Source: Lachnospiraceae bacterium AB2028 (GTDB lineage Bacteria; Bacillota; Clostridia; Lachnospirales; Lachnospiraceae). Taken from it: a stretch of 59,725 nucleotides of DNA. Under the pieces are notes generated by a model. That model was not told the origin of the DNA and did not search any database. It was given only the letters and a program-made list of their open reading frames with translations. The translations under genes and the position numbers were made by a program. Of the stretch, positions 1 through 59,725 are shown piece after piece. Every line of letters starts with the position of its first letter. Positions within the stretch are counted from its first letter, which is position 1. Where the stretch lies: NCBI GenBank assembly GCA_000621425.1, contig JHYJ01000017.1, positions 1 to 59,725 on the forward strand, read 5' to 3'.

Positions 1-8
1 AGTCGGGA
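1..8. repeat. Left terminal 8-bp direct repeat, candidate attachment core
   Basis: The window opens with agtcggga, and the same eight bases close it at 59718-59725. With an integrase gene beginning 200 bp inside, the simplest reading is a direct repeat made by integrase strand exchange (att core). It could equally be the closing overlap of a circular molecule. Eight bases alone could match by chance; the position at both exact ends is what makes it notable. Confidence 0.5.
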
Positions 9-215
9 CGGAATCGGTACATTTTCCCGTCTTTATCCGTCTATATCCCGTGGTTTCCGTCCTTGTCCAAAAATCGATTTTTTTGCTTTTACATCCTTGT
101 CCACTGAGTTACATGAACGTGTTGTAAAGGGTGCGTCAAACTCAAAAAACGGCTTTTGAAATGGATCAGGACGGACTGCTGATTTTTATGAAAAATCGTA
201 CCCTAAACAGGCACT
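9..215. other. Left end of element, probable integrase arm region
   Basis: No gene is seen between the left terminus and the integrase stop. The first 110 bases contain repeated short motifs of the type tccgtc, cccgtc and cttgtcc. The 13-mer tccgtctatatcc at 36-48 recurs with one change at the right end (59636-59648). Tyrosine integrases of conjugative transposons usually have arm-type binding sites repeated near both ends, so this is the likely role; no footprint can be inferred from sequence alone. Confidence 0.4.
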
Positions 216-1445
216 TTAAATCACAAAAATTTTGTCTTCCATGTTGCTTAAGACTTCCTTCTTTTTCTCGTCGGTACAGTCAGCGTAGATGTCCATGGTC
301 GTCTGTATATCCTTATGTCCCATGATCGACTGAATGACCTTTAAGTTCGTCTCGTTTTCACAGAGCCTCGTACAGAAGGTATGCCTTAAATGGTGAGCTG
401 AGAAATCCGGAAGGAGCAGCGGCTCTCTTCTTTCTTTCTTCGCATTGGCAGTTTCTTCTTCATTATATCCTGCCGTCACCGTGTGGATCATTCGATTCAC
501 TTCGGAGGGGATAGTTACCGTCCCGTCCGAGCTTGCAAATACGAATCCCGAATAACCATCGATCTCCTGGGTGCAGAATCCCGTGATCTGCTGGATCTGA
601 TACTCCTCAAGAAAAGCATCATAGACTTCCTGGATCATCGGAATGGTACGTGTACCGGCCTCGGTCTTAGGGGTGCTGATGTGTAAACAGCCACCTTCCT
701 TATCAAGACGTCTGTGGACCAGATTGTGATTGACGCTTATCGAGCGGTTGTCAAAATCCAGATCCTGCCAGCGAAGCCCGAGACATTCTCCGATCCTCAT
801 CCCTGTTCCGATCAGTACTGTAATGATCGGCTTCCATCCCTGATACTGATGGTTCTCGAAGAGGTAATTCATGAATGCTTTCTGCTCAGCTACTGTCAGG
901 GATTTGCGCTTTGTCTTCACCCATACATGGCTCTTCTTGATCTCTGTCAGTGCTCCCGAGGCGGGATTCACACGAAGGATCCCTTCGCGTACTGCCATCT
1001 GGAATGCAGGATGCAGCTGGGTATGAATGTTATCAACTGTTGCCGGCGAGAATCCTTCCTGCGTGAGAAGATTATAATAATACTCTTTCACATCCGTAAA
1101 GCGGATCGTAGCGGCCCTGCGATTACCGAATGACTCCCTGACATAATGATCGTAGGTGTAGATGTAGTTTACCCTGGTCGTCGGCTTCAGGTCGTATTTC
1201 TGTTTGATATACGCATCGTATATCTGATTGACTGTAATGCGCTCAGCTCTCTGGGGATCCAGCCCATCCTCCAGATCACGTCTGATCTTCTGCTCCTTCT
1301 TTCTCAGTTCGACCAGATCACTTGCATAAACGGTATGCCTCTTCCGGTTCTTGTCTGTGTAAGAATATGCATATCGTCCATCCGACCTCTGACACTCGCC
1401 GCTCCTGAGCGCGTAACCGCGAGAGTCTTTCCTGCTTTGTGCCAT
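216..1445 (-). CDS. int: Tyrosine recombinase, ICE integrase
   Basis: A 409-residue site-specific recombinase expected to integrate and excise the element. Residues 1-60 form a basic arm-binding type N-terminus, 70-170 a SAM-like core-binding domain, and 190-400 the catalytic domain. The catalytic set is visible: Arg217 in GTGMRIGE, Lys260 in TPKTEAGT, His351 and Arg354 in HHLRHTF, His377 in MGHKD and the nucleophile Tyr387 in MDIYADC. Length and architecture match the Tn916/Tn1549 integrase group. It is the last gene before the left terminus, the usual position for an ICE integrase, and follows a small ribbon-helix-helix gene and a DUF6462 gene that may control excision. The ATG follows an AGGAGG-like site. 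Confidence 0.95.
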   Translation of the reverse strand: MAQSRKDSRGYALRSGECQRSDGRYAYSYTDKNRKRHTVYASDLVELRKKEQKIRRDLEDGLDPQRAERITVNQIYDAYIKQKYDLKPTTRVNYIYTYDHYVRESFGNRRAATIRFTDVKEYYYNLLTQEGFSPATVDNIHTQLHPAFQMAVREGILRVNPASGALTEIKKSHVWVKTKRKSLTVAEQKAFMNYLFENHQYQGWKPIITVLIGTGMRIGECLGLRWQDLDFDNRSISVNHNLVHRRLDKEGGCLHISTPKTEAGTRTIPMIQEVYDAFLEEYQIQQITGFCTQEIDGYSGFVFASSDGTVTIPSEVNRMIHTVTAGYNEEETANAKKERREPLLLPDFSAHHLRHTFCTRLCENETNLKVIQSIMGHKDIQTTMDIYADCTDEKKKEVLSNMEDKIFVI

Positions 1446-1479
1446 TTTATGTTCCTCCTTTTGATAAGAGGAACAGCTT

Positions 1480-1653
1480 TCATGGCTTTGTCTTGTACAG
1501 AAGCTCCAGCGCTTCCTTAAAGACCTGTGCCTGGGTGAGATTCATCTTCTTGCAGTAGGCAAAGAGTCTGTCCCGTTCTTCTTCTGTCACTCTGAAACCG
1601 ACTTTGATACATCTCGGTTTTTCTACTTCGGGTCTTCCTCTCCTTCGTGCCAT
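1480..1653 (-). CDS. Small ribbon-helix-helix DNA-binding protein
   Basis: The start giving 57 residues is chosen because gaaggga precedes this ATG at good spacing; an upstream ATG would add 17 unconvincing residues. A basic N-terminus (ARRRGRP) is followed by a beta strand and two helices (CIKVGFRVTEEERDRL, then MNLTQAQVFKEALELL), the pattern of a MetJ/Arc-type repressor. These fold as dimers that bind short inverted repeats. It lies 34 bp upstream of int on the same strand, so a role in regulating int, or as an accessory excision factor, is inferred. Confidence 0.75.
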   Translation of the reverse strand: MARRRGRPEVEKPRCIKVGFRVTEEERDRLFAYCKKMNLTQAQVFKEALELLYKTKP

Positions 1654-1760
1654 CGTTCTGCTCCCTTCAAAATCTCTGTTTCCATTATAATTGATGCCCC
1701 ACATTAAATCAATGTATTTTTATGTTTTTTTGAAAGCTGTTCCTGTGTTTTCGTTACATC

Positions 1761-1982
1761 TTATATATCTCTGAAGTTCTCCAGATACTCTTCGATGATC
1801 TCCGTGTTCACCAGAACGATACGTCTGATGCGATAGACAGCCTTTGCTTCCTTGGCCAGATCCATAAAAGAATGGATCCCCATGGAAAACATTGCTGCAC
1901 CTTCTTCATATTTCACGAACTTCTTCTTTCCGTTCGTAAGCAGTCCCTCGATATTCTCTGCTTCTTTCCTCTTATATGCCAT
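1761..1982 (-). CDS. DUF6462 protein, excisionase-like
   Basis: A 73-residue protein with the core FVKYEEGAAMFSMGIHSF followed by a helix and a strand with VLVNTEIIEEYL. This is the winged-helix, excisionase-like layout of DUF6462 proteins common in Clostridia ICEs. Two paralogues sit at the far right end (58830-59099 and 59092-59382). This copy is in the integrase module, so it is the best candidate for the recombination directionality factor. That role is inferred from position and fold. The ATG has a GGGAGG site about 9 bases upstream. Confidence 0.75.
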   Translation of the reverse strand: MAYKRKEAENIEGLLTNGKKKFVKYEEGAAMFSMGIHSFMDLAKEAKAVYRIRRIVLVNTEIIEEYLENFRDI

Positions 1983-1997
1983 GATCTCTTTCCTCCC

Positions 1998-2561
1998 TTA
2001 TAACTTCTCCCCGAAAAACGGGATGGTCCTCTGTTCCAAAGTTTTCCTTGTTACTGCGATCAGATTCTTGATCGACTGGTATGCCAAATCCTCTTCTTCG
2101 GCGATCTTCTCCAGCTTCTGCTCCTTGTTGATGTACCGGTACGTGATCCGGTAATCCCTCCCGGAGAGCGCCTTGAGGGATTTATCAAAGACCGCATACT
2201 CCCTTCGCATCATATGGAGCGTGATGATATCGCGTCTGTGTTTCTCCGGATCGTCCGTATCCTCCAGGATATTCCCGGAATCCTTTTCTTCCTCGATAAC
2301 TTCACGGATCAGGATATTCTCGATTGCCTGTCTTGCGGTCGGATCGCTGAGACTGTTGGTCTGGATCCTGACACCGACATCCTCACCGTTCTTTGCGCGG
2401 AGGTTGTATTCCCTCTCATAAAGGATCCGGTTAAAGAGCCCGGCCTCATAGCTTTCCACAAGATTCAGAAAGACTTCGTAATTTTTGTAGATCAGCATGA
2501 ACCTTTCGTGCGGATTGCCCTGTCCGTATCTGTCCACCAGTTTTTCTTCTGTAATGCACAT
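1998..2561 (-). CDS. Sigma-70-like helix-turn-helix regulator
   Basis: A protein of 187 residues. The ATG at 2561 is preferred because GGAGG lies 8 bases upstream; an ATG five codons earlier overlaps that ribosome site. The last 60 residues (IAEEEDLAYQSIKNLIAVTR) form a helix-turn-helix resembling sigma region 4, and the remainder is helical and charged. Similar proteins in phages and ICEs act as late-gene activators or sigma-like factors. It starts a short cluster with the DUF6462 gene, the RHH gene and int (all minus, gaps of 15-100 bp), so it may control the recombination module. Confidence 0.55.
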   Translation of the reverse strand: MCITEEKLVDRYGQGNPHERFMLIYKNYEVFLNLVESYEAGLFNRILYEREYNLRAKNGEDVGVRIQTNSLSDPTARQAIENILIREVIEEEKDSGNILEDTDDPEKHRRDIITLHMMRREYAVFDKSLKALSGRDYRITYRYINKEQKLEKIAEEEDLAYQSIKNLIAVTRKTLEQRTIPFFGEKL

Positions 2562-2680
2562 GTTCGCATCCTCCATTCAACTTCACTGGAGGTTTGGCTT
2601 GCCGGCTTGCGTCACCTCTTGCTTACATATGCAATTCTACGGAATACCACGTCAAAAGTAAGATAGCGAACATCATACAA

Positions 2681-2701
2681 AAGTATGGCGACACCATACT
2701 T
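2681..2701. repeat. Perfect inverted repeat, candidate operator
   Basis: AAGTATGG-N5-CCATACTT is a perfect 8-bp inverted repeat with a five-base centre. It lies about 120 bp upstream of the sigma-like gene start, beside a possible minus-strand promoter (TTGACG then GCATAT). No T run follows, so it looks like a repressor operator rather than a terminator. The XRE or S24 regulators of this region are candidate ligands. Confidence 0.5.
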
Positions 2702-2730
2702 ATGTGTTTTAATGTTAGCTTTTTTATTGG

Positions 2731-2772
2731 TTAGGGGGCGAGATTTGCAATAGCTCAAAATCTTACCCCCTA
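2731..2772. repeat. Left copy of a 42-44 bp repeat flanking the AAA ATPase gene
   Basis: It starts ttagggggcgagatttgcaa and ends cttaccccctat, so each end mirrors the other (TTAGGGGG / CCCCCTA). A closely similar copy in the same orientation lies at 4087-4130, just after the ATPase stop. The remaining differences are small substitutions and indels. The pair brackets the gene and its promoter. Confidence 0.7.
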
Positions 2773-2775
2773 TTA

Positions 2776-2804
2776 TTGACTTTTACCCCTTAAAATAGTA
2801 TTAT
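2776..2804 (+). promoter_or_regulatory. Promoter of the AAA ATPase gene
   Basis: TTGACT at 2776-2781 and TATTAT at 2799-2804 are separated by 17 bases, a near-consensus housekeeping promoter. The ATG follows 35 bp downstream. The promoter is inside the repeat-bounded unit, so the gene would carry its own expression signal if it moved. Confidence 0.7.
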
Positions 2805-2839
2805 TAAATGGAATTTATGCGATCGGAGGCTAAATACCT

Positions 2840-4090
2840 ATGGAATATGAAATCAAGAAAGATTTATATAAGCGTGAAAAATATCTTAATAAGATCCGTG
2901 GCTTCTATCACGAAACAGAGATTATCAAAGTTTTAACCGGCGTCAGACGATGCGGAAAATCTTCTATCATGAACCTTATTGCCGGAGAACTGACCGAAAA
3001 CGGTGTTAAGGCCGAGAATATTCTCTATTTCAACCTTGATAAAAAACCTTATGACACTGTAAGTACAACAGATGCCCTGGACAAACTGATCGCCGATAAC
3101 AGCACCACAAAAGGTATCAAGTATCTTTTTATAGATGAGATTCAGAATGTTAAGGGATTTGAGCGGGTTATCAACTCCTGGAGAGAAGAGGGGGACTTCT
3201 CCATATTCATTACAGGGTCTAACTCTTATCTTCTTTCCGGTGAACTGGTCACAAAACTCACCGGGCGTTACATTGAATTCAATATCCTGCCGCTTACCTT
3301 TGATGAGTATCTCGAGATCAAAAAGTTCTTCGGAAAGCAGCTTTCCCCCGACAATATGACTGAATTACGCAACTATATCCTTGAGGGTGGGTTCCCGTAT
3401 GTGGCAAAGCTGAATTCGATGAATGATAAGCGGCTTTACGTTCAAAACCTGATAAACGAGATCTATGAAAAAGATATCAGAAAGCGTATCCAGATCAGAA
3501 ACCGGGCTACTTTCGAAGCCATAATGAAATACGTTATCAACAATTTCGGATCCACCACGAGCATTCAGAACATCACAGATGATATCATAAAGAAGGGCAT
3601 AAAAATTAAACGTGAGACGGTGAACCGCTATATTAATGCACTTATAAGTGCAAAAATTCTTATACCATGTGACAGATTTGATATGAAGTCAAGAAAATCC
3701 ATCATGGGTGAGAAAAAGTACTATCTGTCGGACTTATCGTTCTATTATGCACTGAACACCGACAATCGCATCAACTTCGGTCCGGTGCTTGAAAACATTG
3801 TATACACCTATGCTGCCGGCATGGACTATATGATAAGCGTCGGAAGGATTGGCAAGCTGGAATGTGACTTCATTCTAAGAGATAATGAAATGAACTATTC
3901 CTATGTTCAAGTCGCCTATACGATTCTAGAAAGCAAAGATACCGAGGACAGAGAATACAGATCGTTGGAACAGGTTACATGGGATAATTATCCCAAATAT
4001 CTTCTTACCACCGACAGTCTTCTTCAGAAAAGGAACGGGATCATCCATGCGAATCTCATTAACTTCATAAAGGATGGTCAACGCTTTTAG
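2840..4090 (+). CDS. AAA_14/DUF4143 ATPase
   Basis: A 416-residue ATPase with a Walker A at 34-42 (GVRRCGKSS), a Walker B at about 96-102 (LFIDEIQ) and a sensor-like ITGSNS. A C-terminal DUF4143 half includes a winged-helix and a restriction-endonuclease-like strand pattern around YMISVGRIGKLECDFIL. These proteins are widespread accessory ATPases whose substrate is unknown. It is read against the surrounding genes and has its own promoter and a GGAGG site. It is flanked by similar palindromic repeats, and the stop codon TAG is the first part of the right repeat. I infer a self-contained inserted cassette, not an ICE backbone gene. Confidence 0.85.
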   Translation: MEYEIKKDLYKREKYLNKIRGFYHETEIIKVLTGVRRCGKSSIMNLIAGELTENGVKAENILYFNLDKKPYDTVSTTDALDKLIADNSTTKGIKYLFIDEIQNVKGFERVINSWREEGDFSIFITGSNSYLLSGELVTKLTGRYIEFNILPLTFDEYLEIKKFFGKQLSPDNMTELRNYILEGGFPYVAKLNSMNDKRLYVQNLINEIYEKDIRKRIQIRNRATFEAIMKYVINNFGSTTSIQNITDDIIKKGIKIKRETVNRYINALISAKILIPCDRFDMKSRKSIMGEKKYYLSDLSFYYALNTDNRINFGPVLENIVYTYAAGMDYMISVGRIGKLECDFILRDNEMNYSYVQVAYTILESKDTEDREYRSLEQVTWDNYPKYLLTTDSLLQKRNGIIHANLINFIKDGQRF

Positions 4091-4130
4091 GGGGCAGAAA
4101 TTGCAAAAAGCACAAAACTTACCCCCCTAA
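4087..4130. repeat. Right copy of the repeat flanking the AAA ATPase gene
   Basis: It starts ttagggggcagaaattgcaa and ends acttacccccctaa, matching 2731-2772 at most positions and with the same inverted ends. It overlaps the ATPase stop codon. A G-rich stem pairing with a C-rich end could also form a hairpin at the 3' end of the mRNA, so a terminator function is an alternative for this copy. Confidence 0.65.
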
Positions 4131-4147
4131 AAGTGAAAAGTAAAGAC

Positions 4148-4477
4148 TTATACCAGTGCCCTGATCTGCTTCAGCAGCATCTCCTGCACCTTCGGATCTG
4201 TAATCTTGGAAAACAGCCCTTCCGCCTCATTCATAAAACCATTTGCAACTTCCGGAGCTTTCTCTCCCAGGATCAGATAGTTGGGATCTGTCTCAAGGGC
4301 TTTTGCCAATTCGGCAATCACGCTGCTCTTGATATCGATCCTGTCATTCTCATAATTCGATATGGTAGGCTTCGGGATAAAAGTAGCTTTTGCCAGCTCC
4401 TCCTGGGTCATTCCAAGTCTGATCCTCTGTGCCCTGATCCTCTGTCCTAATGTTTCTTCCTTAATAAATGTGTTCAT
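4148..4477 (-). CDS. XRE-family transcriptional regulator
   Basis: A 109-residue protein with an N-terminal helix-turn-helix at about 12-66 (LGQRIRAQRIRLGMTQEELA, then TISNYEND), a classic Cro/CI fold. A short helical tail ends in MLLKQIRALV. Transcribed away from the S24 repressor region. It probably controls element genes from the palindromes nearby, such as that at 4544-4584 directly upstream. GAGGAG precedes the ATG. Confidence 0.85.
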   Translation of the reverse strand: MNTFIKEETLGQRIRAQRIRLGMTQEELAKATFIPKPTISNYENDRIDIKSSVIAELAKALETDPNYLILGEKAPEVANGFMNEAEGLFSKITDPKVQEMLLKQIRALV

Positions 4478-4543
4478 CTTCTCCTCTTTCCGGGCGAACC
4501 GGAAAAAAGAGATGTACTGTTGTGTCCGTTACAATAAACAAAA

Positions 4544-4584
4544 CGCACGAAAAGACTCCGTTTTACCGGTTATCTTTTCATGCG
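4544..4584. repeat. 12-bp inverted repeat upstream of the XRE gene
   Basis: CGCACGAAAAGA at 4544-4555 pairs with TCTTTTCATGCG at 4573-4584 with one mismatch across a 17-base spacer. It lies in the 5' region of the XRE gene at 4148-4477, so it is either an autoregulatory operator or an mRNA hairpin. A second small palindrome, GCGTG-N5-CACGC, lies near 4640. Confidence 0.5.
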
Positions 4585-4677
4585 TCCGCGGTGGGTCATG
4601 CCCCCATATCATGAAGCCCTCATTTAATTGTATTAAAGCGTGGCTTGCACGCCTGATCTCTTACTGATTGCTAAATC

Positions 4678-4884
4678 TTATAAGTAGCACTTTCCGTGAG
4701 CATCCGTGCTCTCGATGATCTGCCCCTCCGTAAAATTTCTAAGGGTCACTACTCTGGTACATTTGTGGGTATGGCATTTTATCATGATGCCATTCATAGC
4801 CGGAGCCGTCCTGTCTCCGGTCAGTGCATAGGAGATCCGCATGGATTTCCTGCACTTCTTGCAATAAAATTCAATCGCCTGCAT
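4678..4884 (-). CDS. Small zinc-ribbon protein
   Basis: A 68-residue protein with paired metal ligands CKKC near the start and CHTHKC in the middle, followed by a strand-rich stretch. No family name is recognised. The ATG at 4884 is preferred because GGAGGTG lies 9 bases upstream. A longer version starting at 5079 is possible: its ATG overlaps the TGA of an upstream frame (ATGA), but its AGGAGG is only two bases away. A role in nucleic-acid or regulator binding is inferred from the zinc ribbon only. Confidence 0.6.
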   Translation of the reverse strand: MQAIEFYCKKCRKSMRISYALTGDRTAPAMNGIMIKCHTHKCTRVVTLRNFTEGQIIESTDAHGKCYL

Positions 4885-5328
4885 TCGGCTTTTCACCTCC
4901 AATTCAATGTTTTGATCTGAAGTCTGAAAAGGAAAGGGAAAGTCACCTTTACAGATTACTGCGGAACGTTGATTAGTCGATCCGCAAAGTGAGCCGACTA
5001 TAATACCCCGAGGTCCGGGCAGCTCACTGAAAACCTCGATATTCAGTTTTTCTTCCTGCGCAGAAAGAAGATCACTCATATCCTCCTACGCGTGTAAACA
5101 ATCATAGGCATGTTCATTTCCTCCATCCCATTTAAACAGCGAACCAAGTTCCGACCGCCGAAGGTTAGCGTGGTCCGCAAGCACCTTCCCAAAAAGATTC
5201 GAGATAATGGGTGTCGTTCTGCCATCCTGCTGGTATCAGCACCCCTTATGAGTAACCAATATAATACCATTTTGATTTGATTACAACGGAATCATATTTC
5301 CATTTTCTGATTTTATTAGATTTTCCTA
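4885..5328. other. Intergenic regulatory region, no firm gene
   Basis: About 440 bp between the zinc-ribbon gene and the repressor promoter. On the minus strand a possible 13-codon frame (5076-5117, MNMPMIVYTRRRI) has a GGAGG site and ends in ATGA overlapping the alternative zinc-ribbon start, suggesting leader-coupled translation. The 64-residue frame containing it has no convincing composition. Otherwise nothing recognisable. Confidence 0.3.
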
Positions 5329-5357
5329 TTGATTTTATCCGCCCTATGGGGTATATT
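5329..5357 (+). promoter_or_regulatory. Promoter of the S24 repressor gene
   Basis: TTGATT at 5329-5334 and TATATT at 5352-5357 have a 17-base spacer, near consensus. The repressor ATG lies 49 bp downstream of the -10. The spacer contains ccctatgggg, a small palindrome that could be an autoregulatory operator. Confidence 0.7.
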
Positions 5358-5406
5358 AGATCTCACAGACGTGCGGCTGTATCCCGCACTTAGAAAGAGG
5401 TCACTT

Positions 5407-6108
5407 ATGGACAACATTGGAAACATATTTGCTGCTTATCGGAAATCCTTAAAATACTCTCAACAGGATATCTGCGATAAGCTTACCGGAATGGGGATCC
5501 CTACCAAGGCTGCAGCATACAGCACCTGGGAGACCGGTAACAGCATTCCGAACGCAGTACAGTTTCTTGCGATGTGCAAGATCCTCGGCATCACGGATAT
5601 CTTCAATAAGTTTATCGGAGGATACAATCCGGATGATCCGATGGCCGAGCTCAATGAGGAAGGCCGGATGTTGGCACTTAATTACATCGACCTGCTGAAA
5701 GGCTCCGGAAAGTATCAGGCTGCTCCTATCCGCATCCTGCAGCCTGTCAGGACACTCAATCTGTACGATATGCCTGTATCCGCAGGAACCGGTCAGTTTC
5801 TTGATAACGACAGTTATGAAGAAGTTGAAGTCGGACCTGAAGTTCCGGAGACAGCAGATTTCGGAGTGCGTATCAGCGGAGACAGCATGATGCCGAGATA
5901 CCTGGATAAACAGATCGTGTGGATCCAGAAGACAGAAGAACTGAATGATGGAGAGATCGGGATCTTCTTCTACAACGGAAACGCGTACTGCAAGAAGCTT
6001 CAGAGCAATAGGAAAGGAACGTATCTCATATCACTGAACGATAAGTATGCTCCTATTGAGATTGCCGAAGGAGAATCAATTAAAACTTTTGGCCGGGTTG
6101 TGAGTTAG
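5407..6108 (+). CDS. CI/LexA-like repressor with S24 peptidase domain
   Basis: A 233-residue repressor. Residues 5-65 are an XRE helix-turn-helix. Residues 120-233 are a LexA/UmuD-type S24 peptidase with a cleavable Ala-Gly bond at 126-127 (PVSAGTG), the Ser nucleophile at about 160 (ISGDSMMPR) and the Lys general base at about 196 (AYCKKLQ). In ICEs and prophages, RecA-stimulated self-cleavage of such proteins links DNA damage to induction, so this is the likely master switch of excision or transfer. AGAGG precedes the chosen ATG; an in-frame upstream start would lie inside the promoter. Confidence 0.85.
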   Translation: MDNIGNIFAAYRKSLKYSQQDICDKLTGMGIPTKAAAYSTWETGNSIPNAVQFLAMCKILGITDIFNKFIGGYNPDDPMAELNEEGRMLALNYIDLLKGSGKYQAAPIRILQPVRTLNLYDMPVSAGTGQFLDNDSYEEVEVGPEVPETADFGVRISGDSMMPRYLDKQIVWIQKTEELNDGEIGIFFYNGNAYCKKLQSNRKGTYLISLNDKYAPIEIAEGESIKTFGRVVS

Positions 6109-6119
6109 AGTCCGGATTA

Positions 6120-6147
6120 TTGTACACCTTGACTGCTACAATATAAT
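6120..6147 (+). promoter_or_regulatory. Putative promoter of the small XRE gene
   Basis: TTGTAC at 6120-6125 and a perfect TATAAT at 6142-6147 with a 16-base spacer. It lies directly after the repressor stop codon and 39 bp before the next ATG. Confidence 0.5.
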
Positions 6148-6185
6148 TGCTCAAAATATCAGGTCAGTCATAAAGGAGGGATTAT

Positions 6186-6383
6186 ATGGCAGTCATAAAT
6201 GATCTTAAGAAGCTGCGCAAGGAACAGCGCTTAAAGCAGTCCGATCTTGCTATGGCAGTCGGCATGTGCGAGAAAAGCATCAGCAACATCGAGCTGGAAA
6301 AGAATCCGGCCAGCCTTGAAACAGCTCTGCGCCTCGCAGCATATTTTAAAGTCCATGTGGAAGATATCTTCCATCTGGAGTAA
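6186..6383 (+). CDS. Small XRE helix-turn-helix regulator
   Basis: A 65-residue single-domain Cro-like protein: LRKEQRLKQSDLAMAVG then SISNIELEKN, ending in FKVHVEDIFHLE, the terminal strand common to the YgzD-like branch. AAAGGAGGG lies seven bases before the ATG. Placed after the S24 repressor on the same strand, it may act as the opposing Cro-type regulator; this pairing is inferred. Confidence 0.85.
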   Translation: MAVINDLKKLRKEQRLKQSDLAMAVGMCEKSISNIELEKNPASLETALRLAAYFKVHVEDIFHLE

Positions 6384-6446
6384 GAACATACCACGCAGGC
6401 GCATAAAGCAGGGCTTGATACATAGCCTAAAGAAAGGAGCCCCGTC

Positions 6447-6779
6447 ATGAGTACAACATCATATCAGATCATCGCCGTAGACTTTGACGGAACCCTCTGC
6501 TTCAGCAAGTGGCCGGAGCTCGGCGAGCCGAACAGGCCGTTGATCGAATACCTTATTGATCAGAAAAGATCCGGCAACAAACTCATCCTCTGGACCTGCC
6601 GCGCCGGGGATGCCCTGGAAAAGGCAGTCTCCTGGTGCCGGGATCAGCAGCTGGAATTTGATGCCATAAATGACAATCTCCCGGAGATCATTGAAATGTA
6701 CGGCAACAATTCCCGGAAGATCACCTGCGATTATTACATTGATGATAAAGCTGTGCTACCAGCCATGGTTAATGGGTAA
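6447..6779 (+). CDS. HAD-like hydrolase
   Basis: A 110-residue protein beginning IIAVDFDGTL, the HAD motif I with nucleophile Asp12 and acid Asp14, followed by LWTCRAG and an acidic YIDDKA near the end (motif IV). This minimal form lacks a cap domain and is common in phages and mobile elements as a putative phosphatase, substrate unknown. It follows the two regulators on the plus strand, with GGAGC before the ATG, and is closed by a terminator. Confidence 0.75.
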   Translation: MSTTSYQIIAVDFDGTLCFSKWPELGEPNRPLIEYLIDQKRSGNKLILWTCRAGDALEKAVSWCRDQQLEFDAINDNLPEIIEMYGNNSRKITCDYYIDDKAVLPAMVNG

Positions 6780-6806
6780 GGCCCGCCGATCTGGCGAGCC
6801 TTTTAT
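6779..6806 (+). terminator. Rho-independent terminator after the HAD gene
   Basis: GGCCCGCC-gatct-GGCGAGCC followed by TTTTATT, an imperfect GC-rich stem with a T tract directly after the HAD stop codon. It separates the plus-strand regulatory genes from the convergent minus-strand cargo. Confidence 0.65.
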
Positions 6807-6810
6807 TATT

Positions 6811-7362
6811 TCAATCCTTTATAACTTTTCCGTCATAGTCTATCTCATAATAATTGTCAGAGAAATCATATAATCTAATCCTATCCGGCATCATCTCAAA
6901 AGCCGGTTCTTCTCCCTGATATCTCACAAAAATATCTCTGGCGCCAAAATCCCATACGACATCAAAGTTTCGTGTCATTCTGATAATGTCCATTTCACAA
7001 TACATTATGAAATCCTTCTGATATCTATAAACCGAAAAGAGAGTTCCCGTAAGATCCATATTCTTTTTATTTATCATTTCTCCGGTTTGTATATCAAGTT
7101 CGCAGACAGTATCATTCAAAAACAACAACAGATTATCATCTTCTAAGAAAGCATATTCATCATGCGGCGTGAAAAACGAAACCTTTAATACAATCTTCTT
7201 TTCTAACGTATGAAAAACATCCGAAGCATTCACACAAAGCGTTTTAAAATAATCATCGCAGATCACGACATATTTATCCGGCTGAACAGAATTATCTGCC
7301 GAATCCGGGCTATAGTTTATTTCGCTTATTTCAATTTCCCACTTATCATTACAAAGATACAT
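6811..7362 (-). CDS. Uncharacterised 183-residue protein
   Basis: Not recognised. The sequence is rich in beta strands and aromatic and acidic residues (VVICDDYFKTL, LLLFLNDTVCELDIQTG, NFDVVWDFGARDIFV), consistent with a partial beta-propeller or immunity-protein-like fold. It is the last gene of the minus-strand cargo and follows the 483-residue coiled-coil gene by 66 bp. The ribosome site is weak, so the start is uncertain. A link to the upstream defence-like operon is possible but unproven. Confidence 0.6.
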   Translation of the reverse strand: MYLCNDKWEIEISEINYSPDSADNSVQPDKYVVICDDYFKTLCVNASDVFHTLEKKIVLKVSFFTPHDEYAFLEDDNLLLFLNDTVCELDIQTGEMINKKNMDLTGTLFSVYRYQKDFIMYCEMDIIRMTRNFDVVWDFGARDIFVRYQGEEPAFEMMPDRIRLYDFSDNYYEIDYDGKVIKD

Positions 7363-7428
7363 CGTTTCTTCGCTTTACTCTATTATTGTCCACCTTAATA
7401 TATTATCCATACCTACCACGATTTCACG

Positions 7429-8880
7429 TCACAGCATCCCCTTAATGATATGATGTGCTATGTTGTCTCCTTCCCGGTGATCACTGGCGCTCTTTGCTAT
7501 TGATGTATAATACCGGTCGTCTCCATAATACTTGACCTTATAATGTATACCGTCTTCGGTAATCTCCATCCCCATGGCTTCCAACTCTTTTCTCATTGCG
7601 CTGCTCATGGTCTTATATCCTTTGAACAGTTCTTTTATCCGCTTGACACGCTCAGCCGAGAAACCTTTATAACCATTTGAATTCGAAATATCATCAAGTA
7701 TATCGGCGCGTCTTGAATCAGCCGGCATATTCCTTCTGGCTTCCAGCAGGACGCTCAGTATGATATCCTTTATCTCTCCGTCATACAGATCCTTCTCATC
7801 ACCCATGTACAAAAGCGGCATGGACGTAAGCCCGTTCATCTTCGCGCGCAATCCGTTATTCTCTGCCTGCAGCGCCTCAACCTGGTTCCTATACTGATCC
7901 ACTTGTGCTTCCAGCGACTTGATTTCCTCATCTACAGAAGCCAGCAGATCATTAGCCAGGTTCTGTGCCTCTTCCCCGCGCTCAATAGCTTTGCGGCTTT
8001 CTTCCTCCATACGCAACCGCTCATCGCGGGACTGCTTTATCCTTTCCTGCAACACCGCCTGGCGTACGCCGTTCCATGTATACAGTTCATCGACCTTCTG
8101 GATCTTTGCATAAGAGATCACATGGTTCACTACTTTCTCAAGCAGCAAATCCGGCCGTTTTTCAAAACGCTCACATTTAAACCCCTTATGCCTCTTCGAA
8201 GATGACAGATAATAAATCCCTATCGCCCCATCTGTCTCTGTCTTGCGAAAACACTTTTCTCGAAACACCCGATCACATCCGCAGGAATCAGCTAGCAAAA
8301 TATGCGCCGCGCCCTTCAGACGGCTTGCAAGCCAGGTAACATCCACAGCCGGTTCTCCGGATCCCTTTCTCGATACATAAACGATTGGCAAATGATATTC
8401 TTTCTGCCCACGGAATATCCCTCTTAGCCATTCTGTATCTCTTTCTCCAACGCTTATCGGAACTCGCAACGTATCCAGGCCGGCATCGTCCTTTATATAT
8501 CCTCTTTCTATCAGCATGGTGATAATATGCGGAGTTGAGAAACTTGAATCCGTGATAAAAGCATCATCTGAATAACTGCGATCCAACCGGATGCATATCT
8601 TCTTTTCCGTAAAGTTAACAACGTAATCAGAATCCCATATCCTGCCATCAGAGGATATCTTTTCATAACGCACCGCCAGGATATCCTCCTCCGGATATTC
8701 CATGATCTCTATCCACAGATCATCACTGCCGTAGCGGATATTTCGTTCAACATTCCATTTTATATCCGGTATTATATTCTCTGGGTGGTTACTGCTTTTG
8801 TTCCAATCAAGAACTAGATCAATAAAGTTTTCAGGAGTAAGCTTATCCGTTACAGATAGTATCGTAGAAAAAAGTAACAT
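7429..8880 (-). CDS. Uncharacterised coiled-coil protein in the helicase/PLD cluster
   Basis: A 483-residue protein of unknown family. Residues 1-250 look like an alpha/beta domain. Residues about 280-350 are a strong coiled coil (RDERLRMEEESRKAIERG and on to QVEALQAENNGLRAK). The last 60 residues (AMGMEITEDGIHYKVKYYG, then GDNIAHHIIKGML) resemble a small dsRNA-binding or HicA-like fold. It is read in the same direction as the SNF2 helicase gene 82 bp upstream, with GAGAGGTG before the ATG. A sensor or effector role in that cluster is inferred only. Confidence 0.65.
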   Translation of the reverse strand: MLLFSTILSVTDKLTPENFIDLVLDWNKSSNHPENIIPDIKWNVERNIRYGSDDLWIEIMEYPEEDILAVRYEKISSDGRIWDSDYVVNFTEKKICIRLDRSYSDDAFITDSSFSTPHIITMLIERGYIKDDAGLDTLRVPISVGERDTEWLRGIFRGQKEYHLPIVYVSRKGSGEPAVDVTWLASRLKGAAHILLADSCGCDRVFREKCFRKTETDGAIGIYYLSSSKRHKGFKCERFEKRPDLLLEKVVNHVISYAKIQKVDELYTWNGVRQAVLQERIKQSRDERLRMEEESRKAIERGEEAQNLANDLLASVDEEIKSLEAQVDQYRNQVEALQAENNGLRAKMNGLTSMPLLYMGDEKDLYDGEIKDIILSVLLEARRNMPADSRRADILDDISNSNGYKGFSAERVKRIKELFKGYKTMSSAMRKELEAMGMEITEDGIHYKVKYYGDDRYYTSIAKSASDHREGDNIAHHIIKGML

Positions 8881-8962
8881 CTGTGATCACCTCTCTCAAC
8901 ATGTAATCAACGCATCCCTTTATATAAAACTTTGTAATAGTATCTGACACCACTTTTACACC

Positions 8963-11878
8963 TTAGTTCTTCCAATACTTCTCTCCTGAAAACGGAGTAT
9001 TCGAATCACTTTCTTCAGGTATATACTCTGCCAGTTCCTGAACTGTTGTTGATTCAAGAGAATTAACGTCAATATTCTTTGTGCACGTCGTATCCAAAAG
9101 CGGGTCAACTGCAATTTTGAACTTTAAAACCTTCTTTAATTGCTGCTCATCAATAGTTTTTCCCATGAACGGATAAGTAATCTCAACCCGCATATCCTCC
9201 CCTTTTTCACGAGCCCTATATGTTTTACTAAAGAATCTATCTACTCTTCCAACTCGTTGCTCTAAGTCTCCCGGAGTCCATGCCAAGCCATAATGAAACA
9301 CCTTATTGCAAAATAGATGAAGATTGATTCCCTCCTTCATCACATCAGTACACACGATTACATCCGGATAAAAAGGCGTATTGAAGCGCTTTATAACTGC
9401 ATCGTTTTTTCCTCCTCCTACAGCGCCTGCTACCCAAGCTTGATTATTCAAAAAATCGAGATTTTCAGAATTTACTGTAATATTGTCCGTACCAGGAAAA
9501 AGTTGGTCATATACGATATCGAAGTTATCGATCAGCTGATTTATCCTTCTATATATCCCGGATTTTCCATCCCATATTCTTTCCCTGAATTTTTTTATTG
9601 CACTTACAGACGGATATTCTTTCATGTTCACAGCCTGTTTGGTCTTTCTTCTCCTTTTTGATTCATTCAGACAGAAACAATAAAGCAACTCCAAAACCGC
9701 TTCACTGACAGTAAGAAACTTCTGAATACATTTCTTCATTATTTCTCGTTTAGCAAAGCTATCATATTCAACACATTTGAGAAAATCGCAGTTTTTATTA
9801 TCTAATGATAAGATTACATCCCATACAGATCCTCGATCAATAATATCTATAATCTCCTCTTTTGAAAGATATACCCTATCTGACTGCCCCTTTTCACCGA
9901 TTTCGTAATATTTTTTTATATTCTCTGCCAAAGCGGGATTCACTTCACTCAAGGCAATATATGTACATAGATTTAAAATATTGCTTCTGTAATACTGCAC
10001 CTTACCTGATGCTGCTTTCTTGATATATTGTCCAGGATCATTATTGATATAATCAGAAACTTTCAGTACGAATCGATCATCAACAATTGTTCTTACATAC
10101 CGGTTATATTCTTTTTCATCCCTAAACATTTCAGGATGAGAACTAAATAGCGTCTCTAAATAGTTTTCCTCAAAGAAATCATAATTACTCTTATTCCTTT
10201 GTAGTGATTTTTTAAATCTAGAAACAGCGCTATATTTCTTATTTTTATCTGATTTAGTGACAGCAATCCATCTTCTCAGTCTGCTTCTTTCCTCGGACGT
10301 GTTATCATATATTTCCGCATCTTCGTTATCCATCTCTGTTATCTTTTTTTGTTTTCCCACAGACCGATTATATAAGCTCTCAAAACGGCTCTGAACAGAT
10401 GATAATCTTGCATCATCATCAAAACCAAACTCAGACGCCCAGTATCTTATGATTGCTGTTTCATAACATTTATTAAGTCTTTTATAAAGTTCATCTACAG
10501 ATGCTATACGTCTCACAAAGACCAATGCTTTATCATTAGCGTCTTCTGATTCAACTGAGCCAAATGACTTAACCATGGAGTCTTCCATATAATTCAATTT
10601 TGGATGCGGCGGAAAACTATTCTCTCCAAATGTTTCTTCATAAGATTTGGCTGTTTTTTGCATCATTCTTTTGTCAATAGCCTGCCCAAACTCGTCTTTT
10701 ACATGCGAATTACCATTTTCGAATTCTTTTTTTCCCTCATCACTCTCATCATCAACCTCGGCGTATGTCATTTGAAATGAATCATAACTTTCAAAAGTCT
10801 CTAAAAATCCTATTTTAAACTGCGCATTGTTTTTCCCCTGAAGATCAGCTAGTTTTTTTTGGATCAATGCCATAAATAACTTCTGCTCAATCCCCATTTC
10901 ACCTGATATATCTATTGCATGATTCTGACGGCACTTATATTTATTATCCCCTCCATAGGTCCTTAGACGCCTTATCATAAAGTTTTCCAGATAATCATGA
11001 TCTATATTCCCAGGTATTCTTCCAGGGCTTTCGAAGTATTTCAACTGATTACGAAGGGTCTCAACATTCCTATGTGCTGGCGTTGCGCTCATCAAAAGAA
11101 CCTTCTCTGATTTTTCTTTCACCTTTATTTCTCTATCTTCCTCAAATCTCTTAAATCCAAGCCATGCACTAAGAAACCGGGTTGCATTATTGTCATTTCT
11201 GATATTCTGTGCCTCATCAATTATAACCAGATCAAACTTTGGCATTCTTCCAAATATATTGAATATTTCACCACATGCACAACCAGCTTGAGATGTGTCA
11301 TATTCTTTCTTTGAAAGCCCAAACGGAGGAAGAATTTGTAATTCATCAGCAATTGCACCTTCCAATTCTTTTCGCCTGATTTTACCTTCTATCTTCCCAT
11401 GTAAATGCATGAGATTTCCTGCAACAGAAGAAAATGATGAAAGTCGTAACAAAAAAATATTTTTGTTCATATAGACATTATCTTTTTTAATGATATGCTC
11501 CATTAAATCCCTAGGCCTATCATACGGTTCAAAATCAAAAGCCATTGGAAACATCAAATTATTATTCTCAAAACGCTTTATTTCGTATTGCCAGTTTGTC
11601 TGCACATTCTTCCCTGGAGTGATAACCAAAATTTTAGCAGACGGTTTCTCAGCCAAAAGCATAGCCATAACACCGAGTGCCTGATATGTTTTACCCATGC
11701 CCACTTCATCAGCCAAATAGGCGTATTTTCTCGTAGAAAGTATTTTACACAGCGCAGTAACACCCCTGCACTGAAGCAACGGTATTTCATTTCTCCCGTT
11801 ACCATCAAACAGATTTGCTTGTTTACCGGCAAAGTTTACCACTTTGTTTACTTTTCTCAAATCAACCTTCTCAAACAT
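8963..11878 (-). CDS. SNF2-family helicase (defence-associated)
   Basis: A 971-residue superfamily 2 ATPase. Motif I is DEVGMGKT at 57-64, motif Ia ILVITPG, motif II DEAQ at 221-224, motif III LLMSATPAHR and motif VI QRVGRVDRF at about 873-881. Lobe 2 also contains CTDVMKEGINLHL. A long charged insertion of about 400 residues separates the lobes, typical of SNF2 helicases in defence loci. It presumably translocates on invading DNA. It begins five bases after the stop of the PLD gene, so the two should be co-translated. No nuclease domain is seen in it; the PLD partner may supply that. Confidence 0.85.
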   Translation of the reverse strand: MFEKVDLRKVNKVVNFAGKQANLFDGNGRNEIPLLQCRGVTALCKILSTRKYAYLADEVGMGKTYQALGVMAMLLAEKPSAKILVITPGKNVQTNWQYEIKRFENNNLMFPMAFDFEPYDRPRDLMEHIIKKDNVYMNKNIFLLRLSSFSSVAGNLMHLHGKIEGKIRRKELEGAIADELQILPPFGLSKKEYDTSQAGCACGEIFNIFGRMPKFDLVIIDEAQNIRNDNNATRFLSAWLGFKRFEEDREIKVKEKSEKVLLMSATPAHRNVETLRNQLKYFESPGRIPGNIDHDYLENFMIRRLRTYGGDNKYKCRQNHAIDISGEMGIEQKLFMALIQKKLADLQGKNNAQFKIGFLETFESYDSFQMTYAEVDDESDEGKKEFENGNSHVKDEFGQAIDKRMMQKTAKSYEETFGENSFPPHPKLNYMEDSMVKSFGSVESEDANDKALVFVRRIASVDELYKRLNKCYETAIIRYWASEFGFDDDARLSSVQSRFESLYNRSVGKQKKITEMDNEDAEIYDNTSEERSRLRRWIAVTKSDKNKKYSAVSRFKKSLQRNKSNYDFFEENYLETLFSSHPEMFRDEKEYNRYVRTIVDDRFVLKVSDYINNDPGQYIKKAASGKVQYYRSNILNLCTYIALSEVNPALAENIKKYYEIGEKGQSDRVYLSKEEIIDIIDRGSVWDVILSLDNKNCDFLKCVEYDSFAKREIMKKCIQKFLTVSEAVLELLYCFCLNESKRRRKTKQAVNMKEYPSVSAIKKFRERIWDGKSGIYRRINQLIDNFDIVYDQLFPGTDNITVNSENLDFLNNQAWVAGAVGGGKNDAVIKRFNTPFYPDVIVCTDVMKEGINLHLFCNKVFHYGLAWTPGDLEQRVGRVDRFFSKTYRAREKGEDMRVEITYPFMGKTIDEQQLKKVLKFKIAVDPLLDTTCTKNIDVNSLESTTVQELAEYIPEESDSNTPFSGEKYWKN

Positions 11879-11883
11879 ATCTC

Positions 11884-13773
11884 TTAATTCTCATCAAACT
11901 CTTTATCTATCCATTCTAGGAATTTCTCTATGGATCCATTCCCCTTTGAGGATGCGTTGAGTATCATAATTCTGCACTTTTCAATACTGCAATCAAGTTT
12001 CCTTTTGAATTCATCCTTTTCCAAATTGTAATTGGATATCTGGACAGCAGACTCTGGCAAACGGTCATACGCCTTATTGAGAAACCTAAATAATAACCAG
12101 AAATAAGCAGGATCAATATCATTTTCTCCAAGTTTATCATAAGCGAAATCAAGAATACGTCTCATGCTCCCCGGACTAGTACTAAATATTCTATATCGTG
12201 TTCTGTTATCACCGGCTTCCCTTAACTTCTTAAGCAAACCACTCATAGCTGAAGCCAGATAAAAATAATTATCAAAAATATCTGTATCACTTTTTTCAAT
12301 GCTAAACAAAACATCCATAGTTTCATCTTCCACTGAAATCACCCTAACGTCATACTCTGATGTATGTACTCCCGCATCTTTTTTATCAGCATTGAACCAT
12401 TCTGATACAGCCTCGCCAAGATTTTTGCAGGCAATCTCCGGTCTGTCCTCTGTCCAATTTAGTTCATTGAATCGTCCGCAATACACTTGCTCTCCGTCCC
12501 GATACAACGTGAAAGACTTGTTTCGTAAAAGAGCATCTTCCAACTGCCTGTTATCTATATAGACCAGATTTGAATTTTGATCCCAATTAAGAATTACATT
12601 TCCAATCCTGATATAGTACTCTTGATCATCCGAAAGATCACATTCTATCTGAATAATCCGTTCTTTCCAGTCAACAGTCAAATTTATAAGTATTCTTTGC
12701 CAAGATTCAGCTGTATCCTGGCAATCAACAATATCTTCATCATTTAGAAACAGGCGAGGATCCACTTCATACTCCTGAAGATCAAGTTTTCCTCTGCAGG
12801 AATTAAAGACTAAAGCCGCTTCTGCATTTCTACCACAAAGAGCTGCCTCAGTGAAATTGTAAGATCCCTCAACTATACAACTGCCTTTACGAATAATTTT
12901 TGCATGGATAAATCTAATATGTCCTTTATCATTATTATCAATTTCAGCAAACTTTACCCCTGATTTTTTTAGCAATCTATAGTCTTTTCTTTTAATATTG
13001 TAATTATTTCCATCTTTTGACGGATAGAGTGTCATATTTCCATCTGTTAGGTCACTAATCAGTTCCCCCGGGCCCCTTTTGTCATAATAAGGCGATATAA
13101 TTTGAACATCCCCACCCTGTATCTGCGCAAGTTTGGTTCTAAGCCACTTTTCTTTTTTCCCTGCATCCTCCATATTCCAAAAGAATTCAACGCTGTCATC
13201 CCTTTTAAACCCAGAATATTTAAGATATTCAATAAATGAATTCAAATCCGATGCCGTTGTTTTGTCAGACATTTTCTTGAGACTTTTAAGGAACTCCGAT
13301 AAACTATCTGCAACATTTCTTGAAGTTACTTCGATAGCAGAAAAACATTCAATATTCCGTGCATAGCCTGATACAGTAAGATTCGCCGAAGACACTATAA
13401 GGTGTGAAAGTTTTCGTCCGCGCCCCCCAGCCGCCGTACCGAATAATGCAACTACTTTTGGATGAAAAACTCCCGTTTCGATATATACCGGACATACGGG
13501 TATAGTAAGAATGGTATTTACATTATCTCTCAGCCCAGATATGTCATAATAGACAGTTACGTGATTCTTTTTTATCCACGAATTTGCGGCATTCAATTCT
13601 GAAATCGTCGAAATCTTTCCATGTTCCTTCCCCATCAGCTCAGAAACAAGATGATTTGCAAAAAAATCAGGATCGAAGTCAAACGTAGTAAATATAAAAC
13701 AATCAACAGATGAGTACTGATCATAAATATTCTTAATTTTCTGCAATAAACCCGCTTCTTTTATCCTGCTCAT
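11884..13773 (-). CDS. PLD-superfamily protein (putative nuclease)
   Basis: A 629-residue protein with two phospholipase D half-sites: HPKVVALFG at 104-112 with SSANLTVSG at 128-136, and HAKIIRKG at 290-297 with GSYNFTEAAL at 303-312. Both are HxK motifs followed by Asn and a hydroxyl residue, the layout of PLD-type nucleases. The second half (330-629) is unassigned. Its ATG overlaps the stop of the upstream 398-residue gene by four bases and the helicase follows at once. This pairing of PLD protein and SNF2 helicase recalls DISARM DrmC and DrmD, but the DISARM core genes are absent. Confidence 0.85.
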   Translation of the reverse strand: MSRIKEAGLLQKIKNIYDQYSSVDCFIFTTFDFDPDFFANHLVSELMGKEHGKISTISELNAANSWIKKNHVTVYYDISGLRDNVNTILTIPVCPVYIETGVFHPKVVALFGTAAGGRGRKLSHLIVSSANLTVSGYARNIECFSAIEVTSRNVADSLSEFLKSLKKMSDKTTASDLNSFIEYLKYSGFKRDDSVEFFWNMEDAGKKEKWLRTKLAQIQGGDVQIISPYYDKRGPGELISDLTDGNMTLYPSKDGNNYNIKRKDYRLLKKSGVKFAEIDNNDKGHIRFIHAKIIRKGSCIVEGSYNFTEAALCGRNAEAALVFNSCRGKLDLQEYEVDPRLFLNDEDIVDCQDTAESWQRILINLTVDWKERIIQIECDLSDDQEYYIRIGNVILNWDQNSNLVYIDNRQLEDALLRNKSFTLYRDGEQVYCGRFNELNWTEDRPEIACKNLGEAVSEWFNADKKDAGVHTSEYDVRVISVEDETMDVLFSIEKSDTDIFDNYFYLASAMSGLLKKLREAGDNRTRYRIFSTSPGSMRRILDFAYDKLGENDIDPAYFWLLFRFLNKAYDRLPESAVQISNYNLEKDEFKRKLDCSIEKCRIMILNASSKGNGSIEKFLEWIDKEFDEN

Positions 13774-14966
13774 CTATCTATTGCCTCAATACCATTAACT
13801 ATATTCCGGTACGCAACAGCGTAGTAATCCCTATTCCAAGTCGTATAATCATCCAAACAATCGTCATGAACAAAGGTGTGTATAATCCTATCCTTACTGA
13901 CATCTGCCCAAACAGAAGATCTTTTCTGTTCGCAAACAAACCTGTGATAGTTCAATATTCCTTGAGCAAGATTATTATACGTTCCGCATTCCATAATCAA
14001 TTTGTTAAATCGTGCTCTAAGTGCATCTGATCCTTCTATTTCAACATCCTTAGCCTTTGCATAACAATCTTTGAAAAACTTCTCTTGGGGTAGTTTTACA
14101 TCATCCAGACTTCTACTGCTGAGAAGATTATAGAATACGTATTCTACACAAGTTAAATAAGGTTCAATTTTGAGTATTTTTTCCACCTCAACGGAACCTG
14201 ATTCTTTATATAAATCTTTGAAGAAGATTTCAGGGCCTGGCCATTCAGAATACCCTTCTATGATGCCGCGACACTTGTCCATTAGCAAATCACTTTCGTG
14301 GTTTTGTAGATTATTACTGTTAAGTACCCTAATCCAGAATTTCTTTTCACAAGGTCTGAATGATCCACATACACAGTTAATTAATGCATTCCTACCTTCT
14401 TTATCAAAATCCATAAATTTGTGATTTCGTTTCTTCAGAAAAGATATGAATGCATCTCTTACTTTCGAATAATAGCTCCCGTACAAACCTTCAATATCTA
14501 CAGATAACGGTTTAATACAACTCTGGCTATCAATGATCCCCATATTGATAAGCGGAGTTTTATAGCGTCCATAGTATCCAAGTGAAATTTGACTCGCCAG
14601 AATAGTTCCCGGCGGTTGATCAGATTTCCATGTAATTACAGGATTATTTGATATACCTAAGCGTGCTCTTCCATTGTCACTTCCGATAATCCCCTCTGGT
14701 TGCTTATTCTCAATCATCGTGTATATAAAGAGCTGCTCAAACAACAAAACATATTCTTTCAGCATCCCACCATAGGAACTGACACACTCACCTGCTATGG
14801 ACAGACATAGAAGAGTCTCTCTAAACCCACGTATATCATTGCTTACTGTGGTAATATTCTTAATTACTCTACTCCCAAAATAGGCCCAGATAGGCTGTAA
14901 ACCGAGCGGATCCCGCATGGATTCTCCGGCTATATTCTTATCGTATTGTGTAAAATATATATCCAT
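13770..14966 (-). CDS. Uncharacterised protein, first gene of the PLD/helicase operon
   Basis: A 398-residue protein of no recognised family. The N-terminus contains MRDPLGLQPIWAYFGSRV and TTVSNDIRGFRETLL; the rest is mixed alpha/beta with several cysteines (CVCGSFRPCEKKF near 190). The ATG at 14966 has no clear ribosome site. An in-frame ATG at 14918 has GGAG five bases upstream and may be the true start (382 residues). It is tightly coupled to the PLD gene (ATGA overlap), so it is likely a subunit of the same system, perhaps for recognition or scaffolding. Confidence 0.7.
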   Translation of the reverse strand: MDIYFTQYDKNIAGESMRDPLGLQPIWAYFGSRVIKNITTVSNDIRGFRETLLCLSIAGECVSSYGGMLKEYVLLFEQLFIYTMIENKQPEGIIGSDNGRARLGISNNPVITWKSDQPPGTILASQISLGYYGRYKTPLINMGIIDSQSCIKPLSVDIEGLYGSYYSKVRDAFISFLKKRNHKFMDFDKEGRNALINCVCGSFRPCEKKFWIRVLNSNNLQNHESDLLMDKCRGIIEGYSEWPGPEIFFKDLYKESGSVEVEKILKIEPYLTCVEYVFYNLLSSRSLDDVKLPQEKFFKDCYAKAKDVEIEGSDALRARFNKLIMECGTYNNLAQGILNYHRFVCEQKRSSVWADVSKDRIIHTFVHDDCLDDYTTWNRDYYAVAYRNIVNGIEAIDR

Positions 14967-15137
14967 AGAATGTAATACTTATAATACTATTATCGTATTT
15001 TCTTTCAGTTCACAGTGACTGGCACTTCTCTGCATCTTTTCTCGTTCTTCTTTCGAATAATCAACACAACCAAGTTGCACTAAAGTACCCTTTCTAAATC
15101 CATCTTAAAGTTGTTAAATATTCCCATGCAATACATT

Positions 15138-15530
15138 TTAGTCATTGAAAAATGTTTTAACCGGCCCTACATCTCCTCGTTTATACAGTTTATTAACAAA
15201 CTTACCGATATATTTACGCCTAATGGAATCATCTGCAACTTTCCCAAAGAAAGCTATTCTCCCACCATCTAATTCTTCATCATATGGTTTTGTTTCTCGC
15301 TTCATCTTCTCCGATGGAACCCAACAATCTATTTGATAGACCTCTTTCACTTCTCCAAAACACACCGAAAGTGCATACTCAGCCTTCTGTACGCTTTCAA
15401 TTTTCCTTTTCCAACATCCTCTGGTAACATCATATAATTCAAGAGCAGACATTCCTTTACGGTATGACCTGTTAATCTTTATAATAACAATATTTTCATC
15501 TAAATCTTCCCTTTCAAGATACTGTTTCAT
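15138..15530 (-). CDS. Uncharacterised 130-residue protein, possible PUA-like fold
   Basis: The start at 15530 is chosen because AAGGAG lies eight bases upstream; an earlier ATG adds 13 poorly composed residues. Motifs are YRKGMSALELYDVTRGCW, YALSVCFGEVKEVYQID and RRKYIGKFVNKLYKRG. I remember this motif set from uncharacterised proteins near restriction and defence genes, but I cannot name the family. Alternating strands with aromatic residues suggest a PUA/EVE-like nucleic-acid reader (weak inference). It lies 58 bp after the PARG-macro gene on the same strand. Confidence 0.6.
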   Translation of the reverse strand: MKQYLEREDLDENIVIIKINRSYRKGMSALELYDVTRGCWKRKIESVQKAEYALSVCFGEVKEVYQIDCWVPSEKMKRETKPYDEELDGGRIAFFGKVADDSIRRKYIGKFVNKLYKRGDVGPVKTFFND

Positions 15531-15588
15531 GGCTGATCTCCTTATGCCTGCATTATAAAAAAACATCATTCTCACCCTGGTGTCTTAA

Positions 15589-17367
15589 TTAATCTGCGCC
15601 CGCTTTGACTCTACGCAGATTATCGATAAGAAAAGGAATACCCTTTGCCATCCAAAAAGAACCACTTACAGAGCCCGAAGACATACCTCCATGTGCAAAT
15701 CGCTCAACATAAACACTTGCATCAAAAGTCAATGGCTCTCCAGTCGCCTTCTCAAAATATTCTACAACCATTGCAGCAAAATCTATCTCGTCAATATCAA
15801 GGGATTTTCCAACGAAATGTTTCTTCATCTCATCCCACAAATATGGATCCCCCCTAAGTCCCCAGCAATCCGGCTTTCTATCAAATATTAAAGAAAGGTC
15901 TTTCTCGATTTTTGCTGAATTACCCGTTTGTATCTTAACCTGCTCATCAAACTGCTTTTGAGCTTTCTCCATTTCAGAAATGCCAAAAGCACAGAGTTTT
16001 ACATCAATTATGTAATCCGGATAATCCTCAATAAATCTCTTGTAAGCTCTGACACACTGCTTTGTCGATTCTGCCACAGGATTTTCAAGATTTCCGCCAA
16101 AAATACTGGAACTTATAAGTGGAAATGAAATGCTATGATAGCCATTCTCCTTAAGCACCATCAACGAATTGTAATATGCCTTAAACAACTCTTCAAAAGC
16201 TGTGGGTGTTACACCAAAATTTGGGCCAACTGCATGGATTATTGTCTTGGCATTTTTCATGTTAAAAGCAGGAGTGATTACTGCGTCACCATCCTTTAGT
16301 GGTGTGTCATACTTTTCGCAGGCCTCAGTCAGTTCTTTCATCCCGGCCCTCTTAAAAATCTCACCACATATTCCGCCACCTGCCCATAGGCCATCATTTG
16401 CTGCATTTACAACAGCATCAACCTCTTGGTCTGCGCAAGATGCATGTAACAATTCTATATGACTAGCGGAAGTCTTCCTTTGCTTTTTTACATTGTCTGT
16501 AGAAACAGCTTTCCTATCACTGATATCTTCACCAAATACTCTGCTGAATACATCATAATTAGTACTTCCACTCTTCGGGCGGTATATCGCAAACTCTATC
16601 TGTTTGAACACTTTGGGAAATTCCTTCAACACTATTTTATATGCCCTTGCAACAACTTCCGGGTCATTTTGAAATGCACCACATCCAAAAGCGCCAAGAA
16701 CAAGAATATCCGCTCCTTTTGCTGCAGCACAAGTCAATATATGCATGGCCCTTTTTACGTGATATCCAAAAAGTTCTGCATTATTCATATATGTTCCACC
16801 ATTTACAAGTGGAGCATGAATATTTGATTTATCCCTAAGATCAGGTGCTGCTATAGTAATAACATCCACAGTAATCCAATCTTCCTTGGGCATTCTTTGG
16901 GGAAGGTCTTCATCTGTTTTGCAAACGATAACCCCCTCCGTATAGATGAGTGAATCAGTTGCTTTGGGTGTATTTAAATCGTGATGATGTTTATAAAATG
17001 TATCCCGAAGTGTTCTGCGATACAGCAGTGGATAAAGGGTGGAAGTACGACATAGGCTTTCCTCCTGCGCACTGCTCCCTTTGGTAACACCCCCACCAGC
17101 ATGAAAAGCATTTGCAAAATTCATAACCGCAATCTTTGCACTGGGATTTTCTTTGTGAAGTCTCATAGCCGCCTGAAAGCTACGGTCACCCGAAACAGTT
17201 ACGAGTGTATCCTTTGTAATAGAAGCGTCAAATACCGGATATTCATCCTCATAAAATACCGTTGTATTTTTCTTTGCAACAGGTATAGACGCAGAAAGAG
17301 CTGGATCACTATCGATCCAATTCATCGTATCCCTAAAAACTTCTATTCTTTCATTAACAGTTGACAT
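15589..17367 (-). CDS. PARG-like / macrodomain fusion (ADP-ribose hydrolase)
   Basis: A 592-residue fusion. Residues 10-275 are a bacterial-type poly(ADP-ribose) glycohydrolase (TIGR02452/DUF2263 type) with the signature GGGVTKGSSAQEE at 91-103, which holds the catalytic Glu pair. Residues 303-465 are a macrodomain with NAANDGLWAGGGICGE at 321-336 and SSSIFGGN at 419-426. Residues 497-592 are a third, unassigned domain (WGLRGDPYLW, FAHGGMSSGSVSG). The expected role is to bind or remove ADP-ribose. It sits directly after a Thoeris pair whose signal derives from NAD+, so signal turnover or self-protection is a reasonable hypothesis. The ATG at 17367 follows GAGGGATAGG; a GTG five codons earlier is possible. 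Confidence 0.85.
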   Translation of the reverse strand: MSTVNERIEVFRDTMNWIDSDPALSASIPVAKKNTTVFYEDEYPVFDASITKDTLVTVSGDRSFQAAMRLHKENPSAKIAVMNFANAFHAGGGVTKGSSAQEESLCRTSTLYPLLYRRTLRDTFYKHHHDLNTPKATDSLIYTEGVIVCKTDEDLPQRMPKEDWITVDVITIAAPDLRDKSNIHAPLVNGGTYMNNAELFGYHVKRAMHILTCAAAKGADILVLGAFGCGAFQNDPEVVARAYKIVLKEFPKVFKQIEFAIYRPKSGSTNYDVFSRVFGEDISDRKAVSTDNVKKQRKTSASHIELLHASCADQEVDAVVNAANDGLWAGGGICGEIFKRAGMKELTEACEKYDTPLKDGDAVITPAFNMKNAKTIIHAVGPNFGVTPTAFEELFKAYYNSLMVLKENGYHSISFPLISSSIFGGNLENPVAESTKQCVRAYKRFIEDYPDYIIDVKLCAFGISEMEKAQKQFDEQVKIQTGNSAKIEKDLSLIFDRKPDCWGLRGDPYLWDEMKKHFVGKSLDIDEIDFAAMVVEYFEKATGEPLTFDASVYVERFAHGGMSSGSVSGSFWMAKGIPFLIDNLRRVKAGAD

Positions 17368-17393
17368 ATACCTATCCCTCACATTTCCACATT

Positions 17394-18203
17394 CTAAATA
17401 TATGTACCAATCTTATTTAGTGAAATATCTTCTCTTCGACAAGCTATTATCAATTTATTCGGCTTATGTATTTTTGACTGTGCCATTTTATAAGACGCGA
17501 TTATAATATCCAATAGTTCCTGTTTTGTTAATGATATATCTCTTAATCGTGTTACTCCCGATCCCAAAATAGGTATACAAACATCCTCCTGTCCATAATA
17601 CTTATCTACTTCTTCCCAAAGTACAGAAAGTGCCTCTAAGTACTCGGAATATGTCATCCATCCAATCCCATCCTTATCCAGTTTTACAAACGCCATCAAT
17701 AAGGAATCACCATTAACAATGAGTTTTCCCGACTCATACCGGTCTCTTCCAGCATATTTCGATTTTCCTTTTGTTTTCAAATCCGCCGCAACTATCAACG
17801 CATCAATGTCAATATTAGGATTCATTTTCAAGTATTGACCACATATAGAAGCGGGGTTTATATCTGCAGGTGCGGATCCTATACTTGTTGTATAGCACTC
17901 ATCAAAAGGAATCAGTTTCTTACACTTCTTTTGCTTAAAAATATCCCCATATTTTATCTCAATTGTATAATTCCGCCCCTTAATCTTTACGCTATTTCTG
18001 ACCACGAAATATACGGCCAAAATAATAAATGTTATGATTAAAACCATTACAAAAAACAATATTCTATTTATAATGATGTTAACCTCATCTGTTGCATTAG
18101 TAAAAATCTTAACCACATTAAAAAGATCTTCTGGCAAAAACATGAATACAATAGTAATAATGCTAACGGACCAGGTAAAACTCAGCTTAAAACACTTTTT
18201 CAA
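17394..18203 (-). CDS. thsA: Type II Thoeris effector ThsA (TM-macro protein)
   Basis: A 269-residue protein: two transmembrane helices at about 8-24 and 45-69, then a macro-like domain (DUF6430 type) at about 77-265 with IEIKYGDIFKQKK and the ligand loop PILGSGVTRL at 211-220. In type II Thoeris this effector is activated when its macrodomain binds a His-ADP-ribose signal made by ThsB, and it then damages the membrane. The start is a TTG overlapping the ThsB stop (TTGA), so translation is probably coupled; the next Met lies inside the first membrane helix. Confidence 0.8.
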   Translation of the reverse strand: MKKCFKLSFTWSVSIITIVFMFLPEDLFNVVKIFTNATDEVNIIINRILFFVMVLIITFIILAVYFVVRNSVKIKGRNYTIEIKYGDIFKQKKCKKLIPFDECYTTSIGSAPADINPASICGQYLKMNPNIDIDALIVAADLKTKGKSKYAGRDRYESGKLIVNGDSLLMAFVKLDKDGIGWMTYSEYLEALSVLWEEVDKYYGQEDVCIPILGSGVTRLRDISLTKQELLDIIIASYKMAQSKIHKPNKLIIACRREDISLNKIGTYI

Positions 18204-18805
18204 AATCCTAATTCCCTTTTTATAAAATCATAGTCTCCTACTTTTTCGCCATTATAATTCCTTTTCCAAAACGGATGTGCTATATTCTCATAGCCCTTCA
18301 TATAACTTGGGAACCATCCCAATTCGCATCGCAATGAGTTATAAACAATTATTATTTTCCTTCTTGCTTTCTTTGCCTGCTCAAACTCATGCCGCAAATA
18401 TGAATATGAATTGATTACACTAACATTATTTACATTTGTATTATATGTCGAGTAAACTTTACACATCCGTGTACCGTTTGTATTTTGCTTATATGGAGTA
18501 CATGAACACTCATATTGACTTTTTATGATCCTAGAGCAGGTACTCCCCGCTGTCCTTCCCGCTGTTTTATCTCCAATCACAAAAATTACAGCTGATGATG
18601 CATTAATCTGTCTGTTAAACTCTTCCTTTAAATCACAAGGTCTGCAATCAGGAGCACTTGCAACACTTCCTGAATTAACCTGAGACATATCAACAAAATC
18701 CACTCTGTGGATATTATCTTGTCCCCATTTTTGAAGAACCTCAGCCACATCTCTATCTCCGCTATCCCACGCATAATCAGCACTAATATAGACTCTTTTA
18801 CCCAT
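18200..18805 (-). CDS. thsB: Type II Thoeris ThsB (TIR-like NAD+-using enzyme)
   Basis: A 201-residue TIR-like protein. It starts KRVYISADYAWDSGDRD (first strand and loop), contains SSAVIFVIGD at about 70-79, and has a helix with LRHEFEQAKK at 137-146, where Glu140 is the likely catalytic residue. ThsB senses phage and converts NAD+ to a signal nucleotide. The middle insertion of 90-130 is rich in Cys, Tyr and Asn and unusual for the family; it may be the phage-sensing part. It follows brxL by 26 bp on the same strand, so the pair may share the BREX transcript. Confidence 0.78.
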   Translation of the reverse strand: MGKRVYISADYAWDSGDRDVAEVLQKWGQDNIHRVDFVDMSQVNSGSVASAPDCRPCDLKEEFNRQINASSAVIFVIGDKTAGRTAGSTCSRIIKSQYECSCTPYKQNTNGTRMCKVYSTYNTNVNNVSVINSYSYLRHEFEQAKKARRKIIIVYNSLRCELGWFPSYMKGYENIAHPFWKRNYNGEKVGDYDFIKRELGF

Positions 18806-18831
18806 TTAAACATATTCTCCTTTGCCACAAT

Positions 18832-20859
18832 TCACTCAATCCCTAATGCCTTAATCACTGCATCCTCCGGACTGCTAAAAAAAGAAATCTGGAACTTTGC
18901 AAACAGCTCTGCTGGTACCGTCGGAATATCTCCAGCACTACTCATAGGTATCAATATTCTTTTTGCCCCTGCATCAAATGCCACCTGCAGTGTAGAAGCC
19001 AATTCCTCAACCCTATTGATCGTGCCACCTATACTCATAGATCCAAGCACACATAACTGAGGTAACACTGGCTTATCTAGAGCAACACTACAATATGCAA
19101 CTAACGCAGGTAATGAAATATTGCTGCCTAATCCTACTCCCTGGCAGTCCTGAATATGCATCAGATAATCTCTATTCTCTGTTGAAATTGATGCACTTAT
19201 CTGCTTTGCATTCGCCTTGAAATAATTCTGCGCAGTCTTAACAGATTCCTTTGTTTCCTTTGCACTCTGCATACCGGTCACATCAAACTTGCCTCCGCCA
19301 TTCGTCATGGTACTCTCAAACTTGAAGAGTCCCATCATACCATTCGTTCCGTTGGCAACAGTATAAACATGTCCGGGCTTTCCTATACCCTCTGGTATTA
19401 GTTTGCCTCCGCCCTGCTCCAGAACCGGTACGGATACTTCCTCCATATTTGAGTTCCTGATGAAGGAGAACTGTACATCATAGAATTCCATACCACCAAT
19501 CTTCTTAAGTTGCTCTTTTACTCTACGTCTGCCTTCAAGAGCGTACTTAAGAATCTCCTCCATCTCTTCTTCCGTATATTTTTCATCTGGATAGATGAGT
19601 TTTGTGAGCCCAGAAACCATCTTTCTTACAGCTATCGTATCTCTCTGATTCAGGCATCTACCGAGTCTAAAGAATTTATCAAACGCATCTGTCTCAGGAA
19701 TCTTACGCATTTCTCGCATGAATTCCGCCAAATAGTCAGAGACAAAGCCATAATTATCTGTAAAGAACTCAGGACGCATCTTCGGAATCTCCCACCCCGG
19801 AATATAACAATGCATCCTATCAAAAAATGCGCTATCTATCATAGCATCTGGGAACGGCTCAAAAAGATGTGATGTCTTTAACAGATAATCCACGCTTTGA
19901 TTGACATTACCAACGAATACCATAGAAGCATTCGCCTGAATTGCATCCTTTCCCCTTGCAAAGGATCCTGATGCCATATAGTCCTTCATAATCTGTACAC
20001 CGTCTTTATCCTTGAAATTGATACCGGCAACCTCATCAAAAGCAACTACATCCCAAAGTCCAACAAGACCAACCTGCCGCCTTCCCATGTTATAAAACAG
20101 GTTTGCAACAGTGGTCTGTCCTCCAGAAATCAAAATCGAGTTGGGCGACAGTTCTTTGTATATATGTGACTTACCTGTTCCTCTCGGTCCCAATTCACAG
20201 ATATTCACATTGTTTTCGACCAGAGGAACCAGCCTTGTGAGTAAATGCCATTTCACGCGATATTCAAACTGGGTCGGTTCCATACCAGTAGACCGAAGAA
20301 GCAGATCAATCCATTCTTCCTTAGTAAACTGGCTCCTGGCTTCAATAATCTCATTCTTATCGAGGTTAGGCATCTGAATTGGCGTAATCTCTCCAATTAC
20401 AAAAGGACTATTCTTCTTCTCATCCTCATTGTAAAAATATGTAAGATCCACAATGCACCAGATACCGCCTGCAAGCAGTTTCTCGTATGACCGAACATAC
20501 TTCGGATGAACATAGATTCCTCTTATTCCAAGAAACAGGAAATCTGCTTCATACTGGTCAGTACGCTCATTCAGCTTAACGCTTACCTTGTCAATGACCG
20601 TATGATTTCCTTCTTCCTTTATTCTCGCCTTAATCTGCTCTGCCTCATCGGGACGCACATAATTATCAGACAGGATCCGCTTCACCTGTTCAATTCCTGC
20701 CTCAACCTCGCTTTCATCATCCGATGTACAGTAATTTCCCAGCAAGTATTCCAGCACATAGGTTGGAACATTTGCACTGTCCTTTATTTTCTTTGTTGCT
20801 CCCTTCGGAACCACACGCCCCGAAAAGACTTCAAATACTTTTTTGTCCAACTGATCCAT
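18832..20859 (-). CDS. brxL: BREX protein BrxL, Lon-like AAA ATPase
   Basis: A 675-residue protein. Residues 1-180 form the N-terminal BrxL domain, the AAA module has Walker A GPRGTGKS at 224-231, and the last 140 residues form a Lon-like protease fold (ISLPALVAYCSVALDKPV, then GSMSIGGTINRVEELAST). BrxL is a DNA-binding barrel needed for phage exclusion in type 1 BREX but not for methylation. It is the last BREX gene, as expected for type 1, and starts 18 bp after pglZ with a GGGAGG site. Confidence 0.92.
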   Translation of the reverse strand: MDQLDKKVFEVFSGRVVPKGATKKIKDSANVPTYVLEYLLGNYCTSDDESEVEAGIEQVKRILSDNYVRPDEAEQIKARIKEEGNHTVIDKVSVKLNERTDQYEADFLFLGIRGIYVHPKYVRSYEKLLAGGIWCIVDLTYFYNEDEKKNSPFVIGEITPIQMPNLDKNEIIEARSQFTKEEWIDLLLRSTGMEPTQFEYRVKWHLLTRLVPLVENNVNICELGPRGTGKSHIYKELSPNSILISGGQTTVANLFYNMGRRQVGLVGLWDVVAFDEVAGINFKDKDGVQIMKDYMASGSFARGKDAIQANASMVFVGNVNQSVDYLLKTSHLFEPFPDAMIDSAFFDRMHCYIPGWEIPKMRPEFFTDNYGFVSDYLAEFMREMRKIPETDAFDKFFRLGRCLNQRDTIAVRKMVSGLTKLIYPDEKYTEEEMEEILKYALEGRRRVKEQLKKIGGMEFYDVQFSFIRNSNMEEVSVPVLEQGGGKLIPEGIGKPGHVYTVANGTNGMMGLFKFESTMTNGGGKFDVTGMQSAKETKESVKTAQNYFKANAKQISASISTENRDYLMHIQDCQGVGLGSNISLPALVAYCSVALDKPVLPQLCVLGSMSIGGTINRVEELASTLQVAFDAGAKRILIPMSSAGDIPTVPAELFAKFQISFFSSPEDAVIKALGIE

Positions 20860-20877
20860 GAGCCTCTGTACCTCCCT

Positions 20878-23406
20878 TTAGAACATCTTGAACTGCAGGA
20901 TGTCTATGGTAAACTGTTCGCGTTCTATATATTCATCCGGCTTTGCTAAGTTTTTAAGTATCAAGTAATATCGTTTGCTTCTGTCAAATTCAATATTCAT
21001 CAGATTAAACCTGATCTTCGTGCTTCTGGAATCAACATCATCACTGTCGGATGCAGCCACAAAACGATATTCTCCGGACACTTTATTCCCATCTTCATCC
21101 ACCAGATATGTTTCACAGGTGATGGCTTGCTTGCGCTCTTCCACTTTCTCATACTGTTCAAACTCCAGAGTAAAACTCCTATTCGTGATCTTTCGGGTTA
21201 TGCTCTTCAGTCGGACGCCTACAGGTGTAAGCGCTTCTTTGTTGCTGGCTGCCCTTAGTTCACCAATATGAACAATCGGAACTACTATTTCCTGAAGCGA
21301 TGCTCCTCCGTGAACATACTGTAACCCGCCTCCCTGGGTTTTAAAAAGATCATAACCATATGGAGCAATAACCTTAAATTCGCCGCTTCCAATCTCCTCT
21401 ATAGTAAACTCCAGCGTATATGGAATTTCTAGATTCTTATTATCTGTAAAAATATATCTCTTTGATGTTTCCGGCTCACGAAGAGAAACGATATTGCCGT
21501 ATTTCTGTGATTCCTCCACCTCATTTCTTCTGTACAGGAATCCATGATCCGCAGTTACATAGAAATTCGATATCTGCAGGTTGTTATAAAGTTTCCGAAT
21601 AAGTGTGAGTATTTCATCTACTGCTATCTGAGCAACATCAAAAACCTTACTTTCATTATGTTCCCCTGTATCATCCATAACATTATGGTATATGTATACC
21701 AGCGACTTATCTGCCATATAATTACGGAGATCCTGTCGGCTCATCTTATTGATCTTTTCATAGCGGATTGCAGCATATGACTCCCTTTTACTCTTAAGTA
21801 CTGCATCACGCGCATCTGTATCAACAGTAGAAAGTGAATCAACGGTGACCAATTTATTTGCATATTCAATAATTCTATGCGGGAGCAAAGAGGCCATGCC
21901 AAACCGAGTTTCAGACGGAAGTGGCGAAATGGCATATTGTATCTCTTCATTACCATTCAAAACGCTGTCGATCTTTATCTTTTCATATAATTCCCGTCCG
22001 ATCTCATATCGGAATCCATCGGAGATAATCACAAAACACTTCTTATAATTCTTGTTTTGTACTTCCTGATAGAAGTTTCTCGACATCTTAAGTCCGGGGA
22101 AGTCCCAGTTACCTTGTTCCTTCAATGCATCACTAAACGCTTTTCCAAGTGGATCAAGGAACTTGCTCTGATATGCCGCCTCCACCATGCGCATCAAATC
22201 TTCCATCTCAGACGATGGATTCTCAAGCTTGTTGTAATTTGTACAAATCCTGCGATAATAAGTATCCACAAGATAATAAGAATCCGTATAGTTCTGCACG
22301 TACTCAGTGGTCAGAAGCCCTGCTGAAATCGGTGTCTCCAACCTCTTAAAAAATGCCATCACAGAACTCAAAATCGCATACTCGGACTCATATGCTTCAT
22401 ACCACATAGAATTTAAGCGATCTGAAATCACATGTTCAAAAGTGCTGTAATCCAAACTGCCACTCGCTAGGCTGATAGAAATCTTACGTACAATATCTCT
22501 ATCAATACATTCAAAGATATCTGCAGTCTGAACACAGGTGATATCACGTGAAACCAAAAGCCCCTCTATCTTAAGGTCTGTAGCCACATCAAGCTGAAGT
22601 TCTATATATCGCTTGTCTGACTTGATTTTATCCACAAAGAACTTGGCATCCATTTGTCCAGGGCCGCTGATTTTATATTGCTCATAGAAAGATGGCAGAC
22701 CATCAAATTCCGCCTTCTGCTCTAAAAGAGCAGTGAACATAAAGCGCTTTATTAATGTCTCAATCTTCTGATCACCTTCATAGTTATAATACCGGCAGAT
22801 CTCATCCCAGAGATATTCTTCAAATCCAAACTTCTTCAAGTCGTTGTATTTGGTGGATTCTGAATTATCAAACACCAGCTCCGTCAGCACGCTTTCGATG
22901 GATCTGGATGCTGCCTTAACCAGTACGCACATCATCGACATCCGTAGATCAGACGGCTTCATCTCATCATTTACCGTCACATAATTTGACAGTTTCTTTG
23001 TCCGGCTCTCTGCATCAAAGAACTTGGCGTGCCATTCGATTACCCTCCGAAGATCCGTATTAGTCAGATTCAGCCTGCGCATGGTAAGCGCAACCGTATC
23101 AGCATAGTATTCCTCACTGTACATTAGGATATCCATCAACCAGTTTTCATTATCCGCCGGTTTCTCTGATGGGATATAAATAAGGTAATTCGATTCTGGG
23201 TCATCGTGTTCTATTGTCTTTTTGATTGCAAACTCATTCTTATCACAGAATAAAATCTTACAGCAATCATAGCTGTCAGACGTGATATCATCCTTAAAGT
23301 TTGCCGGAGGATCATACCAGAAAATAATCTTTCTTCCACTTGCATCCTTATTTGCAAACAGACGTATGATCTCTTTTCTTGCCTCCTGATAATCTATACT
23401 AGCCAT
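20878..23406 (-). CDS. pglZ: BREX protein PglZ
   Basis: An 842-residue protein whose middle third (about 450-700) has the PglZ alkaline-phosphatase-like domain: CFVIISDGFRYEIGREL, then FYVTADHGFLYRR with the metal-binding Asp/His pair. PglZ is essential for both BREX methylation and restriction and contacts PglX. It starts 10 bp after pglX C-terminal gene and precedes brxL by 18 bp. Length is typical of type 1. Confidence 0.93.
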   Translation of the reverse strand: MASIDYQEARKEIIRLFANKDASGRKIIFWYDPPANFKDDITSDSYDCCKILFCDKNEFAIKKTIEHDDPESNYLIYIPSEKPADNENWLMDILMYSEEYYADTVALTMRRLNLTNTDLRRVIEWHAKFFDAESRTKKLSNYVTVNDEMKPSDLRMSMMCVLVKAASRSIESVLTELVFDNSESTKYNDLKKFGFEEYLWDEICRYYNYEGDQKIETLIKRFMFTALLEQKAEFDGLPSFYEQYKISGPGQMDAKFFVDKIKSDKRYIELQLDVATDLKIEGLLVSRDITCVQTADIFECIDRDIVRKISISLASGSLDYSTFEHVISDRLNSMWYEAYESEYAILSSVMAFFKRLETPISAGLLTTEYVQNYTDSYYLVDTYYRRICTNYNKLENPSSEMEDLMRMVEAAYQSKFLDPLGKAFSDALKEQGNWDFPGLKMSRNFYQEVQNKNYKKCFVIISDGFRYEIGRELYEKIKIDSVLNGNEEIQYAISPLPSETRFGMASLLPHRIIEYANKLVTVDSLSTVDTDARDAVLKSKRESYAAIRYEKINKMSRQDLRNYMADKSLVYIYHNVMDDTGEHNESKVFDVAQIAVDEILTLIRKLYNNLQISNFYVTADHGFLYRRNEVEESQKYGNIVSLREPETSKRYIFTDNKNLEIPYTLEFTIEEIGSGEFKVIAPYGYDLFKTQGGGLQYVHGGASLQEIVVPIVHIGELRAASNKEALTPVGVRLKSITRKITNRSFTLEFEQYEKVEERKQAITCETYLVDEDGNKVSGEYRFVAASDSDDVDSRSTKIRFNLMNIEFDRSKRYYLILKNLAKPDEYIEREQFTIDILQFKMF

Positions 23407-23416
23407 ACAATAAACC

Positions 23417-25117
23417 TCACTTTAATGGTGATAACAAATCCTTTTTAACCTTACTTCCGCCATCGGTAACAATTTCAACCCCTTGAAATTTAGCATAGTT
23501 TTCTTTTACGCCGTCATCCAGATCAATGGAAATGTAACGGTTTGCCATATGATCCAATATCTGACCATATTCAATCGCTTCATTATAAGCAGCCGCCAAA
23601 TTCTGACGTTCCTTTTCAAGTCGAACCTTATCCCTACCTTCTGCATGCGCGATTTTTCCATTCAGTTCCTCGAGCTCATTCTTTTTTCGAGTAGACTCCG
23701 GCAGGAAATACTTTGCATTTATCCTGGCAAGCGTATCCTCGTTGTACCGATGCATGTAGATCAAGCACTTGAAACCGGCCTTCTTACCGCTGGTAAATAG
23801 CCAGTATATCGGTCTTTTTTGATATACTTTCAGATGATCTGCATAAAAGCCATCATTCAGGTAACGGTTTAAAGATTCTTCAGAAGACTCATTATTATTT
23901 TTACCAAGAGCTTCCGCAATAAAATCAATATTCTGTTTGTAAGTATCCTCCCCGTAAATCTGCTTGATAAGTTTGATCAATACAGTCGTAAGTCCATCTT
24001 CCATACCAATGCCATTGTAAATAGGGATAATTCCGTCATCGTCAGGCTGATATGAAACATACTTAGATTCATCCCACTTTCCACCAGCATAGGCAAGACC
24101 AGGAACATCAAGAGAGTATCTTCCCATGGCAACGCCTACAAGATATGAAATCAGTGACCGAATATCGCGTTCCTTATCTGCAAGGCGAACAGTCACATCC
24201 TTATCTTGCACATCTGGTTTCAGTTCATCCTGCATTCCATATATATCAATGAATATCCTATTTATTTCTTCTTCATTTTCTTTCAATTTGTCAAAACGAT
24301 GCTGGCATTTTTCTTCCCATTCCATATATTTATATGAGATCAGTTTTCCCATTGTGTGTTCCTCCGTTAGTGGGTGTCTTGTAAAGTCCCATGAATACTC
24401 TGAATCATTCCAGTCATCCATCGATAGCAACAAGCAGCTATCTACTATATCCTCGATGTTCGCCTTTTTTTCATTATCGAGAATAAAAGGAATCCTACTT
24501 ATATCTCCATTTGTAAAACTCATTGTGGGATTAAAAACCTTTAAATAATAAAGTGCCACATTTGAGCACAGGAGTGCTAGCAGATATCTCAAAATTGATT
24601 CATCAACAAAAATAGATCTACTTGTATCATCAAAAATAAATCCTTCTTCCTTAAACTTTGCAGCAAATCTATTCGAACTCAATTTGTTCCATGTAAGTCC
24701 TTTTTTAAAATAAAACTGTGTATTTTGTGGTCTGGCAGCTAGTTTCCCTTTACCGTTTACAAAATGCCGTATTTCATATCCATCATTCTGCCAATTCACA
24801 ACAAGTTCATTGTTAAATGACCACTTTCGAAATGTTCCGCCGCTATTACACGGATACCATTTTTCTTTCGCATTCTTTGTATCTTCTGTGGATTGAGCAT
24901 CAAATTTGATATTATTCCACGCAACTTCAAACCAAAACCTTTCAAACAAATCATTATTACCTGTTGCCAATCCAGCTCTTGGTTCAGCAACATGTCCCAA
25001 AATCTTACCCAATGCAAATGATTTTCGGAAATTATCATTAACCCAATATGCAATCGGTATTTCTGGAATATCCGAATATGAATCACTTCCCAATTCAAAT
25101 CTAATCTTGGGCGACAT
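23417..25117 (-). CDS. pglX: BREX PglX, third part: target-recognition cassette 2 plus C-terminal domain
   Basis: A 566-residue product that begins inside the normal PglX chain. Residues 15-235 are a target-recognition domain (IPIAYWVNDNFRKSF, EPRAGLATGNNDLFERFW, FRKWSFNNELVVNW, ending YSWDFTRHPLT). It then has the C-terminal PglX region (LKENEEEINRIFIDIYGM, RSLISYLVGVAMGRYSLD) and a helical tail. The methyltransferase is on the separate 27770-25896 gene. The ATG at 25117 is preferred, with AGAGG nine bases upstream; one at 25123 is too close to it. A real ribosome site argues for independent translation. Confidence 0.85.
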   Translation of the reverse strand: MSPKIRFELGSDSYSDIPEIPIAYWVNDNFRKSFALGKILGHVAEPRAGLATGNNDLFERFWFEVAWNNIKFDAQSTEDTKNAKEKWYPCNSGGTFRKWSFNNELVVNWQNDGYEIRHFVNGKGKLAARPQNTQFYFKKGLTWNKLSSNRFAAKFKEEGFIFDDTSRSIFVDESILRYLLALLCSNVALYYLKVFNPTMSFTNGDISRIPFILDNEKKANIEDIVDSCLLLSMDDWNDSEYSWDFTRHPLTEEHTMGKLISYKYMEWEEKCQHRFDKLKENEEEINRIFIDIYGMQDELKPDVQDKDVTVRLADKERDIRSLISYLVGVAMGRYSLDVPGLAYAGGKWDESKYVSYQPDDDGIIPIYNGIGMEDGLTTVLIKLIKQIYGEDTYKQNIDFIAEALGKNNNESSEESLNRYLNDGFYADHLKVYQKRPIYWLFTSGKKAGFKCLIYMHRYNEDTLARINAKYFLPESTRKKNELEELNGKIAHAEGRDKVRLEKERQNLAAAYNEAIEYGQILDHMANRYISIDLDDGVKENYAKFQGVEIVTDGGSKVKKDLLSPLK

Positions 25118-25134
25118 ACACATTCACCTCTCTT

Positions 25135-25893
25135 CTACACTAATGGATGCGTTTGAAAATCCCATGAAATCTCATAGGAATCCCAATCATCCCTTGATAA
25201 TCTATAATTCTCTTCTGAGAGTTCTTCCGCTCTTTTTTCTAATTCCGCATCTCCCACTTTATATGGAATCTTAGGAATATGACCGGTACTGTAGTGCAAC
25301 CCTTGACATATAATATTCGCAAAGAGTTGAAATACACTCGAATTAAAATATGCCATCATCAAAAAGTCCTTGTTTCCAAAAAACATTGGTCCTGCATCCG
25401 CAAAAATATATCCATCTGGAATGTATCTGCAGCAAAATGCTCCTGTGGCAACATCATTCCATGTAATTCCATGATGAAAATAGGCTTCAGTATTTTTTAC
25501 TACAAACCCAGGTCCATTAAGATATGGATATTTTTTCATTACGGTATCCTTTATTTCCGAACCATCAAATTGATAATTGACAACATATTCACTGATAGCA
25601 GACCACTTTCTAAAATTACCAGCTTTATTGTATGGAAACCATCTAAACAGCTCAGTGTTCGTATCTTTACATTCAGAACAATGGAATCCAATTCGTTTAA
25701 ATGCCACCTCATACCAATACCTCAAGAAACGATTATTATCAGATGTAGATAATCCCTGTTTTGCATTTCCAACATTTTCAAGTTTTTCATCATCTTCAAG
25801 GTGTTTTAATGTATTTTCAGACAACCAATACCCCAATATGTTTCCAGGTATCTTATTAAAATCATTTTGATTCGCAACAAATTTTCTCTGCAT
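25135..25893 (-). CDS. BREX PglX, second part: target-recognition cassette 1
   Basis: A 252-residue stand-alone target-recognition domain. It aligns from end to end with the first part of the next gene: IPGNILGYWLSENTLKHL against IPIAYWVNDNFRKSF, NAKQGLSTSDNNRFLRYWYE against EPRAGLATGNNDLFERFWFE, NFRKWSAISEYVVNY against FRKWSFNNELVVNW, and it stops at WDFQTHPLV, where the other continues. It lacks the C-terminal PglX region. AGGAG lies seven bases before its ATG, which follows the methyltransferase stop by two bases. I infer an extra specificity cassette inside pglX. Confidence 0.82.
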   Translation of the reverse strand: MQRKFVANQNDFNKIPGNILGYWLSENTLKHLEDDEKLENVGNAKQGLSTSDNNRFLRYWYEVAFKRIGFHCSECKDTNTELFRWFPYNKAGNFRKWSAISEYVVNYQFDGSEIKDTVMKKYPYLNGPGFVVKNTEAYFHHGITWNDVATGAFCCRYIPDGYIFADAGPMFFGNKDFLMMAYFNSSVFQLFANIICQGLHYSTGHIPKIPYKVGDAELEKRAEELSEENYRLSRDDWDSYEISWDFQTHPLV

Positions 25894-25895
25894 TC

Positions 25896-27770
25896 TTACG
25901 CTCCTGTTCTGGCATTTGAAATGAGAAAGTCATTTTCTTTATCGTCACTGTCCACCAAACGGTAATAGACGGCATTTCCTTTTATATTGCAATTTCTAAG
26001 CACAAAAGTCGTGGTCTGCACAACTTCACCGCCTATAGTCTCAAATGCTCTTGCCCCCAAATGCACCATCGATACAATTTCCTGGGAATTAAGTATAGAT
26101 TGTCTAAGTTTTTCAAAACTTGATAAAAACATCCAGCTATGCATGTTAATCATTGATAAAAAGCCATTTTTCTTAACAAAGCCAGTTTCCATAAACATTG
26201 CAAACATATCCGTTTTGCTATTTGGATAATTTTTTGATGCATATTCCTTAACCGTTGCTTCCATAGATGATGGTCCAATATATGGAGGATTTGTAATCAT
26301 CACATCATATTTTTCCGATAGAATTTTCGCCAAATTGGAAAGCTCTCTCAGCCTCTGCATCCCCGCATTCAGGAATTCTATATTAAACAGATTCACTACT
26401 GCTTTTTCCTTAATCTTATTTAGCGATTCATCAAGGGTTATAAAATCTATCTGCTTCACTTTAAGCAGGGATCCGATGGTCTTTCCATTTTCAAATGTAT
26501 CCACCAGATAGTGAATCAGCTTCGTCTCTTCATCATTTAAGAGATTTAGATCTTTTAACTGTTTGCGGTATTCCAGTTCTTTCAGCAGTTTGGAATCCTG
26601 CAACTCATAAACATGCGGCATTTCATAATATTGATCATTGAAGAACCTGTTGTTTACGCTTCTGGCCCTCATAATCAGAGAGAATGAAGCCAGCTGTGCC
26701 GCACGCTTGTCCACGTCCAATCCCACTAGATTATTCTTCAGAATCATTGTCGGAATATCCCTCTTTTGGTATCCGCGCTCTTCATACATCTTAAATAACA
26801 GATCAAATACATAAACCAATATATGCCCGGAACCGCAGCAAGGCTCAATTATGCGGATATCCTCCGGATTCACATTCTTGTATTTGATCTCATCGATCTT
26901 ATTCTGTACTTCTTCTGTCTGCTCTGCATCTTCCACATAGTATTTCATCTCGGAGCGCAGAGAAGAATCCGGATAGCATTCAAGCCATAAACGTCCCACA
27001 GAATTCTGTGCCATATATCGCACGATCCAATCCGGCGTAAAAAGCTGTGTAACCGCTGGAAGCGTGTCCTTAGTAATAGTCTTCTTCGATGCATATACCG
27101 CATCCTTCTTGGAGGAGATATAGAACTGATACATCCATCCGATAATCTCCACATCATCCCAAAATGCGGACTCTGGTATTTCATTCAGCCTTGTGATAAC
27201 TGTCTCGCCCTTCAGTAGACTATTCGGCAGTAGTAACTCCAGATATCCCATATCTGTGCTAAAAAGCATGGGAAGAATTCCTGCAAGTGCATTGCACTGT
27301 TTGGTCAGTACATGCCGGAAAAGTTCCTCGATTTTTCCGTTCTGTTTATATTCTGAGCAAAGCCCCATATCCAATTTCAGATCATCTTTCACCAGATTCA
27401 GGTTCTTTAAAATCTCCGGCTCAATGCCCCCAGCAGGGTTGGAAAGCACGCGAAAACCATGCGGCAAAAATCCATGTAATTCCATGAATCTAAGAGCAAC
27501 AAAACGATTAAACCAAGTATAAGCAAATTCCTCAATGACATTCCTATAGCCATTTCGCTTGACGAGCTGTATGATATTTTCTCTCTTACCATATAAATCA
27601 GCCGGATAGGATGTAGGATCGCCCTCGATCGTGGTAACATCACCTACTTTCCTTGCCTTTTTTATATCGTTTTCATCATTGATTCCCAGAGCCTTCAAAG
27701 AAACTTCTATCTGATTTTCAAGATTCTCTTTAGCCCATGTTGAATATCTCTGCAATATACCTTTATCCAT
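25896..27770 (-). CDS. pglX: BREX PglX, first part: N6-adenine methyltransferase domain
   Basis: A 624-residue N-terminal PglX half. Motif I is EPCCGSGH at 309-316 and the catalytic motif IV is NPPY at 494-497. Single-chain type 1 PglX is about 1,200 residues; here the chain stops at FLISNARTGA, just where the target-recognition domain should start. BREX methylation of host DNA marks self. Alone this product lacks specificity, so it presumably pairs with one or both downstream products. It has an AAGGAG site and starts 11 bp after brxC. Confidence 0.88.
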   Translation of the reverse strand: MDKGILQRYSTWAKENLENQIEVSLKALGINDENDIKKARKVGDVTTIEGDPTSYPADLYGKRENIIQLVKRNGYRNVIEEFAYTWFNRFVALRFMELHGFLPHGFRVLSNPAGGIEPEILKNLNLVKDDLKLDMGLCSEYKQNGKIEELFRHVLTKQCNALAGILPMLFSTDMGYLELLLPNSLLKGETVITRLNEIPESAFWDDVEIIGWMYQFYISSKKDAVYASKKTITKDTLPAVTQLFTPDWIVRYMAQNSVGRLWLECYPDSSLRSEMKYYVEDAEQTEEVQNKIDEIKYKNVNPEDIRIIEPCCGSGHILVYVFDLLFKMYEERGYQKRDIPTMILKNNLVGLDVDKRAAQLASFSLIMRARSVNNRFFNDQYYEMPHVYELQDSKLLKELEYRKQLKDLNLLNDEETKLIHYLVDTFENGKTIGSLLKVKQIDFITLDESLNKIKEKAVVNLFNIEFLNAGMQRLRELSNLAKILSEKYDVMITNPPYIGPSSMEATVKEYASKNYPNSKTDMFAMFMETGFVKKNGFLSMINMHSWMFLSSFEKLRQSILNSQEIVSMVHLGARAFETIGGEVVQTTTFVLRNCNIKGNAVYYRLVDSDDKENDFLISNARTGA

Positions 27771-27781
27771 TGATACGCTCC

Positions 27782-30700
27782 TTATCCGAGATCAATCTCA
27801 TCATTATTTTTCAGCTCATCTAGTAGCTTCTCACGAATAGCATTCAGCACAATATCCACATCGGAAACTGTCTTGATTTTTTTATTTACCGTAGGTACAT
27901 AATCAATTATGCGAACTCTTTTCGCCCTTACCGGTGTATCTTGCCCTTCGTTCATCACAGATGTAATAAACCTTCTGAAACCGGAAAGATTATTAGCACT
28001 GGCTGTGACATACGAATCCATGTTTGCCGTCCTGTTGGTAAGTGATCCCAGCCACTCCTCGTATTGAACAAGTATCTCGTCCGCCTTTTCCTGTATGCGT
28101 TTTTTCTGGTCATCATTAAGTTCCGCTCCCAATACATCCGCAAGCTCCCTGCTTACCGTATCTCTGTCCCTCTCTATCGTTTTTTTTGTATTCGAAAGCT
28201 TCTCTTCAAGGATCTTTTCTTTTGCTGTATTTGCCTGGAACACCAGATTTGCCAACTCATTCATCTTGGTAAACGGCATATCCAGTGAAACAATATCATT
28301 CATCTGGTTCACGATATCTGTAAGCCCAGACAAATTCTGCAGCGAACAATTTGCCTCATACCATTTGCAGATAGCTTTTGCGTCCTGATAATTCTTCTGC
28401 TGATTGCTTCCCTCTTTGTAGAAGGCTTCCAACTGCTCCAGTGTCTCCGCCCTGTCTTCCAGATTTTTCTTCCGGTCAATGATTTCCTGAAAGATGGAAA
28501 GAGTATCGGATGTATGAAGGATAGCCTCAAAATCCTTATATACCTCTGCTGCTGCGCTGCATCCTGCATACTCAGAACCATATTTTGTCTTCAGATTACT
28601 TAAGAATTCCTTCTTTCTGCCAAAGAAAGAAACTACACCTTCCTTAAGACCTGTCTCATCCAATGGCAGATTTTCAGAGTACGTATCCGACATGATACGC
28701 TTTATTGTATAAAGCACCTGCTCATCAATCTTTTCCTGCAGCCGGATTACCATTGTATCCGTATTATTCTTGCGAACAAGGTCATTTTTAAAGGATGTAT
28801 TTCTGTCATCAACCTCATTATCGTGGATCAGTATCTGAATCTTATGATGCTTCCATAACACTCCTATCATGCCCAGGATATCCAGTTCACGCCATCCGTA
28901 AGGCTTCTTTGAAAAATTATCCAGAAGGCTCTTTACTGTCGCTGTTCTGTGAATCCTGGCATCGTCTTTAATTTTCTCACATATTTCATCATAAGCGCTG
29001 CTATTGGCATCACCCGAAATATCATCACCGGTGACTGTCATGTTATTATCATTTAGCATAGTAAGGATACTTCTCTGATCCTGATAAAAATAGGAAACCA
29101 AAGGAAGTTTAAAATAATCATGCTTGACCATTTCCTTCAGCGCATCCTGTAAGCGGTCCTTTCCATCCTTCTGCTTGATATCCAGTTTTGTACCAGACAA
29201 ATAGATCGGTGCTGTTCTTAGAGATGTGCGAATGATATCTTCCGCACGCTTAATACGGTCAGAAAGCTCTGCGGATTTCTTGCTCATAATCTCCGTAAGA
29301 GCAGCCGACATGGATGCACTGTTATTACGCTTGAAAGTAGCAATCTTATTGGCACGGATCAGCTCATCAATAAAAGTTCCATCTGTCAGATCTACCACGA
29401 TAGAATTGGAGCGAACGGACTCTGACTGGAAATCTGTCTCTCCACGCATTCCTGAGAACTGTGTGATCACCTTGATTGTGATGCTATCCTGGCTAAAAGA
29501 TCCCTTGATTTCCGAATCCACATAACGGTTCAGTCCGAAGTCATAACGCCCTTCATATCTATACTTATTGCTTTCCAACACTTTGTCATAAATGATATCG
29601 AAAATGGTGCGCTGTACTTCTCCCTCATTGTAAGCCGAATTAATAATCTGCTTGTTCACATCCTGTTCCGCATTGGTAAGGAAGTCATATTCTTCACCAT
29701 TCTTCTGGATAAGTGTCTCTTCCTCCAACTGCTGCAGCGCATCAAAAATCTTATTCTTAAGCGCTGCCTTATCCGCATTAATATTATCAACCATCAGTGT
29801 TGCCAGACGATCGATGGTCGCCGGCATTTCCTTCACATGCTTGATCATAAAGAGCACGCGAAGTACACGGATAGCAAATCCATCCAGTCCGGCTCTTCTC
29901 TCAGCATTTGAGAAAACTGTCTTAATGTCGTAATCAATGAACTCTTCAATCGTTGAATAAAAACTGTCAAACGGAACCAGAATTCCGGAATCCAGATCAG
30001 CCGCTTTCTTCGCTGAATTCTGGAACGCCGAAAGCAGTGATCTCTCATTCTGTGACAGGTGACGGCCTTCACTCATACCATGCTCACGGATAGCTTCGAA
30101 CACCTTCTGAAGAAGCTCAAACTGATAGGATACAAAAGGATATACATTCTTAAAATCATCTGCATCTTTATACCCTGACCATGTAGGTTTTGCTTGGAAC
30201 ATGATCAGATTAGACAGCTTGCTACTATTAGCATCATAAAGTGCCCGAAGAGGAGTCTCTGCAATTTCCTTTTTTTCCAGAATACGTCTCTTGATAACCT
30301 CATCAGCATTGGCACCGCTAAGAAGCAGTCTTGTGTCAAATCGCCCCTGTATCTTGGAAAAGTCCTGCTGCTTATCCTTGGTACTGTCTATCATGGCTTT
30401 CAGCTCCTGCTGCGATGTAACCACAACCCACGCCTGCCCACGACAGAACTTTCCAAGGTCTTCCACGCAGGTCTGAAGATTTAGCATCAGCTGGGTATTA
30501 TCACCAATAAACTGTCCCACTTCATCCATAAGGAAGATAACCCGCGTCTTATTCTTGGTGCAGTACGCATCAATAATCTTTGCAAATTCTTCAGTGGTGT
30601 TCGTAAAGTTCTTTGTCTGGTCTTCAATAAATGTCTTTGCGCTCTCTTCGCTCATATTGCGGACAGCAACAAGTGCTTTAATAATATGGTCTCTGTTAAG

Positions 30701-31303
30701 AAGAGCCTTTGCCCTTGTCTGCACCCAGTTACGCCCTGAGTATTCTTCAAACTTTGCAATGAAATCCTGCAGATTTCCTTCGTTATCAAGAGTACGTTCC
30801 AAATCAGCAACCCAGGGACTGGTTCCACAATATCCCACTGATTCGTTGAACGCTCTGAGCATGATATCCATAATAGCTTGCGTTCTGCTCTTGGAATCTG
30901 ATTTTGCCTTGCTGTCTATATTAAAAAGTACGACCTTGTTGTTTGCCTTAGCACATGTCTTTATATCAGCAAGCACCATCTGATCTTTGATCTTTTCATC
31001 AAAATAGTCTGCTGCATGTACTCCTGCCACTTCTTCATTTTCAAGAATATAACCAAGAATCTTTAAGAAATGTGATTTACCAGAGCCAAAGAAGCCGGTG
31101 ATCCACACACCAATCTTCTCAGTTGGATGGTTGATTGATTCACGGTATCTTCGGAAAAACGTACGAAATGATTTGGCAATTTCATCAGTGCAGACATACT
31201 CTTCCAGTTCCTGCCATTTCTGTTCCTCGTCCTCGTTTCCTATTGTCACTACGCCCTGAATCGGACGGGTTATGTCTTTCTTGAAGAGATCTTTAATAAT
31301 CAT
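27782..31303 (-). CDS. brxC: BREX protein BrxC, large ATPase
   Basis: A 1,173-residue P-loop protein (DUF6079/PglY-like). Walker A GFFGSGKS lies at 70-77 and a Walker B-like VIFLMDEVGQ near 268; a large helical C-terminal region contains coiled coils. BrxC is essential for BREX exclusion and methylation. The start at 31303 is chosen because AAGGAG precedes this ATG; a longer in-frame start would overlap brxB further. It overlaps brxB by 11 bp and precedes pglX by 11 bp. Confidence 0.93.
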   Translation of the reverse strand: MIIKDLFKKDITRPIQGVVTIGNEDEEQKWQELEEYVCTDEIAKSFRTFFRRYRESINHPTEKIGVWITGFFGSGKSHFLKILGYILENEEVAGVHAADYFDEKIKDQMVLADIKTCAKANNKVVLFNIDSKAKSDSKSRTQAIMDIMLRAFNESVGYCGTSPWVADLERTLDNEGNLQDFIAKFEEYSGRNWVQTRAKALLNRDHIIKALVAVRNMSEESAKTFIEDQTKNFTNTTEEFAKIIDAYCTKNKTRVIFLMDEVGQFIGDNTQLMLNLQTCVEDLGKFCRGQAWVVVTSQQELKAMIDSTKDKQQDFSKIQGRFDTRLLLSGANADEVIKRRILEKKEIAETPLRALYDANSSKLSNLIMFQAKPTWSGYKDADDFKNVYPFVSYQFELLQKVFEAIREHGMSEGRHLSQNERSLLSAFQNSAKKAADLDSGILVPFDSFYSTIEEFIDYDIKTVFSNAERRAGLDGFAIRVLRVLFMIKHVKEMPATIDRLATLMVDNINADKAALKNKIFDALQQLEEETLIQKNGEEYDFLTNAEQDVNKQIINSAYNEGEVQRTIFDIIYDKVLESNKYRYEGRYDFGLNRYVDSEIKGSFSQDSITIKVITQFSGMRGETDFQSESVRSNSIVVDLTDGTFIDELIRANKIATFKRNNSASMSAALTEIMSKKSAELSDRIKRAEDIIRTSLRTAPIYLSGTKLDIKQKDGKDRLQDALKEMVKHDYFKLPLVSYFYQDQRSILTMLNDNNMTVTGDDISGDANSSAYDEICEKIKDDARIHRTATVKSLLDNFSKKPYGWRELDILGMIGVLWKHHKIQILIHDNEVDDRNTSFKNDLVRKNNTDTMVIRLQEKIDEQVLYTIKRIMSDTYSENLPLDETGLKEGVVSFFGRKKEFLSNLKTKYGSEYAGCSAAAEVYKDFEAILHTSDTLSIFQEIIDRKKNLEDRAETLEQLEAFYKEGSNQQKNYQDAKAICKWYEANCSLQNLSGLTDIVNQMNDIVSLDMPFTKMNELANLVFQANTAKEKILEEKLSNTKKTIERDRDTVSRELADVLGAELNDDQKKRIQEKADEILVQYEEWLGSLTNRTANMDSYVTASANNLSGFRRFITSVMNEGQDTPVRAKRVRIIDYVPTVNKKIKTVSDVDIVLNAIREKLLDELKNNDEIDLG

Positions 31304-31898
31304 TGCCAATTCTCCTTTCGACCAGCGGGAATGCTCTGTAATAGTTATCATCGTCGAGACGTTCAAACAGTCTCATCGTCATTTTCTCCTTTATTTCATA
31401 TCTTCCCGGATACATCATCACTACAGGATTTCTACGAAATATACTTTGCAGATTATTCAATATCGTATGGCTCCTTACAATCGGAAACGCCTTTCCAACG
31501 CCTGTAATAAGTACAATACTGTTTCCGTCGTCCGCTATCCTTTCCTTAAACATATCCAAAAAAGCGTTTTCTTCTTCTTCAACTGAAAGCAGCGGTTGGA
31601 AAACCTCGCGCAACATCAGATCCTTTTCATAATCCTTTTCCATGCGAAGGACATCTTCCATATATCCTTCATCCTCAATGATCTGTAGCATCATCTCATA
31701 CAAATCAAATTCAACAATGGCAGGGTTTCTATCCTTTAGTTTCTTTACTTCCTTACGTATCAGTAGTTCATCATACGGAGCATAATCAAAAATATAAAAT
31801 CTTAGGTCATTCGCAGTTCCATACCTGGTAAGTGCCTCAACACTGATCATGCGATCTTCCAGATCAATAAATCTTTCGTTCAATGGTCTCTCTGCCAT
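31293..31898 (-). CDS. brxB: BREX protein BrxB (DUF1788)
   Basis: A 201-residue protein of the BrxB family, with FYIFDYAPYDELLIRKEV in the first third and VVMMYPGRYEIKEKMTMRLF near the end. It is part of the core BREX complex; its precise activity is unknown. AGGTGG lies eight bases before the selected ATG. It starts two bases before the brxA stop and overlaps brxC, so brxABC are translated as one block. Confidence 0.9.
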   Translation of the reverse strand: MAERPLNERFIDLEDRMISVEALTRYGTANDLRFYIFDYAPYDELLIRKEVKKLKDRNPAIVEFDLYEMMLQIIEDEGYMEDVLRMEKDYEKDLMLREVFQPLLSVEEEENAFLDMFKERIADDGNSIVLITGVGKAFPIVRSHTILNNLQSIFRRNPVVMMYPGRYEIKEKMTMRLFERLDDDNYYRAFPLVERRIGNDY

Positions 31899-31899
31899 A

Positions 31900-32505
31900 T
31901 CAATCACCACCTAACGTTGCTTTGAGATAATCCCTATCTCCAATAAGTTCAATGTGTTCCTCAACTGCCGGATGGATCATCATCCTCTCGCAGATAATCA
32001 TCTTCCTCTCTCGTCTACCAAGTCCCGATTCAACCAAAATGTTGCGATATCCTTTTGTCAGGCATTTAAGAGTAAACTCTCCCCATTTTGAAACAATCAG
32101 ATCAACCTGCTTTTTACTTTCAAAGAATCCATCAAAATCATCTATTGAAAGATAATTTCTTTCCTGATTCATTAGTGCATCTCTATATTTCTCAAATAAA
32201 AAATCAAAGAAAAGGGAATCTGTTTTTGCAATGGCATACACCAAAATATATTTTGACGTTGCTACATCACCGTTATAAAACTCTTTCAGTAAATACTCAT
32301 CTAAGGAGCAAAGCCTATTGAAAACTACATTTGTAACCTCACGTCTTCTCTCCAATGATTCTATTTCAACATAATTGTCTTCATAGCATTTCTTATATAG
32401 TTCATCACGATCCAGTCCGTCCAACATCAGTTTTGCTATTTTCTTAGCAACTTGATATTTAAAAGGCGTCTTCTTTATAGCAGATGAATATGGTTTTTTG
32501 TTCAT
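31900..32505 (-). CDS. brxA: BREX protein BrxA (DUF1819)
   Basis: A 201-residue BrxA with the family's usual start (YSSAIKKTPFKYQVAKKIAK) and VVFNRLCSLDEYLLKEFY. BrxA is a small winged-helix DNA-binding protein and the first gene of the type 1 BREX operon. GGAAGG precedes the ATG and a promoter lies 55 bp upstream. No BrxR-type regulator gene was seen beside it. Confidence 0.9.
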   Translation of the reverse strand: MNKKPYSSAIKKTPFKYQVAKKIAKLMLDGLDRDELYKKCYEDNYVEIESLERRREVTNVVFNRLCSLDEYLLKEFYNGDVATSKYILVYAIAKTDSLFFDFLFEKYRDALMNQERNYLSIDDFDGFFESKKQVDLIVSKWGEFTLKCLTKGYRNILVESGLGRRERKMIICERMMIHPAVEEHIELIGDRDYLKATLGGD

Positions 32506-32524
32506 GTATTACCTTCCTTCCAAA

Positions 32525-32538
32525 CCTTCATATGAAGG
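32525..32538. repeat. Perfect palindrome in the brx leader
   Basis: CCTTCATATGAAGG is a perfect 14-bp palindrome 20 bp upstream of the brxA start and downstream of its promoter. It has no T tract, so an operator for a repressor of the BREX operon is a better reading than a terminator. Confidence 0.55.
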
Positions 32539-32559
32539 CCCCTCCACTTTTACACATAT

Positions 32560-32588
32560 AATGTAACACATGCTATCTCAAAAATCAA
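32560..32588 (-). promoter_or_regulatory. Promoter of the BREX operon
   Basis: On the minus strand TTGATT (32583-32588) and TACATT (32560-32565) have a 17-base spacer. It is the only good promoter found just upstream of brxA, and no clear terminator is seen before the Thoeris genes, so it may drive the whole defence block. Confidence 0.6.
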
Positions 32589-32775
32589 CAAAAAGTGTTC
32601 CTTTTCAGATGCATATATTCAATTCTGTTGGTTTTTCATTTTCGCAAGCAGTGCATCTCGGGCCCTCGATGCTTCTTGCTTGTTGGCGGGTCATACCCCC
32701 AATCCCCCGGAACCTCGTTTCACTCGGAGCTACGCATCACCAAAGGTGACGCTAAGTGCCAATCCCCCAGAACGC
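32589..32775. other. Intergenic region between relaxase terminator and brx promoter
   Basis: No gene is seen. Two short repeats share aatcccccRgaac (near 32699 and 32761), and the stretch is more GC-rich than the adjacent cargo. It marks the junction between conjugation backbone and defence cargo. Confidence 0.35.
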
Positions 32776-32819
32776 AAAAAAGCGGGAGACCCCACCGTTG
32801 TCTTACGATGAAATCTCCC
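32776..32819 (-). terminator. Rho-independent terminator after the relaxase gene
   Basis: On the minus strand GGGAGA and TCTCCC pair across about 24 bases and are followed by GCTTTTTT. It lies seven bases after the relaxase stop, so it ends the transfer operon before the BREX operon begins. Confidence 0.65.
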
Positions 32820-32825
32820 AAATTC

Positions 32826-34247
32826 TTACCGAACCTGTTCCGTTCTTTTTCTCGTTTCTGCCTGCCGCTCCTCTTCCTCTTTTCTGAGAAACTGCTCCAC
32901 ATTGTACTTCGCCGTCTGATAATCTTTCATTTCCTGACGTGCCTGTCGGTACTCGGCATAGGTCTGTTTCTTCTCCCGCAGCACGCGCTCATATTCTTCA
33001 TTCAGCTCCCTGATCTTCGGGAGAGGCCCCTTGATCTGAGAAAATGCCTCCTTGGCAGCTTTATGAAGAGTGATCTCCTCCCGGTGCTCCTCGAAGAACT
33101 TTTTGCTGTATCCCGTCTTACGGTATTCGGCATAAATCTCTCTGGTCTTAGAGTAGTTTATGATGTGTTTCTTCAGGGCAGCGATCTCAGCCAGACGTGC
33201 TTCCAGTTCTTTCTGCCTCTTCGATATATCTCCGAATTTTGTCGAAGCCTCCGATGCTTTTTCTGTCAGTTTGTCAAAATCCCTTAAGTCGTGTTCCTCC
33301 AAAAACAGGAGAGTCTGAGCCATCTGCTTGATGTTATGAACCTTTGCCCAGCGCTCATAGCCCGGTCCCTTCCCTTTAGCGATCATTGCCTGGATGTCCA
33401 GCAGCATATCGATCTTCCGCTCAGATTTCTCCGGCACTGGATCCTCAAATTTTTCCTGTTTCGGGTTAGCCGTATGTTTCGTTTCTCCGGAAAATACCCT
33501 TTCCAGGTCTTCCTCACGATAACCGGTCCCCAGGGATCTGAAACGCAGGAACTTTTTTTGATTGCCGCCTTTCACGGAGATATGTTTTCCGCGTTTTATC
33601 TCATAGCCCATTTCCTCCAGAAGCTTTAAAAGCGCATCCATATCTTTCGGCTTTTGATCCATACACACGTCAATGGCTTCTCGGATCTCTTCACGAAAAC
33701 TCTTCCTGTCCGGATACTCTGTCCGTCTCGCTCTCTCGCTCGGCTTAGCCGGTTCGATCACGGAGAGTCCGTTCTCCAGGCAGACCATATCGCTGATTTT
33801 CCGAAGTGCCACTCCGGAGAAAAAGAAGTCCCGGAATTTTTTCTCACAGTTAAGATCCGTGGAATTATATATGATGTGATTATGGATATGTGCCTTATCT
33901 ACATGAGTGGCAACAATAAAAGCGTGCCGTCCTTTCGTCCAGCGCATAGCCGTCTCATATCCTATCCTATTTGCTTCCTCCGGTGTTACTTCTCCCGGTT
34001 TGAAAGATTGACGAATCTGATAAGCTATGATATCTCCCGCGTAGTGCCTTCCGGTCTTTTGCAGGTATTCCCTCTTTGCTATGGCGAACTGTTCTTCCAC
34101 AATCTTCGGATCACACTCATAGTTGCTGACCAGTTCACCGTCATTTGTCTTTTCACCATTCTGTGCATAATCTGTTCTGTCCTTTAAGCACTTCTGAATG
34201 GATTTCCCTTTATTCATATGCATGGCGATCAGCCTGGTCGCAGCCAC
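32826..34247 (-). CDS. MobA/VirD2-like relaxase
   Basis: A 473-residue relaxase that nicks the transfer origin and leads DNA into the recipient. The metal-binding histidine triad HIHNH is at 120-124 (THVDKAHIHNHIIYN), with a conserved GRHYAGDIIAYQI before it. The second half is long, charged and coiled-coil (ELEARLAEIAALKKH, EREEYERVLREKKQT-type repeats). The start is GTG, with AGAGGTG upstream. It follows MobC and ends the transfer operon. Confidence 0.9.
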   Translation of the reverse strand: MAATRLIAMHMNKGKSIQKCLKDRTDYAQNGEKTNDGELVSNYECDPKIVEEQFAIAKREYLQKTGRHYAGDIIAYQIRQSFKPGEVTPEEANRIGYETAMRWTKGRHAFIVATHVDKAHIHNHIIYNSTDLNCEKKFRDFFFSGVALRKISDMVCLENGLSVIEPAKPSERARRTEYPDRKSFREEIREAIDVCMDQKPKDMDALLKLLEEMGYEIKRGKHISVKGGNQKKFLRFRSLGTGYREEDLERVFSGETKHTANPKQEKFEDPVPEKSERKIDMLLDIQAMIAKGKGPGYERWAKVHNIKQMAQTLLFLEEHDLRDFDKLTEKASEASTKFGDISKRQKELEARLAEIAALKKHIINYSKTREIYAEYRKTGYSKKFFEEHREEITLHKAAKEAFSQIKGPLPKIRELNEEYERVLREKKQTYAEYRQARQEMKDYQTAKYNVEQFLRKEEEERQAETRKRTEQVR

Positions 34248-34273
34248 ATCGCATCACCTCTTTTCTTTATTCT

Positions 34274-34603
34274 TTATATTGTAGACAGTCTCTGTAATAT
34301 TCCTTTCATGAGTTCCCAGAGCTGTTCCTGTTGTTGCTGGATGTCCCTGATATCCTCCAGGTAAATGTTTCCGGTTTCATTTGCTCGTTTTGCATATTGG
34401 TTGATATTGTTGGCATTGATACGAAGGAGGCGCGAGACCTCCTTCACATCACTCATATCGAGCCTGATCACATAACCATCTATGGCCATCTTACGAATAT
34501 AGGCGGACATATTCTTAATGCCCGCCTCTTCCATTTTCTTTTTGATCAGTTCACGATCTTCCGGCTTTATCCACACACGGATCCTGTCTGTATATTTCCG
34601 CAT
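34274..34603 (-). CDS. mobC: MobC-like relaxosome accessory protein
   Basis: A 109-residue protein with an N-terminal ribbon-helix-helix (RIRVWIKPEDRELIKKKM, NMSAYIRKMAIDG) and a helical tail containing LLRINANNINQYAKRAN, a signature of MobC/NikA-type proteins. It binds near oriT and helps the relaxase, which is encoded 27 bp downstream. It starts almost directly after the stop of the 119-residue gene. Confidence 0.88.
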   Translation of the reverse strand: MRKYTDRIRVWIKPEDRELIKKKMEEAGIKNMSAYIRKMAIDGYVIRLDMSDVKEVSRLLRINANNINQYAKRANETGNIYLEDIRDIQQQQEQLWELMKGILQRLSTI

Positions 34604-34604
34604 A

Positions 34605-34964
34605 TCAGACGAGCTCCCGGTCTCCGCAGATGATACATCCGTGTACCGTCCTTACATTCTCAGGCTCAGGAGCAGCTTCCCGGAGTTTCTCCAGAACAGA
34701 TTTCTTCTTCTGTTCCGCTTCGACAACATCTTCAGGAGTAATCTGTGCCGCAGGCTTCGGCTGCTCCACATTATTGATCACACCATCCAGGTTGTTATCG
34801 TTCTGCTCCACCATATCTTCGATCCCCTTCATGGGATTTCTGCTGACGGAAGGACCTGCTCCGGGATCCTCTGCCGGTGATCCGACCGCCTCATCAATTT
34901 CTACCTCAACTGCGCCCTGGGTCTCATCCCATTTACGGATCTTACTTTTTCTTCTTTTTTCCAT
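34605..34964 (-). CDS. Uncharacterised 119-residue protein of the transfer operon
   Basis: Not recognised. Basic N-terminus (MEKRRKSKIRKW), acidic middle, disordered Pro-rich stretch, and a C-terminal CIICGDRELV that may bind metal. The ATG at 34964 has GAGG upstream and overlaps the topB stop by 23 bp; the longer reading from 35039 lies inside topB. Position directly before mobC suggests a relaxosome accessory role. Confidence 0.6.
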   Translation of the reverse strand: MEKRRKSKIRKWDETQGAVEVEIDEAVGSPAEDPGAGPSVSRNPMKGIEDMVEQNDNNLDGVINNVEQPKPAAQITPEDVVEAEQKKKSVLEKLREAAPEPENVRTVHGCIICGDRELV

Positions 34965-36753
34965 AGCTGTATTTCCTCTCTTTCTCAAATGTGACCGGAT
35001 ACTTCTCGTAGGTAGTAACCAGCTCTGTGATAAGCTCACTGATCTCCTTCATGAACTCCTCAGAACTGTAATCCTCCTTCTCGATCTTAAGAAGTTTCTG
35101 TTCCCACTCAGCTGTCATGGATGCCGACTGTATTGCTTCAGGGATAACCGATATCAGCATCTCTCCCTTAACAGTCGGAGCGAGATATTTTGTTCTCTTA
35201 TCACCTCGCCTTTCAATGAAACCGGTACGGACAAGCTTCTCGATGATCCCTGCTCTTGTCGCAGGAGTACCAAGTCCTTTGCGCTCCGCTTCATCAGGAG
35301 TCTCACTGCTTCCTGCTTTCTCCATTGCGGAAAGCAGCGTATCCTCGGTAAAGCATTTCGGGGCAGTTGTCTTTCCCGCCTTTATGCTCCCGTTGCTGAT
35401 ACTTATCTTTCCCGAATCAGGGATATCAGCAGAAACATTGCCGGTCTCATTTTCATCATCACCCTTCTTCTCATCACAGACCTTTGCAACGGATCTCCAG
35501 CCATAGTCCGTTATGGTCTTTCCTTTTGCCGAAAAAAGCTCTCCGGCACATACTCCCTCCAGGATGCTTTCCACATATACGCAGGGGCTTGATACAGCCT
35601 CAAGCATCCTTGTGGCGATAAGCTTAAGGACCTCTCTTTCTCCGGGAGGCAGTTCACTTAAGTCTGCCTTATCTACAGATGCCGTAGGGATGATCGCATG
35701 GTGGTCTGTCACTTTCTTTCCGTTGATCACTGATCTCAGATCCAAGTTCTCCGTTGCACTGCACCCGCTCACCTTAGCAGCCTTTTCGATCAGTCCGGGC
35801 AGTGTACCTTCCATATCTTCCGTAAGGAATCTGCTGTCCGTTCTGGGGTAAGATACCAGCTTCTTCTCATAAAGAGCCTGGGTATAATCCAGAGTCTGCT
35901 GTGCCGTATACCCCAGTCTTCTGTTTGCCTCTCTCTGCAGGGAAGTCAGATCAAAAAGTGCCGGAGCCTTTTCCTGTTTTTCCTTTTTCTCCGCTTTACT
36001 GATCTCTACGCTTCCTTCAGTGATAGCTTTTACCAGAGTCTCTTTTGCTTTAGCAGGATCCTTATACTTAAGGCTCGTCATATTACCGCATTCTGTTTCC
36101 AGTATCACTGTATATATATCCTCTGGCTTAAATGCCCTGATCTGTGCCTGGCGCTCGACAGTTAACGCAAGAGTCGGAGTCATAACGCGGCCTACGTTAA
36201 GTGTCACACCATAAACAGTTGTAAAGAATCTTGTCGCGTTAATTCCCACGATCCAGTCAGCACGCTCCCTACAGAGTGCTGCTTCATAGAGCTTGTCATA
36301 CTCAGCTCCGCTCTTAAGATTCTTAAAGCCATTCAGGATCGCTTCATCTTCCATGGATGAGATCCAGAGTCTCTTCATAGGCTTTTTGCATCCTGCCTTT
36401 TCATACACCAGGCGGAAGATCAGTTCTCCTTCTCTTCCCGCATCGCATGCATTCGTAACACAGAAGACATCATTTCTTTTCAGCAATTCCTTTAATATCC
36501 TGAACTGTTTTTTCGTAGCAGTTGCCACCTGATATTCGAAATGCTCCGGGATGATGGGAAGGTCTTCTCTTCTCCATATTTCATATTTGCCGTCATACTC
36601 TTCAGGCTGTGCAAGTCCGACGAGGTGCCCGACGCACCAGCTGACAAGATATCCGTTACCTTCCAGGTAACCATCCCGTCTGCCGGTACATCCAAGAACC
36701 TTAGCGATCGACTGAGCCACCGACGGCTTCTCAGCGATCACCAGATTATTCAC
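34942..36753 (-). CDS. topB: DNA topoisomerase III
   Basis: A 603-residue type IA topoisomerase. The TOPRIM motif is at the N-terminus (LVIAEKPSVAQSIAKVLG, then CDAGREGELIFR), and the active-site Tyr lies in LVSYPRTDSR. The zinc fingers of E. coli TopB are absent, as usual in ICE-borne versions. It presumably resolves transferred DNA. The start is taken as GTG, nine bases after AGGAGG, overlapping the upstream stop; a TTG six codons earlier is less likely. Confidence 0.93.
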   Translation of the reverse strand: MNNLVIAEKPSVAQSIAKVLGCTGRRDGYLEGNGYLVSWCVGHLVGLAQPEEYDGKYEIWRREDLPIIPEHFEYQVATATKKQFRILKELLKRNDVFCVTNACDAGREGELIFRLVYEKAGCKKPMKRLWISSMEDEAILNGFKNLKSGAEYDKLYEAALCRERADWIVGINATRFFTTVYGVTLNVGRVMTPTLALTVERQAQIRAFKPEDIYTVILETECGNMTSLKYKDPAKAKETLVKAITEGSVEISKAEKKEKQEKAPALFDLTSLQREANRRLGYTAQQTLDYTQALYEKKLVSYPRTDSRFLTEDMEGTLPGLIEKAAKVSGCSATENLDLRSVINGKKVTDHHAIIPTASVDKADLSELPPGEREVLKLIATRMLEAVSSPCVYVESILEGVCAGELFSAKGKTITDYGWRSVAKVCDEKKGDDENETGNVSADIPDSGKISISNGSIKAGKTTAPKCFTEDTLLSAMEKAGSSETPDEAERKGLGTPATRAGIIEKLVRTGFIERRGDKRTKYLAPTVKGEMLISVIPEAIQSASMTAEWEQKLLKIEKEDYSSEEFMKEISELITELVTTYEKYPVTFEKERKYSYGKKKKK

Positions 36754-37072
36754 TATAAGTTCCCTCCTCAATTTCTTTCAGGATCCTGTCAGTATATGCA
36801 CAGCATCTTTCGTTAGTACCGCAAAAGTCATATTCATCATCGTCATCATCATCGTCATCATCATCGAGACCATACAAAATATCGTCTCTTCTCTTCTGAC
36901 AACGGTGCAGCTCCTTCAAAACTTCAATGGTTTCATCCAAACCTTTACCTACCTCCTCCAACTCTTCAAGTGCCCTGCGGTATCTCTTATTACTCCTGTG
37001 GACCAGGCCGGCTGCAATGCCTCCGATCAGACTGACTGCTCCTACTGCTGCAAAAATGATCTTCTTATTCAT
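36746..37072 (-). CDS. Small membrane-anchored protein with polyaspartate tract
   Basis: A 108-residue protein: one N-terminal hydrophobic segment (IIFAAVGAVSLIGGIAAGL), a helical stretch, a run of ten Asp, and CGTNERCCAYTD. The ATG at 37072 has AGGAGG eight bases upstream. Family not recognised. The gene overlaps both neighbours, so it belongs to the transfer operon. The Asp run is encoded by a GAY repeat that could slip in replication. Confidence 0.6.
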   Translation of the reverse strand: MNKKIIFAAVGAVSLIGGIAAGLVHRSNKRYRRALEELEEVGKGLDETIEVLKELHRCQKRRDDILYGLDDDDDDDDDDEYDFCGTNERCCAYTDRILKEIEEGTYSE

Positions 37073-37385
37073 GTTCCTTATCCTCCTTATTTTTTCCTTT
37101 GCTGATGCTTTCACTGTATCTGCGCAATGCTTCGACAACGCTTCCGATATCATCCTGAGCAACGTCTTTTACAATTTTCACAACCCGGCACCCAGCCTTC
37201 TCGCTATCCCAAAGGTAGATCGTTGCTTTTTTCTTCTTGCTGGTGGTAAACATTCCGCTGATCTCAACGTTATATCCGTTCTCGAAAACTCTATACACCA
37301 CCGGTTCAAAATCGATTGTCGTTACCCTGTATTCTTTTCCGAGTCTTTTGGCCAGCGCCCGGATACTGGATTTTCTGTCTGCCAA
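37065..37385 (-). CDS. Uncharacterised 106-residue ICE protein
   Basis: A TTG start eight bases after GGAGG (the likely start) and an overlap with the next gene. The protein is mixed alpha/beta, with VYRVFENGYNVEISGMFTTS and a basic C-terminus (SKGKNKEDKEHE). Not recognised. It lies between the ArdC-like gene and the small membrane protein and moves with the transfer operon. Confidence 0.6.
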   Translation of the reverse strand: MADRKSSIRALAKRLGKEYRVTTIDFEPVVYRVFENGYNVEISGMFTTSKKKKATIYLWDSEKAGCRVVKIVKDVAQDDIGSVVEALRRYSESISKGKNKEDKEHE

Positions 37386-37399
37386 TTTGTTTTCCTCCC

Positions 37400-38659
37400 T
37401 TAAATAGCTTCCTGAAGATCCTTATCCTTGGTCTTCTTGGGTGCTTTTGTTTTCTCTGACTTTTCCTTACCCTTTGCGAGTCTATCTTTTACGGATTCCT
37501 TCTTTTCGGACTTTTCGGACTTTTCGCTCTTGTCCGCCTCCTTTTCCTTTTCATCGAGATACTTCTCTGAAGGCTCCTCCATCGTGATCTCCAGCTTCTT
37601 ATCCGTCTGAAATTCACTGAAATCTACCGGAGGTTCAATCTTGATAAACCCAGCATCCTGATCTGCCTCCGGACTAACAAAAGGGAGTTCTTCACCATGT
37701 GCCTCGATGAACTTATCCATGTCCTGTACTGCAGTGAGTGCCTGTACCTTTTCATCGATCTTTACGATGAGGTCAGCCGCAGCCCTGCGGATCGTATCAA
37801 GGGATGCCTTAAGCTCCGGTACTTCCTTATCGGCTGACCAGGTAGCAACATATGCGAAAGAGTAATCCGAAGTGTCGATGCCGTAATGCTGGCAGACAAC
37901 ATATGCAACGGATTCCGCTTCACACTCCTTCTGGTTCTTCGATTTCTTCTCATCGGATCCGGCCATCGCCTCTCTGGAATGGAGTGCCTGGTGTGATGCC
38001 TCGTGAAGAAGGGTCTTTACGGTTTGTGCTTCACTCATACCTTCCTGTACGACAATGCGGTTTTCTTCCAGATGGAAGAATCCCTTTGCACCGGAATCGA
38101 TCTGTTCAAAAGAGATCGGTACGGGTACGACTTCCTTGATCGCAGCAAGAAGAGTTTCGTATCCTTCCACGGAAGCAGTGAGCTCACTTACTCCGATAGT
38201 CGGAATGGGCTCGCCTTCCGTCTGTGACACATCAAAAGTGCTCACAGGCTTGAATGCATTGACCGTGATCTCCACAGTTTCCTTTACAGGCTCTCCGTCC
38301 TTATCAAGAACCGCTTTCCCGGAAGCGTCCGTCTTTTCCTGTTCCTTCTGCATCTTATAGGGTGAAGGTGCCATGATACGGATCCCCTTTTCTCCTTTGC
38401 GGACAAATCTGTTCATATCCTTCCAGCCGGTGAATGACTGGCACATGGTCGCATCCGGTTTCTGAAGCATGATCAGGATCTGGTTATTCACCGAATACCT
38501 GGGGAGCTTCGCGCAGAAGTTCAGATACTCCTTATAGTTGTCAGTCAAAAAGATTTCCTTTACACCTTTCTCAAGCTTCGTGGTCATCTCTTCCATCTCG
38601 GCTTTTCTAGCCTCAGCCGCAGCCTTGGGATCAAATTTGCTTTTGTCAAAATCTGCCAT
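37400..38659 (-). CDS. ArdC-like antirestriction protein (zincin)
   Basis: A 419-residue protein with an N-terminal ArdC ssDNA-binding domain (VNNQILIMLQKPDATMCQSF, GEKGIRIMAP) and a metallopeptidase motif HEASHQALH near 228, with a downstream ECEAESVAYVV that supplies the third ligand. The tail is Lys/Glu-rich and repetitive. ArdC-type proteins protect incoming single-stranded DNA from host restriction during conjugation. It follows a 44-residue gene by four bases. Confidence 0.88.
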   Translation of the reverse strand: MADFDKSKFDPKAAAEARKAEMEEMTTKLEKGVKEIFLTDNYKEYLNFCAKLPRYSVNNQILIMLQKPDATMCQSFTGWKDMNRFVRKGEKGIRIMAPSPYKMQKEQEKTDASGKAVLDKDGEPVKETVEITVNAFKPVSTFDVSQTEGEPIPTIGVSELTASVEGYETLLAAIKEVVPVPISFEQIDSGAKGFFHLEENRIVVQEGMSEAQTVKTLLHEASHQALHSREAMAGSDEKKSKNQKECEAESVAYVVCQHYGIDTSDYSFAYVATWSADKEVPELKASLDTIRRAAADLIVKIDEKVQALTAVQDMDKFIEAHGEELPFVSPEADQDAGFIKIEPPVDFSEFQTDKKLEITMEEPSEKYLDEKEKEADKSEKSEKSEKKESVKDRLAKGKEKSEKTKAPKKTKDKDLQEAI

Positions 38660-38663
38660 TTTC

Positions 38664-38798
38664 TTATACCTCCTTCTTTCTGTATGCTTTCCGCTTCATC
38701 TTTGCCATTCTTTCCTTAATGGAAGAAGCAGGCTTTTCAGCCTGCTCCCTCTTCATTGCTCTGTTTACATATGCCATGTAACGTGATTTCTTAGCCAT
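38664..38798 (-). CDS. Very small basic protein
   Basis: A 44-residue frame starting MAKKSRYMAYVNRAMKREQ and ending in a Lys/Arg-rich tail. AGGAGG lies seven bases upstream of the ATG, and the stop lies four bases before the ArdC-like ATG. The tight packing between two real genes and the ideal ribosome site argue that it is expressed. Function unknown; the basic composition suits a nucleic-acid or membrane partner. Confidence 0.6.
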   Translation of the reverse strand: MAKKSRYMAYVNRAMKREQAEKPASSIKERMAKMKRKAYRKKEV

Positions 38799-38800
38799 GA

Positions 38801-39679
38801 TTATTCCTCCTCTTCATCTGTTTCGTTAACATCGTCATTGGTATAGTCGGGTTCGGAAACCTCTTCGCCGGTGATCTCGTCCACATCATCCGGAATGTTA
38901 TCCAGGAGATTATCCTCATCCTCGTTGTAGTCCGCATCAGGATCCGTGTACTCGTTCTTAGGCTTCTTTGCACCCTTTATCTTTGTGAAGTACACATAAG
39001 CTCCTCCACCGCCGAGTGCGATCAAAATTACGATTACGAGTAATCCGCTGTTACTCTTTTTCTGAGGCTTTTCATCTGCATCAGGTTCTTCCGGTTCCTC
39101 TGTTTCCTCAGCAGGCTTTTCAACTACTGTCTCTGCAGGCTGCTCTGTCTCGCCTTTTGCAGCCATGTAGGATTCCACATCCTCATCATCCATGAGTGCC
39201 AAAAGGTCTGCTTCATCAACAAGGTTTAAGAAGTGGACTGTCTCATTTCCACTGTCATCACGGTCGATGATGATATAAAAGTAATGCCCGGACTTCGATA
39301 CCACAGTGATGAACTGCTTTCCGCTGTTTGGAGAGCCGTAGTCATCAACAAGTGTCATATTGCCGTCGGGAGTTAAAGGTCCCCAGGACTCCTCTATGGA
39401 ATCCTCAGATACCGATTCTTCAGGGTCATCTTCTCCTTCTGTTACCGTTTCTTCAGTTTCGGTGACCACTTCCTCGGGATCCGCTCCGCAGCAAAGCTCA
39501 TGATTGATCTTGCAGAGCTCACACCCTTCATTGATACAGTCATCCGTGCATCTGTGTTCGCAGGTGCACTCATATCCTCCTGCATGTGCCATGATCGGGG
39601 CTGTTCCAAAAAGAAAAGCTGCGACGATCGTCACAGCTCCGAACAGCCTCATTTTGATATTCAGTTTAGTTCTCTTCAT
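38801..39679 (-). CDS. DUF4366 (CD1107-type) membrane-anchored mobile-element protein
   Basis: A 292-residue protein. A signal-like N-terminus ([20 protein letters not shown]) is followed by a Cys-rich segment ([19 protein letters not shown]), an acidic linker, a conserved domain ([20 protein letters not shown]), a C-terminal transmembrane helix ([20 protein letters not shown]) and an acidic tail. It is typical of Tn1549-type ICEs and expected at the envelope with the conjugation channel. The ATG at 39679 has GAGGA eight bases upstream. Confidence 0.82.
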
Positions 39680-39971
39680 CTTCTGTATCCTCACTTTCGT
39701 CATACTCATCCTTTTCCGGATCGTTATCGTAAGATTCTTTTTTGTTTCTTCCGGCATAAACATCCGCGCCGGGCTTTGCCGAAGTAACCAGCTTAAGGAA
39801 ATCAGCCAGCTGTTCAGGGGAAAGATTCAGCGCCCCGACATCAGCCAGGATCTGTGAGCTTTCTGCCTCCTTCAGCTTTTCCTCAGCAGCTTTAAGCTTT
39901 GCCCTGTCATCTTCGACTTTCCTTTTGCAGCGCTCCACTTCAGCGCGGAGCTTATCAAGTTTTTCGTACAT
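39666..39971 (-). CDS. DUF4315 protein
   Basis: A 101-residue protein with a coiled-coil first half ([20 protein letters not shown]) and [15 protein letters not shown], and a highly acidic tail. The layout matches the DUF4315 proteins that sit between the NlpC/P60 hydrolase and the DUF4366 protein in these ICEs. Role in transfer unknown. GGAGG precedes the ATG; the 3' end overlaps the next gene by 14 bp. Confidence 0.82.
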
Positions 39972-39988
39972 TTCTAATCCTCCATTTC

Positions 39989-41794
39989 TTACTGCAGGCG
40001 GCCATAGCAGTATATGTGCTGCCGCCAGTAATTTGTGTCATAGCTCGCATACTGAATCGGATTCCCGCAATGGATCATGATCTTGTTCACAGGATCAACC
40101 ACGATACCGACATGACTTGCACCGCTCGTGTTATATGTTCCCTGGAAAAAGACCAGATCACCGGGCTTTACATCAGATGCATCCACCCTTGCAGTTGCAT
40201 TCTTCCATCCGTTTGCAGTGAGCCTTCCATAGTTCCATCCGTTACCACAGTTATTGATCACATAGCTTACGAAGCCGGAACAGTCAAAGCCTGTGGAAGG
40301 AGAACTTCCTCCCCAGACATATTCCATTCCGAGATAGTTCTGTGCTTCATGAAGCATGTTCCCGAACTGCGTATCGGTTAAGTATTCTCCGGGCACCGAG
40401 TAGTCTGCATATTCCGAAGGAGCTTCCGATGCCGTATACGGATTATCACCGAAGATGTCCGGCTTGTTTCCTTTCATCTCAAGGATTACCGCATATCTCT
40501 GAAGCTGTTCGTCCGTAAGCCCCAAGGCATTAACCGCAGCCTGTATGCCATTATTGGTTAGTGTAGTATTCAGGATGTAATAGTCATACTCGACTTCCAC
40601 CTCATAGGTATATGATTCTGTTGATGTCGTGCCATCCGCATGGTAGATCGTTCTCGTTCCTGTCCGTTCTTCCGTCCGTGTTCTCGTCTCCACAACCGGT
40701 GTGATCGTCAGCGTGTACTGATGATCTTTGATCGTCTGAAGCATTGTCTGCACTTCACTCTCCGTATAATCCTCATAAAGGACTGTTAAAAGCGCCGCCA
40801 GCTCAAACGGGTTATGGTTGATCTCACTTAAGGTATAGTTATATTCGTCATATCCCGGATAGTCGGTCGGTATATTGTTTATTGTTTCCCGAAGCGCTGT
40901 TTCCAATGAGGCATAATCACCTTCAACTGCAACGATATCGTCATCCTGTGCCGTATAGCTCGTAGAGATGATCATGTTATTGCCACCGCCTGCCATCATG
41001 GAACAGGAGCTTAAGGCACCGGATAAAACAAGCACAACCGTCATGACCAAACCGGAAATTCCCAGTACCAGCGGATTATCCTTAACAAAAAGCATAACGG
41101 CCTCGGCAGCTTTATTTACCAGTGCTTCCACCTTTTCAAAAAAGGTTCCCACATAGTTTCCTGGCTGTGCTGTACCGGCTTTCTTAGCCTGATAATCGCG
41201 TATGGTCTTTCTCTGCATATTCTTTTTCTGCAGTTCCTTTGACTTAAGGCTGCCTTCAGAAGATCCGTCCTCAGATCTGCCGTGCCCTATTTCCGGATGG
41301 CGCCCCGGCTTCATTTTGGAAGCATATCCGCCAGATGATTCCTCTGCCCCTTCGCTGCCATTGACCACTATCTTCCCAGTTCCTCTTTTGGTCGCCTGGG
41401 ATCCGGGGCCCTTTACATGTACATCTTCCACAACAGTCATCTTTTTGTGTATGACACTCCATGCTGCGACCCCAAGGCTTCCTGCGGCATCACGCATATC
41501 CTCAGCTGAATTATTATCTTCTGCAAACCTGTCCCCGGTAAAATTGATGCTCCCGATCGGCGGCGGAGAGGGAATTCCGGGTTTTATCAAACCCTTCTTT
41601 CCTCCTGCCTTCGCTTTTACCTTCGGTGCATCCGCATTTTTCTTCTTGCCTGTCCTGAATTTGCTTCTCATTGCTTCGGCCCTTGAGGTGTCGTTTTTAA
41701 GCTTCCCGGCATGGGCTCTGGATTTCGGTGTATCCTCGTTTTTTATTTCCTCTTTGGTCCTGCCCTTATCTCTCGTATACTTTTCTTCATCCAT
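39989..41794 (-). CDS. NlpC/P60 cell-wall hydrolase of the transfer system
   Basis: A 601-residue protein. A long basic cytoplasmic segment comes first, then a transmembrane helix near 240 (PLVLGISGLVMTVVLVLSG), an extracellular linker, and a C40 peptidase domain with the catalytic Cys in STGFDCSGFVSYV and His in SGASHVGIVVD. It is of the CD1108 type and opens peptidoglycan for the mating channel (VirB1-like). It starts at the base next to the VirB4 stop and follows the same transcript. Confidence 0.9.
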   Translation of the reverse strand: MDEEKYTRDKGRTKEEIKNEDTPKSRAHAGKLKNDTSRAEAMRSKFRTGKKKNADAPKVKAKAGGKKGLIKPGIPSPPPIGSINFTGDRFAEDNNSAEDMRDAAGSLGVAAWSVIHKKMTVVEDVHVKGPGSQATKRGTGKIVVNGSEGAEESSGGYASKMKPGRHPEIGHGRSEDGSSEGSLKSKELQKKNMQRKTIRDYQAKKAGTAQPGNYVGTFFEKVEALVNKAAEAVMLFVKDNPLVLGISGLVMTVVLVLSGALSSCSMMAGGGNNMIISTSYTAQDDDIVAVEGDYASLETALRETINNIPTDYPGYDEYNYTLSEINHNPFELAALLTVLYEDYTESEVQTMLQTIKDHQYTLTITPVVETRTRTEERTGTRTIYHADGTTSTESYTYEVEVEYDYYILNTTLTNNGIQAAVNALGLTDEQLQRYAVILEMKGNKPDIFGDNPYTASEAPSEYADYSVPGEYLTDTQFGNMLHEAQNYLGMEYVWGGSSPSTGFDCSGFVSYVINNCGNGWNYGRLTANGWKNATARVDASDVKPGDLVFFQGTYNTSGASHVGIVVDPVNKIMIHCGNPIQYASYDTNYWRQHIYCYGRLQ

Positions 41795-44230
41795 TTATTC
41801 TTTCCCTTCCTTTGCTTCTGTGATCTCTGAAAGTTTCGTTGTCATGATGCGGTAGAGCTCGATATCCGTAGGGAATCTGTCCACGAAAGGCAGGATCACA
41901 TTGCCGTAAAAAATAAGCCCTTCACCGGCTCCAGAGTGCGTTACATATGAAAGCTGGTGAGGACTGATATTAAGCTGCTTTGCCAGGATCTGTCTGTCGC
42001 CGACTGCCTGGTTTAACATGTATATGAAGTCAGAGTTTTCAAAGATGTTCTCGACTTCTTTCGATGCAAGCAGGTCTTTTACGTTCTGCGTGATACCGGT
42101 AGGAATACCGCCCCACTTTCTGAAACGCTTCCAGATCTCAACCGTATAGGCCGCTGTCTGATCCTCGCGGAGAAGTAAGTGCATCTCATCCATGTAGTAC
42201 CTTGTGCTCTTTCCCTGGCTTCGGTTTTCGGTAACCCTGCCCCATACCTGGTCCTGAACGACAAGCATTCCGATCTTCTTAAGCTGCTTGCCGAGATCCT
42301 TAATGTCATAACATACAAGCCTGTTTGTGATATCCACATTCGTTCTGTGGTTGAACACATTTAAGGAACCGATGACATAGATCTCAAGCGCAGTCGCCAC
42401 ATGCTTTGCTTCCGGCTCATCCTGCTTTAAGAGTTCGTTGTATAAGTCTTCAAGCAGAGGCATCTTCTCGGGTACAGGATCCTGGAAATATCTCTGGTAG
42501 ATCTGGTGGATACAACGGTCAATGACTGTCTTCTCCACAGGCTGTAATCCTTCCTTTCCGCCGACGATCAGCTCACATAAAGAAAGAATGAAATCTGCCT
42601 TCAGTGCGATCGGGTTATCATCATCCGAATAGTTCATGTTGATGTCCATCGGATTGATATACTGCGTACTGGTCGGACTGATCTTAATGACCTGGCCTCC
42701 GAATCTCTCCACAAGAGGCGAATACTCTGCCTCGGGATCCGATATGATAACATCGTCGTCCGTTACAAGGAATGCATTTGCGATCTCCCTCTTTGCAGCG
42801 AATGACTTACCGGAACCGGGTGTACCAAGGATCAGGCCGTTCGGGTTCTTTAAGAGCTTCCTGTCTACCATGATCAGGTTATTGGAAAGTGCATTAAGTC
42901 CGTAATAAAGGCTCTCATCTCCCGACTGGAATAATTCCTGTGTCGTAAAGGGTACAAAGATTGCCGTGCTCGATGTTGTCATGCCGCGCTGAATCTCTAT
43001 GAGATTGTTTGCAAGAGGAAGTGAACTCATAAGCCCCTGCTCCTGCTGGAAATCAAGGCGTATAAGATTGCAGTTGTGCTTCTGCGCTATGGATTTTGCC
43101 TGGAACACATTGTTTTCAAGCTCCTGCTCCGTCTTTCCGGTATTGAGCACCAGGAATGTCAGAAGGAACATCCTCTCGTTCTGGCTCTGCAGCTCCTTCA
43201 GCAAGGCTTTTGCATCCTTACCGAAAGTCGCAAGATCCGAAGGGATGATATCCATATCGTATCCGGCTCGTACTGCTTTCTTCTGCTCCTCGATCTTGCT
43301 TCTGTCAAGCTCCGTGATCGTATGCTTTACGGTCTTTATCGCCTCGTTCTGGTCAACAGATCTGATATGCATCGTTACGATCTGGCTTGATTCCATGTTG
43401 AGGAAATCCGCAAGCATCCTATCGCTGATATCAGAAGCATCGATGGACAAAAAGCTCATGGCTCCGTAAAGGCTTCCCATGGTGAACTTCTTACCGTTCG
43501 GGAATCCGAAGCTGGAGGGTGCGATGAAGTCTTTTACCGAAAGCCCCGATTCTGTCAGATACTTCCAGTCGAAGTTGAACTTCTCCTTATCCCCCATATG
43601 AAACTGCTGATGCATGAGCGCCAGTCTCTCTTTTCCGTTAAGGACTCTCGCCTGAACGCCGAGACGCTTGAAATTGTTTAAAATATCCGTCTCGATATGA
43701 ATGATCCTGGGCTTTGCTGCCTTCATGGAATCCGCATGGATCCCGAAGGTCAGAAACTTGGTTTTTGTAAGACCGTTATTTCCAGCTTCCATCTGATGAA
43801 ACAGCATTGAACTGTACTCATCCCTTACGCCGTTGAATCCGTCCTTTCTGTGCGGGATCGCTATCCCGGTCCTAAAATCATCAATGTCAGTTGCCATGTT
43901 CATGAAGGAAAGCTCAAAGTGTACCGAGCTGTCGAAAAAGTTAAGGAATGCACACCACTCCTCGAAGATCTCCGTCTTATCCTCCTGAAGTGCAAGCTGG
44001 TAATTGATGTCCTGGAACTGGATCGTCTTTGTGTAGTAATCGCTCCCGATCCTGCAGATGCCGTCCTGGAACATCCTGTCAAAAGGAATGGACTGCTGTG
44101 CCGTTCTCGGGATCCCGTCATCACCGCTCGCCTGCTCTATGATGCGCCTTACCTCTTTCTTTTCAGCTGCGGTCAGGTTTGCGGGAATTTTTAAGTCTCT
44201 TTTCTCTTTTTTCCTGAAAATACTGATCAA
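41795..44230 (-). CDS. VirB4-like type IV secretion ATPase
   Basis: An 811-residue protein with Walker A GTPGSGKS at 469-476 and MDEMHLLLRE as Walker B. It powers assembly of the conjugation channel at the inner face of the membrane (CD1110-type). The start is a TTG nine bases after AGGAGG, overlapping PrgI by 68 bp. The C40 hydrolase gene follows immediately. Confidence 0.92.
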   Translation of the reverse strand: MISIFRKKEKRDLKIPANLTAAEKKEVRRIIEQASGDDGIPRTAQQSIPFDRMFQDGICRIGSDYYTKTIQFQDINYQLALQEDKTEIFEEWCAFLNFFDSSVHFELSFMNMATDIDDFRTGIAIPHRKDGFNGVRDEYSSMLFHQMEAGNNGLTKTKFLTFGIHADSMKAAKPRIIHIETDILNNFKRLGVQARVLNGKERLALMHQQFHMGDKEKFNFDWKYLTESGLSVKDFIAPSSFGFPNGKKFTMGSLYGAMSFLSIDASDISDRMLADFLNMESSQIVTMHIRSVDQNEAIKTVKHTITELDRSKIEEQKKAVRAGYDMDIIPSDLATFGKDAKALLKELQSQNERMFLLTFLVLNTGKTEQELENNVFQAKSIAQKHNCNLIRLDFQQEQGLMSSLPLANNLIEIQRGMTTSSTAIFVPFTTQELFQSGDESLYYGLNALSNNLIMVDRKLLKNPNGLILGTPGSGKSFAAKREIANAFLVTDDDVIISDPEAEYSPLVERFGGQVIKISPTSTQYINPMDINMNYSDDDNPIALKADFILSLCELIVGGKEGLQPVEKTVIDRCIHQIYQRYFQDPVPEKMPLLEDLYNELLKQDEPEAKHVATALEIYVIGSLNVFNHRTNVDITNRLVCYDIKDLGKQLKKIGMLVVQDQVWGRVTENRSQGKSTRYYMDEMHLLLREDQTAAYTVEIWKRFRKWGGIPTGITQNVKDLLASKEVENIFENSDFIYMLNQAVGDRQILAKQLNISPHQLSYVTHSGAGEGLIFYGNVILPFVDRFPTDIELYRIMTTKLSEITEAKEGKE

Positions 44231-44651
44231 AGTCAGGTTCCTCCTTTCTATGTCTGTTCCTCTCCGGCTCTGTAGCCAGATTGTACATGATGATGTTTAT
44301 GATTTCGTCGTTTGCCTGCGCATATCTTTCAAGCGCAGCGTAATGATTGTTTGTCTTATAAGGTCTTTCCTTCGGCCTTATGAATGTTGCCTCGATCAGG
44401 TGTCCCAATATGACTTCCAGATGCTGGCCGTTCTTCTCGTACATCGCCAGAAAAAAGAATGGCATCATGATGATCATCATTCCTATGGCTGCAGTACTTG
44501 TCGGTGCTATCTGCTTTATTAAAAAGAATGACGGCACCCCGAGGAGCGCCGCCACACTAAAGCAGACCAGCTGTCTTTTTGTCAGATTGAACATCACCTT
44601 ACTCTTTACCTTCGTAAGATCACGAGGCACAGAAATATATGATGCTGCCAT
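44163..44651 (-). CDS. PrgI family protein (VirB3-like)
   Basis: A 162-residue membrane protein. The start (ISVPRDLTKVKSKVMFNLTK) is a PrgI signature, followed by two membrane helices (LVCFSVAALLGVPSFFLI and AIGMMIIMMPFFFLAMY) and a basic tail. It anchors VirB4 to the membrane in Gram-positive conjugation systems. It overlaps the VirB4 gene by 68 bp. Confidence 0.88.
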   Translation of the reverse strand: MAASYISVPRDLTKVKSKVMFNLTKRQLVCFSVAALLGVPSFFLIKQIAPTSTAAIGMMIIMMPFFFLAMYEKNGQHLEVILGHLIEATFIRPKERPYKTNNHYAALERYAQANDEIINIIMYNLATEPERNRHRKEEPDFDQYFQEKREKRLKNSRKPDRS

Positions 44652-44668
44652 AACTGTATTCCTTTCTT

Positions 44669-45535
44669 TTAATGTGCATGCAGGATACTCTTGGCTACTG
44701 CTCCGGTTTTAAAGAGCGTAAACGCAAGAAGGATCGTGTATCCCATGACTCCCCACAGGGAGCCGATGATGTCTGTGGTAAATGATATGGTCTGGATAAG
44801 CACCGCGTAGATTCCCACACACACCATGATCAGGAACCCCTGGAATCCCAGTGCGAAAAGTGATCTTAAATAATTCTGCCCCATCATGCTCTGCTCTTTG
44901 TTCCCAAAGGTTGCAAAAGGTATAGGGGCAAGACTGACCATGAGATAGATCTCGATCATTCTTGCATATACGATGACAAAGATCAGTGCCGATAAGATGT
45001 AGATCAAAAACTGCACTATAAATGACTGCAGGTATATCGAAAGCAAAGGCCCGATATCCATGTCTTCAAGCGTGTCTTCCATATCCGCAAGTGTACTGTC
45101 ATCTATCGCCGTGGATTCCGATATGATATCGCCCGACTCAGCGACCACATGCTGCGCCACATCAAAGACCGCCATTGTGATATTCATCGTATTTGTTATA
45201 AGCATCACTGCCACAAAGGTTTTAAAGATCCATTTCCAGAAGATCCAGGTTTCAAAATTTGCCAGATTATTATGGCCGATGACCAGCTGGATCAGCTCGT
45301 AACAGGCTATGAATGTAAGTATTATGCCGGCAATCGGCATGATCACGTTCTCTGAGAGAGTTGCGATCATGTTGTAAACTGCCGGCTGAAAATCAGCAGG
45401 AGAGGTTCCCACCTCTGTTGCTATTGCACCAACCTCAGCATTTACTGACTGGAAGGTGTTACTGATATTGTCCATAATGCCTGAAACAAGAAGCTCGCGA
45501 AACCAGTCCTCGATTGACTCAAGTATGCTGTCCAC
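44669..45535 (-). CDS. VirB6/TrbL-like conjugation channel protein
   Basis: A 288-residue polytopic protein with about five to six membrane helices (IMPIAGIILTFIACYELIQL, FIVQFLIYILSALIFVIVY, FQGFLIMVCVGIYAVLIQT). The layout of an outside N-terminal helix plus a conserved EIYLMVSLAPIPFATFG matches the VirB6/TrbL-type proteins of CD1107-like ICEs. The start is GTG, six bases after AGGAGG. It probably forms the channel centre. Confidence 0.87.
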   Translation of the reverse strand: MDSILESIEDWFRELLVSGIMDNISNTFQSVNAEVGAIATEVGTSPADFQPAVYNMIATLSENVIMPIAGIILTFIACYELIQLVIGHNNLANFETWIFWKWIFKTFVAVMLITNTMNITMAVFDVAQHVVAESGDIISESTAIDDSTLADMEDTLEDMDIGPLLSIYLQSFIVQFLIYILSALIFVIVYARMIEIYLMVSLAPIPFATFGNKEQSMMGQNYLRSLFALGFQGFLIMVCVGIYAVLIQTISFTTDIIGSLWGVMGYTILLAFTLFKTGAVAKSILHAH

Positions 45536-45610
45536 TTGTTACCTCCTGTTCTTCCTATCCCGCCTCCGGGAATAAATCGATTGATACCTTAAGATTCCGT
45601 ATGAAGGTCT

Positions 45611-45650
45611 TAAAACGCAGGAAGGAAGCGGATTTTCCGCCTCCCCCTGC
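45611..45650 (-). terminator. Hairpin terminator or attenuator after Maff2
   Basis: On the minus strand GCAGG, an inner GCGGA-aaa-TCCGC stem and CCTGC fold into a long GC-rich hairpin followed by GTTTTA. It lies 26 bp after the Maff2 stop and before the VirB6-like gene, so it may set the ratio between the abundant small protein and the downstream channel genes. Confidence 0.55.
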
Positions 45651-45675
45651 CATAAACCCTTTCATACCCTGCGGA

Positions 45676-45891
45676 TCAACCGAAGAGTCCGGAAAGCAAG
45701 GGAACAAGGGTGATTCCGATGAGTGCAACGCCACCACCGGCCATGAGCTGCTTCATGCCCTGGCTCTTTGCACCCGGGTTATCATTACCATAGCCCTCCA
45801 TGAGGTTGATCGCTCCCCAAATGCCAAGACCTGCACCAAGTGCAACTACGAGTGTCTGAAGTACGCCTACTGCGCTGTTGAAAAATTCCAT
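45676..45891 (-). CDS. Maff2 family small membrane protein
   Basis: A 71-residue protein with two hydrophobic helices (LQTLVVALGAGLGIWGAINL and LMAGGGVALIGITLVPLLSG) around a hydrophilic loop, GYGNDNPGAKSQGMKQ, characteristic of Maff2 proteins in Clostridia ICEs. The size and fold recall VirB2-like pilin subunits, though no pilus is known. GGAGG precedes the ATG. Confidence 0.88.
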   Translation of the reverse strand: MEFFNSAVGVLQTLVVALGAGLGIWGAINLMEGYGNDNPGAKSQGMKQLMAGGGVALIGITLVPLLSGLFG

Positions 45892-46053
45892 GATTAAATT
45901 CCTCCGTTTTGTTTTTTGTTATTGGTTTCTTTTTTGCAGAGCCCCCTTTCCCCGGGCCACCGGCCAAGCGTCCCGGTGAATGTCCCTGCGGTTCCATATT
46001 CAGTTGTCGTTTCCGGGGATCCGCCGACAGACCCTCCGGTATGCGCGCATAAG
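45892..46053 (-). other. GC-rich leader upstream of Maff2
   Basis: About 160 bp with several GC-rich potential hairpins (gggacgcttgg, ccggtggcccggggaaagg). It lies between the VirD4 terminator and the Maff2 ribosome site. Read as an untranslated leader or small-RNA region; a frame spanning it on the minus strand (46090-45785) has an implausible composition. Confidence 0.35.
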
Positions 46054-46083
46054 AAAAAGCCCTCAGGAATTTCCCGGGAGCTT
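46054..46083 (-). terminator. Rho-independent terminator after VirD4
   Basis: AGCTCCCGGG and CCTGAGGGCT pair (with two G-U pairs) around aaatt, followed by TTTTTC, 26 bp after the VirD4 stop on the minus strand. It would separate the coupling-protein transcript from the channel genes. Confidence 0.65.
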
Positions 46084-46108
46084 GTTTCACAAAATTGTTT
46101 GTGGAGCG

Positions 46109-47866
46109 CTACTCCACTTCGACGACTTCGTATTCATCGTCAGCTTTCAGTATTAAGTTGTGATTCAGGAACTTCTCGATATCGAACCAGTTCCTTTTGT
46201 CCGCATCCGCAGTGAGCGGATACTTCGGGTGCTGTGTCAGATCATACTTGCTTGAAAGAAATGGTCTTACACCACGGATCTGCACGATACATTTACCGCC
46301 GTCCATGACCGCCAGTTCATCGATGCTCATAAGATCGTGACCAAGTTTCTGGTAGTTCATGTTATAGCTCTGGCTCGTTCCCCTGGTCTCTCCCGTGTTA
46401 TACATATCTATTGTCTCTTTACCCAGAGTTGAGTTGAGGTCCTTAAGGGTCGTCTGTTCAGAGCCTCCAAGGAATATCTGACTGTCACAGTTGCCTATGA
46501 TCGTGTCAGCGTTATCCTTGTATATCGCTTTTAACTGCGATTTTGCCTGCAGCACCAGGGCTGCAGAAATCTCACGGCTTCGGATCGTTGCCATGAGTTT
46601 TTCCAGGTTCGGGATCTGTCCGATATTCGCCGCCTCATCTATAAGGCACCGCACATGTACCGGCAATCTCCCGCCGTAAACATCATCTGCCTTTTCGCAT
46701 AACAGATTAAATAACTGCGTATACACCATACTGATCAGAAAGTTGAAAGTCGCATCCGTATCCGACATGATCAGGAACAGTGCTGTCTTCCTATCTCCCA
46801 GTGTATCAAGCTCCAGTTCATCGTATGCCGTGATCTCTCGAAGCTCCTTTATATCGAAGGGAGCAAGTCTTGCACCGCAGCTCACGAGTATGGATTTGGC
46901 CGTTTTTCCGGCACTTAATTTATATTTGGCATACTGACGTACCGCAAAGTGATCCGGTTCTCTTTCAGCCAGCTCCTCAAACATAAGATCCACGGGATTC
47001 TTGAACTCTTCATCATCCTCCCTGACCTCCATCGCATTTATCATTTCAAGCAGCGTTGAGAAGTTCTGCTCCTCTTCCGGCGCCTCATAATGGATGTATC
47101 CGATCAGTGCGGAATACAGAAGTTTTTCTGCTTTCTCCCAGAACTCATCCCCGCCTTTTCCTTCACCTTTCGTATTGGCGATCAGCGTTGTGACAAGCTT
47201 TAAGATGTCTTTTTCGTCATGCACATAAGCAAATGGGTTGTAATGCATACTCTTTTTGAAATTGATCGTATTAAAGATCTTCATCCGGTATCCGTTCTTT
47301 ACAAGTGCATTCCCGATCTCGTTTACAACCGTTCCTTTTGGATCGGTAACTACATAAGATGAATGCATCTGCAGAAGGTTTGGTTTGATGAAAAATCTCG
47401 TTTTACCTGAACCGGAACCACCTACAACCAGGGTATTTTTGTTCCTGGCATATTTCGGTTCTTTCGGCCTGCCGTTCATGGTAAGTCTCTCGCTCTGCGA
47501 AAGAATGACATTATTCTCAAACACAGGATCCATATACGGCTCTATATCCGAGTGGTTTCCCCACCTGGCAGAACCATATTCCTGGTTATGCCGGAACTTC
47601 TTTGCATTCTTGCTTTTCATGTACACCGCAAGCCTTAATATCCCGCCGATTGCAAGACCGACTAAAAGATCTACAGGATTAAAGCTTGGCATCGGATTTG
47701 AAAATGCTGCACCGAAACACCCGTCCAGCACCAGGCTCTGCACCTTTTCAGATGCATTTGTTCCCGATGCTATACGGAAAGCTTCTCCGATATTGGTTGC
47801 AAAAAGCCCCACGATCACATAAGGGATATTGAGGATTATGAGTTTCTTGAGATTCTTTGTTTTCAC
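46109..47866 (-). CDS. VirD4-like type IV coupling protein
   Basis: A 585-residue ATPase that brings the relaxase-DNA complex to the channel. An N-terminal membrane segment (residues 9-22, and 60-75) is followed by Walker A GGSGSGKT at 149-156, a TraG/TraD-type RecA core with RCLIDEAANIGQIPNLE, and TIIGNCDSQIFLGG. The start is GTG overlapping the PcfB stop (GTGA), so the two are coupled, as for PcfB and PcfC in enterococcal plasmids. Confidence 0.93.
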   Translation of the reverse strand: MKTKNLKKLIILNIPYVIVGLFATNIGEAFRIASGTNASEKVQSLVLDGCFGAAFSNPMPSFNPVDLLVGLAIGGILRLAVYMKSKNAKKFRHNQEYGSARWGNHSDIEPYMDPVFENNVILSQSERLTMNGRPKEPKYARNKNTLVVGGSGSGKTRFFIKPNLLQMHSSYVVTDPKGTVVNEIGNALVKNGYRMKIFNTINFKKSMHYNPFAYVHDEKDILKLVTTLIANTKGEGKGGDEFWEKAEKLLYSALIGYIHYEAPEEEQNFSTLLEMINAMEVREDDEEFKNPVDLMFEELAEREPDHFAVRQYAKYKLSAGKTAKSILVSCGARLAPFDIKELREITAYDELELDTLGDRKTALFLIMSDTDATFNFLISMVYTQLFNLLCEKADDVYGGRLPVHVRCLIDEAANIGQIPNLEKLMATIRSREISAALVLQAKSQLKAIYKDNADTIIGNCDSQIFLGGSEQTTLKDLNSTLGKETIDMYNTGETRGTSQSYNMNYQKLGHDLMSIDELAVMDGGKCIVQIRGVRPFLSSKYDLTQHPKYPLTADADKRNWFDIEKFLNHNLILKADDEYEVVEVE

Positions 47867-48363
47867 AGTTCTCTCTCCTTCCTCCTCTCCTTATTCTTGC
47901 GGGGCATGGAAGCAACTTTCTCTTTGAACTTTTTCAGTTTCTGCAGGATGCTCGGTTTCTCCTTTGCTGCTCTCTCCTTCTTCTTCGTCTGCTTTGCCGC
48001 ATACTCTTTCAGGATCTGTGTGATCGCATCAGCATCCTTCGCCTTAAAGAACACTGTGTACCTCGGCGGAACTGCTTCTTTGTCCTTAACTATCGCAAAA
48101 TCCACCCCGTACTTATTCGCGATCTTTTTGAAATCCTTTATACCGGAATCGCCGATGTCCATACTGGAAACGCCCTGTCCCTGTCCGATCAGTTTCTTCA
48201 CAGACTGCTTACCTTTAACATTTTCATGAGACACCTTTGCGACATCCCTTTTTCTCTGATGATGCCGGTACCAGGCATGCAGACCGCGGAGCAGTGTTCT
48301 CACCGTCACCTTTCCTGTCTGTATCGCCAGCTGTACCGACTTGTTTTCTACTTCCTCCTGCAA
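47863..48363 (-). CDS. PcfB family protein (DUF3801)
   Basis: A 166-residue basic protein starting with TTG (GGAAGTG before it) and matching PcfB by the region VQLAIQTGKVTVRTLLRGL and FKKIANKYGVDFAIVKD. In pCF10, PcfB helps load the relaxase on the coupling protein. It directly precedes and overlaps the VirD4 gene. Confidence 0.88.
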   Translation of the reverse strand: MQEEVENKSVQLAIQTGKVTVRTLLRGLHAWYRHHQRKRDVAKVSHENVKGKQSVKKLIGQGQGVSSMDIGDSGIKDFKKIANKYGVDFAIVKDKEAVPPRYTVFFKAKDADAITQILKEYAAKQTKKKERAAKEKPSILQKLKKFKEKVASMPRKNKERRKEREL

Positions 48364-48392
48364 TCTATCACTTCCTTTCCCGGGCTTTCATG

Positions 48393-48728
48393 CTATTCAC
48401 CGCACTCAAGCACACCTTCCAAAGTTGTAGGGATCACCTTCGAATGCTTAGCTACAGAAATATCCGCACGGACATCATCATTGATCTTCTTTCCGCAGAC
48501 CACGAGAAATCTCGCCCGCTTAAGTAAATCCTCCGACATCTCCCGGCGCTTCTTTTCTCCGTCAGGATCATCCTCTGCAATGATGCCGCTGAATGCCAGC
48601 ACCGGACACAACGGAAGATATCCTGCCTTTACAAGCTCGCCGCAGTATTTCCTTGCCTGGTCCTCCGCATCCACGCGGTTCTTGCTCCACGCTGCCGTTA
48701 CATATGCTCTTGGTATTGTTCTGCTCAT
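48393..48728 (-). CDS. DUF7768 / nucleoside 2-deoxyribosyltransferase-like protein
   Basis: A 111-residue protein starting SRTIPRAYVTAAWSKN, with ARFLVVCGKKINDDVRADI, a Rossmann-like alpha/beta fold recalling DUF4406/DUF7768 proteins related to nucleoside deoxyribosyltransferases. The ATG at 48728 has an AGGAGG site. Similar genes occur in the same place in many Clostridia ICEs. Function unknown. Confidence 0.7.
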   Translation of the reverse strand: MSRTIPRAYVTAAWSKNRVDAEDQARKYCGELVKAGYLPLCPVLAFSGIIAEDDPDGEKKRREMSEDLLKRARFLVVCGKKINDDVRADISVAKHSKVIPTTLEGVLECGE

Positions 48729-48738
48729 ATCGCGCCTC

Positions 48739-49149
48739 CTAAAACAGTTCCAGAGCAGAGAACTCCTGCCCGTCGCCAACGATCGTGATCAGCCTGCTCT
48801 CGAATTCTCCGGCTGCTTCCTGAAATTCCTCGCCTGCCAGTAATGAAAGCTTTTCATATTCATACTTCAGGATGATTGCAGATCCGATAAAGCATTTGCC
48901 GGTTTCGAAATTGATTATCTTATCACCGTTGAACAATGCGATATAATTTGAACTTCCGAGATATTCTCCATGTTCCACTTCACTCAGTCTTTCCAAAATG
49001 GAATTCGCTTCAAAAGCATCCGCTATCCTGGATTTACCATTCGTTCCGATGATCAGGGCTCCTTCCTCTTTCTTCTTATAACTGTTTTCTGTCCAAACAG
49101 CTCCGTCATTTACCGGATCCAGTTTGATAGTTACATTCAGTGTCTTCAA
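48739..49149 (-). CDS. Uncharacterised 136-residue protein
   Basis: Taken from a TTG at 49149 nine bases after AGGAGG. The longer reading from 49191 has no such site and overlaps the replication gene. Contains KLDPVNDGAVWTENSY and GKCFIGSAIILKYEYEKL. Family unknown; it is placed between the replication initiator and the DUF7768 gene. Confidence 0.6.
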   Translation of the reverse strand: MKTLNVTIKLDPVNDGAVWTENSYKKKEEGALIIGTNGKSRIADAFEANSILERLSEVEHGEYLGSSNYIALFNGDKIINFETGKCFIGSAIILKYEYEKLSLLAGEEFQEAAGEFESRLITIVGDGQEFSALELF

Positions 49150-49165
49150 TTTATATTTCCTCCTG

Positions 49166-50068
49166 TTAGATTCTTCCTTCGGCCCTGTCATTATTCACCC
49201 AGGCCTGATAGTAGCTCTGCATGGTGAGCGGAGCATTGTACAGTGCTGCCAGCAGGTACTGTTTGATATTTCGTACCTTGCTTCCGTTATTCTTCATACA
49301 GCCGAGAACATACTCGATATGCATGAAATCAAGCTTCATAAACTGAGACCTTACAACTGCAGCCGGTTTATCATCCCCGGCAATACGGATGTACTTCCTT
49401 TTTGAACAGATCGCATCAAGCATGAGATCTATGATTGCATCGATAGTCTCCCTGTCATACGGATAACGCTCACACAGGATATCCTTCTCCAGATGGTCAC
49501 AGAGATATAAATAGTATGCGTTTCTCTCATCCATACCCTCATCCTTATCCTCCTGGGATTTAGAGTTATCCACATTCCTTCCGGATAGGATAGGATCAGT
49601 CTTATTAATCTCAGTATTAATATTATTAGTCTTATTAGATTCCCGATCGCGGTTGTCCTGAATTCCCATTTGCGAATCTCCGGTATTCCCATTCTGGGAA
49701 TCACGGAATTCCCGGTTTGGGAATCGTGTAAAGTTTTTCACGTAGATGACCGTCGGTTTGCATAGACCCTGTTTCCGGCGTTCAATAAGTCCGAAGGAAT
49801 CAAGTTCCTTTAAAAGTCTGCACGCTTTTGTGTTGCCGCAGCGCAGGGCTTTCTTTACCGCTTCGATCGTATAGTAGACATACACATGGCCTTCATCATT
49901 GACCCAGCCATGCTCCCTGGAAAGACCGATCCGGTCCAAAAGCAGTCCATATAAAACCTTTGCTTCCGTTGAAAGCGATTCAAACATCTCTTCCGTAAAA
50001 AGCAGCTTGGGGATTCTGTAAAATGAATAGCTTTCTGACTGCTCCTCATAAAAGTAGTCAAACCACAT
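49166..50068 (-). CDS. Replication initiator, RepA_N type with DUF6017
   Basis: A 300-residue protein. Residues about 15-110 are the RepA_N winged helix (YSFYRIPKLLFTEEMFESLS, AKVLYGLLLDRIGLS), then a disordered linker (NNINTEINKTDPILSG), and from 170 a DUF6017/DnaD-like part (CMKNNGSKVRNIKQYLLAAL). Such proteins initiate replication of Firmicutes plasmids; in an ICE it suggests replication of the excised circle. The ATG at 50068 is chosen over a GTG at 50077 that overlaps the preceding stop. Confidence 0.85.
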   Translation of the reverse strand: MWFDYFYEEQSESYSFYRIPKLLFTEEMFESLSTEAKVLYGLLLDRIGLSREHGWVNDEGHVYVYYTIEAVKKALRCGNTKACRLLKELDSFGLIERRKQGLCKPTVIYVKNFTRFPNREFRDSQNGNTGDSQMGIQDNRDRESNKTNNINTEINKTDPILSGRNVDNSKSQEDKDEGMDERNAYYLYLCDHLEKDILCERYPYDRETIDAIIDLMLDAICSKRKYIRIAGDDKPAAVVRSQFMKLDFMHIEYVLGCMKNNGSKVRNIKQYLLAALYNAPLTMQSYYQAWVNNDRAEGRI

Positions 50069-50073
50069 AGCTG

Positions 50074-50283
50074 TCACGCTTTCTTTGCGATCTGCTTCTT
50101 AGCCTTCCTGTGCTCATCCATGATCTTTTTATAGCAGGGAAAACAGAATGATCTGCTGCGCCCATAAGGACAGCTATTCCTGCAGTTTTTAGGATTCTCA
50201 GCCGGACTTTCTTTTCCGATTGCCGATGAATAAGGCTTTTCAAATGCAGTGGACTTAACCATCTGCTCATTTATCTCTGTCAT
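50074..50283 (-). CDS. Small cysteine-containing protein next to repA
   Basis: A 69-residue protein with NCRNSCPYGRSRSFCFPCYKK, likely a metal-binding knuckle, and a basic tail. AAAGGA lies before the ATG at 50283. The stop codon overlaps the alternative GTG start of repA. It begins with the same SSAIGKE type of text as BrxA starts (YSSAIKK), which is probably coincidence. Function unknown. Confidence 0.6.
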   Translation of the reverse strand: MTEINEQMVKSTAFEKPYSSAIGKESPAENPKNCRNSCPYGRSRSFCFPCYKKIMDEHRKAKKQIAKKA

Positions 50284-50303
50284 TTTCAGTTCCTTTCCCG
50301 GCA

Positions 50304-50344
50304 AAAGAAAAGCGCTCGGCCAAGTCTCCTTAGACCGAACGCTT
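50304..50344 (-). terminator. Rho-independent terminator after DUF5688
   Basis: On the minus strand AAGCGTTCGG and CCGAGCGCTT pair around taaggagacttgg and are followed by TTCTTTT. It lies 33 bp after the DUF5688 stop, so DUF5688 is transcribed as its own unit. Confidence 0.6.
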
Positions 50345-50376
50345 CAAAAGCCGATCACTATTTGTTTATGCTAAGA

Positions 50377-51453
50377 TCAGAGAGCTTCGCCGCCCTTTGC
50401 CTTCGCACCTTTGTCAATGGTTTCCTTCTTGGGAGTCTTTGCGACTTCCTCTTTCTTTGCCTTCAGCTCACCGAGGACGGAGCCTTTCTCCTCCTTCTCG
50501 GCAGTTTCCTCACGCTGCGCCTGGCGCTCCACGAACTTCTCACCAAGCTCGAAGATCTTCGCCTGGGAGTCATAGTGGTAAACGCTGTCGGTAAGCTTAT
50601 CCGCAGGAGCAACCTGAGTCGCATTGACTTCCTTTACCATGTTCTCAAGATCCTTAAGATCCATCTTTCCGTTGTCAGGAACGATCAGAACCTCGTGGAT
50701 GCTCGAAGGTAGAATGAAGAAGTCTCCGCCGACTCTCTCAGATGCCTGGTCCATGAAATCCTGGTAAGCAAGAACGCCGGCGCCGTGTACCTTATCAGGA
50801 ACAGTAGCAACAAACATCTGCTCGTCCTTCGGATCCACAGGAAAGATTCCCAGCATTTCGGCCTGGTCAAAGCCCATCATTTCTGCCATGACCTCGCTCA
50901 TGCCCTTGATCTCCGCGGGCTTGATCTGAGGTGCATTCTCCATCGCATCTGCGTGAAGCTGCTCGGGAGTAACGCCCATGTTCTCAAGGATCTGGTTGGT
51001 TACCAGGATAGATGCTCGTCCCTCTTCATCAGAACTTAAGATGAAGCGGTACACAACCGCCATGTCTTCCATGTTCTGATGAGGTACGTTCTCAAGCATC
51101 TCCTTGTTAGCCTCCGCAGAAACAACTTCCATAGCAAGCTTTTCCTTCATCTGGCTGTAATCGGTAAGCGCAGCCACATCAATGTCCGGTCTCTGCTCGA
51201 TCCCTCTGCTGATGGTCTCAACTGCCTTACCGACCACACTGTCGTAAGGAGTGCCGTCCTGCACCGCATCGTAGAACTTCTCAAGTGACATGTTCACGCC
51301 GATGTTGCTTCCTTCAGGAGTAACGGTGATAGCCTCATAGCTTTCATTAAGCTTGTTGACTTCGTTTACGCTGACCTTCACATCTGCGCCCTGCTCTGCA
51401 AGTCTGTCCTTCACATCCGCGACAAACTGTTCTTTGAAATTTTCGTAATCCAT
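50377..51453 (-). CDS. DUF5688 family protein
   Basis: A 358-residue protein with the family layout: FKEQFVADVKDRLAEQ, QNMEDMAVVYRFILSSDEEG, and FFILPSSIHEVLIVPD. The tail is Lys/Glu-rich. It is common in Lachnospiraceae ICEs and its role is unknown, possibly a cytoplasmic regulator or scaffold. The start at 51453 has AAAGGAT upstream; a longer frame from 51525 has no ribosome site and includes a predicted hairpin. Confidence 0.8.
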   Translation of the reverse strand: MDYENFKEQFVADVKDRLAEQGADVKVSVNEVNKLNESYEAITVTPEGSNIGVNMSLEKFYDAVQDGTPYDSVVGKAVETISRGIEQRPDIDVAALTDYSQMKEKLAMEVVSAEANKEMLENVPHQNMEDMAVVYRFILSSDEEGRASILVTNQILENMGVTPEQLHADAMENAPQIKPAEIKGMSEVMAEMMGFDQAEMLGIFPVDPKDEQMFVATVPDKVHGAGVLAYQDFMDQASERVGGDFFILPSSIHEVLIVPDNGKMDLKDLENMVKEVNATQVAPADKLTDSVYHYDSQAKIFELGEKFVERQAQREETAEKEEKGSVLGELKAKKEEVAKTPKKETIDKGAKAKGGEAL

Positions 51454-51523
51454 TTTTGTTTTATCCTTTCGCTTATTTGATGTAGGCTTCGGATCGTCAT
51501 CCTCGGCCTGGGTGAATGGCATC

Positions 51524-51571
51524 AAAAAAGCGCCAGGCTCACAACCTCTTTCGAAGTCATGATCTGACGCT
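51524..51571 (-). terminator. Terminator in the leader of DUF5688
   Basis: AGCGTCAG and CTGGCGCT pair across about 32 bases on the minus strand and are followed by TTTTTTG. It would end the RiPP-cassette transcript, or act as an attenuator for DUF5688. Confidence 0.55.
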
Positions 51572-51649
51572 CATCTTTGCCGGTATTCTTTTGCAAAAGA
51601 AAATGGACTCGGCGGCTCGGGTTTTTGTTTTCCCGTTCGCTTTGTCCAT
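51557..51649 (-). other. Possible 30-codon leader frame before DUF5688
   Basis: ATG at 51649, stop at 51557; the 30 residues start MDKANGKTKTRAAES. No ribosome site is visible. The frame ends inside the terminator stem, the arrangement of an attenuator, but this is speculative. Confidence 0.2.
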
Positions 51650-51691
51650 TGTAAATATATCACATTGATTTCAAGAAAAAAATACTCAAAC

Positions 51692-51735
51692 GGTACTATC
51701 TTCGTACTATTTCGGTACTATTTTGGTACTTTTCC
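51692..51735. repeat. Four tandem 11-bp repeats (iteron-like)
   Basis: ggtactatctt, cgtactatttc, ggtactatttt and ggtacttttcc lie head to tail with an exact 11-base period at 51692-51735. The period equals one helical turn, so a protein binding every copy would contact one face of the DNA. The array overlaps the end of the small basic gene and lies upstream of DUF5688 and repA. Confidence 0.65.
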
Positions 51736-51921
51736 TATCATCTTTCCCAAAAGTTTCCATACGCCTTGCTGTTTTTTTGCTTTCTCATTAGGCTCTTCCT
51801 TTTTTGTTTTCTCTACCTCATGGCTGTAACCCTTGAAATCATCATCATATAGATCACTAAGCTCATCCTTACGCTGTTTAATATAATCCATTCTTGAAGA
51901 ATAATTCCGATATCGCATCAT
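51718..51921 (-). CDS. Small basic protein after the UvrA-like gene
   Basis: A 67-residue highly charged protein (MDYIKQRKDELSDLYDDDF, GVWKLLGKMIGKVPK) with a possible amphipathic C-terminal helix. The start is uncertain: a GTG at 51930 or the ATG pair at 51921/51918. Family unknown. It lies directly after the UvrA-like gene, before a terminator, so it may be the last gene of the peptide cassette. Confidence 0.5.
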   Translation of the reverse strand: MMRYRNYSSRMDYIKQRKDELSDLYDDDFKGYSHEVEKTKKEEPNEKAKKQQGVWKLLGKMIGKVPK

Positions 51922-51930
51922 AGCCCTCAC

Positions 51931-54066
51931 TTATTTGAGTATCAAACCATGCAGAATGTCTTTTTTGTTTTCTATTTGAATCCACTGAGAAAAGTATTCT
52001 TCAATTCCAGCTGTATGATCAATTACTAGCAGTGTTTTATTCTTTTCTCTAATACTATCCAGGTACTTAGCCACAGCATCTATTTCGGTATTACTCAGCC
52101 CTTTAAATGGTTCATCTACTCCAATAACTTTCGCTGTAGATTTTGAAGCCTTCAATATCTTTATTCGAATATTTTCACCACCTGACAATGTACTGGTAGC
52201 CTGTCCTATATGCAAGTGACCCAACATAATACTCGATGCAGCTGAACACATTCCCGAAATGGATTTATCTATATCTGCAAAGAATTCTGAAGCCTCATCT
52301 ATAGTCATCTTCCAAACATCAAAAATAGATAATCCATTTATCTTATATTTTTTTAGAATCTTGTTAAAACCAGTTCCCTCGCATTCCTTACATTCGAGAC
52401 TCATACTCTGATGATAGTCATCCCCATATTCGATATATCCTGCACCATTACATACAGGGCACATACCTTCATTTCCTGTAAGATTTGAGAAAAACTTCTT
52501 ATCCTTCTTATGCTTCTTCGCATATAAATCTGATATTTTTGTCGATATATCCAAGACCGTTGCAACACATGAGTTCTTATTGCCAAGAAGAGGTTTCTGA
52601 TTAATATATAAATAGCTCTCAAAGAACTGAGGCAAATATTCTCTGAGCAAAGTAGACTTGCCTACACCAGAATAACCCGTAATCAGATTCATGCACTCAT
52701 TCGCAACTGAAACATCAACCCCCTTGTATTTATATATGGTACTATTAAGCTTTATGGGCATTTGTTTTCCTGCCGAAATTGGTTTGAACTTTTTGATCTC
52801 ACTCTGCTTCCTTAAAAACTTATTTACATCAATCAGTTTTCCACCGGCATTGCCACCTTTTTCGCCCAACGCAATTATCTGGTCTGCCACCTTATAAAAG
52901 GTGTCTCCGTGATCAACCAAAACAACGGTATGCTTTTTTGCTAATAAAACCACATTATCAAAGATTGTTTTTCTTTCATCACCTGACAATCCAGCTAATG
53001 GCTCATCAAGAACTATAATCAAATCAGAGAGTTGTGTATTGAACACCTGAACCATTCTTAATCTCTGAAGTTCTCCACCGGATAAAGTTGGAATAGCTCT
53101 GTGCAAACACAGATGCCCCAGATTCAATTCTACTGCTTTATCAATAAAGGATTGAAGATTCTTTACAGTGAACTTAAGACGATCATCCGAAATTTTCTTG
53201 GACAGTTTCTGCACAACACCCTTTAGCGTGGCAAAATCAGTAGTCATGAAATCACCAATGGAAAGCCCTTGAACTTTATAATCATCAAACTGCTTTCCGT
53301 ATTTCTTTCCATGACAGCATTCACACTCAAATTCGGAATAATACGCTTTCCCAATCCCACAATTCGGGAGCATTGGAGTTCCGGTAAGAACACCATAAAA
53401 CTTAGAAGTCCTTCTGGAAAAAGCATTTGTTTTTTTATATCTCACAGAATACTTTGCAGAACTCTCCCCGTACAACAGCAACTGTCTTTCTTTATCATTC
53501 AGATCTCTAAATGTCTTATCACTGTCTATTCCTTGATCTTCACAATACAGTTCAATCATCTGAGAGAAAAAATCTTTATATCTGTTCCAACACTTGAACG
53601 GATCTTTTTTCAGTGGCACATTAAAATCAACTATCTTGCTATAATCCAGCTGATTAACATATCCCAATCCATGACAATGCTCACATAAATTGCTTTCCTT
53701 ATTGAGCACAAAAAAATCCTCTGAAAGTCCGAGTGATACTGCATATATTAAACCAATGCTTCTGTTCAGCCCAAAATAAGTTCCTATCGTAGAGCGCATA
53801 TTATTATTATGGTTCGATTGCTTTATAGGTACTGCGGCCACCATATTAGAAAACGCCCTAACCTTATAAGACGGTTCACTAATCTCATCCGCAAACATAG
53901 CCATAAATTCATGTTGACCAATTTGCGCAATGGTATCATAGGCCAATGAAGATTTACCACTGCCTGAAGGTCCAATAATTAGATTGATGCCTTTCTTGAT
54001 AATATGGACATCAATGTTTTTTAGATTATTTGTTTCTATACCTTCAATAACAATGTTATCTTTCAT
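51931..54066 (-). CDS. UvrA-like tandem ABC ATPase of the peptide cassette
   Basis: A 711-residue protein built like UvrA. NBD1 has Walker A GPSGSGKS at 32-39, zinc ligands CEHC at 128-131 and CECC near 248-251, signature LSGGE at 328-332 and VLDEP. NBD2 has Walker A GYSGVGKS at 464-471, zinc ligands CPVC at 536-539 and CKEC at 559-562, signature LSGGE at 627-631 and GVDEPFKG. It is about 230 residues shorter than true UvrA, mostly missing the UvrB-binding and insertion regions, so it should not do normal excision repair. UvrA-like proteins of this kind protect drug-producing Streptomyces (DrrC). Its start overlaps the rSAM stop by one base, so a linked role in self-protection or maturation is likely. 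Confidence 0.85.
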   Translation of the reverse strand: MKDNIVIEGIETNNLKNIDVHIIKKGINLIIGPSGSGKSSLAYDTIAQIGQHEFMAMFADEISEPSYKVRAFSNMVAAVPIKQSNHNNNMRSTIGTYFGLNRSIGLIYAVSLGLSEDFFVLNKESNLCEHCHGLGYVNQLDYSKIVDFNVPLKKDPFKCWNRYKDFFSQMIELYCEDQGIDSDKTFRDLNDKERQLLLYGESSAKYSVRYKKTNAFSRRTSKFYGVLTGTPMLPNCGIGKAYYSEFECECCHGKKYGKQFDDYKVQGLSIGDFMTTDFATLKGVVQKLSKKISDDRLKFTVKNLQSFIDKAVELNLGHLCLHRAIPTLSGGELQRLRMVQVFNTQLSDLIIVLDEPLAGLSGDERKTIFDNVVLLAKKHTVVLVDHGDTFYKVADQIIALGEKGGNAGGKLIDVNKFLRKQSEIKKFKPISAGKQMPIKLNSTIYKYKGVDVSVANECMNLITGYSGVGKSTLLREYLPQFFESYLYINQKPLLGNKNSCVATVLDISTKISDLYAKKHKKDKKFFSNLTGNEGMCPVCNGAGYIEYGDDYHQSMSLECKECEGTGFNKILKKYKINGLSIFDVWKMTIDEASEFFADIDKSISGMCSAASSIMLGHLHIGQATSTLSGGENIRIKILKASKSTAKVIGVDEPFKGLSNTEIDAVAKYLDSIREKNKTLLVIDHTAGIEEYFSQWIQIENKKDILHGLILK

Positions 54067-55463
54067 TAAGCCTTTCCTTCCTTAATAATTCTATACAAAT
54101 CCTTAATTAAGAAATCCAAAGTCACCTTTGAATGAGTGCAGAAACGCTCATCCAAATCATGAATGGTATTTCCCTTCTTTAAATGCATAGCATTTATAGG
54201 GCATCCTCCACCACATATTCCAAGTGCCGAACAATCTTGACATTCCTCTTTATTGATTGGTGTAAGCTGAGACCATTCAATGAAATCTTTGTGCTTTGTA
54301 GCATCAAATTGCACATCATCAACAGTAGTCACAAAATACTGCTTGTTATGTAAGCATCCATGACAAATACCAACTTGTCCGTTTGGAGCAATTACAATCT
54401 GCCCTCCACCAGTTGCTGCACAGTCAGAGAAATATACCTGAGATTTTGTAAATGCCTTTAGTTTTCGCATTATTCTATCTTCGTATATTCCCTTTTTTCT
54501 TAGTTCTACAAATTCCTCAATAATAAACTTTGCTGCAGCTTCATTATACTCCTGTGGAATTATAAAATTCTCGTCTGACATCATTATATTAAATCCGAAC
54601 GATTTAACTCCATAGTTATCGACCAAATTTAAGATGTCCTTTGTATTCTTTATAGTTTCTTCGCTAAGGGTAACTGACAAAGATACATCAATGCCAATTT
54701 CCTTACACATATCTAGTGTTTGAAGGATCTTATTGAATACATTATTACCTGCGACATCAACACGCATTCCATTTGCTTTTTCAGTAAACCCATCTACTGA
54801 AATAGCTATAGATACTCCCAGTTCCTTCAGTTTCAAAGCACGTTCTTTGGTTAAGAGAAGTCCATTTGATACCATAGACATCTCCGTATTTCTAAGGCTC
54901 GAATCTGTATTTCTTAAATCATTTATCTTTCCTGCTATATAAACGAGTACATCATAGTTTACCAATGGTTCACCACCATAAAAAATTATAGCAGGTTTAT
55001 TCTCATCTGTATCTAATCCAGACAGTTTTATCTGTCTGGCGAAGAAATCTAAAGCCTTATCTGCAGTTTCCTTTGACATGTTTTCCAACACAAAGCTGCT
55101 TCTCTTTTTTGCATCATTGTTCCCCAAAAAGCAATACTTACATGCCAGGTTGCATTGTTCGCTTGTTATCATATAGCAAACATTTATTGCTGGTGCAGGA
55201 ATCCTGCTTTTAACAAACGCTAGCACTTTTTCATCGTCTTCTTCAGAATGATTTAGGATCTTATACTTTACTAATTCAGATACTTCATTTTTAATCTTTT
55301 CCGGTGCATCATCGTAATCATTGCAAAAAGGACTTACAAGCCATGCCTGTAAGTCCTCATAAGCCTCTTTTGTCAAATACACTGGTTTCATTCTGAGGGA
55401 GTGATATAACGCAACTGCTTCTTCCAAATCAAAAACATGAGCATAGCGCGACATTCTTACCAT
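54066..55463 (-). CDS. Radical SAM/SPASM peptide-maturation enzyme
   Basis: A 465-residue enzyme. Residues 90-310 are a radical SAM barrel with the 4Fe-4S motif C104-x3-C108-x2-C111 (CNLACKYC), GGEP near 164 and a SAM-binding SVDG. Residues 340-445 are a SPASM domain with eight cysteines (C348, C367, C370, C408, C411, C417, C421, C442) able to hold two more clusters. The N-terminal 85 residues may bind the leader peptide (RRE-like, inferred). SPASM enzymes of this type make thioether or carbon cross-links in Cys-rich peptides; four such precursors lie just upstream. Best guess: sactipeptide or ranthipeptide-type maturase. GGAGG precedes the ATG at 55463. Confidence 0.88.
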   Translation of the reverse strand: MVRMSRYAHVFDLEEAVALYHSLRMKPVYLTKEAYEDLQAWLVSPFCNDYDDAPEKIKNEVSELVKYKILNHSEEDDEKVLAFVKSRIPAPAINVCYMITSEQCNLACKYCFLGNNDAKKRSSFVLENMSKETADKALDFFARQIKLSGLDTDENKPAIIFYGGEPLVNYDVLVYIAGKINDLRNTDSSLRNTEMSMVSNGLLLTKERALKLKELGVSIAISVDGFTEKANGMRVDVAGNNVFNKILQTLDMCKEIGIDVSLSVTLSEETIKNTKDILNLVDNYGVKSFGFNIMMSDENFIIPQEYNEAAAKFIIEEFVELRKKGIYEDRIMRKLKAFTKSQVYFSDCAATGGGQIVIAPNGQVGICHGCLHNKQYFVTTVDDVQFDATKHKDFIEWSQLTPINKEECQDCSALGICGGGCPINAMHLKKGNTIHDLDERFCTHSKVTLDFLIKDLYRIIKEGKA

Positions 55464-55500
55464 TCTATCTCCTCCTATGCAAAAACCATTATCTACTTAC

Positions 55501-55671
55501 CTACTTTTCTACTTCCCATTCCATCTGGTGGTTATTATTTATTCCTCTACAATTGCAAGCGCATCTACCCGCACAATTTACACAATTTGCGCAGTTGCAC
55601 TTTGCCATAACAACCATATCATCTGATATTTTGCCAAACATTTTCTCATACATTTCCAATGATCCAATCAT
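55501..55671 (-). CDS. Cys-rich precursor peptide 4
   Basis: A 56-residue peptide read from the ATG at 55671, with a perfect AGGAGG seven bases upstream. Leader: IGSLEMYEKMFGKISDDM; core CNCANCVNCAGRCACNC (seven Cys), then a tail ending MEWEVEK. Shares YEKMFG and MAKC with peptides 2 and 3. It sits 38 bp before the radical SAM gene and is the precursor nearest to the enzyme. Confidence 0.8.
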   Translation of the reverse strand: MIGSLEMYEKMFGKISDDMVVMAKCNCANCVNCAGRCACNCRGINNNHQMEWEVEK

Positions 55672-55876
55672 ATCTTGCCTCCTAAAGGTCTACTCCTTAT
55701 ACCCTTCTCTCTATTCAATCAAACAACATCTATCACCTTAGAATAGCCCCTACAATAACAAGCATACACACAACTACATACTATACAGCAACATTTGTCT
55801 TTACATTAACAATGTTCTAAATACGGCCATGCATGATATCTTTGTTTTGTTGCAACCATAGAGTCATTCTCTATAA
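55672..55876. other. Spacer between precursor genes 4 and 3
   Basis: About 205 bp, AT-rich. No further seven-Cys frame, terminator or second promoter was recognised. Confidence 0.3.
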
Positions 55877-56032
55877 TCAATCCCATTCAATTTCATCGTT
55901 TTCAGGAATATTACGACACGAGCATCCACATGTACACGAATTACATGCAACGCACGCACAACGAGCCATCACTACAGATAAATCAGCTATTTCGCCAAAC
56001 ATCTTTGCATAATCAACAACATTTGCGCTCAT
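55877..56032 (-). CDS. Cys-rich precursor peptide 3
   Basis: A 51-residue peptide from the ATG at 56032. Leader MSANVVDYAKMFGEIADL, core CACVACNSCTCGCSC (seven Cys), tail with Pro-Glu-Asn and EIEWD. Nearly identical to peptide 2 in the Cys pattern and in YAKMFGEI. Ribosome site GAGAGGAAA. Confidence 0.8.
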   Translation of the reverse strand: MSANVVDYAKMFGEIADLSVVMARCACVACNSCTCGCSCRNIPENDEIEWD

Positions 56033-56080
56033 AAATTTTCCTCTCTTTCTCCTTTGCACTTGTTAACTGCAACAAATAAA

Positions 56081-56236
56081 TTACCACTCAATGTCATCCA
56101 TATCTTCAGGTATATTTCTGCATGAGCACGCACACACACATGAATTGCATGCAACACAAGCACACTTTGCCATCGTATCAACCATATCAGATATTTCGCC
56201 GAACATTTTTGCATAATCTATCTTAGTTGCACTCAT
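56081..56236 (-). CDS. Cys-rich precursor peptide 2
   Basis: A 51-residue peptide from the ATG at 56236. Leader MSATKIDYAKMFGEISDM, core CACVACNSCVCACSC (seven Cys), tail ending DDIEW. The ribosome site GGGAGG lies nine bases upstream; longer frames over this region lack one. Adjacent to peptide 1 with four bases between stop and start. Confidence 0.8.
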   Translation of the reverse strand: MSATKIDYAKMFGEISDMVDTMAKCACVACNSCVCACSCRNIPEDMDDIEW

Positions 56237-56240
56237 ACCA

Positions 56241-56405
56241 TTATACCTCCCAATCCACATCTGCAATGACTCCACCAGAGCAAGAGCAACGGCAGTTACA
56301 CATACACCCAGTACACTGAGATACACACTTTGCTGCGGAAACCATAACTTCCTCAGTGATGTTACCTAACATTTTTTCATAATCAGTCTTTTCGTAACTA
56401 ATCAT
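56241..56405 (-). CDS. Cys-rich precursor peptide 1
   Basis: A 54-residue peptide from the ATG at 56405, first of four tandem precursors. Leader with DYEKMLGNI, core CVSQCTGCMCNCRCSC (seven Cys) followed by SGG and a tail ending DVDWEV. The core differs most from the others, so this is a distinct product. GGAGG precedes the start. The promoter is 62 bp upstream. Confidence 0.8.
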   Translation of the reverse strand: MISYEKTDYEKMLGNITEEVMVSAAKCVSQCTGCMCNCRCSCSGGVIADVDWEV

Positions 56406-56466
56406 AGACGCACCTCCATTTGTAAATGTTTGCACTTCGGTACAATAACTCTATACTACTGTATGC

Positions 56467-56495
56467 AGTTTAGCACCGAGCTTTTTTAAAGTCAA
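56467..56495 (-). promoter_or_regulatory. Promoter of the Cys-rich peptide cassette
   Basis: On the minus strand TTGACT (56490-56495) and TAAACT (56467-56472) lie 17 bases apart, with the first precursor ATG about 62 bp downstream. It is the only good promoter seen before the peptide genes, so the four peptides, the radical SAM enzyme and the UvrA-like protein are probably one transcript. Confidence 0.65.
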
Positions 56496-56781
56496 GCATT
56501 AACCAAAAATACCAAACATAGAGAAATGTTCACGAAATACATTATATTGTTGTTTTATAAACATTTATATACTATATATTGTGTTTATCGCCGAATTGTA
56601 AAATATTTGTTAAAAATGTCAAAAATCCGCGAAACCCTTTAAAATACTGGCTTTCATTAGGTTTTGTATATCACGTATTTTTTATATAATTAAAAAAGTC
56701 CTTAAACCTCTGATATTTCCTGGGTTTATCAAGATTCTCCCCCCTCTTTTTATTTCATCACCTATATAATTTCTTTGCAAA
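56496..56781. other. AT-rich intergenic region
   Basis: About 285 bp of low-GC sequence between the peptide-cassette promoter and the ParAB terminator. It has runs of T and A and no convincing gene. Such upstream AT-rich DNA could bind a global silencer or give an UP element; nothing more is visible. Confidence 0.35.
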
Positions 56782-56824
56782 CAAAAGCCCCGTGACTTCC
56801 AACAATTTTATTAGAAATCACGGG
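56782..56824 (-). terminator. Rho-independent terminator of the ParAB operon
   Basis: CCCGTGATTTC and GAAGTCACGGG pair (one mismatch) around a 14-base loop on the minus strand, followed by GCTTTTGTTT. It follows the membrane-protein stop by 12 bp and insulates the Cys-rich cassette from upstream transcription. Confidence 0.8.
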
Positions 56825-56835
56825 ACACTACGCCT

Positions 56836-57120
56836 TCAAATACCTTTTATCTTCTCTCTCAGACTGTCTATCGTTTCCTCCAGTATCACCACCAAAAAAA
56901 GTATACCAATCACTGCAACACCAACAACAAAGAAGATAAAGAGATGTGTCCATCTTTGCGTGACCAGGCAAAATACCAATGCGAATCCGACATATAGGAT
57001 GAAAAATCCAATCACCGCCGATGTCAGATTTATTGCCAAATGGATTGCTCCCTTCAGAAGCAGGAGCACCAGAGATACCGGTGTCAGAATAATCTTCAGC
57101 AATATTCTCAACATGATCAT
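56836..57120 (-). CDS. CD1845-type small membrane protein
   Basis: A 94-residue protein with two or three hydrophobic stretches (LKIILTPVSLVLLLLKGA, AINLTSAVIGFFILYVGFAL, FIFFVVGVAVIGILFLVVI) and a basic C-terminus. Such proteins sit after ParB in Clostridia ICEs. Function unknown. It overlaps the parB stop by four bases. Confidence 0.75.
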   Translation of the reverse strand: MIMLRILLKIILTPVSLVLLLLKGAIHLAINLTSAVIGFFILYVGFALVFCLVTQRWTHLFIFFVVGVAVIGILFLVVILEETIDSLREKIKGI

Positions 57121-58040
57121 GTTTTACCCTCCTCATCGTTCTGTTTCTTCCAGTCTTCAAGCAGCCTGAACAGCACATTCTCCATCTGTGGCTTAGTATA
57201 AAAAGTTGGGAAGTATTCTTGCAGTTTTTTCTTTGTGATCGTAATCTTCTGAAATCTGTGCCTTTCATCCCTCGGAGCATTCTCATTAAGGATCCGGATC
57301 AGCTCCATCTTAGTTATTGTATCGTTCTCCTTCAGATAATCCCTCAACGCAAAAATCTGAAATGTTTTGCAGATATCATTTTCCATCATGTAATCATAAA
57401 GCATTCCCTGAACCTTATGATCCAAAAATGAAACTTCTACAGCAGTTGCAAGTGCCAAAGTCTTTTTGTCCACAAGATCCAATATCTGCGGTATTAACTC
57501 AACCAAGCGCAAATACCGGTGGATCTGGCCTCTGCTTTCTCCGACTTCTTTTGCCAATTCCTGATCAGCCCACAGCTTCTTCCCGAATCGGGATGAAGTT
57601 AAATCATTTCTCTGACCTTGCCTTCGCATCGCCTCATACCGCATTTTATAAGCAAATGCTTTCTCACTCGGCAGTATTTCTTCTCTCTGCAGATTTGAAT
57701 CAACCATTGCCAGAACAGCTTCATCGTCATCATAGTTTTTTACGATTGCGGGAATCTTTTCCAAACCAATTTCTTTAACAGCATACAATCGGCGATGTCC
57801 AGAAATCATCTCATAAGTTCCGTCTTCTATCGGTCTTACTGTAACTGGAACAAGAACTCCGTTCATCATTATGCTTTCCACCAGTTCATGCATCTTGTCA
57901 TCGTCAAGGACCTTGAACGGATGATCCTTAAACGGGCGGATCCTTGCTACTTCTATCTCGTCGCATCCGGAAACAGAAGGCACGCACAATAATTCATCGA
58001 TCGAAGTCATCTTTATTTTCTGTCCTACTCTCTTAGGCAT
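57117..58040 (-). CDS. parB: ParB-family partition protein
   Basis: A 307-residue protein with the ParB N-terminal CTPase-type domain (VARIRPFKDHPF, GVLVPVTVRP, MISGHRRLYAVKEIG), a helix-turn-helix around AKEVGESRGQIHRYLRLVE and a C-terminal KorB-type region. It should load on a parS site and partner ParA to keep the excised element. It overlaps parA by eight bases. Confidence 0.92.
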   Translation of the reverse strand: MPKRVGQKIKMTSIDELLCVPSVSGCDEIEVARIRPFKDHPFKVLDDDKMHELVESIMMNGVLVPVTVRPIEDGTYEMISGHRRLYAVKEIGLEKIPAIVKNYDDDEAVLAMVDSNLQREEILPSEKAFAYKMRYEAMRRQGQRNDLTSSRFGKKLWADQELAKEVGESRGQIHRYLRLVELIPQILDLVDKKTLALATAVEVSFLDHKVQGMLYDYMMENDICKTFQIFALRDYLKENDTITKMELIRILNENAPRDERHRFQKITITKKKLQEYFPTFYTKPQMENVLFRLLEDWKKQNDEEGKT

Positions 58041-58815
58041 GGCAGGCCACCTCCTCTGTCAGATTCTTATAGGCAAGAGCCGCTTTCCCCTTCGGATCAT
58101 ACTCATAGATACTGGAACCCTCTGCGCTGATTTCTGCAGCCCTTACAGATAACGGAATCAATGTCTCAAATACCTTGATCTGATTTGAGTATGTATCAAC
58201 AACCAGCTTTGAAATGTCTTTGGCAAAGTTCGTCCTGGAATCAACCATGGTGAGAAGAATTCCTTCAATAGTGAGTTTCTTGTTGAGTCTCCTCTGTACG
58301 CGGCCGATTGTTTTGATCAGCTGCTCCAGACCTTTCACAGGAAGATATGCTGCCTGCACAGGGATCAGTACACTGTCCGAACAAGCTAGGGCATTTATCG
58401 TAAGCATTCCGAGAGACGGCATACAGTCAATGATCACATAATCATAATCCGACTTGATACATTCAACGAGGCTCCGCATCATCACTTCCCTGCTCATGGC
58501 ATTTACCAGATTGATCTCCAGAGTAGATAATTCGATATTTGCCGGGATCAGATCGACACCTTCCTCATGATGGATTATTGCATCAGATGAAAAAAACTCC
58601 GTCTCTTCCATGATTCCAGTCAACAAAGTAGCAAGCGTGACTTCCATTCCATCCGGCTCACGATATCCGAGACTGATCGTAAGCGAGCCCTGAGGATCAC
58701 CGTCGATGAGGAGAACTTTCTTTCCTTCTTTGGCAAGTCCGATGCCAAGATTTACTGCAGTAGTGGTCTTTCCGACTCCGCCTTTCTGATTAGCTACCGA
58801 GATTACTTTACACAT
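58033..58815 (-). CDS. parA: ParA-family ATPase
   Basis: A 260-residue Walker-type ATPase. The deviant Walker A KGGVGKTT is at 11-18, with DGDPQGSL as A' and a Walker B in YDYVIIDCMPSLG. Used with ParB for partition of the replicating excised circle, or to regulate transfer. It starts 14 bp after the DUF6462 gene with GGAGG. Confidence 0.94.
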   Translation of the reverse strand: MCKVISVANQKGGVGKTTTAVNLGIGLAKEGKKVLLIDGDPQGSLTISLGYREPDGMEVTLATLLTGIMEETEFFSSDAIIHHEEGVDLIPANIELSTLEINLVNAMSREVMMRSLVECIKSDYDYVIIDCMPSLGMLTINALACSDSVLIPVQAAYLPVKGLEQLIKTIGRVQRRLNKKLTIEGILLTMVDSRTNFAKDISKLVVDTYSNQIKVFETLIPLSVRAAEISAEGSSIYEYDPKGKAALAYKNLTEEVACHA

Positions 58816-58829
58816 AACCGATTCCCTCC

Positions 58830-59099
58830 TTAGATATCTTCCGGATCATCCGCACACATAAGCTCGATATACTCATCCAGCTTCTCCGTGTTCACAAGAA
58901 CGATCCTCTTGATGTGATAGACTGCTTTTGCTTCCTTTGCCAGCTCCATAAAGGTATGAATGCCCATAGAATAAAGCACTGCACCTTCTTTATAACGGAC
59001 CCACTTCTTCTTGCCGATAGAAGCAGCTTCCTTTATCCGTTTTTCCTCTTTGCTTTCATTGACTTCCTTATTTTCCTGTCCATTATTTCTCTTAAACAT
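58830..59099 (-). CDS. DUF6462 protein, second copy
   Basis: An 89-residue protein from the ATG at 59099 (GGAGG eight bases upstream). The C-terminal half (WVRYKEGAVLYSMGIHTFME and VLVNTEKLDEYI) is closely related to the protein at 1761-1982, with a basic N-terminal extension. It overlaps the next gene by eight bases. Perhaps a DNA-binding regulator for ParAB or for excision. Confidence 0.75.
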   Translation of the reverse strand: MFKRNNGQENKEVNESKEEKRIKEAASIGKKKWVRYKEGAVLYSMGIHTFMELAKEAKAVYHIKRIVLVNTEKLDEYIELMCADDPEDI

Positions 59100-59382
59100 C
59101 TTCGATACCTCCGTCTCCTTCTTCCGCGCTCTCCATGAACGCATCAACTTTTGCAAGATCGATCACAACATTCTTCTTGATCCGGATATTTGCTCCGGCT
59201 GCTTTTGCAAGTTTTACAAACGTGTAATAGTTCATTGAATAGAGCCTGGCTCCCTCGGCATAAGAAACATAAAGTTTCTTTCTCCCGACAAGATACTTTT
59301 CAAGATCCGGTCCCTTCTGTAGTTCCCTGATCCTGGCCCTCTCTTTTGCCTTTTCACGTTCTTCATTTGTCATTTTGGGCAT
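59092..59382 (-). CDS. DUF6462 protein, third copy
   Basis: A 96-residue protein with YVSYAEGARLYSMNYYTFVK and KKNVVIDLAKVDAFME, the same fold but diverged. It is the first gene from the right end and could respond to the integrase. AAGGAAA precedes the ATG. Confidence 0.72.
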   Translation of the reverse strand: MPKMTNEEREKAKERARIRELQKGPDLEKYLVGRKKLYVSYAEGARLYSMNYYTFVKLAKAAGANIRIKKNVVIDLAKVDAFMESAEEGDGGIEDV

Positions 59383-59432
59383 CTTTGATTTCCTTTCCTA
59401 AGTGACAGACTACGAGTTACATCCCAAGCACG

Positions 59433-59475
59433 AAAAAAGGCACCCACTTCAGTATTTCTACTAAAGTAAGTGCCT
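59433..59475 (-). terminator. Terminator at the right end, read inwards
   Basis: AGGCACTTACTT and AAGTGGGTGCCT pair (two mismatches) around a 14-base loop on the minus strand and are followed by six T. It stops transcription that enters from the flanking chromosome before it reaches the parA operon, or serves as a leader attenuator. Confidence 0.65.
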
Positions 59476-59717
59476 GTTTAGCCATCCAAAAGCTGTTCCT
59501 TTGGACTCCCTGTTTTCAGTTTAAATCGTGGTCTACAACAAGCTCCGTCGCTTTCCACGAACGATTTTTCACTTCTTACATCAGCTTCCGTAATCTTCCG
59601 ACACGCTTGTCAGAAAACGCGTTTTTTAAGGTCGGTCCGTCTGTATCCAGGATTGTCCGTAGAACGTCGGAACGCGTCGTCTGATGTCGCTGAGCGTCAT
59701 TAGGATAACGATTTTAG
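59476..59717. other. Right end of element, probable integrase arm region
   Basis: No gene. Many short tccg/cgtc-type motifs occur; the 13-mer tccgtctgtatcc at 59636-59648 matches 36-48 in all but one base. A probable arm-binding region for Int, and perhaps DUF6462 or RHH proteins. Confidence 0.4.
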
Positions 59718-59725
59718 AGTCGGGA
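59718..59725. repeat. Right terminal 8-bp direct repeat, candidate attachment core
   Basis: agtcggga, identical to positions 1-8, at the last eight bases. See the left copy for the reading as an att core or a circular overlap. Confidence 0.5.

Follow-up and report, generated by a model that had tools for sequence, protein, structure and literature searches.

Related systems

The closest named relative of the gene set described here is FibroRumin, a family defined in NCBIfam by models for its precursors (TIGR04135) and its maturase (TIGR04136); the name itself was not found in the literature searched. The same family names are carried by a Campylobacter plasmid record, on which a UvrA-like gene likewise follows the enzyme and is annotated as "hypothetical protein", and the NCBI product names consulted for the family mention neither two precursor types nor a UvrA-like gene. 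Further comparisons are offered by PapB and CteB (ranthipeptide/SCIFF maturases) and TigE, which are radical SAM/SPASM enzymes like that of the present locus, and by the class II UvrA self-resistance proteins Ecm16 and DrrC, which are double ABC ATPases possessing an insertion domain and zinc modules 2 and 3 and lacking the UvrB-binding domain (PMC10192343). None of the drugs that Table 1 of that work gives for self-resistance of the UvrA-like kind is a RiPP (PMC10192343). Two plasmid-borne ThiF operons, on pXBB1-8 of Acinetobacter johnsonii and pNP7-2 of Moraxella osloensis, are also similar in layout, with a short Cys-rich peptide, putative modifying enzymes and then a UvrA-like ATPase, and an exporter is annotated in neither; they differ in that two ThiF-family proteins replace the radical SAM enzyme.

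Organization of the cassette

The window, meaning the whole stretch of DNA that was analyzed, comprises 59,725 nucleotides of contig JHYJ01000017.1 from Lachnospiraceae bacterium AB2028, and was judged to be an ICE only by eye from its ORF list, together with a ParB match and BREX. An earlier note on this DNA had described four tandem peptides of 51–56 residues, each with seven Cys, upstream of a radical SAM/SPASM gene with a CNLACKYC motif, which is confirmed by the coordinates (Table 1). The range it gave, 54066..56495, does contain the peptides and the enzyme but leaves out the UvrA-like gene, whose ATG overlaps the stop codon of the radical SAM gene; the presence of this ATPase beside the enzyme changes the likely function of the cassette. 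Each of the four precursor genes starts with ATG and is preceded by a Shine-Dalgarno-like stretch. The shared promoter that had been proposed for them was not borne out, as a scan of positions 51600–57100 returned 17 promoter-like sites vs 21.0 in shuffles, which is not beyond chance, the best of them (11/12) lying at 56622–56595.

Table 1. Genes of the cassette, with positions in the window.
Feature	Position	Strand	Evidence and remarks
Type A precursor peptide, 54 aa	56241..56405	-	TIGR04135 67.5 bits; Cys spacing 3,2,1,1,1,1
Type B precursor peptide, copy 1, 51 aa	56081..56236	-	TIGR04135 69.9 bits; Cys spacing 1,2,2,1,1,1
Type B precursor peptide, copy 2, 51 aa	55877..56032	-	TIGR04135 67.7 bits
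Divergent B-like precursor, 56 aa, 7 Cys	55501..55671	-	TIGR04135 38.1 bits, below cut-off of 45; Cys spacing 1,2,2,3,1,1 (by-eye count)
Radical SAM/SPASM peptide maturase (FibroRumin maturase), CNLACKYC	54066..55463	-	TIGR04136 773.9 bits
UvrA-like double ABC ATPase, 711 aa, without UvrB-binding domain	51931..54066	-	ATG overlaps the stop codon of the radical SAM gene

Precursor peptides

The HMM search against RiPP precursor families suggested in the earlier note does find a named family, with the first three precursors and the enzyme scoring above the curated FibroRumin cut-offs and the fourth precursor falling below. The leader motif Y.KM(F/L)G, the AKC or ARC ahead of the core, and the C-terminal Trp are all present in the precursors as claimed. 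It had further been proposed that four modified peptides are made; four precursors are indeed encoded, but the basic unit of one type A and one type B peptide was overlooked, the window holding one A, two B and a divergent B-like copy. Type A precedes type B in all 15 loci, with two, three or four precursor copies per locus.

Across 15 genomes or records, TIGR04135 was matched 33 times at E 1e-5, each time inside the cassette, and precursors without a radical SAM partner were found in none of them. A search of the plasmid collection with one type B query gave the Campylobacter plasmid as the sole match, and no hidden Cys-rich peptide was found in the forward frames of the gap between enzyme and ATPase in loci L004, L006, L007, L008, and L010.

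The precursor cores are nearly invariant across phyla, including their non-Cys residues, in an alignment of 12 type A and 16 type B rows, and the consensus cores are without any aromatic residue. This conservation bears on the alternative given in the earlier note, a metallothionein-like metal scavenger. In that reading, the Cys cores would bind metal and the enzyme would merely tune them. The CxC-rich cores, with seven core Cys in 12/12 type A and 16/16 type B rows, are what such peptides would show, but near-invariance outside the Cys would not be expected of peptides that scavenge metal, neither a metal transporter nor a regulator turns up repeatedly among the clustered neighbors of the 15 loci, and the radical SAM enzyme and its UvrA-like partner would be left unexplained, making this reading highly improbable.

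Radical SAM/SPASM maturase

Radical SAM/SPASM enzymes are marked by a CxxxCxxC motif together with a set of SPASM Cys, and ten such residues of the window enzyme (C104, C108, C111, C348, C367, C408, C411, C417, C421, and C442) are invariant in 14/14 aligned sequences. The enzyme matches PF04055 with 70.1 bits and scores far above the TIGR04136 cut-off of 400, and the earlier assignment to a radical SAM RiPP cassette is thus backed by named family models at scores well beyond chance. The comparison with Clo7bot made at the same time fails, with 73.8 bits against a TIGR04334 cut-off of 600. Membership in the PapB-type ranthipeptide maturases (NF047865, the second-best model; 130.6 bits, cut-off 340) and the SCIFF maturases (TIGR03974; 102.4 bits, cut-off 425) was likewise rejected, the scores being far below the cut-offs of both families.

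Profile matches in the PDB include 8vpo (TigE) and 5wgg, a thioether-forming enzyme that we take to be CteB. The structure model of the enzyme is poor, with a mean pLDDT of only 56, and its fold matches therefore carry little weight. RiPP recognition elements consist of three N-terminal strands followed by three helices, and residues 8–87 of the maturase show this order in the same low-confidence model.

UvrA-like ATPase

The ATPase motifs of the window protein are intact, and in 13/13 rows of its lineage the UvrB-binding domain is absent while the insertion domain, zinc modules 2 and 3, and two ATPase sites are present. It shares this architecture with class II UvrA and differs from it in having a RiPP cassette as partner, without a known drug, and in forming a separate deep lineage (100/100, with long branches in the tree). 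A single clade of the FibroRumin ATPases and nine class II UvrA was rejected by an AU test (p 0.0003) on groups that were picked after the tree. The ATPases of the two Moraxellaceae ThiF operons, which are 29–31% identical to that of the window, do group with the FibroRumin lineage (100/100). Among 299 genomes of the phylum, the window ATPase alone exceeds 1000 bits (1234.9), the next scoring 391.0, with three candidates per genome among the matches listed. A PADLOC mad3 match (143.8 bits) was taken as a generic UvrA/ABC match.

Distribution and gene neighborhood

Of 13 further loci, 12 have a UvrA-like gene after the enzyme; in the 13th, the contig ends inside the enzyme. Maturase matches were present in 1/397, 4/180, 2/346, 1/345, 1/128, 1/127, and 1/130 genomes of the sets searched, and were the window or FibroRumin loci already collected, except for two divergent Synergistia enzymes that are 40–41% identical to the window enzyme and score 416 bits, just above the TIGR04136 cut-off. 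At the Synergistia loci, neither a UvrA-like match nor a convincing precursor was found within 3–4 kb of sequence.

No enzyme homolog was found in the phage collection at E 1e-40 or in IMG/VR by a single-protein scan, a wider profile scan giving 20 loci of only 21–31% identity, and a phage origin of the cassette was rejected for want of a close homolog in either. A scan of IMG/VR with the ThiF protein gave no match.

Many of the Cys-rich radical SAM RiPPs that have been studied are antimicrobials or signals, and the cassette might accordingly make a secreted, ranthipeptide-like bacteriocin that general host machinery exports and trims, with the ATPase as a generic immunity or repair factor. 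Unlinked exporters would escape notice, and several loci come with little flanking sequence, but among the neighbors clustered for 15 loci, or scanned, no exporter or protease, and no dedicated transporter or peptidase, is seen repeatedly next to the three genes. Bacteriocin cores diversify in arms races, and the FibroRumin cores show no such diversification. We regard this explanation as quite unlikely.

The fixed cores and the lack of a recurring exporter or protease would also suit a role for peptides A and B as a cofactor or damage sensor attached to the UvrA-like protein, the complex acting on foreign or damaged DNA with no toxin involved. That enzyme and ATPase travel together, and that defence genes (BREX or Abi) lie near some loci, speaks for this too. 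Against it, the precursor copy number is not constant, and we know of no precedent for a modified peptide as a working part of a UvrA-like ATPase; we consider it unlikely.

Proposed function

This gene set of a mobile element probably makes chemically modified Cys-rich peptides, and its UvrA-like neighbor, related to a protein that senses DNA damage, hints at an action of the peptides on intracellular DNA and at protection of the host by the neighbor itself. We tentatively prefer a two-peptide RiPP that works on DNA within the cell, the UvrA-like ATPase serving for self-protection, at somewhat under an even chance. In such a horizontally moving module, the radical SAM/SPASM enzyme would bind types A and B through their common leader and then cross-link them, most likely by Cys thioethers, and the finished peptides would bind or damage DNA. 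By analogy with Ecm16 and echinomycin, the insertion domain of the ATPase may recognize product-loaded host DNA and ATP may be used to clear it, protecting the producer. The sequences establish gene content and order, conservation, and intact ATPase and SPASM motifs; the modification and its type, the DNA target, and the protective role are inferred. The position of the ATPase lineage outside the class II clade, the non-RiPP nature of the drugs in PMC10192343, the lack of aromatics in the cores, and the Synergistia enzymes, with neither a UvrA-like match nor a convincing precursor in 3–4 kb of sequence, all count against this proposal.

It is also conceivable, if improbable, that the module confers chemical immunity, the mobile intracellular RiPP pair attacking phage or other incoming DNA and the ATPase clearing host DNA. 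Radical SAM chemistry in FibroRumin and ThiF chemistry in Moraxellaceae, which are unrelated, would then have come to use the same UvrA-like antidote lineage, one that at times adjoins BREX and Abi systems. Small molecules, daunorubicin among them, provide known examples of chemical anti-phage defence (PMC13250531).

With its small size, mobility, and self-contained make-up, the module lends itself directly to co-expression and mass spectrometry. A UvrA-like partner dedicated to RiPPs would indicate a class of peptides that work on DNA in the cell, with a marker of their target built in, and, if defensive, the module would link chemical anti-phage defence to the immunity carried by mobile elements.

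Cassette and family

The minus strand of the window carries a row of four short peptide genes, whose products measure 54, 51, 51 and 56 aa and each contain seven Cys, and the gene for a 465-aa radical SAM/SPASM protein lies downstream of them, which confirms the arrangement described in the earlier note; the gene for a 711-aa UvrA-like ATPase overlaps the stop codon of the radical SAM gene. Family-model searches matched peptides 1, 2 and 3 to TIGR04135 (67.5, 69.9 and 67.7 bits; cut-off 45, with peptide 4 below it at 38.1) and the enzyme to TIGR04136 (773.9 bits; cut-off 400). NCBI names both models FibroRumin, and the precursors, for which the earlier note had no named family, can thus be assigned to one. 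A terminator-like hairpin lies upstream of the cassette (see table), and the region around the cassette holds four terminator-like sites versus 2.3 in shuffles.

Judging from record titles, FibroRumin hosts include Lachnospiraceae, Erysipelotrichaceae, Bacillus, Synergistaceae, a spirochaete and Coriobacteriales, and a further cassette is carried on a Campylobacter plasmid. Beyond the window and 13 further loci, no canonical maturase was found in sets of 397, 180, 346, 345, 128, 127 and 130 genomes. This sparse occurrence, with enzyme identities to that of the window of 62.8–86% across phyla, points to spread by horizontal transfer.

Precursors and their core sequences

Gene order was the same at each of the 15 loci compared (the window, the 13 further loci and the Campylobacter plasmid), with a type A frame followed by a type B gene and then the enzyme. 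Of the 15 genomes or records searched, 13 have exactly two TIGR04135 matches and one has three, while the genome of the window has four. All 33 matches (30 above cut-off) lie inside cassettes, and hence precursors lacking a radical SAM partner, which the earlier note had envisaged as counter-examples, were not found. The aligned cores have the consensus CxxQCTGCMC(N/S)C(R/K)CSC for type A and CACVxCNSC(T/V)C(A/G)CSC for type B, with mean pairwise identities in non-Cys columns of 0.84 (12 rows) and 0.91 (16 rows), respectively, versus 0.43 and 0.58 in the leaders. This alignment excludes the divergent additional copies in the window and locus L002, and three A peptides (L008, L009 and L011) whose frames have no ATG before the leader motif; the L008 copy, which is also without the first core Cys, may be decayed.

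That the radical SAM enzyme matures both types is very likely, given family membership and intact motifs, and thioether chemistry is likely. Diversification is usual in bacteriocins engaged in arms races, whereas the A and B cores show none.

The UvrA-like partner and the proposed role

In a tblastn search, 12 of the 13 further loci have a UvrA-like gene downstream of that for the enzyme, with gaps of up to ~160 bases; in the remaining locus, L005, the contig end falls within the enzyme. The copy in L002 is interrupted by a contig end, that in L007 runs into N bases after ~145 residues and that in L009 has an internal stop. Enzyme and ATPase distances agree (Mantel r 0.88, 11 loci), with none of 5000 permutations as high. 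Counting against a universal partner are two Synergistia loci, L046 and L047, whose divergent maturases (40–41% identical to that of the window) score 416 bits against TIGR04136, barely above cut-off, and whose 4.3 and 3.1 kb stretches gave neither a UvrA-like match at E 1 nor a convincing FibroRumin precursor. Both maturase genes lie directly downstream of a second radical SAM gene, and these loci are possibly a different, two-enzyme system.

When ORFs of at least 80 aa were clustered across the 15 loci (45463-59725 in the window; flanks short at L002 and L003, and on one side of L005, L006, L009, L010 and L013), no gene except enzyme and ATPase was common to three or more. The remaining clusters of this size were antisense frames within those two genes, and those joining just two loci comprise, among others, ParA- or ParB-like genes as well as precursor and antisense frames. 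Among 40 selected neighbours scanned against Pfam, none was a peptide exporter or a peptidase of the C39 type; the sole ABC transporter set, in L007, accompanies a phosphonate-binding protein. The reading that best joins the evidence, proposed here tentatively and at a little under an even chance, is that the product would stay inside the cell and act on DNA, and that the UvrA-like protein would be its antidote; it is favoured by cores that hardly vary, by the absence of any exporter that recurs beside the cassette, by the regular presence of the UvrA-like gene and by a conserved insertion domain. Alternatively, the peptides may serve as a cofactor, be secreted or bind metal.

The literature searched contained no mention of FibroRumin, TIGR04136 or TIGR04135, and no description of a conserved, adjoining UvrA-like partner of a radical SAM RiPP. 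PMC10413001, on genome mining of uvrA-like genes, names a RiPP class among 642 actinobacterial clusters, so it is already known that such genes can lie within 40 kb of a RiPP cluster.

Neighbouring defence genes

Defence genes lie near several loci (Abi_2 at L001, AbiL at L008, AbiEi at L011, BrxF and BrxC at L013), and place-by-place scans showed no defence family at L004 (TraG-type), L006 (MobA, resolvase), L007 (transposase), L012 (integrase) or at L005, L009 and L010, all three with mostly housekeeping genes. A PADLOC scan of 112 neighbours of 11 loci, which gave no positions, matched 81 models; the 25 listed include BrxC, AbiD, AbiLi, AbiEi, a type II methyltransferase and SoFic, with one protein per model. 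In the window, a BREX set lies ~19 kb from the cassette, on what we read as one element, and its PglX pieces raise the possibility of specificity switching. As a control, nine annotated plasmid stretches with class II UvrA genes (drug self-resistance proteins without the UvrB-binding domain) listed no BREX or Abi product, and two listed toxin-antitoxin genes; the comparison is informal, with differing samples and methods, and only suggestive.

Features of the window and of two plasmid loci
Feature	Location	Basis or remark
BREX set (BrxA, BrxB, BrxC, PglX in two pieces, PglZ, BrxL)	window 18832-32505	
PglX N-terminal half	window 25896-27770	model match
PglX C-terminal half	window 23417-25123	same model as N-terminal half
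252-aa ORF resembling an alternative PglX C-terminal piece	window 25135-25893	by eye
Two proteins matching PADLOC candidate system PDC-M27	window 8963-13773	PDC-M27C 392.2 bits, PDC-M27B 97.2 bits
Terminator-like hairpin	window 56787-56826, minus strand	18 pairs, then T-rich
Cys-rich peptide, two ThiF-family proteins and UvrA-like ATPase (plasmid operon)	L051 3526-8121	
Same gene set (plasmid operon)	L052 3550-8154	

Lineage of the ATPase

By bit score, the ATPases ranking directly below that of Campylobacter among the 40 plasmid matches listed of 625 are those of Acinetobacter johnsonii pXBB1-8 (304 bits; 31.0% identity) and Moraxella osloensis pNP7-2 (291 bits; 28.8%), followed by one at 271 bits. 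Both belong to the ThiF operons of the table, in which the Cys-rich peptide has 63–66 aa, has no match among NCBIfam or Pfam families at E 0.1 and was found nowhere else in the plasmid collection at E 0.01. No exporter is annotated in either operon, the plasmid gene tables being incomplete, and the Acinetobacter operon directly follows a BREX-1 brxL. Elsewhere, plasmids of Cytobacillus and Staphylococcus (L056, L061) carry class II UvrA-like genes that adjoin genes for formaldehyde dehydrogenase, S-formylglutathione hydrolase and hexulose-phosphate synthase, and this adjacency to formaldehyde detoxification suggests that their products act against formaldehyde DNA damage.

In a 28-row tree, 11 FibroRumin and two ThiF ATPases stand apart from three class I and 12 class II-like proteins (support 100/100), three of the latter being placed nearer class I. 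AU tests reject grouping nine class II proteins with the ThiF ATPases (p 1.4e-7) or with the FibroRumin ATPases (p 0.0003). As the branches are long and the tested groups were picked after the tree was seen, the grouping may reflect long-branch attraction. If it holds, one UvrA-like lineage would be common to two modification chemistries.
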